In this document: positions 1-64,000 of the stretch, in pieces
How the letters are laid out: every line of letters begins with the position of its first letter
Position numbering within the stretch: the stretch's first letter is position 1
DNA from: Polytrichum commune
Lineage: Eukaryota; Streptophyta; Polytrichopsida; Polytrichales; Polytrichaceae
Direction: 5' to 3'
DNA length: 64,000 bases
Assembly (NCBI GenBank): GCA_950295325.1
Contig: OX485806.1
Location: 57,283,169 to 57,347,168 of the forward strand
Translations under genes and position numbers: made by a program
Notes under the pieces: generated by a model
The model's database searches: none
The model's input: only the letters and a program-made list of their open reading frames with translations
What the model was told of the DNA's origin: nothing

Positions 1-668
1 CTCGGATCCGAGAGGGTCTTGGGGTAGGACATTAGGACCAGATTTTGACTTCAACGTTGTGAAGTTTGTATGGGTAAATAGGTTAAACTTGTGTGAAGTA
101 GTTTTCTCGATACGTTCAAATAGCTGTGTATGGACTAGAAGTTGACCCTAGCGGGTCTGGGAAGGTCTTGGGGTAGGACATTAGGACCAGCTTTTGATAT
201 CAAGTTTATGAAGTTTGTATGTGTAGATAGGTTCAACTTGTTTGAAGAAGTTTTCTTGATATGTTTAAATAATTGTGTATGGACTGGAAGTTGACCCTCT
301 CGGGTCCGGGAAGGTCTAAGGGTAGGACATTAGGACTAGATTCTGACTTGAAGGTTGTGAAGTTTGTATGTGTAGATAGGTTCAACTTGTGTGAAGTAGT
401 TTTTTTGATACGTTCAAATAGTTGTCTATGCACTAGAAGTTGACCCTCTCGGGTTTGGGAAGGTCTTGGGTTAGGACATTAGGATCATATTTTGACTTCA
501 AGGTTGTGAAGCTTGTATGTGTAGATAGGTTCAACTTCTGTGGACTAGGTTGGTTGATATGTTCAAATAGTTGTGTATGGACTGAAATTCAACCCTCTCG
601 GATCTGGGAAGATCTTGGGGTAGGACATTAGGACCAGATTTTGACTTCAAGGTTGTGAAGCTTGTATG
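1..668. repeat. 149-bp tandem satellite, about 4.5 units
   Basis: The same phrase, beginning GGTCTTGGGGTAGGAC, starts at 15, 164, 313, 462 and (as GATCTT) 611, giving an exact 149-bp period. Units differ by scattered substitutions and no length change, as expected of a satellite. The short reading frames in it are a by-product of the repeat. The array continues beyond the left edge and is cut at about 668 by the giant LTR head. Confidence 0.93.
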
Positions 669-671
669 CGG

Positions 672-946
672 TGTGGGAGCCCAAAAATGCACGGAAATCC
701 GGATTGGCTTCTGAACTGGATTAATACCTGTCTAATACCCTGAGATTGTTATTAAAGTAGGGTTTCCTAGGGTAGGTTAGTTGTTTTAGGAAATAAGGTT
801 CTAGGCATCCGCCTCACTCGTTAAAATAGTTAAAACGGATACTTTGGCCGGACCGGATATTAACCGGGTAAGACCGTTTAGGAACGGTCCGGTCCGGAGC
901 GTCCGGACCGTGAGACGGTTACAACGGACTCCGAACGGTTGCGGGG
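672..946 (+). repeat. Truncated head of a giant LTR
   Basis: It starts with TGTGGGAGCCC, the 5' terminus of the giant LTR family, and parallels the first 275 bp of the copy starting at 947. It stops exactly where that next copy begins. The rest of this LTR is not found after 11549, so it is either a target LTR whose right part was lost or a duplicated LTR head. Confidence 0.8.
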
Positions 947-1079
947 TGTGGGAGTCCAAAAATCCACGGAAGTCCGGATTGGCTTCCTAACCGGATTAAT
1001 ACCGGGATAATACCCTGAGGATGGTATTAAAGTAGGGTTTCCTAGGGTAGGATAGTTGTTTTAAGAAATAAGGTTCTAG

Positions 1080-1268
1080 GCAATCGCCTTACGCGTTAAA
1101 ATGGTTAAAACGGATACTTTGGCCATAACGGATATTAACCGGGGAAGACCGTTTAGGAACGGTCCGGTCCGGAGCGTCTGGACCGGGAGACGGTTACAAC
1201 GGATTCCGAACGGTTGCGGGGGAAGCGGTTACGGAACCAGACCCGTTAGAAGAGAGAGTACTTAAGGG
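1080..1268 (+). promoter_or_regulatory. Putative LTR promoter, AACGG cluster and TATA-like box
   Basis: Between about 1100 and 1250 the pentamer AACGG (either strand) occurs about seven times, for example in AAACGGATA, GGAACGGTCC, ACAACGGATT and CGAACGGTTG. It is followed by a TATA-like TACTTAAGG at about 1259, some 185 nt before the ATG at 1443. The same order is present in the other two copies. The AACGG core is that of plant three-repeat MYB (MSA) sites. Promoter activity is inferred. Confidence 0.5.
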
Positions 1269-2953
1269 AATTTTTCCTCTTCTCTGAGCCATTTGCGCGA
1301 ACGGCATTGTCGAGAGAATGAGTGGTGAGTTGTTTTTTCGAGTCACCAGCAGTTGGTTTGCTGGGATTCCGTAGTGGTTAGCAGGTAGAATTCCGGAGGA
1401 GAGAATCCGGGTATTGTTGAAGATTTGAGGTCGCGAAGCAAAATGCCAGAAGCACAAGAGGAAGATGAGACGGAGCAGGTCCCGATCCCAGTGAAACTTG
1501 TATCGCCTGCCATCCCAAAGACATAATCCGAGTTAAAGGAGCTCATAGAGGACCTTAGCCGGATGGGTTGCGAGGGAGTACTCGCCAAGCCCTGGAATCT
1601 CCGGGCGGAGGCCACATTGCGTGAATTTCTATTCGAACAGAGGACTCGAGCGACACCGTGGTTCCAGAACCACCTCCCGCTTCGTCCCCTCCGAAAGTCC
1701 GGAAACCAGCCTCACCACCACCACGACAGCAAGCCAGAACCAGCCGGGAAGTTCCCTGGAGGGACATCAACTTATCGGCGTTTGATTTTCTGGAAGCCCC
1801 CTTCAAGCGCGTTCGGGAGGAATTGACAAAACTTCAGAACCAATATTTCCGGATGGAGCATATCACTCGCGGGGTGAATCGGGCCTTAGACAACTGTGGA
1901 CCCGGAAATATCCTCCGGGAATTGGCCAAGCGGACGGACCGGAAGCAGGTAGAGACCTTGGAGACGGAGAAGGCGCAGCTCGCAGCACAGGTGGCCGCTA
2001 TGACGCAGGAGCTCACCCAGAAGAGCGAGGAGATCCGGAAGTACCAGGCGGAACAAGCGATAGTCCTAAGTCGGGTCCAGGAATAAGTGGGCCATCCGGG
2101 AGAAGTCGTCAACAAGGCGCACCTCTATGACCAATTGATGGAGTCAGCGGATCCGTCTTCCGCCCGACAAACGCTCCAGATCCTGGTGAAGTACTCCCGC
2201 TCGATGAAGGATCTGCTCACGGAAATCCAGAAGGTTCTGCCTTCGAGTGGTACTCCCAGACCGGTGATCTATCCGGGTCCACCCGGATCTCCAACGGGCA
2301 CGCTGTATGAGGTTATAGGGGAGGTTGAACTAGTACTGGCCTCTCATGTGGGTGCGGGACCCAGGTAGCGAGCAGGAACTTCCAAGCCACCGGAATCCGG
2401 TAGATGTCCGGATCGGGAGAAGACTCTTGTCCTGGAATGGACCCGCTCATCCTAGGTTCGATGGAAGAGCACAGAGCGGTCAGCCAGATCCGGACAGGGG
2501 CAATCACCGAATCCGGATCGGGGCAGGGCATCAGAGCGGTCCAGAACACCGGAGAGGGCCAGAACTCCGAAAATGATGAAGACACTGGACCAGATGAAGA
2601 CTCCGGATAGGGGAAAGGCACCAATGTCACACGCCTCACCAGCTCCTACTCCAGATTGTATGATATTGGAGCAATGGGCGCCCCCACCCTCACACGCGAT
2701 GCCAGCAAAGGATCCCCGGACGTCTTAGGTTTCTTGTGGCCAAAACAGGGAACGGACCCCCGGGGGTGATGCTTCACCCATCCGGAGCTCCCAGAAGGAG
2801 AAGAAGGCTTCCGGAATAGCGTAGTCCGGATCGGGTGACGGACTGGGATAGGATCCGTCCGCGGCAGGCGATTCCGAGGATGAGATCGCCCCCTTCCCAA
2901 ACATGAGGAGGGTATTTACGAGCCTACAGGAACGGCGGTTCTTGACCCCCGGA

Positions 2954-3928
2954 TGTCGCGCACCTCTCCATGAGGAGTGCCCGAAACACCATGGGCACAA
3001 GGGGGACCCCGGAGTGACACCCGGGACTTGTGGCGCCGTTGGTGAGAGGGCCCAAGTGATCCTAGTGTGGGTGAGGGCCCCGGGCGTTGGGAACGCCTCC
3101 CACCCACAAAGACTAGGAGGCACAAGGGTAAGGCCATGAGCTATGCGTAGCTCATGGCGTGGTGATTCTAGAATGCTCAAGAACACCTCAATCGGAGGTG
3201 TGAGCTAGGAGTTATGGCCATTTGAGTGGGGCGCTGTCCCGGGACAGCGCCCTGGTGCAGCAGTGCCTGGGAGTGACTCCCGGGACTGCCAAGGTTCAAA
3301 GAGGCATAACGTCCTCATAACTTGCCCAAATGGGGCAAGTGAGGAGTCCATCGGCATCTACGTGAAACGTAGATGAAGATGGAGTGGTTTGTTGTTATGA
3401 TCAGACATCATACAAGGAAGTTATGATGGTATGAAGCTGCTGGGGGGTTCTAGGCCCAGCAGCTAAAGGAAAATGTCCACTTGGCCCCAACTCTTGGTAG
3501 AGAGACAAGAGGTTGGTTGACGGTGGGGTAGGGGCCCCGCGTGAAGTCCTAGAGGCTTATATGGGTGAGGTGGTGTGGCCTCACCCACCCGAGGCCGAAC
3601 GGCACGGCCTCCATGGGCATTGGCCCAATGTGAGGCCATAGTTGCCTAGTATGGTTCGGGTTGTTGTAGTGTTGCTCCGGCAACGCGATGATCAACATAG
3701 GATTGGACTTCCAGGGATGGAAGTCCACATTGGGGAAATGGGTTACCGATTAAGGGGTGAGTCCCGAAAGCAAAGTAGGAGGGTTGGTTCCCTCCTATGA
3801 ACTATTGGTCCGGGGTTAGAGGAGCTAACCATTAGCATGGCGGTATGCGAAGGGTTAGCCACTCGTAACCTTTGCTAGAATTGAAAATTGGCAAGATGGT
3901 CAAGGGGGGGCTAGCAAGGGTTGCAATA
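2954..3928 (+). repeat. 5' LTR of element A
   Basis: It runs from TGTCGCGCACC to GGGTTGCAATA. The terminal CA has decayed to TA, as the opposite LTR ends CAACA and element B ends GCGACA. The sequence contains a long series of inverted repeats, including 3133-3143/3148-3158, 3230-3240/3241-3251, 3435-3444/3455-3464 and 3704-3713/3718-3727. A TATA-like CTTATATGGG lies near 3556. Confidence 0.95.
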
Positions 3929-3930
3929 CT

Positions 3931-3942
3931 TGGTATCAGAGC
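3931..3942 (+). other. Primer-binding site, initiator tRNA-Met
   Basis: TGGTATCAGAGC lies two bases after the 5' LTR. It is complementary to the 3' end of plant initiator methionine tRNA and is the standard minus-strand primer site of chromoviruses. Confidence 0.95.
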
Positions 3943-3992
3943 AGGGTTCCAATATTTGAGCTAGCACTTTGAGGTAGACATGGCTATCAAAA

Positions 3993-4866
3993 ATGCGGGT
4001 TATGATGGTGAGCCCGGGGTTTCCAAAAGGTTGTGAGGCTCAAATTGGAACAAGGATCATGTGCAAGTGGATTTTGATCATACCATTGATTCTAATGACA
4101 ATGGTGGGCATGAGGGTGGATTTGGTGAGGAAAATGGAGGAGTGCTTTGAAAAGGCTCCCACAAACCTCGAAAAGTATTTGGGGGCTAGAATACCGAATG
4201 CACCCAAAACCTTGGAGGGCATTAATGTTGGATTGAAATTCCAATTCGAAATGCTTAGAAGGTGGTGATGTTGAAATGAACTTGGGGCACATGAGGCACG
4301 CGGGGTCTCTTAAGGCGTATACGTGCTAATTTCACACCCAAATGAATGGTACATCTAGGATGGACGAGCTTTCTAAGAAATGCATCGTTTTAGGTGGGTT
4401 TCAAAAGCGGGTGGTGAAAACCATGTTCAAGACCCCAAAGCTTCTTGAGGACGTTGTGCGAATCATAAAGATTTGAAGAGCATTGAAGCCGATGGTCCTA
4501 AGAAGAAGTTGGGCGGCACATCACCACAAAGTGGGTTTAGCCGAAAGAGGTCCCAAGGAAATGAGCGCAAGTAGTTTGGCCCATTATACCAAGGCAAATC
4601 ATGCTAGCTCGTGCCGCGGATGGAATGTGAGAAGGTGGCTTGGTGGTACCAAGCTAGATCATATTTGTGCCACGGACGGAGTGTTAAAAGTTGGCCTTGC
4701 GGACCAAGCCAAACTCATGGTGTTGTCGAGGACCAAATGTTAGACGATGGCTTTGTGGCCAAGGCTAGTAGCCTTAAGCCGAGGCCAAGTCTTTTGTATC
4801 TTGAGGCTCAAATGAATGGGAGAAATGTCTCATGGGTGACAAAGAGGCAAGCCATTTCTTCTTGAG
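3993..4866 (+). pseudogene. gag remnant of element A
   Basis: Several overlapping frames carry the decayed nucleocapsid/capsid gene. A segment around 4110-4265 (EKAPTNLEKYLGARIPNA) and another around 4345-4475 (MDELSKKCIVLGGFQKR) are found again in element B at the matching place. From 4611 a cysteine-containing stretch probably corresponds to a former zinc knuckle. Stops and frame changes interrupt it at about 4266, 4328 and 4475. Gag would form the virus-like particle. No functional product is possible here. Confidence 0.7.
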
Positions 4867-4892
4867 CCCGAAACTCATAAGGGAGTTGGGGC

Positions 4893-5423
4893 TTGCCGAT
4901 TGATAGAGCAAGCAAGCCCACCAAGGTGCGGTTTGGAAAGGGCGAACCACATGAGACAAAGGAGGCCGCGATGCATGTAACCTTTCAATGTGGGACATTG
5001 GATTTTTGTCAAAATTTCACACCAAGTGAAATACATGAAATGCATGTCATTGTGAAGGCCGCCTTCTTTGAAACTCACATGATAGATGTGAGGTGCAAGC
5101 CGGTGTGCTTGCGGTGCATTATGATGTGTCATAATGGCAAAGAATTGAAGTTCAAATTAACAAAAACTCCTATGGTAGGAGGACCTAAGTTGAATTTGGT
5201 CTTAATGGACCGAATGAAAAAAAAAAAAAAAAACATAATTGTTGTGGTTCAATTGGAGCAACTCCAAGGAACGTATGGGGAGGCGAGGAAAGATGGGCCT
5301 CCCCCAAACCACATTGGTGGGATGTTGGTGAGATACAAGGATGTATTCACCAATGTGTTGCCCAGAAAGTTACCGCCAAGGAATAAAAAAATAACTTTGC
5401 TCAACGAGATATTGAGTTCTTAA
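4893..5423 (+). pseudogene. Protease-like domain and linker of element A
   Basis: A 176-codon stretch remains open. It has the layout of the retropepsin-like region of chromoviruses followed by the linker to reverse transcriptase (LQGTYGEARKDGPPPNHIGG, then VRYKDVFTNVLPRKLPP, the start of an RT domain). No canonical DSGA/DTGA catalytic triad is readable. A run of 17 A occurs at about 5217-5233 and is absent from element B. Immediately after the RT start the reading jumps to the RT thumb, so the catalytic palm is missing. Confidence 0.7.
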
Positions 5424-6619
5424 GGTATGTGGTGACAAAGGAAGTTGGTGGACGAACATGAAAAATGTCAAAGCAATCCAAAAGGAGAATTGGCCCTTCA
5501 TTCAACAAGGGCTTAGGTCATTTGTTGGCCTAGCCAACTACTACCACCACTTCATTCGAGAGTTTTTGAAGGTTGCTAGGACCTTAATCAACTTATTGAG
5601 GAAAATGGCTATCCCAAGAGTGGGATGAGCCTTGTCACCAAGCGTTTGGGGAGCTCAAGAGCAAGTTCTCTTCACAAGATGTGGTTAAGTTTCCGGATTT
5701 TAGTAAGCATTTTGAGGTGCACATGGAGGTGAAGGACTTTACCTTTGGCGGATGTTGATCCAAGATGGATGACCATTGCTTATGGGAGCATAAAGCTCCA
5801 TGGTTGTCGAACCTTGTCCGGCGTGTGTAAGAAATGGTTATCCCAAGAATGGGATGAGCCTTGCTACAAAGCCTTTGGGAAGCTTAAGACCAAGTTCTCT
5901 TCGCCGCCCGTGCTCAAGTTCGTGGAGTTGACAAACCTTTGAGGTGCATACGGGGGCAAGTGACTTTACCATTGGCGGATGTTAAGGCAAAATGAATGGC
6001 CATTGCATATAAGAGCATGAAGCTCGATGGTTGTTCGACCTTGTCCAACGTGTGCAAGAAATGGCTATCCCAAGAGTGGGATGAGCCTTGCCACCAAGTC
6101 TTTGAGGAGCTTAAGACGAAGTTCTCTTCGCCACCCGTGCTCAAGTTTTTGGAGTTTGACAAACCTTTTGAGGTGCATACGGGGGCGAGTGACTTTACCA
6201 TTGGTGGATGTTGATGCAAGATGGATGGCCATTACATATGAGAGCATGAAGCTTGATGGTTGTCCTACCTTGTCCGACTTGTGGAAGAAATAGCTATCCC
6301 AAGAGTGGGATGATGTTTGTCACGAGTCTTTGGGGAGCTTAAGACCAAGTTCTCTTCGCCGCCCGTGCTCAAGTTCATGGAGCTTGACAAACCTTTTAAG
6401 GTGCATACGGGGATGAATGACTTTGCCAATGGTGGATTATGTGTAAGATGGATGGCCATTGCATATGGGAGCATGAAGCTCGATGGTTGTCAAAGAAGAC
6501 AACCAACTCATGACAAAGAACTTCTTTGTCGTAGTGCATTGCTTGAAGATGTGGCGACACTATTTGGGGTCGCACAAAGCAAAGGTCTACATGGACAATG
6601 TGCCCTAAAAGAATTTTGA
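5424..6619 (+). pseudogene. RT thumb and RNase H remnant of element A
   Basis: The sequence resumes with a segment corresponding to the end of the RT palm/thumb (QREIEFLRYVV-like, then LRSFVGLANYYHHFIREF at about 5514-5570). It runs into the RNase H start (EVHTGASDFTIGGC, MAIAYGSMKLDG). The junction of thumb and RNase H is repeated four times (see the tandem array). The last copy leads into a short RNase H continuation (PTHDKELLCR at about 6505). Stops occur throughout. No RT active-site motif is present. Confidence 0.8.
5606..6520 (+). repeat. 228-bp tandem array inside pol, four units
   Basis: A segment starting TGGCTATCCCAAGAGTGGGA begins at 5606, 5835, 6062 and 6291 (spacing 229, 227, 229). 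Each unit encodes the end of the RT thumb (EWDEPCHQAFGELKTKFSS) and the start of RNase H (DKPFEVHTG, MAIAYGSMKLDG). Element B carries the same array with three units. The period is a multiple of three or close to it, but units differ in frame and contain stops. Confidence 0.92.
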
Positions 6620-6881
6620 CATACAAGCGTAAGTGAGCGCCAAGTCATTGCGGTGGCATGATAGTTTGGCGCTTATGTAGGTGGATTTGATCCACAAACC
6701 GGACCGTGGAAATGTAGTGCCGGATGCGCGAAGTAGACCGGAAGAGTTCCAAGCAATGAGAACCATCCAAACCTTGTGGCTAATGTGTGCCGGCGAAGGA
6801 AACTTGTGATGCAAGATACGGGAGGGGTAAATTAACTACCCCAAAGCACAAAAGCTTTTAGGTGAGCGTCGCAAGAGCACG

Positions 6882-7839
6882 GTGCTTAAAGAGGTTAAGT
6901 TGGTGGACGGATTGTTCAAGTGCAAGCAAAGTTGGGTGTATGTGCCACAAGGCAAATTGAGGCTATCGGTTTTGAAGGAGGAATATGATAGTCCTATTGC
7001 CGGCCATAGAGGAGAAAGAAAAAACCGCCATAGAATGGTGTCTTGGAGGTACCATTGGCAGTGCATAAAGGAAGATATAGCCCACTTTGTGAAGGCTTGA
7101 ATCAAATTGCCAAGTGAACCGAGCCTCTTACCAAAAGCAAGGCGGTTTCTTGCAACCGTTGCCTATCCCGTCGGCGCCATGGCATAGTATGTGCATGGAC
7201 TTGATCACAAGTTTGCCGAAGTCACATGGGTATGATGCCATCTTGTTGATGGTTGAGCGGTTTGCCAAGTTGGCACACATGGTGCCGATTGTGGGAACCG
7301 CAACCGCGTTGGAGACCGCATAGCCTTTTCTCAAAGGATGGTTGAGGCACCACGAGTTGCCAAGAGTGATTGTGTGGGATCAAGATCCAAAGTTCACAAG
7401 TGCATTTTCAATGCATTTCTCTAAGGAGGTCGGAATGAAACTAAGGTTTAGCACGGCCTTGCATTCCCAAATGGATGGGAAAGCGGAGTGTGTGAATGGG
7501 TTCTCGAAGCAATACTTGAGGAACTTCGTGGGGGCGGACCAAGGAGATTGGGCGGACTATGTGAGTCGAGCGGAGTGTAATTGCAATGTAGCCACGCACT
7601 TGGCTACCAAAAGGTGGTCTTTCGTGGTGGCTTATGGAGTGGATGCACTCCAACCTATTAACCTAGCTCTCGAGGGGGCACATTCAACACTAGAGTTCAA
7701 CCAAGATGGTGAGGACTTGGCCAAGGATGGTAAACAAGTCTTGGAGATGACCAAGTTGTTGGTGGAGAAAGCCCGAAGGTGCTACGGAGTGCAAGTCAAT
7801 GCCGGAAGACGCGAAGTGGAGTATGAGGTGGGCCAATAA
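6882..7839 (+). pseudogene. Integrase remnant of element A
   Basis: The N-terminal zinc-binding part (DSPIAGHRG, about 6985) has lost its second cysteine pair, with a stop at 7098 where the CxxC should be. The catalytic core is partly readable. The first Asp is in MCMDLITSLPKS (about 7190-7225), the second in VWDQDPKFTS (about 7365) and the Glu in DGKAECVNG (about 7475). The core ends in the GRREVEYEVGQ segment (about 7805-7838). A TAG at 7321 and a stop at 7837 break the frame. The enzyme would insert element DNA into chromosomes. This copy cannot. Confidence 0.85.
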
Positions 7840-8290
7840 GGTGTTGTCGAATGTGGACAATTTCACCTTGCCCAAAGGCCTTACTCCAAAAGTTCATGTC
7901 CAAAATTGGAGCTTCGTTTTCCATTGTGGAACAAATGTTCAAGGACATGTATAAGTTAGAATTACCGCCGGAGATCAAAGTGCATCCGACATTTCATGTC
8001 TCATTACGAAAGTCATTTTAGGACGACACCTTGTGGCCCGAACACAAGCAAGTGATTAATTAGGCCACGTCCCGACCTTGTGGAGGTCATTTGGAACATG
8101 AGGTAGGAGGGCATCCTCAAGTGTAGGAAGCCCAAATGAAAAGGAAAGAAAAATGTACAAAGGAGTACTTGGTGAAATGGTGAGGATACCATGAGAAAGA
8201 AACCGCTTGGGTGGCGGCAAGAGACATGGTGAACACCAATGAATTGGTGAAGAACTTTGAATAAACTAAGGCTAAGGATTCCAATAAAAT
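7840..8290 (+). pseudogene. Integrase C-terminus and chromodomain remnant
   Basis: After the frame break the sequence reads, in changing frames, ELPPEIKVHPTFHVSL (about 7960-8005) and a downstream stretch matching the lysine-rich, WV-containing chromodomain layout of chromoviruses (about 8120-8260, ending near VKNFE). This domain targets integration to chromatin marks. Its presence is why A and B are called chromoviruses. It is not translatable as one piece here. Confidence 0.65.
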
Positions 8291-9120
8291 GAAGCGTAGG
8301 CATTGATGAGGACATCAATCTCCTTTAGTGGGGGAGAGACGTTAGTAGCACACTTAACTTCGAGGTTAATTACTCCACAACATGAACTTGTTCTTTGGCT
8401 TGAGGGAATAAAGTCCAAACTTTAGTGGTGCAAAGAGAAAAGTATGAGATGAGTTCCTAGTCTTGTACTTGTGCTTGGTTAATGGAAGAGGGGGAATAGA
8501 TATGCCAAACTAGGTTGGGTAAGCCGAGTAATTGGGGGCCATGGCTTGGAGGGGCCTTGGATAAAACCAAGAAACTTCTTAGTTGTGGGCTTGTCCGGGC
8601 GGGGACAAGGTGATGGCGCGTGCTCATAAAAGTGCTACCCGCGAGCTAACGAAAGTTGGCGCATGGGAGTCATGAACCCATGTCTCGAAAGAGCAAAGTG
8701 GGAACCGAGTCGGGCGGGACTTGGCATCACCCCCGTGCGATCGAGGCGTGGCTTAACAATGGAAAGCCATCTCGGAGTTGCAACCGAGACAACTTAGTGG
8801 AAGCGTTGAGGTCTCGCCTAGATGTGTCATGTTAGGCTAGTGGAGCCTAACGGGGGAGGCCCCAAAGGAGGGGCAACCCAAGTGAGTCCCAAAGTAGGTG
8901 GGTCTAGTATAGGTTAGGTCCTTGGACAAGAGATCCAAGGTCGCTAACGGACCACCTAGGAACGACACCTTTGGGACTATGCCAAATTTGAAGATGCATT
9001 GTGGGGGTCGCGCCCTAAGGTAAACACAATGCCGCACCATAGAGGATGGCAACTTGAGAATTGGTGTGCCGACTACGAGTATAGTCGATGAGGGCATCGA
9101 CTCCGTTTGGTGGGGGTGAG
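8291..9120 (+). other. Non-coding 3' internal region and polypurine tract of element A
   Basis: About 830 bp without a credible reading frame lie between the chromodomain and the 3' LTR. A matching stretch is in element B at 14305-15080. It ends with TTTGGTGGGGGTGAG (about 9106-9120), directly against the 3' LTR, which fits a polypurine tract for plus-strand priming. Confidence 0.7.
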
Positions 9121-10095
9121 TGTCGCGCACCTCTCCATGAGGAGTGCCCGAAACACCATGGGCACAAGGGGGACCCCGGAGTGACACCCGGGACTTGTGG
9201 CGCCGTTGGTGAGAGGGCCCAAGTGATCCTAGTGTGGGTGAGGGCCCCGGGCGTTGGGAACGCCTCCCACCCACAAAGACTAGGAGGCACAAGGGTAAGG
9301 CCATGAGCTATGCGTAGCTCATGGCGTGGTGATTCTAGAATGCTCAAGAACACCTCAATCGGAGGTGTGAGCTAGGAGTTATGGCCATTTGAGTGGGGCG
9401 CTGTCCCGGGACAGCGCCCTGGTGCAGCAGTGCCTGGGAGTGACTCCCGGGACTGCCAAGGTTCAAAGAGGCATAACGTCCTCATAACTTGCCCAAATGG
9501 GGCAAGTGAGGAGTCCATCGGCATCTACGTGAAACGTAGATGAAGATGGAGTGGTTTGTTGTTATGATCAGACATCATACAAGGAAGTTATGATGGTATG
9601 AAGCTGCTGGGGGGTTCTAGGCCCAGCAGCTAAAGGAAAATGTCCACTTGGCCCCAACTCTTGGTAGAGAGACAAGAGGTTGGTTGACGGTGGGGTAGGG
9701 GCCCCGCGTGAAGTCCTAGAGGCTTATATGGGTGAGGTGGTGTGGCCTCACCCACCCGAGGCCGAACGGCACGGCCTCCATGGGCATTGGCCCAATGTGA
9801 GGCCATAGTTGCCTAGTATGGTTCGGGTTGTTGTAGTGTTGCTCCGGCAACGCGATGATCAACATAGGATTGGACTTCCAGGGATGGAAGTCCACATTGG
9901 GGAAATGGGTTACCGATTAAGGGGTGAGTCCCGAAAGCAAAGTAGGAGGGTTGGTTCCCTCCTATGAACTATTGGTCCGGGGTTAGAGGAGCTAACCATT
10001 AGCATGGCGGTATGCGAAGGGTTAGCCACTCGTAACCTTTGCTAGAATTGAAAATTGGCAAGATGGTCAAGGGGGGGCTAGCAAGGGTTGCAACA
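9121..10095 (+). repeat. 3' LTR of element A
   Basis: It is 975 bp, from TGTCGCGCACC to GGGTTGCAACA. By reading it differs from the 5' LTR at one position (second base from the end). It is followed by the CCGGA target duplicate at 10096-10100 and then by the resumed giant LTR. Confidence 0.95.
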
Positions 10096-10482
10096 CCGGA
10101 GGATGCTCCTCCGCCATCAGCAGGCCCGCAAGTCATTCCAAGGATGGGACGGCTTCGAAGAAGCATCGTACCACTTAGTTTAGACTTAAGCATGCGGCTA
10201 TAGGCAGATCAGAATTAGGTAGATCAGAATTAGGCATACAAGTTTTAGGATACTTTTGAGTTTTGGCAAACTGTAAATTCAAATTTTCTATCAGTGCAAA
10301 AAGCGGATCGAGATCCAGAAATTCTGCGAAGGATGTGTTTTCGAATTTCTCGCTGCGTGGGATTTTCTGGCGGCCAACTGGGCCGCCACCCGTAGTTAAG
10401 GATTACAATCTCTACTTAAGGCTGAATAAGGAGCTTGAGAAGGGTTCTCTTCTCCGATGTTGTATTTTGTCGCTCCCCACTC

Positions 10483-10488
10483 AATAAA
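10483..10488 (+). terminator. Polyadenylation signal AATAAA in giant LTR copy 1
   Basis: AATAAA lies about 305 nt after the stop of the LTR reading frame, in a stretch conserved in the solo copy (there CATAAAG, mutated, at about 62305). It fits the end of an LTR transcript. Confidence 0.5.
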
Positions 10489-10646
10489 ACTCTAGTTCTC
10501 AATCTATTTTTACTTGTTTTGTGATCAAACTGTTAGGAGAATGTTGGAGATCTAGAGGGAATGAATGAGTAGGAAGGACGGATAGGACAAAGGAGAGGAA
10601 ACCCAGATCGGATCCAATTGCAGTACTATGGACCCTTTCTGAGTGT

Positions 10647-11110
10647 ACTGGGAAGGAAACCTCATAATTCCGGATGTCTGGGTAACGTCTACGTGAGATA
10701 GCTGTCGTTAGGACTGGGTAAGATTAAGGGGGTGCCGGACTTACGCCATCCGACCTTCTGAAGAGGTCTCACAGCCCCTGGGCGGGGCAATCCGGAAACT
10801 GGTACGGATCGCTCAGTTATCTCAGATTTAGTAGAGCCTAAGTTCATTGTATTCGGATCGGTCTGTCGGAAGGAGAGAAACCGGAGCGATTAGGATTCCG
10901 GTCCGGAGGTCATTTCCGGGGTGTAGTGGGAAGGAAACCTCATTATTCCAAATGCCTCGGTAATGTCCATGTGAGATAGCCGTCGTTAGGACTGGGTAAG
11001 ATCAGGGAGGTGCCGGACTTACGCCATCCGACCTTCTGAAGAGGTCTCACAGCCCATGGACGGGGCAATCCAGAAAGTGGCACGGATCACCCAGTTATCT
11101 CTGGATGAAT
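10647..11110 (+). repeat. Duplicated module in giant LTR copy 1
   Basis: A stretch of about 180-190 bp starting at 10647 (GGGAAGGAAACCTCATAATTCC) recurs at about 10925. Both contain GGTGCCGGACTTACGCCATC and end near a CAGTTATCTC phrase. The same pair, about 280 bp apart, is in the solo copy and in the minus-strand copy, so it is an original part of the LTR. Confidence 0.85.
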
Positions 11111-11549
11111 CTTGACGTTTCTGTCGTTGTAGTTCCGGGGAACCATCCGGATTCTCTGTGTGACCTGCCAGGAAAGATTAGGCCGATCCGGACTGGTTGT
11201 GATAGAAATCCGGATTTTGACCATACAGGGACGTCTTCACCGGATGAACCAAATCATCATTGGAGGTAGGATATAGATAGGTATGTATTGAGGAAAGAGG
11301 CACGTAGGAGTAAGACGTAGTTATAGAGGTTCAATCCGGAAAGCAAGTCCCGGAACAAGGACTTCCAAGGGACCATCCGGATCCTCAAAGCCGATCCGGC
11401 CGGTGGTCGATTTTTCAAGCAGGAAGAGAAGGTCCTTGACATCCTACAGTTCACAGAATCCTTGGACGATACTCGGATCATCCGGACAAACCGGATTAAG
11501 CATTGAAAAACACCTATCCGGAAACTTTTGGTGTTCGTGTGCTCCCACA

Positions 11550-12065
11550 AAGCATCATTTTGGGGAGCCGGAATCCAAATTGGACCAAATCATCCAATTT
11601 ACCCGAAAGGATTCCTAGCCAACTTCCTGAATTTACCCACTCACCTTCAAGACAAGATTTTGGGAACAATCTGGAATGAGGGTGAGGGTTCAATGAAATC
11701 ATTATTAACAACGGATATCCTAGGTTGAGAGTTGACTTGAGGTTCTTGTTTCTCATTTATAACCAACATAAATTTCCCAATTTCCCAATTACCAAATTTG
11801 GTTATGGATGTTGGAATGGAGGGCTTTTTACTAGAAATGAAGCTCGTTTCTACTATGGACCTTTTGACCCTTGTGTAAGCGTTCACATACCAGATTTTTC
11901 AGATTTTTCACTCCAGGGCAAGAATTTTGTAAACTTTGCAAAATTGTGCTTAAATGGAAGAAGGCGGATGGTGAAACACGATAGGCAAGGTCGGACATAG
12001 GGTTTGTTTACGTATGATCCCATGCAACTTCCATACTGGAAACTGCACATGAAAGATCACACGCA
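11550..12065. other. Unassigned spacer
   Basis: Between the giant LTR and the next LTR-like block there is no recognisable gene. A 91-codon open stretch (11725-12000) has no family I recognise. It may be the displaced flank of the giant LTR. Confidence 0.5.
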
Positions 12066-13619
12066 TGTCAGCCCTAAACTCCCACCCTTGTGCGTCGTAG
12101 TCCGGGTGAGAGCCTGTGGCGGACATGTGATTGATCAACCCTCTTGGCCTTAGGATTCAACTTCCCAGGTTCCACACCGGAACTTTAAACACACATTTCT
12201 TTATTCCAAGAACACAAGGTTACAAGTATTCACAAATACTGTTTTCCTTTGTGGGTATTTCCAAACCCCTCATTTCATAAACCTTCAGCACACCACACTT
12301 AAACCTTTAAACCTTAATACAATAAGTTACCCTGCGGTTGGTTGATACCAATCCAAGTTAGCAGTTGGGTTTAATCACCCTTCCCGCTACACATTCCAAC
12401 TTGGCTCACATCCACACAACTAAAACACTTATTAATGACTTAGCCTCTACTCTACGGAATACTCCAATCTGACTATCAAACTCTCATGTCACTACCCCCT
12501 ACATTGACCATGTGATCAATTAGTGCCTAATCATGTTCGGTGAGTAAGCCTTATTTCCCAGCCCAAAACCATAACAACCAACGGTAATCACCCCCCTGCC
12601 TCCTAACGGCTCCACAGTACCTTCCGACCTTGCTGATCCTTGAATATGTTCTCTGCCGCCATACTCCCTCGCTTCCAACTACCTGCATTGCAGCAATGGC
12701 TCTGTATATTGCCGAGACAGGGGACTGTGGGGCGTTCCTACCCTCAGTTGTCTCGATCTCACCGAGCAGTCAAGAGGCAACCCTGCCGCAAAAGCTCAAA
12801 ACTCCCAACCCCGAAGTTGGCTGCCCTTTCGCAGCTGAGAGTTATCCTTCGAGAGGAGACTGAATCAGACCATTTTCTTCTCCCAGCAATATCAAAATTT
12901 ACAGCCGAGGTATTCACCTCCGACCTGAATCACAACCTCTCAACTGAGCATGCCATTGCCCTTCCAGATGCCAACATCAGGAGCCCAGCTGCGATTGTTG
13001 GGTCGCTAATTAACATTGATCATTTAAGATTCCTGCACCGAATTCCAGCATGATACCCACCTTCCCCAAATGTGCAGAATGTGGCCTAGCAACCAGACCG
13101 CTCCTCGAATGTGTAGTTTTTTTCCTTGGCACCCAGCTTCTCACAGTGCCAGCAGAAGAGTTGACTGCCTTTTTCCTCTCTGCCACAGGTGTTGCATTCA
13201 ATTGAGCCGCAGGTGCTTCTTCGGGCCCTCCCGCATCCTTCTCAACTAGCCTCCACCATACTAGTGCGTCTCAAGAACCAGGGAACCCTTTGAGCTCTTC
13301 CGAATTCCATGTGCACAACCGGGCTTATGCCGCCAGCCCTCCGTCTGTAGCCACATTACTCCCACAGCATCCTTCGCCTCTCCCCCTCCTATTCCTATCC
13401 TTGCACTCCCGCTTCCGCTTGCTGGCCGATCATTCCCTTGCCCCCTGTTATTGCCCTTGCACTTCCCCGAGGAGAGAGAGAAGAGCAGCCACCGAACACC
13501 GAACAGGGCCCCTGGATCTGATATTCCGGAACCAATCTGGAATTTTTGAAAGGACCCCCCTTTGAATGAACAATTAACTTACCCTACTCGCCCAACTAAC
13601 CTTGGATCAAGGCCATTCA

Positions 13620-14304
13620 TGTCGCAACCGTTGCTAGGCCCCCTTGACAATCTTGCCAATTTTCAATTCTAGCAAAGGTTACGAGCGCTAACCATTCGCA
13701 TTCCGCCATGCCAATGGTTAGTTCCTCCTACCCCGGACCTTATAGTTCATAGGAGGGAACCAACCCTCCTACTTTGCTTTCGGGGCTCACCCCTTAATCG
13801 GTAACCCATTCCTAGATGTGGACTTCCATCCATGGAAGTCCAACCCCATGTTCATCATCGCGTTGCCGGAGCAACACTACAACAACCCGAACCACACTAG
13901 GCAACTATGGCCTCACATTGGGCCAATGCCCATGGAGGCCGTGCCGTTCGGCCTCGAGTGGGTGAGGCCACACCACCTCACCCATATAAGCCTCTAGGAC
14001 TCTACACGGGGCCCCTACCCCACCGTCAACCAACCTCTTGTCTCTCCACCAAGAGTTGGGGCCAAGTAGACAATTCCCCTTAGCTGCTGGACCTAGAAGA
14101 CCCCCAGCAGCTTCAGACCATCATAACTTCCTTGTATGATGTTTGATGCTAACAAGCGACCCCTCCATCTTCATCTACGCTTCACGTAGATGCTGATGGA
14201 CTCCTCACTTGCCCCATTCGGGCAAGTCTTGAGGAAGTTATGCCTGTTAAAACCTTGGCAGTCCCGGGAATCACTCCCAGGCACTGCTGTACCAGGGCGC
14301 TGTC
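13620..14304 (-). repeat. Truncated 3' LTR of element B
   Basis: It matches the 3'-terminal 685 bp or so of the intact LTR at 19081-20056. At 14304 the match stops after GGCGCTGTC, within the large LTR palindrome, and internal-region sequence begins. The missing part corresponds to 19768-20056. Confidence 0.9.
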
Positions 14305-15080
14305 ACTTGAGGGCATCGACTATACTCGTAGTCGGCACACCAATTCTCAAGTTTCCATCCTCTATGGTGCCGCATTGTGTTTACCTTAGGGCGCGACCTC
14401 CACAATGCATCTTCAAATTTGGCATAGTCTCAAAGGTGTCACTCCTAGGTGGTCCGTTAGCGACCTTGGATCTCTCCTCCAAGGACCTAACCTATACTAG
14501 ACCCACCTACTTTGGGACTCACTTGGGTTGCCCTTCCTTTGGGGCCTTCCCCCGTTAGGCTCCACTAGCCTAACATGACACATCTAGGCGAGACCTCAAC
14601 GTTTCCACTAAATTGTCTCGGTTGCAACTCCGAGATGGCTTTCCATTGTTAAGCCACGCCTCCATCGCGCGGGGGTGATGCCAAGTCCCGCCCAACTCGG
14701 TTCCCACTTTGCTCTTTCGAGACATGGGTTCATGACTCCCATGTGCCAATTCTCGTTAGCTCGCGTATAGCACTTTTATGAGCACACACCATCACCTTGT
14801 CCCCGCCCGGACAAGCCCACAACTAAGAAGTTTCTTGGTTTTATCCAAGGCCCCTCCAAGCCATGGCCCCCAATTACTCGGCTTACCCAACCTAGTTTGG
14901 CATGTCTATTCCCCCTCTTCTACTAACCAAGCACAAGTACAAGACTAGGACCTCATCTCATACTCTTCTCTTTGCACCACTAAAGTTTGGATTTTATTCC
15001 CTCAAGCCAAAGAACAAGTTCATGTTGTGGAGTAATTAGCCTCGAAGCTAAGTGTGCTACTAGCGTCTCTCCCCCACTAA
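14305..15080 (-). other. Non-coding 3' internal region of element B
   Basis: It is the counterpart of 8291-9075 in element A, for example the stretch about Tyr-free GGGCGCGACCTCCACAATGC near 14390. No coding sequence is supported. The polypurine tract itself is deleted. Confidence 0.75.
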
Positions 15081-15086
15081 AGGAGA

Positions 15087-15530
15087 TTGATGTCCTCATC
15101 AATGCCTACGCTTCATTTTATTGGAATGTCTAGCCTTAGTTTCTTCAAAGTGCTTTACCAATTCCTTGGCGTTCATCATGTCTCTTGCCGTTATCCACAC
15201 GGCTTCTTTCTTATGGTATCCTCACCATTTCACCAAGTACTCCTTTGTACATTTTCTTTTTTTTTCATTTGGGCTTCCTACACTTGAGGATGCCCTCTTA
15301 CGTCATGTTCCAAATGACCTCCACAAGGTTGGGAGGTGGCCTAATCACTTGCTTGTGATCGGCCACAAGGTGTCGTCCTAAAATGACTTTCGTAATGAGA
15401 CATGAAATGTCGGATGCACTTTGATCTCCGGCGGTAATTCCAACTTATATATGTCCTTGAACACTTGTTTCACAATGGGAAACGAAGCTCCAATTTTGGA
15501 CATGAACTTTAGAATGAGGCCTTTCGGCTA
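15087..15530 (-). pseudogene. Chromodomain and integrase tail remnant of element B
   Basis: It is the minus-strand counterpart of 7840-8290 in A. Frames change, but the FHVSL region (about 15390) and the Lys-rich chromodomain stretch (about 15200-15290) line up. It is not translatable as one protein. Confidence 0.6.
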
Positions 15531-15539
15531 AGTGAAGTT

Positions 15540-16560
15540 GTTCACATTCAACAACACCTTTTGGCCCACCTCATTCTCCACTTCGCGTTTTCCGGCATTG
15601 ACTTGCACTCCGTAGCACCTTTGGGCTTTCTCCACCAACAACTTGGTCATCTCCAAGACTTGTTTACCATCCTTGGCCAAGTCCTCACCATCTTGGTTGA
15701 ACTCTAGTGTTCAATGTGCCCCCTCGAGAGCTAGGTTAATAGGTTGGAGCGCATCCACTCCATAAGCCACCACGAAAGACCACCCCTTGGTAGCCGAGTG
15801 CGTGACTACATTCCAATTACACTCCGCTCGACCCACATAGTCCGCCCAATCTCCTTGGTCCGCCCCCACCAAGTTCCTCAAGTATTGCTTCAAGACTCCA
15901 TTCACACGCTCCGCTCTCCCATCCATTTGGGAATGCAAGGTCGTGCTAAACCTTAGTTTCATTCCGACCTCCTTAGAGAAATGCATTGAAAATGCACTTG
16001 TGAACTTTGGATCTTGAACCCACACAATCACTCTTGGCAACCCGTGGTGCCTCAACCATCCTTTGAGAAAAGGCTATGCGGTCTCCAACGCGGTGGCGGT
16101 TCCCACAATCGGCACCATGTGTGCCAACTTGGCAAACTGCTCTACCATCAACAAGATGGCATCATACCCATGTGACTCCGGCAAACTTGTGATCAAATCC
16201 ATGCACATACTATGCCATGGTGCCAACGGGATAGCCAACGGTTGCAAGAAACCGCCTTGCTTTTGGTAAGAGGCTCGGTTCACTTGGCAATTTATTCACG
16301 CCTTCACAAAGTTGGTTTTATCCTCCTTTATGCACCGCCAATGGTACCTCTTTGACACCATTCTATGGCGGCTTTTTCTTTTTCTTCTATGGCCGGCAAT
16401 AGGACTATCATATTCCTCCTTCAAAACCGATAGCCTCAACTTGCCTTGTGGCACATACACCCAACTTTGCTTGCACTTGAACAATCCGTCCACCAAGTTA
16501 ACCTCTTTGAGCACCTTGCTCTTGCGAAGCTCACCTAAAAGCTTTTGTGCTTTGGGGTAG
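15540..16560 (-). pseudogene. Integrase remnant of element B
   Basis: Read from 16514 downwards it has DSPIAGHR, then YQKQGGFLQPLAIPLAPW, MDLITSLPES with the first catalytic Asp (about 16200) and VQDPKFTS, where the second catalytic Asp is replaced (VWVQDP instead of VxDxDP). The Glu in DGRAERVNGVLKQYL (about 15900) is kept. Stops at about 16295 and 16070 split it. It is better preserved than element A around the Glu motif and worse at the second Asp, so the two copies decayed separately. Confidence 0.85.
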
Positions 16561-16775
16561 TTAATTTACCCCTCCCGTATTTTGCATCACAAGTTTCCTT
16601 CGCCGGCACACATTAGCCACAAGGTTTGGATGGTTCTTATTGCTTGGAACTCATCCGGTCTATTTAGCGCATCCGCACCACATTTCCGCAGTCCGGTTTG
16701 TGGATCAAATCCACCTTCATAAGCGCCAAACTATCATGCCACCGCAATGAGTTGGCGTTCACTTGCGCTTGTATG

Positions 16776-17709
16776 TCAAAATTCGTTTAGGACACATTGT
16801 CCATGTAGACCTTTGGTTTGTGCGACCCCAGATAATGTCGCCACATCTTCAAGCAATGCACTACGGCAAAGAAGTTCTTTGTCATGAGTTGGTTGTCTTC
16901 TTTGACAACCATCGAGCTTCATGCTCCCATATGCAAGGGCCATCCATCTTACACATAATCCACCATTGGCAAAGTCACCCACCCCCGTATGCACCTCAAA
17001 AGGTTTGACAAGCTCCGCGAACTTGAGCACGGGTGGCGAAGAGAACTTGGTCTTAAGCTCCCCCAAAGACTCGTGACAAACATCATCCCACTCTTGGGAT
17101 AGCCATTTCTTTCACAAGTGGGACAAGGTTGGACAACCATCGAGCTTCATGCTCTCATATGCAATGGCCATCCATCTTGCATCAACATCCGCCAATGGTA
17201 AAATCACTCACCCCCATATGCACCTCAAAGATTTGTCAATCTCCATGAACTTGAGCACGGGCGGCGAAGAGAACTTGGTCTTAAGCTTCCCAAAGGCTTT
17301 GTGGCAAGGCTCATCCCACTCTTGGGATAACCATTTTTTGCACAAGCCGGATAAGGTTTGACAACCATGGAGGTTAATTCTCCCATAAGCAATGGTCATT
17401 CATCTTGGATCACCATCCACCAATGGTAAAGTCCTTCGCCTCCATGTGCACCTCAAAATGCTTATGAAAACCCGGAAACTTAACCACATCTTGTGAAAAG
17501 AACTTGCTCTTGAGCTCCCCAAAGGCTTGGTGACAAGGCTCATCCCACTCTTGGAATAGCCATTTCCTCAATAAATTGAATAAGGTCCTAGCAACCTTCA
17601 AAAACTCTCGAATGAAGTGGTGGTAGTAGTTGGCTAGGCCAACAAATGACCTAAGCCCTTTTTGAATGAAGGGCCAATTCTTCTTTTGGATTGCCTTGAC
17701 ATTTTTCAT
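16776..17709 (-). pseudogene. RT thumb and RNase H remnant of element B
   Basis: From 17709 downwards it reads the RT thumb (LRSFVGLANYYHHFIREF) and then three units of the thumb/RNase H junction array. It ends in the same PTHDKELLCR segment as A at about 16880. As in A, the sequence before it jumps from the start of RT straight to the thumb, so the palm is absent. Confidence 0.82.
16990..17600 (-). repeat. 228-bp tandem array inside pol, three units
   Basis: The landmark CTCTTGGGATAGCC (reverse of the element A landmark) occurs at 17091, 17319 and, changed by one base, 17548, with spacing 228 and 229. It is the same unit as in element A but with one copy fewer. Confidence 0.9.
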
Positions 17710-17789
17710 GTTCGTCCACCAACTTCCTTTGTCACCACAAACCTCAAGAACTCAATCTCTCGTTGAGCAAAGTTGTTTTTCACTCCTTG

Positions 17790-18268
17790 GCGATAACTTT
17801 TTGGACAACATATTGGTGAATGCATTCTTGTACCTCACCAATATCCCACCAATGTGATTTGGGGGAGGCCCATCTTTCCTAGCCTCCCCATACGTTCCTT
17901 GGAGTTGCTCCAATTGAACCACGACCATTATGTTTTCTATTTTTCATTTGGTCCATTAAGACCAAATTCAACTTGGGTCCTCCTACCATAGGAGTCTTTG
18001 TCAATTTGAACTTTAATTCTTTGCCATTATGACACATCATAATGCACCGCAAGAACACCGGCTTGCATCTCACATCTATCATGTGAGTTTCAAAGAAGGC
18101 GGCCTTCACAATGACATGAATTTCATCTATTTCACATGGTGTGAAATTTTGACAAAAATCCAATGTCCCACATTGAAAGGTTACATGCATTGCGCCCTCC
18201 TTTGTCTCATGCGGTTCGCCCTTTCCAAACCGCACCTTGGTTGGTTTGTCCGCTCTATCAATCGGCAA
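17790..18268 (-). pseudogene. Protease-like domain and linker of element B
   Basis: It is the counterpart of 4893-5423 in A, with closely similar protein (ADKPTKVRFGKGEPHETKEG at the start). The frame stays open for 129 codons (18268 to 17879), then breaks before the RT start. The poly-A run of element A is absent here. Confidence 0.7.
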
Positions 18269-18289
18269 GCCCCAACTCCCTTATGAGTT

Positions 18290-19040
18290 TTGGGCTCAAG
18301 AAGGAATGGTTGCCTCTTTGTCAACCCATGAGACATTTCTCCCATTCATTTGAGCCTCAAGGTACAAAAGACTTGGCCTCGGCTTAAGGCTACTAGCCTT
18401 GGCCACAATGCCATCGTCTTACATTCGGTCCGCGGCACAAGTATTATTTGGCGTGGTACCTATCTCCCCTCAACGTCCATTGTTGTAAGGCACCGCCAAA
18501 TTTCTTATTGGGGTCATCGGCCTTAATGCTCATGGCAATTTTGATGATCCCCGCCACAACCTCAATAAACTTTGGAAATTTGAACTTGGTATTCACCACC
18601 CGCTTTTGAAACCCACCTAAAACGATGCATTTCTTAGAAAGCTCGTTCATCTAAGATGTACAATTCATTTGGGTGTGAAATTCGCGCATATACGCCTTAA
18701 GAGGCCCGGACGCCTCATTTCCACCAAATTCATTCCAACATCAATACCTTCCAAGCATTTTGAATTGGAATTTCAATCCAACATTAATGCCCTCCAAGGT
18801 TTTGTGGGCATTTGGTATTCTAGGCCCCAAATGTTTTTTGAGGTGTGCGGGAGCCCTTTCAAAGGACTCCACCATTTTCCTTACCGAATCCACCATCATG
18901 CCTACCATTGTCATTAGAACCAATGGTAGTGTCAAATTCCATTTACACATGATCTTTGTTCCAATTTGAGCCTTACAACCTTTTGGGAACCCCGGGCTCA
19001 CCATAATAACCCTCACATTTGATCGCCATGTCTCCCTCAA
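18290..19040 (-). pseudogene. gag remnant of element B
   Basis: A 99-codon stretch (19040 to 18741) and a 68-codon stretch (18650 to 18444, MNELSKKCIVLGGFQKRVVN) match the gag pieces of element A. The spacing is the same, with frame breaks between them. The zinc-knuckle region is shortened compared with A. Confidence 0.7.
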
Positions 19041-19066
19041 AGTGCTAGCTCAAATATTCGAACCCT

Positions 19067-19078
19067 GCTCTGATACCA
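19067..19078 (-). other. Primer-binding site, initiator tRNA-Met
   Basis: GCTCTGATACCA on the plus strand is TGGTATCAGAGC on the coding strand, two bases from the LTR end at 19081. It is identical to the site in element A. Confidence 0.95.
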
Positions 19079-19080
19079 AG

Positions 19081-20056
19081 TGTCGCAACCCTTGCTAGGC
19101 CCCCCTTGACAATCTTGCTAATTTTCAATTCTAGCAAAGGTTACGAGCGCTAACCATTCGCATTCCGCCATGCTAATGGTTAGTTCCTCCTACCCCGGAC
19201 CTTATAGTTCATAGGAGGGAACCAACCCTCCTACTTTGCTTTCGGGACTCACCCCTTAATCGGTAACCCATTCCTAGATGTGGACTTCCATCCATGGAAG
19301 TCCAACCCCATGTTCATCATCGCGTTGCCGGAGCAACACTACAACAACCCGAACCATACTAGGCAACTATGGCCTCACATTGGGCCAATGCCCATGGAGG
19401 CCGTGCCGTTCGGCCTCGGGTGGGTGAGGCCACACCACCTCACCCATATAAGCCTCTAGGACTCTACACGGGGCCCCTACCCCACCGTCAACCAACCTCT
19501 TGTCTCTCCACCAAGAGTTGGGGCCAAGTAGACAATTCCCCTTAGCTGCTGGACCTAGAAGCCCCCTAGCAGCTTCAGACCAATCATAACTTCCTTGTAT
19601 GATGTCTGATGCTGACAAGCGACCCCTCCATCTTCATCTACGCTTCACGTAGATGCCGATGGACTCCTCATGTGACCCATTCGGGCAAGTCTTGAGGAAG
19701 TTATGCCTGTTTAAACCTTGGCAGTCCCGGGAATCACTCCCAGGCACTGCTGTACCAGGGCGCTGTCCCGGGACAGCGCCCCACTCAAATGGCCATAACT
19801 CTTAGCTCACACCTCCGCTTGAGGTGATCTTGAGCATTCTAGAATCACCACGCCATGAGCTACGCATAGCTCATGGCCTTACCCTTGTGCCTCGTAGTCT
19901 CCGTGGGTGGGAGGCGTTCTCAACGCCCAGGGCCCTCACCCACACTAGGATCACTTGGGCCCTCACACCAATGGCGCCACAAGTCCCGGGTGTCACTCCG
20001 GGGTCCCCCTTGTGCCCATGGTGTTTTGGGCACTCTTCATGGAGAGGTGCGCGACA
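19081..20056 (-). repeat. 5' LTR of element B
   Basis: It is 976 bp and on the minus strand begins TGTCGCGCACC and ends GGGTTGCGACA, the intact form of the terminus that has decayed in A. It holds the same hairpin series as A, including the 11-bp stem at about 19850-19880 with loop CGCA. Confidence 0.94.
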
Positions 20057-20487
20057 ATTCACCAAGGTGCATCCAATTTCACTTAACCTAACCCACTGCT
20101 TTAGTTTCTTTTTCACTTTTAATAACAAGAGTTTCTCAATCAACCCCACTAAATCCAATTAGCACCTAACACCCTTAACTAATTCTAAACTTACCCCCTT
20201 TAGCTACCCACTCCCACCAATACTAAATTTCAATAATTTTAATGATTAAAAAGACATGGGGGCATAATATCGGGCTCACACTCACACAATTACCCTTAAA
20301 TCCCTTAAGGCTAACTTCAAGAGCTTTAACGGTCTACACTTACAACTTAACTTAACTGAAACACAATTCCATCGGCTGGGGAGTTGTTAATGCAACATAC
20401 AAGTGTGGGCATCATATTGGGCTCACATAACTGGCGACCATCTCGGATTGAATCTAGAAATCTCTTGTTCCGCATGCAAGTGTCTCT

Positions 20488-20945
20488 TCATGCCCTGTAT
20501 TCCTTACACCGACTGCCTGCCGTACGTGTCGGGAAGCTCTCACCGTTTAGTGTCTCCAATTGCAATGAGTTGTTTGAGAACGCCTCACGAACAAGGTACG
20601 GCCCCAACCAAACTGCATCAAACTTACTTGGAAACTCAAGCTTCCGTGCATCTTGAATCATCATCATCATACCTGGCTTGAGTGCCCTCTTCTTGTGTTG
20701 TTTGTTGAAGGTGATCTTCCTTCGCCTTTGGGTGGCCTCGAAGTGTTGAGCTGCCATTCTCCTCCTTTCATCGAGCTCCTCTAAGGTTGTCAGCCTATTC
20801 TTCAATGATTGACTATCCGTGAGACGCAAACTTACTGCAACTCGTAATGACTCCACCTCGAATTCAATGGGTAGTGTTGCCTCCATCCCATACACTAAGG
20901 AAAATGGAGTAGACTGTGTCGTCACTATGGCCTTATTAACTAAAA
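20488..20945 (-). pseudogene. Integrase C-terminal fragment, non-chromovirus Ty3/gypsy
   Basis: There are 145 open codons reading TPFSLVYGMEATLPIEFEVE, then a long helical segment (LEELDERRRMAAQHFEATQ) and VWLGPYLVREAF, ending CKEYRA. This is the C-terminal half of a Ty3/gypsy integrase after the catalytic Glu. No chromodomain follows, and the layout resembles the Tat/Athila group. The sequence upstream (above 20945) is unrelated, so the fragment is truncated. Block D1 begins about 60 bp after its stop, consistent with being its 3' LTR. Confidence 0.85.
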
Positions 20946-21170
20946 TGAGCTAATTGGGCCATTATGAGACAATTCGTACCGATGGGACCGTGCACTGGGA
21001 ACGTGGTTCACAAGTAAATACCTGTGAATTGCCATCATTGACAAGGTTTAGTAGAACAAGAGGAAGGTCATCAAGATAGACTAACACACTATTTCATGCA
21101 CATTGGTGTATATATATAAACTACAATAATGCATATTCTTGCCCAAAGAAAAATTTAGCCCAGTTGTAAT

Positions 21171-22392
21171 CATGGGTGTTCACTCGTGACCAACCAACAC
21201 CCCGCAACAGATGAGCATATATCCATAACACAACATAAGTCGACACCACTAAGGAACAACCATGCGCATGTCAACAAATGTATGCAAATATAATGGGTCT
21301 AATCATAAAAGCCATCATGGGCACTTAATACTACTCAGAGAATACAAATACATCTAACCACGAGTGAACGCCCGTGACCAACCAACGCCATGCAACACAC
21401 AATGCAAGATCCATAACACATGCAGGAAGGTCTACAAGTCATACCCGACTACACAACTGAGGGTCAAAAAATCATTTGGATGAATCATAGATGCCACAGT
21501 GGGCACAAAATATGTCACAAAGTAGATGAATTGTTGTATCCACGGGTGAACACCCGTAGACAATCTATAACCATAAAGGTCTGGCTATCTACAAGAGGAG
21601 TATGAATCAGTAATCCTTTTCAACATCTTGTCATGAGGTTCTCTTTGAGCTATAGTACATTGCTTGCGCTCGACTTCTTCAAGCCGTTTTTTCTCCGTCA
21701 TCAAAACTGTAGCTTCTCGAAATTGTTTCACCATTGCAACCACGTAATCAGACATGGATGAGGTGGTATTGGGTGAACTACACCTCCAACATCCAGAACT
21801 ATTTCCCGAGCCCGTGGGCTCACTGGGGTGAGTGGTTTGGAGAGAAAGGTGTCTCTTCACCCAAGCGCGTGTGACTGGAGCTGCAACCGCGACTACGACC
21901 GGAACAGCCACCGCAACCGCAACCGCAACATCGCGTGTTTGGAGCATATGTGTCTAACACAACAAAGGACAAAATCATATTAGAATCCCTAGGATGCAAC
22001 ACAACTACAAAAAATGGGATTCATGTGGAAAATGAATTACCTTAGGGCATGGAGATGTCACTTCGGCGAAGTCGGCGTTAGCATCCGGAGCACATTGTCG
22101 ACGAGGTGGAGTGGCAATATAGTTCTTACGTCGCGTTTGGAATGGGGAATGTTGTTAGGATACAAGAACATAAGAGTCCATGGAAGAAGGACATTATGTG
22201 CAAGAGGAGCCTGTGGGTTGGCCCGTAGTAAAGTTGAACATGTTCAAAAAGAATGAATTATAGCCGACTAAGTCCTACATATTAAAATTCACCATAACAA
22301 CCATAATTTCCAAGAACACAACTAACACTATCCAAGTGGTCTGATACATTCATTGAATCAACTACCACATTGCCACGGGTGAACACCCGTGG
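21171..22392. repeat. Dispersed palindromes in a degenerate ~181-bp repeat
   Basis: The near-perfect palindrome CCACGGGTGAACACCCGTGG is complete at 22373-22392 and one base off at 21540-21559. More changed versions lie at 21359 and 21171. The first three are 187 and 181 bp apart, and the DNA after each (GACCAACCAAC...CCATAACAC) is also similar, so they are units of a short degenerate tandem repeat. Confidence 0.7.
21585..22256 (-). other. Possible exons of an unrecognised gene
   Basis: The minus strand has an open stretch of 120 codons (21947 to 21585). It carries an Ala/Val or, in another frame, Cys/Gly-rich repeat from GCAACC triplets and a charged helical end (LMTEKKRLEEVERKQ). Around 22030-22180 a second open piece on the same strand contains RRKNYIATPPRRQ. 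The pieces could be exons, but I recognise no family and no splice pair decides it. Confidence 0.2.
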
Positions 22393-22713
22393 GACACTGC
22401 TTGACGACCACTGTGGTTGTAAATAGTCGGGTATTCTCTAACACCGCAGTGTTGCAAAGTAGTAGAATCCTAGTGGGATACATTCATGACCATAACATGT
22501 TTGCATGAACAAAATCCACAAAACCAAAAAAAGTTTCAAATGAAGTTGAAAGCCAACAAAGTTTCAGTTCCACTTATTTCAAATACAATGTACACTAAGT
22601 GCACATGTGCACTATCGGCGGCCCCAATAGGGGATCTACATAGACATCTGCGCCTCTGGAACCATACGGGCAGAAGTCGGTATTTTATGTCTAGCTAATG
22701 ATTGCTTATAAAT

Positions 22714-23430
22714 CTAAGAACTTGGCAGCTCTAGATTGAAGGGTCCCTGGCCTGATGGATAAGGGTTGCTCCCCACAAAATCTGGCACATACTGTTGAGA
22801 ACTCAAGAGCCTTTGTAGGTAATTATGCAGAGTATCCAAGCTTTGGGTTGACAAAAATGGGGGAGGGTTAACGTAGCTCCCAGGAGGGTTTGGGATGCAT
22901 TTGTAAGGGGAGTCATCAACAAGTAATGTAGTTCTATGAGAGGGTTGCTTTGTATGCGGCACTGGATGCATCCGGCTCCACTCAAAAAATGCGCACATGT
23001 CTTTCATAAAGAAGCTTGAATCAACATTCATAGGACTAGGAAGAACTTGTCTTCTCTCATCCTTTAGAGTGTGACACAATTCTTGCCCAAACACATACTC
23101 TGGATGTCTACAACCATTGAAGAAGTGTTGGACAATTGGATGGAGATTCTTCATAAGCTTTGACGACCAGATGACAACATGGAAGTTTGAAAGAACAAAA
23201 CGCAGAAAGCGTCTCAGTCCTTTCCTAGGTATGAGGGCAGTATATGGGAGAAACAGTGGAGCCAACTCCCGAGTTATCAGAGGGCTATGTTGTGATTCAA
23301 GAGTCTTCCTGGTGTTGACATTGTGGCACTTTGTTGACCTCACAAGGATCCCGTTGACATCCAGCACTAACCATATCTTCTCTCTCCGATGGACAACAAT
23401 GCTTGAAGAGGTGAGGATCTGGCGATGACA
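22714..23430 (-). CDS. FCP1/NIF-like HAD phosphatase-family exon
   Basis: An open frame runs from about 23430 to the TGA at 22714. Landmarks of the FCP1 homology (NLI-interacting factor) fold occur in order. Near 23365 is WLVLDVNGILV, where the usual DxDxT nucleophile motif has Asn instead of the second Asp. Near 23175 is VVIWSSKLMKNL (motif II). Near 22930 is TTLLVDDSPYK (motif III, Asp-Asp). The family removes phosphate from serine residues, for example on the RNA polymerase II tail, and Asn-containing plant members may be inactive. The likely true 5' border is a splice acceptor or a truncation near 23435, where a TAG precedes it. No upstream exon was found before the retrotransposon gag at 23552, so it may be a captured gene fragment. 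Confidence 0.7.
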   Translation of the reverse strand, partial: CHRQILTSSSIVVHRREKIWLVLDVNGILVRSTKCHNVNTRKTLESQHSPLITRELAPLFLPYTALIPRKGLRRFLRFVLSNFHVVIWSSKLMKNLHPIVQHFFNGCRHPEYVFGQELCHTLKDERRQVLPSPMNVDSSFFMKDMCAFFEWSRMHPVPHTKQPSHRTTLLVDDSPYKCIPNPPGSYVNPPPFLSTQSLDTLHNYLQRLLSSQQYVPDFVGSNPYPSGQGPFNLELPSS

Positions 23431-23442
23431 ATATTGAAAGTC

Positions 23443-23505
23443 ATTCTAAAGGATTTTTATCTAAGGAAACAATATATTCTAAAGGATTTTTATCAAAGGA
23501 AACAA
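23443..23505. repeat. Two direct 30-bp repeats at a junction
   Basis: A 30-bp phrase beginning ATTCTAAAGGATTTTTATC occurs at 23443 and 23476 (period 33) with one difference. It lies between the phosphatase exon and the truncated end of gag. Confidence 0.85.
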
Positions 23506-23551
23506 CAGATTGGATAGACATGAGTATGTATCAGGATGAGAAAATGCATTG

Positions 23552-24342
23552 CACCTCTAATTGTTCCCGACTTAAAGAAACCTTGAATGAAGAATTGTTT
23601 TAGTGTGTCATCATTGAGCATAGTGCCCACCAATCGTGTACACACTAAATCAAACCTCCTAATGTAAGCCGAGATCTTTTCTTCCCTTCCTTGCTTCAAT
23701 GAAGCCAATGCCCTCAAAGCCGTGCTTTGGCCGACCTCCGGCCTAAACTCATTCAACCCCCGCTTCTTGGAAGGTCTTCAGGAATAGCCGGATGAAATCC
23801 ACCCAGTCATCCCTGGTCTCGTCTGGGACATCTTGGTACCATTTCAATGCCTCCCCTTTTAACAGTCCTTGGAAGATCCGGCCCTTGGCATCCGCATCCT
23901 CTTCGTTGGCGGTGGCAATGGACTCGAACTCACAATACCAGTCATCCACATCCTGACTTCCGTCTCCTCGGAATCGACTATACTTGAGTCGAGTTGCTGG
24001 GGCCATCCGGGCGGCGGGAATCCCCTCCTCTTCAGACTCCGCTCCCGTCCCCCTTGATCCGTCTGGAGTGGAAAATCCGGAGAATCCGGCGGGATTCGGA
24101 CTGGGTGGGGCGGACTCGTCCAAGGATAATACTATAACATCCCCTTCCTCTCTCGAGGTGGTCCGGGCCCTTCGGTCCGAGTTGGTGTCGGGTAAGGTGG
24201 GCGTTATCAACCCTCCTCTTAGATTTTCGAGCCGGGCGGATCTCCAGGGCGCTGTACCAAACGTCTGGGATCTGCTCATCCCAGCGAGAGACACATTGCA
24301 GAACGGAATCCACCTTGCGACAGTGTGCATCAGCAGGTCCAA
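23552..24342 (-). pseudogene. gag of the giant-LTR element, frameshifted and truncated
   Basis: It starts close after the primer site. The likely start is the Met of MSRSQTF near 24279. The acidic N-terminus (EEGDVIVLSLDE) leads to a retrotransposon-gag capsid domain (YSRFRGDGSQDVDDWYCEFE, then GLLKGEALKWYQDVP). A one-base change in a run of G at about 23758-23763 shifts the frame. The domain continues in the next frame as VGQSTALRALASLKQGREEK to about 23554 (SGTIRG). There the element ends abruptly and unrelated sequence follows. The gene shows that the 4.1-kb repeat beside it is a true 5' LTR. Confidence 0.88.
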
Positions 24343-24368
24343 AGCGTCTCCTCCCCCCTACAGCTTTA

Positions 24369-24389
24369 GAATCCCCGGCAGCGGCGCCA
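24369..24389 (-). other. Primer-binding site, tRNA-Asp type
   Basis: On the minus strand, six bases after the LTR end, stands TGGCGCCGCTGCCGGGGAT. It matches the complement of the 3' end of plant tRNA-Asp (TGGCGCCGTTGCCGGGGAT) with one difference. Athila-type elements use the same primer. Confidence 0.88.
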
Positions 24390-24899
24390 AAAACGTGTGG
24401 GGACACGCGAACACCAAAATGTCCGGATTGGCGGTTTTAAGTGCCTAATCCGGGTTGTCCGGATGACCCTAGTATCGTCCAGGGATTCTGTGAAGTGTAG
24501 GAGGTCTAAAACTCTCCGTACCTGCTTATTTCTTCTTCCTTAGCCAAATTTCCGGAAATCCTAATTTCCGGATATTTGGTCTTTGGGGACATTCTTAGCC
24601 TTTTTTTTCGGAGGGTACCTCTCCGGATGTTATTTCTAGGTCCTCTTTATAATACTTACCCACCCCTTTACGTCTACGCTCTAGAATAATTGGTTTCTTC
24701 CGGTGAAGACGTCCTTGATAAGGTTAGAATCCGGGAACTCCCTCACAACCAATCCGGATTGATCAGGTCCGTCCTGGCAGGTCACGCAGAGAGATCTGGA
24801 TTGTTTCTTGGGACCATAGTGGCCAGAGGAGTCCGGATTCCAACCGGAGATCTAACTCGACGGGATGAGTAGGTGACCCGTACCACTTTCCGGATTACC

Positions 24900-25330
24900 C
24901 CGTCCAAAGACTGTGAGACCTCTTCAGAAGGTCGGATGGCGTAAGTCCGGCACCTTCCGGATCTTGCCCAGTCCTAACGACGGCTATCTCACATGGACGT
25001 TACCCAGGCATTCGGAACAATGAGGATCTCTTCCTACTGCACTCCGGAGGTGGCCTCCTATCGGAATCCTTACTGATCCGGACCTCTCCTTCTCCGTCCG
25101 ACGGATCTGTCCGGCTACCTTTACCTTGGATTCTACTCAATCTGAGATAACTAGGCGATCCGTACCACTAATCCGGGCAGGTCCGTCTAAGGACGGTGGG
25201 ACCTCTTCAGAAGATCAGATTGGCGTAAGTCCGGATTCCTTCCGGATCTCACCCAATCTTTCCAGCGGCTATCCCACCTAGACGTTACCCAACCTACCGG
25301 ATTAGTGAGGTTTCCCTCCCACTACACTCA
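24900..25330 (-). repeat. Duplicated module in the giant LTR
   Basis: Two similar stretches of about 190 bp, with starts near 25325 and 25040 on the minus strand, both contain AGTCCGGCACC/AGTCCGGATTCC and CCTCTTCAGAAG phrases. They correspond to the pair at 10647/10925 and 62469/62750. Confidence 0.8.
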
Positions 25331-25782
25331 GAGAGGATCTACAAGGCGGTAACCGGATTTGATCCGGGTCTCCTCTCTCATGTCCTATCCGGAACTCCTA
25401 TCCCTCATGCCCTCCCTTTCTCTTCCACTAACGATCTCCGGGTCATTCATACACACATCAATCAAGAGAAGTCAAGGGGTGAGAAGCAAAGCCATTTATT
25501 CAGGGTAGGAATAACCACAATACAACAATGGAGAAGGAACCCCCCTCAAGCTCCTTATTCAGCCTTAAGTAGAGGCTCAAAAATCCCTAAACTGAGGGCG
25601 GCGGCCCAAACGGCCGCCGCTCAAGAAAACCCTAACTACCCCCGGTCTCCCGGATTTCTCGGATCCAGATCCGGGTTTTCCGCTGACACTACCAAAGGAA
25701 AATTTTATTAATCGTCTTCAAAAACTCCTAAGTCCTACCTGCCTACCTCCCTTCTGCCTAACCAATCTAGCCACTCCCCTAA

Positions 25783-27855
25783 TTAAGAAGACCGGTGCTT
25801 CTTCGGAGCCGATCCCTCCTTTGAGTGACTCCCTAATCCGCTGACGGCGGATGAGCCCCCGGCCGGCGACGCCTTCTGCAGCCGCGTGAGCATCCTCCTC
25901 ATGTTCGGAGACGGAGCAACCTCGTCCTCCGAATCCGCTGCCCTCTCGGTCCGTGGGGTAGCGGTCCCTGGTGTCCCGGAGACTGTCCCTGGGGTTCCGG
26001 AAGCTGTCCCCATCCGGATGCTTCGGACTGGAGAAGGATCGCTTCCGGTGCCCTGCTCCGGATTCCGTCCACCCGAGAGTGAAGCCGTCCGCGGATCCCT
26101 GTTGGAGGCCGCTCTCAAGTGTGGCGGAGGAAATGGACTCACCACTTGGCAATCCCGTGGAGACGATGGCGAGGCGTGGGTCATAGGAGCCTTGCCCCTA
26201 CTCGGAGTGGCCTCCCGATCGGAAGTCTGGTGCCGGATCGGCGTCCGAGCCCTATCCGGAGTCCGGGACCTATCCGAGTTCCGCGGAACAGGGGACTGGC
26301 CCCTTCCGGATCGGACCGACCCGGTGCTCTTCCGCCTCACCTGGGGAGAACGGACCCTTTCCGGAGCCCCTCCGGAATTACCAGGCCGAGAGCCGCCTCC
26401 TTGCTGGCTGGGTCCTGCAGAGGCCGGCGGATTCTGAACCAGGGCTACTTCACCAACCACCTCGTAGAGGGTTCCGGTTGGTGACCCTGGCGGACCCGGA
26501 TAGAGCACCCTCCGCGGTGTTCCGCTTGGCGGGACCACCCTCTGGATTTCCGCCAGGAGATCCTTCATCGTCCGTGAATACTTCACGAGGATGGGGAGGG
26601 TCTGCCTGGCGGAAGCCGGTTCTCCGGACTCCATCATCCGGTCGTAGAGATGTGCCTTGTTCACGATCTCCGCCGGATGACCCACCAGCTCCCGGATCCG
26701 GCTGAAGAGCACTGCCTGCTCCGCATGGTACTTCCGGATCTCCTCACTCTTCTGACTCAGCTCCTGGGTCATAGCTGCTACCTGTGCGGTGAGGTGGGCG
26801 TTCTCCGTCTTGGCTTGCTCCAGCTCCTTCCGGTCCGCCCTCTTTGCCAATTCCCGGAGAATGTTTCCGGGTCCGCAGTCGTCCAGAGCATGGTTCGCCC
26901 CCTTGACGATGTGCTCCAGTCGGTAATACTGGGTCTTGAGGTCCTCCATCCCCTCCTGGAACCGCTTGAATGGATTCTCCGGGAAGTCCCAAGCGGATAG
27001 GTCCACATTTCGCCATGGGGTCTCCCGGCTGGGTCCGGCTTCCGGATGTTGGTGCGGGGGAGGGGGAGAGAGTGGCCTCGAGACGGTTGGTGGCGGGCTT
27101 CCGGGTGACGAGGGAGGTGCTTCCGGAAGAATAGGGTCGCTGGAGGTCTCCGTCTCGACGTCTCCGGCTTCCGGGAGCAGCTTGTAGGTGACCTCATCCG
27201 CCGCTATTGTGAGCAGGTCCTCCTCCTCTGCCGTGATGCAGTCGAAATGCTGGTAGAGGTGCAAAATGAAGGGGGAGAGGAAGGAGGGTTTCCGGCCAAT
27301 ATGGGGGAGGGCCCGTCCGACTATCTCCTGGATGATCAGGCCCCAATTCACCGGCCGGACTCCGGACATTGCACCAAACAGCGTGTTAACCATGGTGAGG
27401 CTAATCCGCTTCGGCTTGTCCGGATTGAGAATGGGCAGGAGAAACTCTAGCACTCTCCACTCCCTAATATTCCGGCAGTTCCCTGGGTGAAACCCGTCCT
27501 TTGGATCCGCGTCCCCTCTGAACTTCCCGGCGAACAGGCCGTCGCGGCGGCCGGCCCACCCCTCCGTGATTCCCCTGGGAAACCCGTAGACCCTGTTCCA
27601 CGTATCCGGAGTCCAATGTTCTGGATCCCTCCTCTTTGTGCCTAGCCACTGATTTCCCCTCTCGAATTTAAACTCGCGGAGGGTATCTTCCGCTCTGAGA
27701 TTCCAGGGTTTGGAGAGCAATCCCGCACAACCCATGACCCTGAGATCCTCCGCGAGCTCCTGCAGCTCTCTATCCTCCCTCGGAATTGCAGGGGTGAGGG
27801 CTTTCAGCGGAATCGGGATGGGTTCCCGCTGATCCTCTTCCCGTGCTTCCGGCAT
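25783..27855 (-). CDS. LTR-encoded 690-aa coiled-coil protein, intact
   Basis: The frame is open from the ATG at 27855 to the stop at 25783 and lies wholly within the LTR, in sense. The start is supported because both other copies have MPEA at the same place. Residues 30-230 look globular (KPWNLRAEDTLREF, RVYGFPRG, GAMSGVRPVNWGLI, PSFLSPFILHLYQHFD). This part loosely resembles the region found in Athila-type ORFs and annotated as a putative plant transposon protein, which is an inference from residue pattern only. Residues 235-285 are Pro/Ser-rich, and 335-395 form a heptad-like coiled coil (LAKRADRKELEQAKTENAHL). Residues 395-470 are again ordered, while 480-690 are Arg/Ser/Pro-rich and end in basic KKHRSS. 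There is no zinc knuckle, protease or polymerase motif. A role in RNA or DNA binding, packaging or regulation is possible but unproven. Confidence 0.8.
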   Translation of the reverse strand: MPEAREEDQREPIPIPLKALTPAIPREDRELQELAEDLRVMGCAGLLSKPWNLRAEDTLREFKFERGNQWLGTKRRDPEHWTPDTWNRVYGFPRGITEGWAGRRDGLFAGKFRGDADPKDGFHPGNCRNIREWRVLEFLLPILNPDKPKRISLTMVNTLFGAMSGVRPVNWGLIIQEIVGRALPHIGRKPSFLSPFILHLYQHFDCITAEEEDLLTIAADEVTYKLLPEAGDVETETSSDPILPEAPPSSPGSPPPTVSRPLSPPPPHQHPEAGPSRETPWRNVDLSAWDFPENPFKRFQEGMEDLKTQYYRLEHIVKGANHALDDCGPGNILRELAKRADRKELEQAKTENAHLTAQVAAMTQELSQKSEEIRKYHAEQAVLFSRIRELVGHPAEIVNKAHLYDRMMESGEPASARQTLPILVKYSRTMKDLLAEIQRVVPPSGTPRRVLYPGPPGSPTGTLYEVVGEVALVQNPPASAGPSQQGGGSRPGNSGGAPERVRSPQVRRKSTGSVRSGRGQSPVPRNSDRSRTPDRARTPIRHQTSDREATPSRGKAPMTHASPSSPRDCQVVSPFPPPHLRAASNRDPRTASLSGGRNPEQGTGSDPSPVRSIRMGTASGTPGTVSGTPGTATPRTERAADSEDEVAPSPNMRRMLTRLQKASPAGGSSAVSGLGSHSKEGSAPKKHRSS

Positions 27856-28086
27856 TTTCCTCTCCTCTCACCCTTTCTGGCTTGCAACCTCTCTCTCTCT
27901 CTTCCGGAGTCCTTCTCTTCCGTCTAAGTGCCACAAAGTCCCGGCAAGCCCACTGCCGGTGACTGAAAAGTGCTGAGTCCCAGCAATCCAACTGCTGGCG
28001 GCTCGAAAGAAGGAACACCTCACCACTCGTTCTCTCAACAGGTTGCCTTTTTCCAGAAAAGAGTGGGAGGGAGAAGGAAGGGACCC

Positions 28087-28262
28087 TTAAATATCCTTCC
28101 TCCCTCTTCCTTCCCCTGTTACTGTTCGGTTTAACGGAAAACGGTTACCAACCGTTTTCCGGCGGTTCCCACCAACGGTTTTACTAACATTTTCACCAAC
28201 GGCTCTCTTTTCCCCCAACCGCCATAAGGCCCGTTGTAACCGCCACTTCCGGGCCGTTGGGT
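28087..28262 (-). promoter_or_regulatory. Putative LTR promoter of the 690-aa gene
   Basis: A TATA-like TATTTAA sits at 28087-28093, 232 nt before the ATG. Upstream of it (28130-28262) AACGG or its complement occurs about eight times, for example CCAACGG, AAACGG and CCGTTTT. The arrangement repeats in the other two LTR copies, although the sequence between motifs differs. Function is inferred. Confidence 0.5.
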
Positions 28263-28522
28263 AATCTTGGCGCGTCCGTCACTTGGTCCGGACCAAGGGT
28301 TTGGACCATGATTACATGGTCCGCCCATCCTATTTGACGGACTGGTCATAGTACTTATTTAAAGTCGTTTTACCGCACAAGGCGGGGCTAGACTACTCTA
28401 TTTCCTAGTACCATTAATTTTGTCCTAATAGACCCTATTATCCTCAGATAAGCAAGGTAAAATACGGAAATTGAATCCGTATTTACGTATTTCCGTCTTT
28501 CCGTCGAATTTGGACTCCCACA

Positions 28523-28894
28523 AAACTCAAAATTCCCTAACTCGGAGACTCACCCAAGGTGAGTGTCAAAGTTGACTCTTCCTCAATTTAATTACCCCTC
28601 TAAGATTTAGTGGACTAATGCTCGTAAAATTAATGTTATGTCCTTATGTCATTTCCAAGGAAGTTTAAGAAATTACCTTAAGCCGCGCTCCTCCTTCAAA
28701 ACAAAAATGCATAAAAGAAACTGCAATTCATTCCAAGGAAAGAATTTAAATGCCACTAATCTAATAAATTCAAAAACCCAAAAACCAATGTGAAACACTT
28801 ACCATGCACCAAGTGCTCCTTCCTCTCTATCAAGTTCGTGCCTCCAAGTCTTGATCCTCTAATCCCGCTTTGCTCCCGGCGGACACACCATTTA
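28523..28894. other. Unassigned spacer beside the giant LTR
   Basis: It is AT-rich with no gene. It separates the giant LTR from LTR-like block D2. TGGTGTGTCCGCCGGGAGC on the minus strand (about 28872-28890), four bases after the end of D2, looks like a decayed primer site, but I cannot name the tRNA. Confidence 0.4.
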
Positions 28895-30654
28895 TGTCAG
28901 CCACAAACCCCACCCCTGTGCGTCGTAGTCCGGGTGAAGGTCCGTAGCTCACATGAAGTCCCGCATTTTAATTAACCATTGGGATTTGAATCCGAACCAA
29001 TTTATGACTTGATTTAATGGACTCCCCTTTCTTTATTAATCAAACCAAAAGTGTTCATAAACACCTCAGTCACACGCCACACTAAAGTCACACCCAAATC
29101 CAACGTTATTCTAAACTACTTTAGCCCACATTCACACTACCCTTAATGTGGGTTTCACCACGTGAGTTCTCATCATTTAATCATGCTTATTGACTGGGTT
29201 TGAACCCCCGGCCTAAGGCCATGGTCAACCAACATGATCAATTCAATTCATTATACTACCCTAATGAGTTGCCACCAATGCTACAGGCAATGCATGCTCC
29301 CTGCACTAATATTCTCAATGTTGGCAGTCCTCCAGACTTCGGCCAACAAGCTATGTCTCCGACCTCACAACACTGGTTCGGCCTAGAATGCAGGCTGCAC
29401 CCTTCTCGCCTAGCGGCCACCTCATTTCATGGCTTCCCACCAGCCATGGTTGCTACAAGGTCTTCTTGCGGCATCCATTCCCAGGTGCTGGGTGGAAGTC
29501 CCCTGTTTCCTCAATTGTCACCCAACCAGCGAGGGAATTGCTAGCTTCTTGCGAAACCTAAGTCCCTTGTCAAGGCTGTCTCGTCTCTCAGTCCCCCGGG
29601 CAACCTCAGTCATCCCTGCATCTCATCCGCTCCCAGCACTCCTTGCAATTTCTGTTTCCTCCCCTGCCAAAATTCAGCAGCCTACAAGCATTTTGGTTGC
29701 AGCTCACTGCCACAGGTGCTTATACTCCCTTACACCCAACAATCAGCACACTCAACCTCCGAGGTCCAAGCTTCCCGGGCTGGACCCACATGCTTCGCAA
29801 CTAAATCCGGCTAATTCTGAGATCAATCTAATACTGCAGCCAGCCACTCTTGACAGCTTGTCAAGCCGTAGTCATGCTCTCCCTTCAATCCTGACCCATT
29901 TCTAGCCAGCTGCCGCTTGAAGAGTGAATTCAATTGATGAAGCATTTCCGCCTGAATCCCCTCAACCTAATCTCAGTTTGATAGCGTCTTGAACTGTTAC
30001 AGTTCCCTTCGCATCACTTCCACACTCGCATTTTCCCAACAGTGTGTGACATCCTCCCAACAGCCCAGTCCTCCTTCTTGCCTCCGGCTCCGAACCACCT
30101 TATCACACCTCCTCAACTCTTCCTGCCCGTTTCCTACCTTCCTGCTGCCCTCGCCGAGAGGCTTCCAGAATGTTGGACCAGCAGCTTTTATTCACCCGAA
30201 CCGGCCACTGGCTACCCTGAACAGGGGCATCAAACTACCCCCTTCGGCGTTGAATTCCCACACACCTTCCAGCAACTCTCTGCCTTTCATCTTCACCTGA
30301 AAACCCACACCCCTCGAGGACCAGAGGCTCTGCCTCCTTGCAGCGCAGCCGTCATATCCTCAAAACCCCGGGAACACCCTTGAATGGATAGTGAGGGTCC
30401 CAACTCGAACTCTAAAACCCTGAATTGACACCCCTTGTCTCTAACTTCACATTTTTCCCTTTCGTGACATAGCTTTCTAAGCTAATGTTTGACTTCCCTA
30501 ATTAACTCAAAAACCCAAGCCTAATGTAACTTTGATCTACACTAATAAACATCACCCTTTTTTATGTTTTAAAATTTGATTAACAAATCCAAGACCAAAT
30601 TGTAATGACTTTTAATGTTCAAGAACATGTGTAGGAACAATTTTTGGGCTCACA
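28895..30654 (-). repeat. LTR-like block D2
   Basis: On the minus strand it starts TGTGAGCCCAAAAAT (30654) and ends GGCTGACA (28895), about 1760 bp. Its end shares GTGCGTCGTAGTCCGGGTGA with D1. The primer-site-like sequence after it suggests a 5' LTR. The right boundary is uncertain because the MULE reading frame passes through it. No target duplication is visible (ATTTA against ACGGG). Open frames inside it are not supported as genes. Confidence 0.42.
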
Positions 30655-33231
30655 ACGGGCATGCATTCATCTTGGCAATCATCGCCACCCCATCAAGGTC
30701 GGCAATTGCAGGGATAGCCGCCAACGCATCAACGCCCTAATCGAGGAGCACGTCGAACGAACGCCCCAAGCCACTCATAGAAAAATCGTCCTTGAAGCAA
30801 AAATGACCTTGTGGGTGAGTTCCTCCTCCGCAATGATAGTGATCCTCATCAACTTCCTTCGTTGGAAGAACTTAAGCCCGTTTTTTTATCATTGCAAGGA
30901 GTTGAATTCCCCCCACCTCCAAAACAAGGTTACCACCTTCAAATACTTGCGTAGGCTAGGAGTTATGGATGGCATCACCAAGCTTAGAGGTGTCAGCACC
31001 TGGGCCTATAACCAGCGGAATCAATTCCCAGGCCAGCGTGACGAGGCAGACAAAGTTTTTGTCTTCAAGATGTCCGAGGTTGGCCCTGGTAGTGGGGTTG
31101 ACTTGGTTAAGCGCACGCAACCTGGCGGGGATCTCAAGCATGCTTGGATCATGTCCGACCATGTCAAACGCGTCGCCAAGTGGACCACCATGGCTTGCCA
31201 CGTATACGACGGAACCTACCAGCGCGTCATGACCATCACTTGCTGCGATTTCCAATCTGAGGACAAGGATGCTCAAGTGTTTTTCTGGCATAACCTCAAC
31301 CACGTCATGGCTTGCCATGGAATCCCCAAGCCTTACTTCAAAGGCTTCATGGCGGACAGTGCGCAAGCCAATTGGAATGCCGTCAGGATTGTCTATGGGT
31401 CCGGAGATCCAGAGGTTCCCATCGATGGGCGTGAAAGAACCTGCTACTTCCATTGGAACCAGTCTTTGGAGAAACACACCAAACTCTATATTAAGGACGA
31501 CTTGCAAGACCAACACAAGCGTCTCTGCCTCCAGTATTGCGACGCATCCTCTATGCTGGAGGCTGAGACGAGGTACCTCGCCATCAAGGCCTGGTGGGCT
31601 TCATCTAACTGCACCTCCGAGGATGGACTGAAACACCTTCAACTTTGGCTAGCTTCTGGCACTTCCGATATCAACAATGGGGTGGCTTCATGGAATTGGT
31701 GCGTTTTTTGTATTATTACTTTTTGTTCTTTGTTTTGTCTTTTTTTTCTTCCAAACTTTGCTTATTCCTTTCACTGCCATTCCATTTCCCTCGAGAAAAT
31801 CATGACCACCGAGGAATTTGCACAAATGTCCAATTGCAACCTTGCCAAATTCATTCACAATAAATGGCTTCAAGTGTCCGGCAACAAGGGTGGCGATCTA
31901 TACGTGGCCACTATGGATGACTATATTCAATCGTTCCTCCAAGTTGTGGCGTACCATCAATTTCTAAAGGGTGGCGTTGGGGGCGATGGCCCTAGCAAAG
32001 AAGAACTCAAGCTTCGATGCGCTCAATGTCGTGCTCAACGTACTGGTGACCCCGTTGTTCTACAGAAGGTTCTTGTCGACATGCTTGGCGGGGACGAATT
32101 CTGCACCAATAATCCCCACCTCGGCTTGCAAAAACGCAAGCCCGACACCCCCATTGGAGCTCACAACGATACCCACCGCCCCGACACCGTCAATTTTTCT
32201 CGCCCTCGTGTTGCTCAGAGAACCACAAGATCTCATGTTTTACCTTTGCCTACCATCGTCGAGGAGTCCTCCCCGTCAATGCTCAAGGTTCCACCACCCC
32301 CTCCTACTGGTCTAGATTTCCATCGGGTCTCTGCTGTACAAAAATCCAAAGTGGATGAGAAGCTCTGGCATATTGCTCATGTTCTTTACAATTCCTCCAA
32401 AGCATGTTGGGCCATGCATGCTATCACCAAGAAGAAATGCACTACAAAAATTGTCTCCAACTCCAATAGCGCTCTTGCCCGGCATACCTTGGAGTTTGGA
32501 ACTATTACAAATTCACAACACCTAAAGTCGAGAAGTTCTTTTTTTGCCCGGACGACATTGAGCGTTGTGTCAAAGGTTCACGTCGCAAGTGGGTCAACAA
32601 ATTCTCTACTGACCAAGAACGACCTCCAATCCCGCCCGTGTGGCGTGTCAAGCTTGGTACCAACCTCACTCGTCCGGAGATCCTAAAGCTTGAAAATGCC
32701 GGCTTTCAGATCCCGCAGAAAGAACACATCACGTCCACTCGCCTCTTTAACACATTCGCTCCTCCCCTCGACCCTTGTGGAATGGACGTTCTTGCCAACC
32801 CAAACTTTTGTCCTTCTTCTAGGCAGTCCAAGTCTATGAGATGGTCTGCCATCGCACCATCAACAAAACAAATGCAAATGGTGGCATCTGTATGAGCTAT
32901 GGACGGGACCATCTTGAAGGTTATCATGATTCCACGCCCTAGATTTGGTTGTGTGATCATGTTGCAGTCCAAACCTGCACCTACACAATCGATTTACCAA
33001 CTCACAGTGAGTTCTCTGCCCGAGTGTAATTATCCGGCCTTCAAGGATATGATATCAAAGTTTGGCCGCAAACGAAATTCGTTCATGTATTGTAAACACC
33101 TCTACTTCATCTTTGTCAAGGTCTCTAATGTAGACCCCGACGTTGACTTGTTCATTCACGCCCCGACATTTATCTTCAATGAGGTCAAATTCATATTTGA
33201 AGGGGGCCTCTTGACACAATCTACTTCATAG
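30644..33231 (+). pseudogene. MULE-like transposase, decayed copy 1
   Basis: The first 680 codons are open. Residues 5-25 (CIHLGNHRHPIKVGNCRDS) are shared with the copy at 57250-58760. A MULE-type core follows: HVYDGTYQRVMTI (first Asp, about residue 189), GFMADSAQANWNAV (second Asp, about 238) and CYFHWNQSLEKHT (CxxH, about 267). A T-rich in-frame stretch at about 31699-31795 looks like an unspliced intron, though no splice pair keeps frame. Near 32520 a one-base change shifts the frame, and the protein continues to VWRVKLGTNLTRPEI (about 32640). After further breaks, a SWIM-type zinc finger follows (LPECNYPAFK...YCKH, about 33010-33110), in which the second Cys of CxC is Tyr. The enzyme would cut and move terminal-inverted-repeat DNA. 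No terminal repeats were identified. Confidence 0.78.
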
Positions 33232-36200
33232 AATTTTGCTCAGCCTAACACTACATTATACCCTAATAGATGTGGCCATTTGTGGACCTCATATGAACTC
33301 AGAATTGTTTGCTATAATAAATATAATCTCATAGAGTATTTTTATTCCCTTCCAAATGTTGTATCACAATACTAAATTGTGTCATGTGACTCTCTCACCG
33401 TTGAACACTACATGTTCAATTTAACATGCTTACTATGTCTATCAACTCTACTTCCGTGTTACCAACCTCCTAGATTCTTCGGACTTATTTTTGTTGTCCC
33501 TTCTTGATGGAGGTGGACCCGGTCGAAACAAATCAACGTAGGAAGTCGTTTTATTCCTCATCCGTTCCTTCAATGAACGATGATACGGCGATAATCCTTT
33601 CATCCTCTCGCGAAACGACAAAGACCTCAAAGATTCGCCTACTACCTTCACCTCCTCCTCCGTGTTGATTGACTTGTTTTCATTCAAACCAGCGTCTTCA
33701 TTCAAATTTGCGTCATTTTCCGGCACATCCGCTCGCTTCTTATCATTTTTTGCATATCGTTCTGCTCCTCCTCCATCCTCCACCTCCATGCTTTTGTGGA
33801 TTGCAAAAATGGCGTCAACTCGTAGTCATTACTATATCGATTTGCAACATCTATGTCATGTTCCGGCGATGGATTAAAGGGAACATGGGGATCTCCTAGA
33901 CTTCTAATCTCCTTCTCCCATCCTAGGCCAGCAAACATGTCTTTCTCCTCTCCCATTATGTGCATGTGTATCTACATTCATATTGGATATGAGTCTAAAT
34001 TATGTTCTCATATATATTCAGCTCATGATAATCTCTTCAACCACAAACAATAATTGTTGCAGTCCAAGCTCTAGAGTTGACTCACACATAGGACAAAGAC
34101 AAAAGTGATGGAATAAAAACGAAACAAGTCGTCGTCCTTTGTATTTTGATTGACTCATTCTTCAATTATACCAATCTCGATAAACTTATTTTCATTTATT
34201 CTTTTTTGGGATCATCCTTGGTTTTAATCATATACTTATATATTATATGATAATTTTCCTATCATTTTAGCACTTCACGGTTTTCAAACTTAATGAGACC
34301 ATTTCAAATTCAGGGCCATTTTATTTGATTTTGGACCTATACATTCCACAAAAATAGGTAATAAATTTTTACTATTTTTGGAAGAATCTAGAATATTCCG
34401 AATATATTCAAAAATTTGATATTTACAAATTTAGTCTAAGAAGTTTGCTATTTTTACTTCCTTTCCGCTCTCCGCTCTCCAAATCTCTGCTCTCCGCTCA
34501 CATAGGAGTGTCGTCCAGTGTAGTATTGTATGTTTTTTTTTCTTTTTGGGATTTTAAGGTGTGTGTGTGTTATGTAGTATATGTTGCCTATGAGGTTTGT
34601 ATGAGTATGGGCGGTGTTGGGGAGATTATTTTGTTTTGAGTTTGGTGTTTTGTGTAGTAGTGTATGTTATATCTATAGATGTCAACGTGATATATGGAGG
34701 TGATGGGGGACTTGTGGTTGTATGTTTGTGTGAGATGTCGGTATGATGTTGGTATGGGGGTAATGGGCATAAGGGAATCTCGGTGGCGCTAAGTTGGCCG
34801 CGTTGTTGTCACCTATGTGTGTATTGGCCAAGATGGGGCCTGGTGCGAGTGGTGGGCGAGCATTGGGGGGGTCCCGGTGATGTGGCGGCGAGGGCTTGCA
34901 TAATGTTGTGGATGCGGTGGTTCGAATGTTGGAATTCCATGGTGTGGTACTTTTGGGCCACCCCCTTCCGAGGGAGCCTAAAAGTATCACACAAGCCCTT
35001 CGGTGAAGGTGGCCTGCACTTGCATGTGCCCAAGCCGAACCCGGATAATAGGTGTATAACGTGAGTACTTAAATTTTTTAGGGAAATTAAATATGCGTTG
35101 TAGTACCTCCGGAGGTTGGAACTTCGTTTTTATTATTCTGGCTCTAAACTCCACTAATCAATTTCATATCTAGTTCTAACCTTAACCTACAACCTATTAT
35201 AAGCGCAAACGCATTAGTCTTGAAACCAAGATGACCTAACTTGTGAACTGGGATGGTTATGATCCACACCAACCGGGTGTGACTCATACCACCCTAATTC
35301 AATGAACGGAATAACGACGATTTGATGAACCATTCAATTCTTCATATTTCTTTACTTAGTTATATTTAATTTCCTAAGCGGTAGGACTTGGCATAAATTC
35401 CACCCTTTACACAAATTCCTTCTTAATTACTTAATTTTGTTTGCACATTCTACCTCAATACATTCATATATTAGGCATCTTCCCTTACCTGGTTGATGTA
35501 CCCCTTAGTTCGGAACCTTCTAAGGCATTGTGCAGGTCCTTTGAAGGTCGAGTGACATCTCAAACCCTTCGGACTTCAATGATTCGAAGGGTGGTGTCAC
35601 TCTATCAAATTAAGTTTCTGATTCGGGTCTCTTGCCAATAAGGGTTTACAAATTGTTTTAAATGTTTTTAATTGTTAAGTGTGGTTACATTGGATGGACC
35701 ATGAAATGCAACTTAATGGGACTAGAGTGACGGACAACCTGTTGCACAATCTTTATAAATTGGGGCCATTACTCCCAATCTATGGGGCCAACAACATAAT
35801 AGTAGATTTGCGGGTCATTAATCCCACATTTCCACCAACAACATTCAGAGTGGTCGTGTCGGTAATTAATCTGACTTACCACATACGGAACTTGTTAATA
35901 AATAAAGCTACTACCACAAAAAATACCAAGGGGCCCAAGAACAATGGAGTTGGATATTCCCTTGGCGGTGAAGTAGTCGAGCCACTTGACCTTACGAGAT
36001 AGGTGAATGAGTTTAGATATGCATACCTTAGCCGCGCTCCCTTCAACTCTAAATGAAAGGCTAGGATTAGTTGATTTACCTCAATTCTCCTCGGTTGATT
36101 GGGCTCAATGTATGCCGAGCCACTACCTCCATCCTTGCTCTACTTCCCGGACGTCGACCTTGCCTCATTCATTGTAACTAGTTTGATTTTAAAGCGTACA

Positions 36201-36485
36201 TTAGTTAATAATTAAAATATAAATTATTTCTTTTGCACTATAATTTAGGCCTAAGCATAATAAATTTATTTAGTGCATGTAATTATCTTTCCAACGATCT
36301 AAAAATCATTTTAATCGGATAAGAAATGCAAAAGTTATGAGGGTTGAAAGTGCGAGGTCAATTCAACCGATCTATCCAACCCACCTATCAAATTTCCAAC
36401 TTCAAAACTTCATAGTAAATTTATTACTACTTGGATTTGGGCTTTCTTTACACCATTGGAAAGCTATTAACAAGATCTAACTAGG
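33232..36485. other. Mostly non-coding, weak open frames
   Basis: The only coding-like piece is on the minus strand at 33448-33965. There two overlapping frames give an acidic, Lys/Glu-rich protein of about 110 residues (NKSINTEEEVKVVGESLRS) and a neighbour (ELTPFLQSTKAWRWRMEEE). I recognise neither. 34500-35060 is rich in G and T on the plus strand. 35679-36002 holds a 107-codon frame without a family. An imperfect inverted repeat (GAGTGACA...TGTCACTC) lies at 35550-35602. Confidence 0.4.
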
Positions 36486-36840
36486 AAAAATATAATATCA
36501 GCAAGTTAAGCCAATATGAATCCAACAGACTCCTTGTAACACAGTAGTCAACTAGGAAATCTTAGACTATGTATCCTTTTTTTAGAAATTCGTATCTAAT
36601 TCATTTCTTATTCAAATCTAACCTTCTAAATAACTATGGAAATATATTAAATATGTATATTTGAGAAAAATATATGATTAGCAAGTTAAGCCAAGATGAA
36701 TCCAGGAGACTCTTTGTAATGTAGCAGTCAACCAAGAAATCTCAAGCTACATATCATGCCTTTAAAAATTCATATCTAATTCAAATCTTAGTGAAATCAA
36801 AATTTCTAAACAATCTTAGAAAGCTAGACAAAAAATGTAT
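36486..36840. repeat. Two-unit ~180-bp tandem repeat
   Basis: The phrase AGCAAGTTAAGCCAA occurs at about 36500 and 36680. About 145 bp downstream of each align with moderate divergence (CAGTCAACYARGAAATCT, TTCRTATCTAATTCA). A third, more changed partial unit may follow to about 36960. Confidence 0.75.
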
Positions 36841-37815
36841 TTGGGAAAAAATACAAATTTTCAAAATAAAAACTTTTAGTAGACTAGCAGGTATGATTCA
36901 GCAGGTGCTACCCAAAGGACCACCTAGTTTTTCTGTTCCATCTTTGAAAATTCTTACCTAATTGCTACCTTAACCAAATCACAAATGGCAAACGGCTATG
37001 GATAGCTATAGGAAATCTCTCTAAGGAAAAATTGAGAAGTATTTTGTTCTAGCTCATGAACTAAGCTTTCAAGGCATTGGCAACTGAGGTCTACAATGCC
37101 TCCACTTGCAATCCTACAATCCAACCTACCTCTACAAAAGAAAGGAAGAAATTTTTGGTGTGTTAATAAACACACATTCTAACTAGGAAAGAAAGTAGAG
37201 GAATTTTTGAAGTCATCTATTAGGCCATTGAGAATGTACGCTAAAGATTTTTTTTCCTTAATTACATTGAAGCAGGGCTTCGCCCAAGTATTAGAGAAAG
37301 AGAGAGATCCTACACGATGGAAGGAGGGGTTTTTAAACCCTCTCAAAAAAAGGTTGGACCCCTCCGCCACCGGCTTCATTTTTTTAACTATTTTCCAAAA
37401 TTTTGGCTTGGGGGTTTTTCCGGTTGAAGTTGCCACCCTCTCGCCGAGGTGGTTTCGACGGGAAACCTAATTTTTCGCCATCAAGTTTGCAAGGGGGCTA
37501 GTGGGCAAGTAGCCCCCTTACTCTGTTTCTTTTTTTCCTTCAAAAGTCTTCAAGCCGATTTTGTCTTCTTACGCCAAACACCTCTAATAGTCTTGTGTGG
37601 CCCCTATTAACTAATAAACTAATATTTACTTAACTAGCATCTACTAACTTAAATCTTAGCTAGTTGTTTTTACTAGTTAGCATGTTTTTTCTATTCGCTA
37701 TTTTCTAACACTATTTAGTTTTCATTTTGATCTTCTTTCTTCTAGGCTAAATGCTAAATGAACTAATTTTCCCTAATTTTCCTATTAATTTTAACTTTTA
37801 ATGCTAACATTCTAA
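36841..37815. other. AT-rich non-coding stretch
   Basis: I see no gene here. Two opposite short frames around 37180-37470 are complements of each other, and neither has a recognisable domain. Confidence 0.5.
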
Positions 37816-39667
37816 CTAAAAGTGATCCCGCGAAATAGTGGACCACTGAAAGGGTTCACACATGGTCATTGCACTCATGATGTTGTGTATGTTTGTTGCG
37901 TGTGTCTTGAACGTGTCCGTGGAAGCTTTGATCCTCATAGCCGTGTTGAAGTTTATGTTGTTGGTGAGCGTGGTGAGCTTGTCATCCATTGTTTTGGCAA
38001 GTTTTTTCATGGCTTTGTTGAAGATCTTCTCCTATACAAGTGGGGAGGTGGCAGCAGTGTTGCTCATGGCTTGGGCTTTTTAGGTGATGACCTCCAGTAC
38101 GGATGCATGTGCTAGTCGGATGGTGGTTTGGTTGGGTTCCTTGCTATCGATGCTACCTTCATGTGGTATGAAGTCTACACGTCTCCCGAGGATGTAGGTG
38201 GACTTGTATAGCCACTCCGTGTAGACCGCCGCATTGAGGCATTGGATGTGGCACCATCCGACTTGCCAATCATCTTCTTGGTTGGTGTTGTATCGAAATG
38301 TGACTCCGGCAATGTTGTCCTCCTCGAATAGTCTCTTAAGGGTTATGATGATTGTTGATTGAGATTCCCATTGGGGGAGGTTGTTCACGACAAGAGTGGT
38401 GTTAATTCTTAGCTCCGATGTGTTGCCCATTTCTTTACCTTTTGGTGATGCTTACTTTGAGTCGTTCGGAGTGGTATGTGAGGCCATTGTTGAGGAGGTC
38501 GTCCCTAGATTCTTTGGTGGTGAGTGTGATGAAGATGAAGTCCTTCTCGATGTCTGCTTTAGTGAGGGATAAGATTTTGATTTGTCGACCATCGTAGTAG
38601 GAGTCCCTCATGAGGGCTCTAAGTATGTCTAAAGCCGTGTTGTTTCGGAGCACTTCGCCTTTAAGGTGTAGCCTCATGTTTTTGGCTTTGGTGATGAGTT
38701 CAAAGCCTTTCTACACCTTGCCAATGACCCTTTTTCCATCCCCCATTGTCATGACGAATGCTCTCTCACCCCGAAGCAATGCCAATCCGTCTCTCTTTGG
38801 GTATTGGAGGCGGATCTTGATGAATCCAACCCAATTTCTTGTGACCGTGTTGATACCAATATCTATGGGGTTGGAGTATGTGTCGCCTAGCGGTATATTC
38901 ATGAGGTTTAGCCTTTCTTTACATGCGATGTTGACCTCCCTTCGGTTGAGTTTCTTGTATTCTCCATCAAATCGTATGGTCGCGTGAAAGCCTTTGGTGA
39001 GGCCCGTGTCTTGGGAGATCTTCTCGTACATGGGGATTTGTGTAAAGTGTAGGTGTTGCCCCGGCACCGCATCCGGTTGTTCGGTGGGGAAGAGGATTTG
39101 TTTGGTGTGTGGGAATGCCCTTCGAAGTGTTCAGATTCTTGTATTTCCCTTGTGGGGGTACCTATGGTGATGAATTCTTCGTCGGTGCGTCTCTCCTTCA
39201 AGTCCTTCATGCCTCTTTGTGTGGCTAGGGCCTCTTGCATTTGGAATCCTAGCCACATTTGACCAATCATGTCTATGCTTAGGGTAGTTGTCCGCTTTGT
39301 TCTCCCACGTGAAGGTGTTGCTGTTGGTTTGTTTGGCGCTACGGGTGTGGATGTTGCGGAGTAGTCCTTGGCTTTCCTTCTTTTGGTGGTTTGGCTCTCC
39401 GATGCATCTTCCATTCTTGGGTTGCAATATTGTAGCGATTGTGGTATGCTCTCAGTGGTGTGGGTGGGCTTGGAGAGTGTTGTTTGGGCAGCTTGTTTCA
39501 TGTTGTGATCGTAGGATAATTGGAGTGAGTTGCTCCCATGTTCCGCGGACACATTCTCTAGCTGGGCATCCATCTCTAGGTCTTCTTCGGCTTCAATGTC
39601 ATGAATTGGAGTGGTATGATGCGACAGTTGTGAGTGAAGTGGGGTTGGCGGCTGCGCCTGTACTTTT
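37816..39667 (-). pseudogene. Decayed long coding region with RRM-like segment
   Basis: Four minus-strand open stretches (39675-38908, 39067-38711, 38677-38435, 38430-38080) and a tail (38010-37816) belong to one former protein. A frame change at about 39120, an in-frame TAG at 38711, a one-base change at about 38437, and in-frame TAA and TAG at about 38080 and 38040 separate them. The N-terminal part is low-complexity (Thr/Pro/Ser). The middle has GFHATIRFDGEYKKLNRRE. Near 38395 TTLVVNNLPQW and, later, DWQVGWCHIQCLNAAVYTEW look like the beta-strands of an RNA-recognition motif. It could be the first protein of a LINE-type element or an unknown repeat family. The upstream part is cut by the solo LTR. 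Confidence 0.6.
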
Positions 39668-40590
39668 TGTCGCAACCCTTGCTAGTTTTCCTTCACTTAG
39701 CTTGACCGCCTTTCCAACCTAGCAAGTGCCACGAGCGCTAACCTGCACATCCCATGCACATGCATGGTTAGCTCCCAAAACCGCGGACCTTCAAGCTCAT
39801 GGCTAGGTCACCAAACCCTCCTACACATGCATTCGGGACTCTCCCCTTAGTAGGTAGCCAATGGCTAAGCTGGACTTCCACTCTTGAGTTGATCATCGTG
39901 TTGCCAAAACAACACTACAACTACCCGGAGCACATTGCCAAGTATGCTCCGGGGGGGTCGGTCGGCTAAGCCGCCTCACCCATATAAGCCTCTAGGACTT
40001 TGGGCGGGGCCCCTACCCCACCATCAAGTATCCTTTTGTCTCTCTACAAGGGTTGGGGCCAAGTGGACATTTTCCCTTAGCCGCTGGGGCTAGAACCCCC
40101 CCAGCAGCTTCAGACGACCATAACTTCTACATATGATGTCTGATGCATTAAGAGACCACTCTATCGTCACCTACTCTTTGCGTAGATGCCAATGGACCCC
40201 TCACTTGCCCCATTCGGGCAAGTATTGAGGAAGTTATGGCTCTTCAAACCTTGGCAGTCCCGGGCACCACTCCCAGGTCACTGCTGTCCCAGGGTGCTGT
40301 CCCGGGACAGTGCCCCACTCAAATGGCCATATCTCCTAGCTAGCACCTCCGATTGAGGTGTTCCTTAGCATTCTAGAATTCCACCGCCATAAGCTACTCA
40401 TAACTTATGGCCTTACCCTCATGACTCTTAGTCCCCGTGGGTGAGAGGCGTTCTCAACGCCCGGGGCCCTCACCCACACTAAGAGTACTTGGGCCCTCTC
40501 ACCAATGGCGCCACAAGTCTCGGGTGTCACTCCGGGGTCCCCCTTGTGCCCATGGTGTTGCGGGCACTCCTCATGGAGAGGTGCGCGACA
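39668..40590 (-). mobile_element. Solo LTR, relative of elements A and B
   Basis: It is 923 bp with the termini of the A/B family (TGTCGCGCACC ... GGGTTGCGACA on the minus strand) and a perfect 5-bp target duplication CTTTT (39663-39667 and 40591-40595). The interior diverges from A and B but keeps many hairpins. Its 8-bp arms around 40388-40410 carry a paired change (GCCATAAG/CTTATGGC against GCCATGAG/CTCATGGC). It lies inside the decayed coding region 37816-39667. Confidence 0.93.
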
Positions 40591-43250
40591 CTTTTTGTCA
40601 AAATTTGTTGTACTCTGTGGTGAGTGCAGGTGGATGTGACAAGCCTGCATGCGGGCTGAGGTGAGTCAGGGGGCGAAGGGTCTGTTTGGGGGATTGCCTG
40701 ATTTATATGCTTGTTGGTTGTGAGTTGATTGTGGTGTGGTCGCAAGTTTGCTGTGAGTTTGTTGGAGATTGGTCTTGGCCGAATGTGCTTTGTTATGGGA
40801 GTGTGTGGGCGGGTCGAGGTGTGCTTGTTGAGGTTGTGTGGTTGTTGCCGTCCATGGTCATGTGTTGGTTTGGTGTCAGGGTCCCTCGTGTGGCTTGCTG
40901 TATTCGGTGTTCAAGGCAGTAGTGTCTTGGTGTGTGTTGGTCGAGGGCGTTGTCTTGGCTGCGATGTTGATTTGTAGGTGTTGGTGTGCAGGTAGTGCTT
41001 GTGTGGAGATCCGCTGGTGGAGTCGCTTAGGAGGGTTCGACCATGTGTGGTGGTGGCGTTGGTGTCTTGCGAAGTGGGTCGCAAGTAGGTGTTGGGCGGT
41101 CGCAGGCCTACTGTGAATTGCCACTTCTCTGCTGATTGCGGGCCTCCTGTTGGTGCGGCGGTTGGCGTTGGTGCGGTGTGTTGGAGGCTGTTGCAGGTGG
41201 TGTACCTGTCGATGTAGTGGGGTGTGTGGGTTGAGAGCGGAGTGGGGAGGAGGGGGTCTGAGAGGGGGAGTGTGTGTGAGGGAGTTTTTTGTGATGTTGT
41301 GGGAAGATTGTTGGGGCAACTCTGGGGTGGGGGGGGGGTTGGTAATGGGGATGAAACTATGTAGTCTAATTGTGGTGTTTTGTAAGAGGGACAAGGGGGG
41401 AATGGGATTGAGAGGGGGGTGTTGAATGCAGGTGCTCTCTAGAGTGTGAGATGGGGGCTGCGGTGAGGGTGTGTGGTGGAGATAGCCGAGAGAAGGGTTG
41501 GAGAGGAATTTGTGCTGCTAGAAGTTGGGGGTGTTGTGGGATATGATGGTCTGAGGAGTGTGTGTAGGTACTGAAAGGAGGGTGTGGGTGAGTGTTGGGA
41601 GAGGTATGTGTGTGAATGCTGAGAAGGTTATGTTGTGGGCAGTGGGAAAATTTGGGTTAAATAGTGAATTGTGTAGGTTGGCATGGTATGGTGGGTGTGT
41701 ATTTCCGTTAATGGCTGCCATTGTGGTGGGGGTCATCCAAATGTGTTGATGGGTATTCTTTGGGGGTACAGAGGGGGGTGTGTGTTTGGCGGGGTTCTTG
41801 ATTTGGTCAGGTGTAGTTTGTGGGGTGTTTCTGTGGGTGGTTGTGAGGGGTTTGTGTGCTGGTTGGATATCTCTCTGTGTTGTTTGTAGGGTGGTCTTGC
41901 CGGTATTGTTGTTTATTGTGCTGGAGTTGGCATTTTTTGGTGTCGCTCCGTGTGGGTGTATGTATGTATTGCATATCAGGCTTGTTTTTCTTTGTGTTAG
42001 TTTTGTCAGTGGGTAAATTTGGGTTTGGGTGCAGGGTGGATTGTCTGTGCTTGGGGGTGAGTGGTCGTCTTAGGTTTGTGTGGTGTTTGTATGTTGTATT
42101 TATGGTGTATGATGAGGTTTGTGTGGGATGTGTGGGATGTGTGGGAGTTGTGTGTGTGGAGGGTGAGAGTATTGTGTGTAAGGTTGTTGGTGTTCGGCAG
42201 TGGGATTTGTGGTTGGGTTCGGGTTATTTTTTGGTTCTTTGGTGTTGGTATATCTTCATTGATGGGTGTGGGCAACCTCTTTCGCCTAGTTCCAGGTGAG
42301 TACGGTGGGTATTTGTTAATGTGTGTTTTTTAGTTTGTCCAGGGTTGGGTTATGTGGGAAGCGTGTGGGTTTGTTGTAAGTAGAAGAGGGTGTGGAGGTA
42401 TGTTGTGTGTGGTCAAGTGTGTGTTCAAGTGTGTGTTAGGTGTGTTGGTGTATAGTTGTATGTGTTGTGGGGACCGAGTTGTAGGCTGTCCAGGTGTGTT
42501 TTCTTGTGTATGTTTCTTTGTGTTTCTGTTTGGGTTAGGGTTTGGGGGTGGGTTTTGTAGATCGAAGCTATGTGTATGCTGTTGGTGTTGTGACTATGTG
42601 AGGATTTGAGGTGTTGTCTGATTTGTGTATTGTGGCGATCAGCGGTTGGTCGGGCAGCGGTGGCTACTGGTGGTATGTATTCCAACCCCTTTCGTGTGTG
42701 TTTTTTGATTTGTTTGAGTTTGTGTGAGATCTCTCTTGTTGATGGTGGTTATTTGAGTTGTCTTTGTATGGTGTTTGTGTGGAAAAAAAAAGGTACGCCG
42801 TGTAACCTTGCATTGTATAAATATGGGTTGGTGTGTGGGGATAAGTAGTACCTTATTGTGAGGTGATGGGCGTTTGTTGACGTGCGCTTGTTGGGTGTGT
42901 GTTGTGCACACTTGCTGGGGATGCTTGTGGGGCATGCGACTGGGGGTGGTTGGTCTCCTGCTCTGTTGGTGTGGTTGCACTTGTGTTCGGTTTGTCTAGT
43001 CCTTTGGCTATCCTTGTGTTGCATTTCGGTGTTGCGGCGGGTCCTGGTCTTGTGTCGATAGCTCCATCTGCTCGTGCAGGGAGATATTTGGGCAGTGGTG
43101 GTGCAGCAGCTCCGGTTCTTGCTTTGGCGACTATTTGACCTGGTAGGGGGGCAGTTGGGCAGTGTGCAGGGAGTGCGGGAGACGGGGCTTTGGATCTGGT
43201 TGGAGGGTGGAGGAGGTGTCTGCTAGCTTAGTTTTGGATCTAGGGTTAGG
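40591..43250. other. G/T-rich plus strand, A/C-rich minus strand, 2.6 kb
   Basis: The plus strand is almost depleted of A and C over long runs (for example 41130-41480 and 42010-42500). The minus strand therefore encodes only Pro/Thr/His/Asn-rich low-complexity frames. It continues the decayed coding region on the far side of the solo LTR and may be its 5' part. It contains a G-run near 41326-41340. No domain is recognisable. Confidence 0.6.
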
Positions 43251-45779
43251 GTGTTGGAGACATGTAGCAAATAGAGCATACCGTTTGTGATCGAATGCTC
43301 TGTTGAGGCCGATTAATGTCCATAACACTAATAAAATTGTTGTCTGCGGGAACTGATTGCTTCGACCCTAGTGTTTGTTCCATCTTGGTATAGTGGTAGG
43401 GACTCTTGAGATCCGTGCAGATTTTCACATTGACAAGGACCGAGAACTCATGAGTTCACCTTGCGGATACTACCAAGCCTCACATGGACACACCGTCTTG
43501 CTCTTGCCATGATAAATCCCCTTTGTAGTGTAAACAATCAAGTTGTTGCACAAAGCAAAAAGGTGAGCATTGAAGTGTCGGTCGGAGATGCTACATGTAT
43601 TGATGGATTCCAATGATAGCCAACCACAATTGAATCTAACACCACCAAACATCATACAACTCCTAGAATGTACCTATTATCATGATAGATTCCATGGCAT
43701 AGCCATCAGAGAAAGATATACCATGTACATCTTGCTCATCCAAACGCCTTCGTCACTAATACTACATGTGCACCATCCACAAATGTTCAATCCATCAATT
43801 AAATTACCTCAAAATATCCCCATATAAGATCAAAAAAATCATGAGACACATACACCAAATAACCATATAATATCTAACATGCTTAGTATTAAGCATAAAA
43901 AAGCTAGACAACAAGCAAGCCGCGTGGAGCCACCATAGAATACCACCTCCCCCCTCCCCTCGTTTACTATATCATATCCAACTTACGCAAAGAAGCCCAC
44001 CTTCCCAAAGGAAGGAAGTAAACTTACCTTGAAGTTTGGTAAAACATGATCAAGGTAAGGAAAATAGGCTCCCACTTAAGTCGGTGTATATAAACATTGA
44101 GGTTGCTTTTATTTTATATTATTTTGTTTAGAGCCAACAAGAAAGTGGCCACATGTGGGTGTCATAGCCATGTCATAGTAAAATATTATATTAAATTAAA
44201 TTAGAAAAGATGACACAAGATTATTCTTCACTTGATGAATTTTTTAAATCCATCCCATGTATGTGCAGAGGACTCACTTACTTGGGTAGAATGACAGAAC
44301 AAGCCTCCCAATCATACTAACTAGAGCTGTCCATTCTACCTATGTCAAAATTTAGTAATCCACTTCTATCAACTTCTAAAAATATATTTTGGGGGAAATC
44401 AGATGCATATGAGAATCGCTTACTTTCAGTTGTGACTTTGTTTGATAAAAGAAGAATATGGTTAGTTTCTTGAAGATATAGAGGTCAAAGATACACAAAA
44501 ATCTCTCATTTACCATGAGTGAGGCATTGTCTAGCTTTGTTACAAAGAAGTGCAGTTGCTTGGGTTCCTTCAAATAAGAACACACTGCAGGTACTATATT
44601 ACACTTGGAAATCTTGTAGTCTTTCCTTGATGTATGTTTTGGAAAATCAAATTTGTTAGAGCGTGTACCATTGGCTTCATGTATGGTCCATATGATTTAC
44701 CTTGGACCATAGTATATTTGAGACATTACTCAGCACTTGGTGCTTGTTTAGTGGGCCGTTAAATATAACAAAGGATGTTCAAAGAGCTATGCAGGGAGAT
44801 TCAAATTTTAAGTGAGCTCCCAACATCATATTGTTATATTCCGAGGGCCCACATTGATGAGTAATGTTATAAAATGTCAACATGGACATACTAGAAATTC
44901 AAATTGGCTCACATGTGAATATAAATTAGATAATTTGATTGCATGTCATTCTATAATGCTCCACATCATCATGATGAGGGGATCTCTTGGTCATTTACAT
45001 ATGGCTTTGGATAAGATGGGTTCTAATTAAAATTCAAAAACTTCCCAAACAAATTATGGAGTGTTAGATCTTGCGACCAACAATATATACAATTCATGTT
45101 TATTTTAGAATTTAATTAGTTTAATATACAAAACCAATTATGGTATTTAGTGTGATATGCATAATAGTGTCACTTATCCTATTTTGAGGCTTATGCTATG
45201 TTACATTAATGATCAACAACTTCACCATAAGTATCACCTTACGACACTTGGCATTCAAGTGTGCTTATTGATATCTTGGCATGAGTATGTTCAATAGTGT
45301 CATAAGGTGTATGCATATGTTATAGAATGGTGTACATTTGGTCTAAAGTATACATAAATGACACTTGGCATTAATATGCTCGAGAACATCATCCTCTTGC
45401 AAAATAAAATATAAACTCATAACATTTGCCATTAGTATGCTTTATAATATCATTTTTGCATATTAAATTGCAACACTAGCATCTCAAGTATCCCAATGTC
45501 CTACACTAAATGTGATAATGTAAACAAGTTTTCACTTAAAGAAGTTACTTATGTTGATGAACAACATTATATTGGCAATTAGTGGATGTGACACTTTGAG
45601 ACCTCTAGACATCTAAGTGTAGGCCCTTCACATATAGTGTACTTGACACTAAATATCATAAACATTGTAGTTTGGGCCCATGCTAGCATGGCCCTTCGTA
45701 CTCAGGCATGCCAATCATGAATTGGTAAAAATTTTAGACTAAAGGTCAACTTCCATATGCATACCAAAATAGACTTCAC
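43251..45779. other. AT-rich, no supported gene
   Basis: No recognisable gene was found. At 45230-45450 a phrase like ACTTGGCATTAATATGCT recurs about four times at irregular spacing. A minus-strand open stretch of 69 codons at 44376-44585 (LKEPKQLHFFVTKLDN) has no known family. Confidence 0.5.
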
Positions 45780-48240
45780 CTATTTTGGTATAGATCCGCA
45801 AGGATTTTGTTGATCAAACTACAAAATCTCACCGTGATGTCAGCTCATGCTTTGTGGAGATCACTTCAAAATCGATTTAATCACCAAACAAATAGTATTT
45901 TGACCAAAGGCTTGTTATGATTGGATACATCATCAACTTTCAAATTAGCCACCCATAGCTGAGTATAATACCGATATGTATAAGATAATATCTCAAATAT
46001 CTTTGTATGATAAACCAATTGACAATGTGCATATAATAGAAAAAATTCAATCTATGTTTCATGTTGCTAATATGGTATTGGCTCAATAATATCAAACATG
46101 TGTTGTATAAAATACTATATTCTCATGTCATTATTATTTTTGGTTGAGAAGAAAAATGAACCCTTGTTGAAGACCCATGGAGAACAATATGTTGAAATTC
46201 TTCTCATGCACTGTCATGCAACGTAGGTGTTGAGAAGTAGACCAAAGCCAAGAAAAAAATTATATATATATATATATGAAAGGAAACTCAACAAACACAA
46301 AAGCATTAGACTCTGCAATCTTAGTTATTGTTTATTGGGGCCTTCACCCACACAATTTTTTTCCTGTGATACAAGTGCAAAGACTCCTACTTGTTCTAGA
46401 TGTAGAATCAATGATCATATTGCCAAGAATTGCAAGACAACCCATCACTTTGTCAAATTTTACAAGGTACATTGTAAGTGATATGACACCAATGTTACAC
46501 TTGTGGAGCACACGGAAACTTCACACGACAAAATGGCTCCAAACCCATATGGAGTTTTTGGAATCTCATACTACCTCTAATGGCACCGAATACGATATTT
46601 TGAATGTTTCTTTGTTGTTAGATAGTGCTACCCCTAAAATTATTCTTCATGACAATAAAAGCTTTTAATCTCTAGGTCCTATGATCACAAAGCATATCAC
46701 CACCATCATTAGTAGTAGTTGTTTGGTATACCAAACTGTTGAAATTGTCTTGTTATGTCTAATGGTACACGCATACATGTCTCTAGAGTTTTCAAGATGA
46801 TCGATGCAACGGTTTCATTTGCGTATAGATAAAGATGATAATCAAGAGTCATTGCAAATTTTGGATGGTGATGAATATCCCTAGCACATATGGACATGAA
46901 CTTCAAGTATCGAATTTACTAAAGGGTATGAAACCTTGTGAATTTTGTGCTTTGGAGAAACTTGTTATACGACCTCATAGATGGAAATTGCCACACAAAC
47001 TCCCAATTGTGCTTCAGAGGTTTTAAGAGGAAGAGGCCATGATATTTGAATTTGAGCTCTTAAAATTATAAAGGTGTTACAGTTGAGACTACGACAAAAA
47101 TAATTAACCTGCTGAGTTGTAATGTGATGTTTTTGAGGAGATGAAACAAGTTTGAAAACGCCTCAAGTACAAAGCACGGGTAGTGGCCCAACATCTAGAC
47201 ATTGATTTTAAAGAGACATATTCCATGTGATAAACCCAATTATGTAATTAATGAGGTTTGTGCTCATTAAATGGACCCACATAGGGTTAGTTATTGTAGC
47301 CATATATGTTAATGATCTCAACCTCATAGGCATGGCCAATGCCATCTTTCATATCATTTTCTAACTCAAAGGTGAATTTGAGATAAATTATCTTGAGGAG
47401 CCCAACTTATGTTTTGGTCCATAATTTGAAAATCTTGCATATTATGTTTTTCAACATTGATGTTTGTACATTCAAAAAATACTCAAGTGTTTCACCATGG
47501 ATGCACCTCACTCACTAAGTTCCTTGATAGTGGCACAAACATTGGACCTAAAGAAGAAGGAATGTGGGCCATGTGATGAGGGGGAAAAATGTTTGGGACT
47601 CGAGACTCTATATTTGGCCAATTGTGCTAGGCTCGATATTGTATTTCCTGTCAATTTATTGGCTAGATTTAGTGCTAAGCCAACAAAATGGCATTAAAAT
47701 GCCGTCAAATATATCATATAATTGCTCAAGGGCACAATGTATCTAGGATTGTTTTATAAGGTTGGAGAAGAAAACAACATCAAAGGATACATGGACGCAA
47801 ATTACCTCTTTGATTTACATCAAGAAAAATCTCAAACAAGCTACGTTTTCCTCAAACAAAGTGCAATGATATCTTTGAAATCATTGAAGCAAAGTCATGT
47901 AGCCACATCTTCAAACCTTTCGGAAATTATAGCCTTGCATGAGGCTTCACGTGAATGTGTTTGATTGCAATGGATTGATAGCTTCATCACAAGTTCTTGT
48001 GGATTTTCAAACGTTTTGTCATCCCCAACACTGATTTACAAAGACAATGCAACATGCATTGCTCAGATTAAGGTGAACTACATCAAAGGAGACCAAATCA
48101 AACACATCTTAGTGACATTTTTTTTCACTTGTGAATTATTGGGATCAAATTTAGATGTGAAACAAATTAATTTTTTTAATAACCTAGTGGACTTTTTTAC
48201 TAAGTCATTACCAACTGCTAGACATAAACAAATTGTTTAA
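45780..48240 (+). pseudogene. Ty1/copia polyprotein remnant
   Basis: The order is that of copia elements. Gag pieces come first (about 45830-46110, PIDNVHIIEKIQSMFHVANM), then a CX2CX4HX4C zinc knuckle (CSRCRINDHIAKNC, about 46396-46437). A protease motif follows, changed from LLDSGAT to LLDSATP (about 46615). Next are a short GAG-pre-integrase piece (GMKPCEFCALEK, about 46927) and RT end fragments (VAIYVNDLNLIG near 47300). RNase H is the best preserved part (GYMDANYLFDLHQEKSQTSY at about 47785, LYKDNATCIAQIK near 48030, VDFFTKSLPTARHKQIV to 48237). Most of integrase and RT is deleted, and stops are frequent. It is an old, inactive copy. Confidence 0.85.
46261..46277. repeat. Short TA microsatellite
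   Basis: An uninterrupted run of alternating T and A lies in the copia gag remnant. Confidence 0.9.
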
Positions 48241-48420
48241 AAAATAGGGATGTAAAAGCTTTCATTCAAATTTGACATGTAAACAATCATGTCCTTTCCA
48301 CGCGTTTTTCCTCCACTCATGAGTTCTTACCTCAATAATGAGGATTTTTTTATCACTGCAAGGCTTTTAACAAGGAAAGGTAATGGTGTCTAAAGTAAAA
48401 CTCGTTGAGTCCAAAAGGAG

Positions 48421-49055
48421 TGTTAAGACACCACCGTGGACAACGAGTAAGTGTCAATAGACCCAACTTCGTCGTCATAGCTTGTTACTTTAGAAATATG
48501 ATCATTACCAACTAGACATATTATTTTGGAACTATAGCCATCACTGTCAACAAGGTATGTTGCCTTGCAAGTATAGTCATCCTTACAGTTGAAGCATAAT
48601 ACCTTAAAAGCATCAAACCTTCTATATGGACCTGAGTAGAAGGTTCATAAAAATAAGTGAACCCTCATCCTCACGCTCACTCATAGAGTTTTACCCATCA
48701 TTACTTTCATTTTTTGTAACAATACACAGTAACTCAGGCTTTTAGTGGAGGGTGCACCCGCAAAGTTATTTGGGAAAAATTAAGTGCCGGTGTTCATGAC
48801 TATTGTAGTCCGGTTCCTCACCACAATAATAATGCACAACCACTGAGATCAAATTGAGATATTGCAAGTTGAGATTCAAAACTTTGAAATCATATCACGA
48901 CTACTATTTTTAGGGTCCATCAGCAACATCTTCAAATTTCTCAACTATTTAATCTTCCAAGTTTTGCGCTACCTCACCAAACTCATATCCTACGCTGGAT
49001 CTCCTGGCCAATTCTTGCAAACTGACCATCAATTTGTCAAGGTTGGTTATTTGTA
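48421..49055 (+). repeat. Possible copia 3' LTR remnant
   Basis: After the copia RNase H, a purine-rich CCAAAAGGAG precedes TGTTAAGACACC at 48421, a common start for copia LTRs. Near 49059 GACATCAGAGC resembles a changed tRNA-iMet primer site. The matching 5' LTR was not found, so this is tentative. Confidence 0.28.
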
Positions 49056-49454
49056 TTTGACATCAGAGCATCGAAGTTAAAATCCTTGCAACAGAAAATA
49101 TTTGGTATGCCTCAATTTGCCGTTCCAGTAACCCAACTGTAGGAAGTTGACACTGGTTGGACTTCCACCAAGCTGGAGAGTTGACTTTCTCACTACCACC
49201 ATCCACTTGGTTAATGCCAGAGAGGAGCCAACTCTCAACAAACACTCTTTTGGGTGGCCTCTACAAATGTTTGGGAACTATCGTAGAGGCGTCAAAGATT
49301 CAAAAATGGATCAGATTTGATCGTGTCTTCCCAAAGTGCCTAAGAACAGTTTCCCTCCTGATGCACTAGTCACTTGCTTGTACAGCTCTGATGTTTGGTC
49401 AAGATTTAAGTCAACACAATAAGCTAGAAAACTGAGTTCTTCAGAACAAAGTGT

Positions 49455-52400
49455 TCAAAGAGGATGCGAGGGAATCACTGAATTGTAGTGTTCACCCAAT
49501 CCAAACGCGTGTCTATGAAATGAAACCCTGATGCTTCCAGCACCTGATAATCTGGCCTCTTCACTTAGATACTCCTTTCCCATCTCTATTTCAGGTCCTG
49601 TCGCTGTATACACAATGACGTGCTTCTTCAAAGCCTGCGCAAGAGCCCCAAGCTCTAGCTGTCCGCCCCAGGATGCTGTTGACTCCATTTCTCTGTCAGC
49701 AACTCTAAGTTAGAGACTCAAAAAAATATGATTTACAACGACGAAATATGGTTGCACATCTCAGACCCAATCCATCCTCGACAGAAAGGAATGAAAAATA
49801 TGCAACGAGATCTTCTACGACCGCACCAACCAGGCTTGCCAGTAGACTGAGCAATCTGTTCAATCCCACAAATGAGCACCTGAAACCAAAGAAACCCTGC
49901 ATCTTATTTTCTCATCCTTGCCATAGAAGATGAAATTCAAGTCTATGGTAAGTCAGTGTTCCTTATTGAGCTGGAATCAGGGAAGAAAAAGAGAAACATT
50001 GAATATAAAACATCAACCCTTGTAATGGCCTAAGAAACTTGCACTGAAATAGTATAATGTTACAACAAAGTAGCACGGACAAGTCAATATATTGGATTCA
50101 GAGTATTGCATTCAGTGACCAAAAAATATGGACTTTTGCTTTTGAAGACCAGGCGACTGTCATCACAGGACAACCTTGAACAGAAAACTTTGTAGGTTGA
50201 AGCTTACCTGCAATAAGTTTCGAACTTTGACTGTGGGTCCTTGCCTTCAATTTCTTTCTCAAGATCCCCACCAATAAAAGGCATGAAATCTTCAACATGA
50301 TTCAGCATATATCTAGCTGCCAACTCCCTAAGTTGTTGATAGGAATATACATGACAAGAATCTTGGTATAAAATAAGCTGGTCCTCAACTGCCCGGTACA
50401 GGCAGTGCCCATCAGGCTTAATCTCCTTCAGGCCTAACCCAAGGGGATTAAGTTTCTGTAGAAGATGTCGATCTTCAACCTCTCGTTGACTAACCAGGGT
50501 GTTCTGTTCCTCCTGTATCCTTTGCTCCCTTTCAGCATCTTGCTGCGCACGTTTTTCTCGAAACTTCTGACCTTTGGAGGGCCGTGCTCGTTGGTGGGTT
50601 GCTGCTGTAGTAACTCCTGCAATGGTATTCACCAGTGTGTGCATACTCGCTCTCTCCTCCCTTTCTTCACCCTGAAAAACTAGAGAGGCAAGTTCATTTG
50701 CCTGCCTCGCCTTCATCTCTGCATCCAACTTTGCGACCTGTTTCCATGGCACAGGTTCATAAGGATCAAAGATTTATTGCAAGCAGCCTGCCCTATATGT
50801 TTCAAAGCAAACTGTCTGCTTGACAAACCCGGAGCCATCAGTACAACAGTCTTGCCCTAAACTGAAAGGAAGATGTCCGGATCCCATCACACATTCAAGT
50901 CCCATCAATGCGTGGATTGAAACTGGAACTAGATGCTGTACACCTATACAACCAACAGGACTAACAACAAATCTAATCCATCCAAACTCAAGTAACACCG
51001 AGTATGTCATTGACTCATGAACCACTTGATTCGTGTTGATTCGTGAGACTTATTACTGTTCCAACTCCATAGCTGACAAGTTAAATGAGAAGACCTCCGG
51101 TTCCATAATGAGGTACCTTAATACTAAATCGGTCATAACTTGTGCCTTTCACAATCTCCTACTTGAAAGAAGGAAGAATGTTTCATACCTTGGATAACTG
51201 CCAAAATAACTAAAGATAACTAGATTTTTTTCAATACATTTTAGGGAACAACTAAAGTTAACTAGAAAAATTTCAAACCGATTTGAAGAACAATTATAGT
51301 TAACTAGAAAAATTTAAGACCATATTCAAGAACAACTATAGTTAACTAGAGATTTTCAAGTATTATCATATACTAAAAGAAGTTCACATGTTGATTTGCT
51401 TCAATTGAGGGTCTTTAATATGCTCGGGCCACCGAGGACCATCAAGAAATGCCTACACGATATTTAGAGTGTTGGGCTTTGGAACAACCTCCATGTAAAC
51501 CACCAACACAAATAACATGGTAATGACGCTACAACACTACAACAAAATTCTGTGACTAAGTTGCACTCAACCTTAGTTAACTAGATATAACTATAGCTAA
51601 CTAGATTTTTTGGCAGACCGAATTTAGAACAACTATAGTTAACTACATTTTTTGGCAAGTCAAATTGCAAACAACTATAATTACAAAGGCAACTAGTTAA
51701 CTAATAGTTGAATTAGTTGGTTAGTTGTCCAAGGTCTGGAATGTTTCAAATAGAATTTAATTTCCATAGGTGGGACTTAGACTTGTGTTAGCATTATCCG
51801 TCGCACTTATCCTTAAAATTAATCGACAAAACTTGATCCAGAAATTTCCAGAGGAGAAACCTTGGACTTCCCAGTTGAAATCTACCGGCACTCTGAAACC
51901 TTGACTGCTTACGTTCGAGATAGACTAACTCATTTTTCCTCACCTCTTCCTCAGCAGACTTCTTCTTAGCTTTTTGATCAGCTTTGCTACCCTTTGCGGC
52001 TGCTTTCTTCAACGCTATCTCCTTGCATTGTAATTCTTTAATTTCTTTCCTGTCGATAAAGCCGTGTCAATTGGTAGTCAAAGAGTATCTAATCCAGCAA
52101 TAACAACAAGGGAATGGAACATAAGATAAGACTGTTTCTCATCGCATGCTTGCTAGACTATGAAAACCAGCAAAAACCAATGCATTCCTCCTATTTCTCC
52201 AAAATCTTGGGTCAAACACCAAAGCACAATCAGGCACACAAATCAAACATATTCAACAGAATCAGGTCAAAAACTCAAGAAATCTGACCAAACACGGGAG
52301 AAGTGTAAATCTGCGGCGAGAGGACATTCAACTAATTTAATGCAATGAAGGCCGTGGGGGCGGGGGGGGCGGGGGGGTTTTGAAGCATACGTATGGCGGG

Positions 52401-52497
52401 AGAGCATCTCGGAGCGCGTTTCTTTCGGTAGGGCGTCGTCGTCATAGGTCATGGCTGCTTCTATTCTGACGGAGTCCATACGAGAGCTAGTTTGCAA
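49455..52497 (-). CDS. OTU-domain deubiquitinase, OTUD6B/plant OTU5 type
   Basis: It is a cysteine protease that removes ubiquitin. There are four minus-strand exons with GT-AG borders in matching phase: 52391-52497 (or from the second Met at 52479), 51944-52049, 50208-50737 and 49455-49692, stop TGA. The product is 320 residues from the second Met or 326 from the first. The N-terminal helix ([20 protein letters not shown], then [14 protein letters not shown]) and [14 protein letters not shown] region are typical of this subfamily. The OTU core has [15 protein letters not shown] with the catalytic Asp-Gly-His-Cys, [10 protein letters not shown], and near the end [14 protein letters not shown] with the catalytic His. 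All catalytic residues are present and no stops or shifts occur, so the gene is probably functional. Introns are 341, 1206 and 515 bp. It is the only intact ordinary gene in the window. Confidence 0.93.
51204..51690. repeat. AT-rich minisatellite in OTU intron 2
   Basis: The phrase GAACAACTATAGTTAACTAG recurs with changes at 51246, 51288 and 51330 (period 42). It recurs again at about 51590, 51637 and 51668. It contains TAGTTAACTA-type palindromes and lies wholly within the 1206-bp intron. Confidence 0.8.
52356..52377. repeat. G-run near the OTU intron 1 donor
   Basis: Three runs of G (5, 8 and 7) separated by single C residues lie on the plus strand, 12-34 bp inside intron 1 of the minus-strand gene. 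The transcript therefore carries a C-run. Confidence 0.9.
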
Positions 52498-55400
52498 ATC
52501 GAAGGTAGTATTTTGAAGGTTGGAGCTTCCGGGTTATTCTTCAAGACACAGTCGATGGAGGCGGAGAGCTTACTGTGAGGTCCTTGCGACAAAATGAGAT
52601 TTAGGTCCCTCAATTTGCCAAGAAGTAAGAGAGTGTCCTACGCCCCTCCATTAACTAAAGTCCAAACCCAAGCAAATACGACAGCTATTCCGGGGGCAAG
52701 GCTTGGAGGCAGAATGGAACTGTCCTGTCTGCCGGCCCTCGGAAGTCGGCACTATCTGCAGCACTATTTCCATTGCTCTGGGGGAAGGGTCAGGCTGCAG
52801 ATGTCATTGGGTCCTACCGAGCGCAGGCCATGCAGGGAGGGCCGTGGCATCTCAAACGTCCATTGTGAACGGTGGGGATCTTCGGTATATTTCTTTTTTT
52901 ATACGACAAGGCTTTTTTTGCACCCATCAAAAGAAAAGGGAGAATGAAAAAATGTCCATAATATCGAAAGGCAAAGAAAACAATCAGCCGTCAACCACAC
53001 CTCATAATTATGATCAAACAAAATTGTATCTCATAATATATAAGCCATGCCTTGATATCACATAGACTTAGAGCTACTTCACACACGAGACTGAAGGTCT
53101 CTGACGATTGCACTTAAAGCACTTTAATTGATGGAAAAGGCAAAGCCAATCCAAGTTCGCTTCACACTACACTCAAGGCACACATGGAGTAAGTGAATGC
53201 AAGATCGATGAAAAGTCTACATGGACTCCTACTTGGCATCAAATGGATCACGTTTCGTAGTCATTTGGACTATTTTCAGAAACCACCTCTTGGAGGTAGG
53301 CCTAACACAAAACTTGAAGACCATGGCATTTTGCAATCTCACAAGTGGTGATTTAGTATATCTTATCATGAGTGAGGACCCTGTATGTATAGAAAATCGT
53401 TGAAGGCCGGTCGCATATGACTTCACAAAGTACTTGAGGGCCCATGACCACGCTACATGATTTTATAAGTGTTTTGGGACGGCCTTTGGGCACTTCGTTT
53501 CAACTCACCTAAAGTCATGGTCACGGCTCTTAGCTTGTGTATGAAGTGGCCCCATAGGGTACACAAGTCAATTTCTACACCTTTTATTCAAACAATAGTT
53601 CCTTGCAATCTATTGACCTACCACTCACTAGACAAATCCTATTTCTAGGATTTTCACATCCACTACAATCAATGGTATTGACCAAGTAGAGTTTGGATCA
53701 ATTTGTGCATTTAGTGTTAAAAACTAAATATTTGTCTAAGAATGTGCTTGCAAAGTATTTGCAATTATTTTGATATAGCTACTGCACTTAGTGCATTTTA
53801 CAAACAATAGGCGGCATAAGATAGGGAGGATCAAATTCATTTGAAATAAAAAAATACAAAGGACCTCCAAAGAATAAAATGTCCATAAAAAAAATCAATC
53901 CCATTACCAGTAAAGTAAATAGCTATAAATGTGGGTCATTACATTATGATATAATTAATATAGGGATTGAATATTAGAACTATAGGGTTAATGTTTGGTA
54001 CGATTTGTTTATAAGCATGTTGCACATTGGTTGGATTAAAAATGCGTTTGATGTACACAGAACACATACATGTGTTATTGTGTTTTGTGATATGATCCTC
54101 AAACATAAGTTTTATGCAATGGCTTGTACGAAACCATGTTTGCAATAGTTGTATGTATGGACATGGATTATTTTTTATTACTTAAAAATAATATGGAATA
54201 CAATAAATTGCATTGGCATGGGGAATATAAGTAATGATAAGGTAAACATGTCATTTTAGAGATTTGAATTATTACAAAGAACCTTTAATTCATGTTTTGG
54301 AAGTAATAAACCCCTAAACAAATACCCTATTGCAACACGTGGTGCAAAAAAATCCTATAGAATGTCCCACCAAATATTTTGTTTTAGAACCAAATGTATG
54401 CATATTATTTTTCATAGTGAATAGGTCAACTTCTATGAAATTTTGATCTTTCTTAGGTGTAATGGTTCTATCATTGGTTAGATGTTTAGTTAGTTAATAA
54501 TTGTTTTCTTTTTTTGTTGCATTTGATGTGGGTGTGTACATGTCTTTGTACACATAGAAAATTAATATGTGTGTTTAATAGCTTGTCATTCGATGTGACA
54601 AAAGTATATTATCATGAATTAAAATGGTTTTTCAATATAGTTGTCAATCTAAATAACTTGAACAATGGTTGTATCTCACCAAGAAATGCAAAAACTTGAA
54701 TTAATGTTAATTCCAATGCAATCCCTTCATGCCCTTGTTTAATATCATTGGAACGTAGCATATCAAAAACCGGCACTCCAATTCTATCTTGATTGGGTAT
54801 AATTATGGCATAAGAAAACAAACCATATTGATTTGTCTTGGATGTGGAGGCCAAGGTCCAAGAATTATTACCATAAAATCTAGATGCTATATTTTTATAA
54901 AATCATCTTGAATAATAACCACAAAAAACCTCTTTGAGGATATTCTTGCGTTGGTGTATATGATTGGTAATAAATAACCTTCCCTTGCTCTTGCAACCTC
55001 TCAATCTCAATTTGAATAAATCTCCAAACCTCTCAAATAAGCCTCTTAACATTCAAGAAACTGAAATTACATGCTTTTACAACAAACATACATTCAAGTA
55101 AATACCAAAAACAAAGAAAATACTTACAACAACCAAATACACCCTTGGACACCTCCAACGCCCCGAGGCTTAAAAGCGCCAATCCTTCAAGATCCACTTC
55201 CCAACCTCATGTTTTTTTCTTCATTGATTCATACAAATAATATGGGATAATTCTTATCCTTCTTTGGATTAGTTTCGTAGCTTTATTCTAACCTTATTTT
55301 TTATCATGCCACTTCCATTATATTTTTATTGACTATGAGTAATCTAATGTTCTACCTTCTATATTGAGGTCATTTGAGTGCCAAGGAGCTTAGATGTGCT

Positions 55401-56092
55401 CCTTTGAATGATTCCTACATTCTTTGGGTATTTTTAGGTCATTTGACTGCCAAGGGCTTAGATTTGCTCTGTTGAGGTGTTTAGAAAGATATTGCATCAA
55501 TTTGGACTGTTTAGATGTTGTGTTGAATGATCTTTATATTTTTTTGAGTGATTTGAGGTCATTTGAATGCCAAAAATTTTAAATATGTTTCCTTGATGGT
55601 TTTGAAGGTTTTTGTATGAATCGGGAGTGTTTAGGTGTTGATTTGAGTGATTTGAGGTCATTTGATTGCCAAAGAGCTTAGATTTGATTCTTTGAAGGCT
55701 TTGAATGGTTTGCACCAATTTTAAGTGTAAGGTGCTAACTTGAATATGGGACGACCTTGAGTGAGTAGTTTGAATTTATTTCATGTCAAATGGCTTAGGT
55801 TTGCTAACTTGAAATTTTTGAGGGACTTTGCTTATTTGTGGAGTATAAAGAGTTTTTTTAGGAATTTGAGATTTTTTTAGTATTTTTAAGGGGAGGTTTC
55901 ATCTTAGTCTCCAAGCATACAAATGATGATTTTGCCTTCAAGAGTGATTTTCACAAAGTTTTATGCGTAACCAAATTCTATTGAATGTTTTTCAACCCTC
56001 GTGGTACATTGATGGAGTGGGAGCTTGCATTTGATTCATCAAATGGCTTCAAGTGAGGGCGAGGGACTTACAATGGTTGATAAGTTCAATGG
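52498..56092. other. OTU upstream region and AT-rich intergenic DNA
   Basis: 52498-52870 is more GC-rich and should hold the OTU promoter and 5' leader, although no TATA box stands out. From 52900 to 56090 the DNA is AT-rich with only short chance frames, and I find no gene or transposon coding sequence. Confidence 0.5.
55367..55720. repeat. Irregular repeat with AGGTCATTTG motif
   Basis: AGGTCATTTGANTGCCAA recurs at 55367, 55436, 55556 and 55655 (spacing 69, 120, 99). It is accompanied by TTAGATTTG and GAGTGTTTAGGTGTTG phrases. It is a decayed repeat with no coding value. Confidence 0.7.
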
Positions 56093-56147
56093 TGTCATGA
56101 CCCTTGCTAGTTTTCTTTAACTTAGTTGGACCGCTCTCCAACTTTAG
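56093..56147 (-). repeat. Terminal fragment of an A/B-family LTR
   Basis: About 55 bp match the start of the solo LTR at 39668 (TGTCATGACCCTTGCTAG against TGTCGCAACCCTTGCTAG, then TTTTC and TTGGACCGC). The remainder of the LTR is absent. Confidence 0.65.
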
Positions 56148-56279
56148 ATATAATGTTGCGCATTGGGGGAAAACATATCAACCTAAAAGGGTATTCCAAT
56201 TCAGATTAGGCTGGCGATGTTGAAAACCATAGGCCCACCTCCGGATACGTTTTCTTTGTTGGAGAGTGTTTGTGTTGTG

Positions 56280-56675
56280 GAATAGCAAACAACAACAAAT
56301 AATAATACAATCTACAATGAAGGCGGAATACATGGCAATGAGCCGATGCACAAAGAAGGTTGTTTAGCTTAGGCAACTCATGAAGCATGTAGGTTGTGTG
56401 CAACAGGAAGCAACTACAATCATGTGCGACAATCAAGGCTTTATGGATCTTGCCAAAAACCCCACAAACCACAATATATCAATACATATTGATTTGCAAC
56501 ACCATTTTATTAGAGACAAAATTGAAAACAAAGTTTAAGAATTAGAATATTGCCCAATGCAATATATGGTAGCGGATATTCTAACAAAGGCTTTAGCCAG
56601 ATACAGGCATGAATTATTGAATGAAATAATGAAGTTGGAATACAATGCCACCTCGCAAAATGGGAATATTGGAGG
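56280..56675 (+). pseudogene. Ty1/copia RNase H fragment
   Basis: The plus-strand frame reads QSTMKAEYMAMSRCTKKVV, stop, LRQLMKHVGCVQQEATTIMC, DNQGFMDLAKNPTNHNISIH, DLQHHFIRDKIENKV and ADILTKALARYRHELLNEIM. This is the C-terminal RNase H of a copia element from a different lineage than the one at 45780-48240. At least two stops interrupt it. Confidence 0.85.
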
Positions 56676-57240
56676 ATAGTATTAGGTTGCATTGGTGACA
56701 TTGTCCCATATGGGTTGCCAACACCAGTTGTAACCTAGTTATATAAATAAAAACATAAAAGGAGGAGCTAACCATTCATTTTATTGTATGCAATCAACCC
56801 GTGTTGTGTACTATCATTCTACGTTAGTTTCTTTATTTTCTTTTCTCATTTTCTAATAGTTGCAAGATCAAAAACAACAGTTGGGTTACATATTGTAAGA
56901 ACGAGGATATTTACAACAACCTTGTTAGGCCTCCAAGAAGTTCCATCTAACTTCCTCTTAATAGCATTGAAGCATACATCTTCATAAAGTCTAATACATT
57001 TCCCATGTAAAGGTGTTCTCACAACATATGTCTTTATTGCATATGATATAGTCTTCGGATCTCCCGATCAATGTGCAGCACAAAGATGCAATTCAACCTC
57101 ATCTAGCCCCATTCCAAAAAATCTTATTTCAATGAAATACATGAGCTTGGACTACTGGATAATGGTGTAAATTGGGTCATGGTTGGTAGCAACAAACAAA
57201 TCTGTTATATTTTTTTCACATATCATGCTGAAATCCACCA
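56676..57240. other. Possible copia LTR remains, then unassigned
   Basis: A TATATAAATAAAAACATAAAA stretch about 60-90 bp after the copia fragment could be LTR promoter/polyadenylation sequence. On the minus strand around 56900-57020 the phrase KCIRLYEDVCFNAIKRKLDG is open, but I recognise no family. Confidence 0.3.
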
Positions 57241-57249
57241 AGATGAATG

Positions 57250-58760
57250 GACGACCATGTTGAGATTGGTTGTAGATATGGTAACATCTTCAACAATTGT
57301 CATCTCTTCTTGGATTCATTGTTGATAATGAAACTGCCACCAATCCAACCATGATTGAAGAGCAGATTATGAATGATCAGTTGTAGCACCAACAATAAAC
57401 CATTAGCCTTGAATATGAAAAAAATATGTTTCAACAAGTTCCAAAGATTTTGTCTTCTTCCAATCGTGATGCATTTGGTAATGAAGCGTTTTGAATTGCA
57501 GAAAAATATGTTCCTCAGTGTGTTTGCGCAATCTTTCTTTCCAATGAAATTTACACATTTTTTTTTGTCTTCCATAGGGACATTAGGATCTCCCCCATAA
57601 ACCTATTGAAGTACAAGTCAATTTGCTTGAGCAGCATCAGCCATGAAGCCTCGAAATGAAACATTCTCCACACCATGTTGTTCACATGTGGAATTCAACA
57701 TGATCCAAAACAACACTTGAGATTTTGTATCTTCTGTTTTCATATCACATATTGCAATGGTCATCATAGAACGCATGGCAACCTCATAGATATTTGATGC
57801 AAGGATTGTCCAATTCTAAATGCTCTTTACACTATCAAAATCCATCCAAGAAGATTGAAAATCTCTTGAGAACATTGTCCTTACCAAATCAACACCATTA
57901 CTTGGGCCATGTGTGGACATCTTAAAAACATGACAAGGCACATAAGCATATTGGCCTAGAAAATTATGACTATGAATAAATTTGTAGAAACAAAATTCTC
58001 TTGAGATCCAAAATGGATGTGATGCATCCATCTTGCATTCCTTAATGAGGTTCTTTGTTGTTGGTTTGGTGATGTAATACACTTGGTCCAAAAATTCAAG
58101 TAAAACATCACATAGTAAAACCTATCCATTGGTTTCTTCCGGTCGGATCACCTTGTCAATGATGATTTGTTGGGCATCATACAAAAAAATGGCGTTAGGA
58201 GAAGCAAACGGTGTGAGTTTCACTTGAGAGCGTATGATAAATTTAGAAACTTGCATAGACTCCCTACAATTACCATTGGCTAAAGCATGCTTATGGTGAT
58301 CAATGTGAATCAAAGCTCTTGTGTGCAAAGCATGTTTACTAGCAACTTGGTATATTTTCGCTGCATATTTTGCAATACAAAATAGAATAGACCTACAAAC
58401 AACACACTGAATGGTATTGGATGGGACTTGCGTGCTAGAAACCACCACAATAAACAATATTTCCTATAAAAAAATCATTCCAAACCCTTTCTCTTTTGAA
58501 GTACAAACAAATGTTGTTAGTGCACCTCAAAGTTTCCATTCACAATTTTTTTCTGACAACGTACAATTTTTGGTATATCCACTTTGTTGTAAGCATTTGA
58601 CTTTGTTCGAAGTTGACCATCAATTTTTGTATTCATGCCCTCCGTTGCACCAATGTTGGTATCGTTTCCAATCAAATGATTTATTAGAAAAAACTCGAAA
58701 ACAATAGTTCCATTGTAATTTCTTGGAAGATGTTGTACTTTGTGGTGTTTCACAGTGGTC
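57250..58760 (-). pseudogene. MULE-like transposase, decayed copy 2
   Basis: It is a relative of the copy at 30644-33231. From the N-terminal side it has a Cys/His-containing stretch (about 58620-58690), ALIHIDHHKHALANGNCRES (about 58300), and HVFKMSTHGPSNGVDLVRTM (about 57930). The core follows (SNIYEVAMRSMMTI, about 57770), where the first catalytic Asp is Glu. GFMADAAQAN (about 57640) keeps the second Asp, and in a shifted frame FHWKERLRKHTEEH (about 57535) carries the CxxH. Stops at 58122, 57816, 57622 and a change in an A-run at about 57560 inactivate it. The SWIM end is not found. It is older than copy 1. Confidence 0.75.
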
Positions 58761-59415
58761 TAGCTCATAGAAACAAGGTCAACATTAGCTCTATGACTTT
58801 GTAGTTTTTTTAAACAATCAACAACTAACTTGACATCTTTGGGCCACTCAAAGACAATAGATAATGAATATTTGAGATATATTGGTGTATGATATTGTTG
58901 AATAACATCATCAAATTTATCAAATATTCAATGTATTTTTGAAACATTGGATTTTTGAACTCAAGATATTGAGGACCTAATTTCATAGGTGTATGTTATG
59001 ATTTAAAAGGCTCAACTTGAACATCAACAACAATAGGTCATTGGAGAATTTATTGTGTTTATCATCATCTTCAATCATACGAGGCAATTCTGATGAATCT
59101 AGAATACTATCCATAAGAGAAATAAAATTAGTTTGTTGTGAAGAAGTTAATAGAAATTGATGATTACCTCATATTGTCTTATAATGCAATAATGATGTTG
59201 AAAAAAAATGAATTGAAGCAGAAGACACAACATTTTGAGAGTTATAACTAAAGTGAGTTAACTTGTCATATACAACGTTGCACAAAACTTGTCATACATG
59301 TTTATCAACTAAGAGCTACAAATGACCATAAATTGGTGGATAAAAGAAAAATCGATAATATATATTTATATAGATATATATTTTGGTGTCAATACTAAAT
59401 ATGGTAAGGTGTTAA
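58761..59415. other. AT-rich non-coding flank
   Basis: No gene was recognised. It ends with GTTAA, the left copy of the near-perfect target duplication of the solo giant LTR. Confidence 0.5.
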
Positions 59416-59569
59416 TGTGGGAGCCCAAAAATCCACGGAAGACCGGATTGGCTTCCTAACCAGATTAATATCCGGATAATACCCTGGTATTGGTCTCAAA
59501 GTAGGGTTTCCTAGGGTAGGTTAGTTGTTTTATGAAATAAGGTTCTAAGCATCCGCCTTACGCGCTAAA

Positions 59570-59768
59570 ATGGTTAGAACGGACCCTTTGGATGGACCGG
59601 AACTTAATTCGGGGAGACTGTTTTTAAACGGTCTTGTCCGGAAAACGGTTACACCGGAATCCAAACGGTTACACCGGAACCCGAACGGTTGCAACGGAAT
59701 CTAAACGGTTGCGGAAGAAACGGTTATGGACCCAGACCCGTTAGAAGAAGAGGGGAGAATACTTAAGG
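59570..59768 (+). promoter_or_regulatory. Putative LTR promoter, AACGG tandem cluster
   Basis: AACGG occurs about eight times within 145 bp (59578-59724), several as part of a near-tandem unit of 19 bp such as AAACGGTTACACCGGAA. TACTTAAGG lies at about 59760, 183 nt before the ATG at 59943. The sequence AACGGTT is the core of plant MYB3R (MSA) sites. The unit number differs between LTR copies. Confidence 0.52.
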
Positions 59769-59942
59769 GAAATTTTCTCCTTCTCCGAGCCATTTGCGCG
59801 AGCGGCATTGTTGAGAGAACGAGTGGTGAGCTATTTTTTGAGTCACCAATAGTTGGTTTGCTGGGATTCCTTAGTGGTTAGCGGATAGAATTCCGGAAGG
59901 AAGAAGCCGGGGATTGTTAAAGGATTGAGGGTGCGAAGCAAA

Positions 59943-61994
59943 ATGCCAGAAGCGCGAAGAAGATGAGAGGGAGCAGGTCCCGATTCCCGTGAAACCGGTA
60001 TCGCCGGCCACTCCGAAGAGAGATTCCAAGCTGAAGGAGCTCATAGAGGACCTTAGTCGGATGGGTTGCGAGGGATTACTCGCCAAACCCTGGAATCTCC
60101 GGGCGGAGGCCACATTGCAGGAATTCCTGTTTGAGAGAGGCAATCAGTGGATTCGGACAATGAGGCAGGAGCTGGAGAAATGGACGTCGGAGGTCTGGGC
60201 TGGGGTTTACGGATTTCCGAAAGGAAAGGGTGAGGGCTGGGCTAGCCGCCGGGATAGTTCTAAGGTAGGGAAATTCCAACCGGACCCGGATCCGAAGGAC
60301 AGATTCCATCCCGGGAATTTCCGGAACCTTAGAGAGAGGAAAGTCATAGAATTCATTCTCCCCATCCTTAGTTCGGAAAAACCCAAGCGGCACAACATTA
60401 CCATGGCCAACACCATGTTGGGGGCCATGTCCGGAGTCCGGCCTGTAAATTGGGGTTGATTAATTCATGAGTATGTGGAAAAATTCATCCCCCACATTGG
60501 CCGGAAACCCTTTTTTCTTTCCCCTTACATCCTCCACCTCTACCAGCACCACGGCTGCATCAACGAAGAGGGGGAGGACATGCTGACAATAGCGGAAAAT
60601 GAGGTGGTGTACAAGATCGGTCCGGAAGTCGAAGTTGCGGAGACCAGAGCAGAGGACTCAAGCGACACAGCGGTTCGGAACCACCTCCGGTTTCGTCTCC
60701 TCCGAAGGTTCGGAAACCCGCCTCGCCATCGCCCCGACAGGAAGCAGGACTCAGCCGGGAAATTCCCTGGAAGGACATCGACCTCTCCACCTTTGAGTTT
60801 CCGGAAGCCCCCTTTAAGCGCATCCGGGATGAGTTGACGGAGCTCTAGAACCAGTACTTCCGGATGGAGCACATCACCCGGGGAGTGAACAGGGCCCTAG
60901 GCAATTGTGGACCCGGAAATATCCTCCGGGAGTTGGCTAAGCGAACGAACCGGAAATAGGTGGAGACCCTGGAGACGGAGAAGGCACAGCTGGCGGCACA
61001 GGTGGCCGCTATGACCCGGGAGCTCGCCCAGAAGAGCGAAGAAATTCGGAAGTACCAGGCGGAACAAGCTGTGGTTCTGAGTCGGGTCCGGGAGTTGGTG
61101 GGCCATCCGGGAGAGATCGTCAACAAGGCACACCTCTACGACCAGCTGATGGAGTCAGCGGATCAGTCTTCCACCCAGAAAACGCTCCCAATCCTGGTAA
61201 AGTACTCTCGCTCGATGAAGGATCTGCTCAAGGAGATCCAGAAGCTGCTGCCAGGTGGTACCCCCAGGCGGATGCTCTATTCGGGTCCACCCGGATCTCC
61301 GACGGGCATTCTGTACGAGGTTATTGGGGAAGTGGAACTGGTTCCGGCCTCACAGGCGGGTGCGGGGCCCAGTCAGCCAGCCGGAACTTCCCAGCCACCG
61401 GAATCCGGAAGAGTTCCGGATCGAGAGAAGACCCCTGTTCCGAAACGGCCCCGCTCATCCCTAGTTCGACGGAAGAGTACATAACAGTCAGCCAGGTCCG
61501 GACGGGGACAATCACCGAATCCGGGTCAGGGTAGGGCGTCAGGGCGGTACCGAACGCCAGAGAGGGCTAGAACACCGGAAAGGATGAGGACGCCGGATCG
61601 GACGAAGACTCCGGATTCGGTGATTGTCCCGAATTCCCGTCCCATCCGGACGAAGACTCCGGATTCGGTGATTCGCCCGTTCCTGCTCTTGACTGCATGA
61701 TAATGGAGCCGTGGGCTCCTCCACCCTCACATGCGATGTCCGCCAGGGATCCACCGGAAGGAGAAGAATGTTTCCGGTGCAACGCGATCCGGATCAGGTG
61801 ACGGATCGGGAGAGGATCCGGCCGCGGCAGACGATTCCAAAGAAGAGGTCGCCCCCTCCCCTAACATGAGGAGGGTATTTACGAGGCTGCAGGAGCGACG
61901 ACTTTTGACCCCCAGGGGAGGCTCTTTCGCCATCAGCAGGCCCGCGAGTCAAACCAAGGAAGGGACGGCTTCGAAGAAGCACCGCACCACTTAG
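59943..61994 (+). pseudogene. LTR-encoded coiled-coil protein, broken copy in solo LTR
   Basis: It has the same start (MPEAR) and end (KKHRTT, stop at 61994) as the other copies. A frame change after six codons, a TGA at about 60457, further frame changes around 60640 and 60700, and TAG codons at about 60846, 60958 and 61482 destroy it. Between these, the globular part (RVYGFPKG equivalent, GAMSGVRPVNWG), the coiled coil (METLETEKAQLAAQVAAMTR, about 60960) and the Arg/Pro-rich end are clear. It has nearly full length with no large deletion. Confidence 0.9.
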
Positions 61995-62468
61995 ATTAAG
62001 CTTAGGCATATTAACATTAGGCAGATAAGGAGTAGGTAGTTCAGAATTAGGTAGGTAGAGTTAGGAAATCTTCTTTTTGGGTTTTGACAAAACTGTAAAT
62101 TCAAATTTTTGTCAGCGCAAAAAGCGGATCGAGATCCAGAAATTCTATGAAGGACGCGTTTCCGGATTTCTCGCCGCTTGGGGTTTTCTGGGCGGCTGCC
62201 TGGGCCGCCACCAGTAGTTAGGGATTGTGGCCTCTATTTAAGGTTGAATAAGGAGTTTGAGAAGGGTTCTCTTCTCCGATGTTGTATGTTGTTGTTCCCT
62301 ACTCCATAAAGCTCTAGTTCTCCATCTATTCTGACTTGTTTTGTGCACGGACTGTTAGGAGAATGTTGCAGATCTAAAGGGAATGAATGAATAGGAAGTA
62401 CGGATAGGACAAAGGAGAGGAAACCCGGATCGGATCCGACTACAATACTATGGATCTTTTCTGAGTAT

Positions 62469-62935
62469 AGTGGGAAGGAAACCTCATTATTCCGGATGTC
62501 TGGGTAACGCCTATGTGAGATAGCCGTCTTTAGGATTGGGTAAGATCAAGGAGGTGCCGGACTTACGCCATCCGACCTTTTGAAGAGGTCTCACGGATCC
62601 TGGGCGGGGCAATCCGGAAAGTGGTACGGATCGCCCAGTTGTCTCAGATTTAGTAGAGCCTAAGTTCGTTGTAGCCAGATCGGTCTGTCGGAAGGAGGAG
62701 AGAAACCGGAACGGTTAGGGTTCCGATCCGGAGGTCATTTCCGGCGTGTAGTGGGAAGGAAACCTCATTATTCCGGAAGCCTGGGTAACGTTCATGTGAA
62801 ATAGCTGTCATTAGGATTGGGTAAGATCAGGGAGGTGCCGGACTTACGCCATCCGACCTTCTGAAGAGGTGTCACAATCTTTGGGCGGGGTAATCCGGAA
62901 AGTGGCACGGATCGTCTAGTTATCCTGGATTAACA
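62469..62935 (+). repeat. Duplicated module in solo giant LTR
   Basis: AGTGGGAAGGAAACCTCATT starts at 62469 and 62750 (281 bp apart), and about 185 bp after each align closely, including GGTGCCGGACTTACGCCATC. The DNA between the modules is unique. Confidence 0.9.
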
Positions 62936-63385
62936 GATCTCCGGCCGAATCTTGACCTTTCTGTCATTGTAGTTCCGGGAACCATCCGGATTCTCCGTGT
63001 GACATGCCAGGAAAGATTAGGCCGATCTGGACTGGTTGTGAGAGAAATACGGATTCTGATCATATAGGGACGTCTTCACCGGATGAACCCAATCATCAAT
63101 GGAGGTAGGAAGTAGGTAGGTAGGTATTGAGGAAACATGCATGTAGGAGTAAGACTAAATATAGAGGTTCATTCCGGAAGGCAAGTCCCGGAATAAGGAC
63201 TTCCAAAGGACTATCCGGATCCGGAAAGCCAACCCGGCCGGTGGTCGATTTTCAAGCAGGAAAAGTGTATCCCTGACATCCTGCACTTCACATAATCCCT
63301 GGACGATACTCGGATCATCCGGACAGACCGGATTAGGCATTGAAAAACGCCTATCCGGAACTTTTGGTGTTCGTGTGCTCCCACA

Positions 63386-64000
63386 TTTAAGAACTTAAGT
63401 AATTAGAGTTCACAATATTATGTTAATAGTTATGCAAAAAATATGATAATTACATATATGATTAAAATTTATATGTTAGGCAAACAATATAGATCCCTCA
63501 TATATATGAAATGACAATGGTAATGTCGTGATTTTTTTCAACTTTACAACCAAGTTTAGGATTAACAGAGGCCATAGATCAACTGAACTCGAACAAAATT
63601 TTGAATAGGTCTAAAGGATGAAACAAATATAAACATAGATGTGAACGAAACAATGTTTGGGTAACATATAAATTATGGATAGTATGAGGTGTCGGACAAA
63701 TCATTTGGTAAACTTCAACTTATAGGCAAGTTGGAGAGTTATGTGCGTGAGAGGTGTTGGCTTGTGTAAGAGAGGTTATGCCTTGTGTTAGAACATATTA
63801 AATCATATTTGTTGGGATTTCTTGTGCACTAACGCACAAACGCTAAGGAAGGTATGTGTGAGGTGTGATCTACTAATGGCTTGGATCTAAGCATTCAAGG
63901 TTTGTTAAAAGCTACATAGATCAAGCTAGTTGATTCAAGCGTTAGGATTGTTGTTGGAGGGTGTTTCTTTGAGTATGTTGTTGGAGTATTTTACTGGAGA
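63386..64000. other. AT-rich flank, no gene
   Basis: It is the right flank of the solo LTR. I see no coding sequence or known repeat in it. Confidence 0.5.

Follow-up and report, generated by a model that had tools for sequence, protein, structure and literature searches.

Why should a long terminal repeat (LTR) of a plant retrotransposon enclose an entire protein gene, and what could such a gene do for the element that carries it? The question is raised by a 4.1-kb repeat, copy A, in Polytrichum commune (assembly GCA_950295325.1, contig OX485806.1, 57,283,169-57,347,168, forward strand; these 64,000 nt, taken whole, are the window), which a sequence-only reading had described as a real 5′ LTR containing a complete gene for an intact 690-residue protein. 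The interpretation presented here, to which we give about an even chance, is that the LTR is a self-contained gene, with a promoter in U3, the 690-codon gene, a poly(A) block and a U5 with two RNA domains, and that its protein would have an anti-silencing role similar to that of the VANC proteins.

The first part of the answer concerns the repeat itself (Table 1). Copy A has TG...CA ends and is followed by a primer site, which we take to be that of tRNA-Asp, and by gag, whose two pieces match PF03732 with E values of 9.4e-5 and 8.3e-5, each about 1 bit under the Pfam cut-off; pol is missing or interrupted in this copy, and a piece at 20488-20949 that is presumably integrase-like gave no match in a Pfam search. 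Units of the same type also occur as solo LTRs, with perfect 5-bp duplications in 29 of the 40 genome copies examined. The 4.1-kb LTR belongs, by the ends and 5-bp duplications of its copies, to a family of plant LTR retrotransposons, and the adjoining primer site and gag are of the Ty3/gypsy type. PMC1142308 places the tRNA-Asp primer site of Diaspora at a similar position, 5 bp beyond the LTR.

Table 1. Position of the features in the window (position 1 is its first letter).
Feature	Position	Strand	Remarks
LTR copy A	24396..28522	-	4127 bp, TGTGGGAG...CCCCACA; ends and flanks read directly
Primer binding site	24373..24389	-	TGGCGCCGCTGCCGGGG, six bases past the LTR end; presumed tRNA-Asp type
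gag, two overlapping frames (24357-23749, 23777-23493)	23493..24357	-	PF03732
U3 with AACGG array (7 sites, about 28258-28132)	28094..28522	-	7 against 2.2 in shuffles
TATA-like box TATTTAAGGG	28084..28093	-	B and C have TACTTAAGGG here
22-nt block without differences between A and C	28019..28040	-	By alignment; leader otherwise poorly conserved
690-codon open frame	25783..27855	-	Intact; purifying selection; relatives
N-terminal globular domain, residues 20-232	27160..27798	-	VANC21-like by predicted fold
Long-helix / coiled-coil middle, residues 295-440	26536..26973	-	Structure model; weak coil-type Pfam matches
Disordered Arg/Ser/Pro-rich tail, residues 441-690	25786..26535	-	Model mostly with pLDDT under 50
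Poly(A)-type block	25495..25525	-	TTGTAT, then AATAAA 19 nt further; putative use
U5 structured RNA domain, copy 1	25146..25335	-	MFE -81.1 kcal/mol, z -4.39
U5 structured RNA domain, copy 2	24864..25044	-	Same fold, covariation
97 CCGGA/TCCGG sites, frame included	24396..28522	.	20.7 in shuffles
Copy B, LTR with first 275 bp duplicated	672..11549	+	Frame broken, partly deleted; carries nested element 2955-10096
Copy C, solo LTR	59416..63385	+	Flanks GTTAA/TTTAA (4/5); broken frame

The frame is open from end to end in copy A, and the layout read earlier from the letters alone (a globular N-domain, a coiled coil and an Arg/Ser/Pro-rich tail) reappears in the structure model, with a long helix in the middle and a disordered tail; this tail, with its basic end PKKHRSS, would suit a nuclear role. 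A single-sequence search gave 51 related proteins at E ≤ 0.01, seven of which (680-705 aa) cover at least 95% of the protein, and an alignment-based search gave 145 (the best 120 listed). A search of viral contigs, genome contigs and plasmids found no surrounding DNA that would place these relatives in LTRs. A known domain recognizable by sequence was discarded, there being no usable match in Pfam or among PDB sequences (for the relatives, among the best 25 Pfam matches), and Foldseek found nothing at E ≤ 0.001, either with the full-length model in PDB and viral models or with the N-domain alone; VIA with the full-length model returned rows for the coil region only. The HMM and structure searches that had been proposed yielded, then, no usable sequence match, but they did yield a predicted fold: the N-domain model superposes on residues 303-555 of VANC21 in its DNA complex, and is in this sense tentatively VANC21-like, a DNA-binding protein on DNA being the sole fold match of the 690-aa protein.

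The two other copies in the window share the frame in broken form, as had been claimed, with seven stops in two pieces of B and six in two pieces of C, in addition to frame changes; the outer ends of B show no matching duplication, and the element nested in it has its own CCGGA duplication. Differences between A and C at codon positions 1, 2 and 3 amount to 0.265, 0.218 and 0.478, and dN/dS (NG86) is 0.167 for A-B (480 codons), 0.207 for A-C (645) and 0.28 for B-C (440), none of them near 1, the value that, together with a lack of transcripts, the sequence-only reading had set against itself; the tail of the protein is looser (0.32 in A-C, 0.59 in B-C). The pN/pS of A-C is 0.37 in frame, as against 1.11 and 1.43 in the shifted frames, 1.13, 1.50 and 0.52 in the antisense frames, the last value being low because the third antisense frame mirrors the silent positions of the coding frame, and 0.80 (sd 0.06, minimum 0.64) in 500 neutral simulations. 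These three controls rule out a chance frame.

The same selection was followed in 20 young copies, namely A and 19 of the 20 copies retrieved (the truncated L014 was dropped), which have a median pairwise difference of 1.1% and come from the top of a protein-score ranking that favors intact frames. Variants found in at least two copies comprise 28 silent changes, 7 replacements and no stop (codon positions 3/3/29), with 23.7 nonsilent changes expected and none of 2000 simulations as low as the observed 7. Private variants comprise 49 silent changes, 78 replacements and 4 stops (40/42/49), so that 82 of 131 are nonsynonymous or stop, against a neutral 89.2 (sd 5.3), with as few nonsilent changes in 227 of 2000 simulations, and the stops number 4 against 4.1 expected. 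The neutral expectation took its spectrum from private variants in the noncoding LTR and distinguished CG, CHG and CHH contexts; under a cruder scheme, with transitions weighted 2, relative omega is 0.63 among private variants and 0.09 among shared ones. This is the pattern of an element gene, kept by purifying selection while the copies spread, and free to decay near-neutrally in each copy once settled. That the family has been domesticated, the plant maintaining the genes of solo LTRs to its own benefit, is very improbable: although 42 of the 64 scored copies have no internal stop and 16 of the 20 aligned frames are fully open, the youth of the copies alone can explain this, and a host-maintained gene is disfavored by the near-neutral private variants.

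In the genome search, 64 of 1407 candidates were scored (94-100% identical). Perfect 5-bp duplications against the LTR ends are present in 17 of the 20 copies at ranks 2-21 (L009-L028, 9970 bases each, with 2.5-3.3 kb of flank), where L024 retains a remnant of the primer site, L019 lacks a duplication, and L014 is truncated, and in 12 of the 20 at ranks 22-41, seen at their ends only, where two match at 4/5 and six have one end outside the stretch; among the other 23 copies, ranks 51 and 62 show a primer-site junction. The copies examined are mainly solo LTRs, and a host gene caught between repeats is ruled out, because the unit moves with its own duplications. The claim that the gene can persist and spread once the rest of the element is lost has to be limited: solo LTRs do keep the frame, but private mutations in settled copies look neutral.

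At up to two mismatches, a U5 24-mer from the LTR 3′ region occurs 399 times in the genome, the LTR-primer-site junction 5 times and a frame 24-mer 158 times, with 0 for the reversed patterns, and gag-side DNA has 10 matches, 6 of full length; more diverged junctions, for example that of L073, escape the pattern. For the control family, that of the nested element, the LTR-end pattern occurs 4427 times, against 3 for its reversed control, and the junction 543 times; the junction figure is an undercount, since the common variant already costs two mismatches. The proportion of LTR ends to junctions is about 80:1 in the LTR family and about 8:1 in the control, of which only the order of magnitude counts, because the patterns differ in strictness. 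Such an excess, the lack of a same-strand partner within 20 kb for all 64 listed copies (compared by eye), and the ends TGTGGGA/TCCCACA, which are inverted repeats, would favor a 4.1-kb unit that spreads as such, through integrase in trans or TIR-like transposition, with gag-bearing copies as a minority branch. We consider this unlikely, as an LTR that lacks a primer site has no known way to replicate, all six full-length gag matches lie behind a copy A-type LTR end, and recombination between two long LTRs also leaves solo LTRs with 5-bp duplications. Moreover, families with longer LTRs have a larger share of solo LTRs (Du et al., 2012, cited by PMC7251063). Such spread concerns only the route, and is compatible with an anti-silencing protein.

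The sequence-only reading also expected both LTRs of a complete element to carry the frame, which the copies examined do not bear out. The one verified two-LTR element (L073 and L079; C1:69813006-69821348, read on either side of its middle, 69816131-69820049) has a primer site, gag and ATTGT on both sides. Its LTRs, of 1028 bp and about 1.33 kb, the latter measured without its first bases, agree at 95 and 98% over two aligned blocks and lack LTR positions 166-2956, frame included: a case which that reading had named as refuting. Among the genome copies examined, no two-LTR element with the frame was found; the 5′ LTR L071 has no same-strand partner downstream within 20 kb among 40 scored of 511 candidates, and a pair of LTR ends on C3 (10192113, 10181699) was rejected as a complete element, being a rearranged LTR beside a copy with non-matching flanks. 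Three 5′ LTRs with a primer site contain the frame, namely copy A, C4:5394004-5396052, which is free of stops, and C1:46376711-46378744, which has two. L071, L072 and L074 bear gag, L071 and L074 having been read for the last 1.5 kb of the LTR, while the LTR match of L072 ends at LTR position 2828. As a whole, the earlier interpretation was right about the LTR, the selected frame, its retention in solo LTRs and, by model, the protein layout, but was not borne out for complete elements.

With regard to expression, the AACGG-rich region and the TATA-like box described previously are both present. The U3 of A, B and C contains 7, 7 and 9 AACGG sites, where shuffling leaves 2.2, 1.8 and 1.8; for copy A, 2 of 300 shuffles reach its count. 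The density in A and C is 16-26 per kb in U3, and 0.5-1 per kb in the remaining parts of the LTR that were counted. MYB3R binds the plant mitosis-specific activator, whose core is AACGG, and this suggests, by analogy, that the family is expressed in dividing cells. The conserved leader block ends in GTGGTGAG, possibly a 5′ splice site or other RNA signal; Rfam gave three weak matches at 27978-28120. The counterpart of the poly(A) block has AATAAA in B and ATAAAG in C, and in copy A TTGTAT and AATAAA lie about 255-290 nt past the stop codon. The gene is likely to sit, from these signals, between the start site and the poly(A) block, in the probable R region. The transcript between the TATA-like box and this block would be a complete mRNA that any solo LTR could produce, and in full elements transcription would read through to U5, primer site and gag.

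The LTR also carries a dense CCGGA/TCCGG array, CCGGA being the most over-represented 5-mer in LTR A. Its density per kb is 36.6 in U5, 24.1 in the frame, 9.3 in U3, 8.4 in the leader and 6.2 in the poly(A) block, and 8.5 on the gag side; copy C has 90 sites against 17.0 in shuffles, and the flanks of solo LTRs have 1.34 per kb. The frame has 50 sites, which occupy all reading frames, against 19.6 (sd 4.1, maximum 30) in 300 synonymous-codon shuffles, and the density is kept in A and C, although no more than 41 of the 97 sites in A coincide in position with sites in C. Composition, repeat growth or codon choice could have produced the array as a by-product, and the resemblance to VANC21 could reflect a common helical arrangement; this seems to us unlikely.

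Sequence-specific anti-silencing proteins are known from VANDAL (Mutator-like) DNA transposons, and a dense short-motif array on the element itself is a feature of VANC systems. By analogy, the 690-aa protein would be nuclear, self-associating and DNA-binding; it would recognize, both in cis and in trans, the (A)TCCGGA sites arrayed over the LTRs of its own family and would counter the silencing of these LTRs, in the manner of VANC proteins acting on VANDAL transposons. Each solo LTR would hold both factor and target, until mutation removes the factor. In its fullest form, which we put somewhat short of an even chance, the LTR would be a mobile anti-silencing cassette encoding a VANC-type binder, with even the coding sequence written in the target motif of that binder, and the hundreds of solo LTRs would form a trans-acting network holding the family's LTR promoters open.

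U5 also contains a 190-nt fold in two copies, with 60 pairs and 95% of cells paired in the six related sequences compared (slid versions of the pairing reach at most 52%), and with compensatory double changes in 12 pairs against 4.2 in shuffles, none of 500 having as many; in the repeat, Rfam gave no match up to E 1. The fold probably serves as a signal for packaging or dimerization, and could be the RNA partner of an ordinary additional retrotransposon ORF, acting in RNA export, packaging or particle assembly and unrelated to silencing. Additional ORFs upstream of gag are known: Ogre has one of 550 codons between LTR and gag (PMC1142308), and the descriptions of Retrosat2/RIRE ORF0 and of the Tekay 5′ aORF put both upstream of gag-pol, the Tekay protein having coils, disordered regions and a predicted signal for nuclear import. 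Nevertheless, such a role is on the unlikely side, though not negligible, since the one structure matched by fold is a DNA-binding protein in complex with DNA, and the array is a feature of the DNA that runs through frame and U5 and is also present in U3. These ORFs share with the present one a place upstream of gag. Here the whole gene is inside the LTR and is carried by solo LTRs, while the available descriptions of the Retrosat2/RIRE and Tekay ORFs do not place them within the LTR.

Other comparisons are also partial. The Athila lineage shares a large extra ORF and, in the related Calypso/Diaspora group, a tRNA-Asp-type primer site, but its aORFs are 3′ aORFs, and their families (PF03078, and Transposase_32, PF20167) are not among the six Pfam families shown for the 690-aa protein at E ≤ 10; nor are DUF1985/DUF287, the VANC signature. 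The sag gene of MMTV lies in the U3 of a mouse retrovirus LTR; the likeness is one of position alone, a complete gene within an LTR, here kept by selection, and no homology is claimed, the present gene lying behind the TATA-like box in the likely R region. With VANC21 it shares being transposon-encoded, a dense single-motif array and variable regions, and its predicted N-domain superposes on that of the VANC21 complex; it differs in belonging to an LTR retrotransposon, within the LTR, in having no detectable sequence similarity, and in sites that also occupy coding DNA and have both orientations. VANC21 acts through a dense YAGTATTAY array and VANC6 through another motif (PMC5735166). A phrase search of the open-access literature found no precedent for a protein gene inside a plant LTR, which does not prove its absence in print. 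Many of the papers that matched concern MMTV, and others a fungus, a butterfly or foamy viruses, among further subjects; PMC1560396 describes a gene within an LTR retrotransposon. PMC10398659, PMC12844716, PMC11728184, PMC7264820, PMC3485330 and PMC7466625 were likewise drawn on.

If the anti-silencing reading is true, VANC-type anti-silencing would extend past Mutator-like transposons to LTR retrotransposons, and synonymous sites would be under selection for protein-binding motifs. With a selected gene of VANC-like fold inside an LTR, the trick would have been put to use a second time, either independently or from very ancient origins, and the reason why a retrotransposon retains such a gene there would be explained. 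Further handles on the spread of the element come from the scarce internal regions and from the RNA domain of U5, duplicated and covarying. A solo LTR would be a gene rather than a scar, and the evolution of LTRs would become testable in a new way.

The ~4-kb LTR carries features that would act at the level of RNA, among them a tandemly duplicated, covarying domain in its 3′ part (U5) that is present in all three LTR copies in the window, and for which, in copy A, a search of Rfam returned zero matches up to E 1. In the leader, between the TATA-like box and the 690-codon frame, conservation between copies A and C is poor except for a single block, whose end (GTG/GTGAG), lying 5′ of the start codon, could be a splice donor.

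Features of the LTR, its surroundings and a short-LTR member of the family (window positions unless prefixed)
Feature	Position	Strand	Basis or detail
U5 RNA domain, tandem duplicate, copy A	25335-25146 + 25044-24864	-	pairing/covariation analysis
U5 RNA domain, tandem duplicate, copy B	10560-11120
U5 RNA domain, tandem duplicate, copy C	62380-62945
Leader block, 22 nt	28040-28019	-	A/C alignment, A = C exactly
149-bp tandem repeat, immediately adjoining copy B	1-745
Nested LTR element inside copy B	2955-10096		LTRs 99.9% identical; duplication CCGGA
NIF/FCP1-type phosphatase reading	22714-23445	-	PF03031, E 2.6e-10
680-aa open frame, TTG start	30644-32686	+
Two-LTR element, short LTRs (L073, L079)	G000:C1:69813006-69821348

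The nested element is a very recent insertion into copy B, and its LTR-end pattern occurs 4427 times in the genome searched (G000; 408 Mb in 64 contigs, six of the large ones being of 42-78 Mb). The phosphatase reading, which lies in the internal region of copy A and adjoins the truncated gag, would be either a captured gene fragment or a separate repeat; the 680-aa frame found nothing in Pfam better than E 0.08.

As for the protein itself, P0051 led to a distant branch of the family (P0122-P0150; 17–31% to the window protein), several of whose members are encoded on contigs of 100-800 kb.

Within the LTR family, both of the short LTRs of the two-LTR element are without promoter and without frame, and a 10-bp overlap at the junction points to a microhomology deletion.
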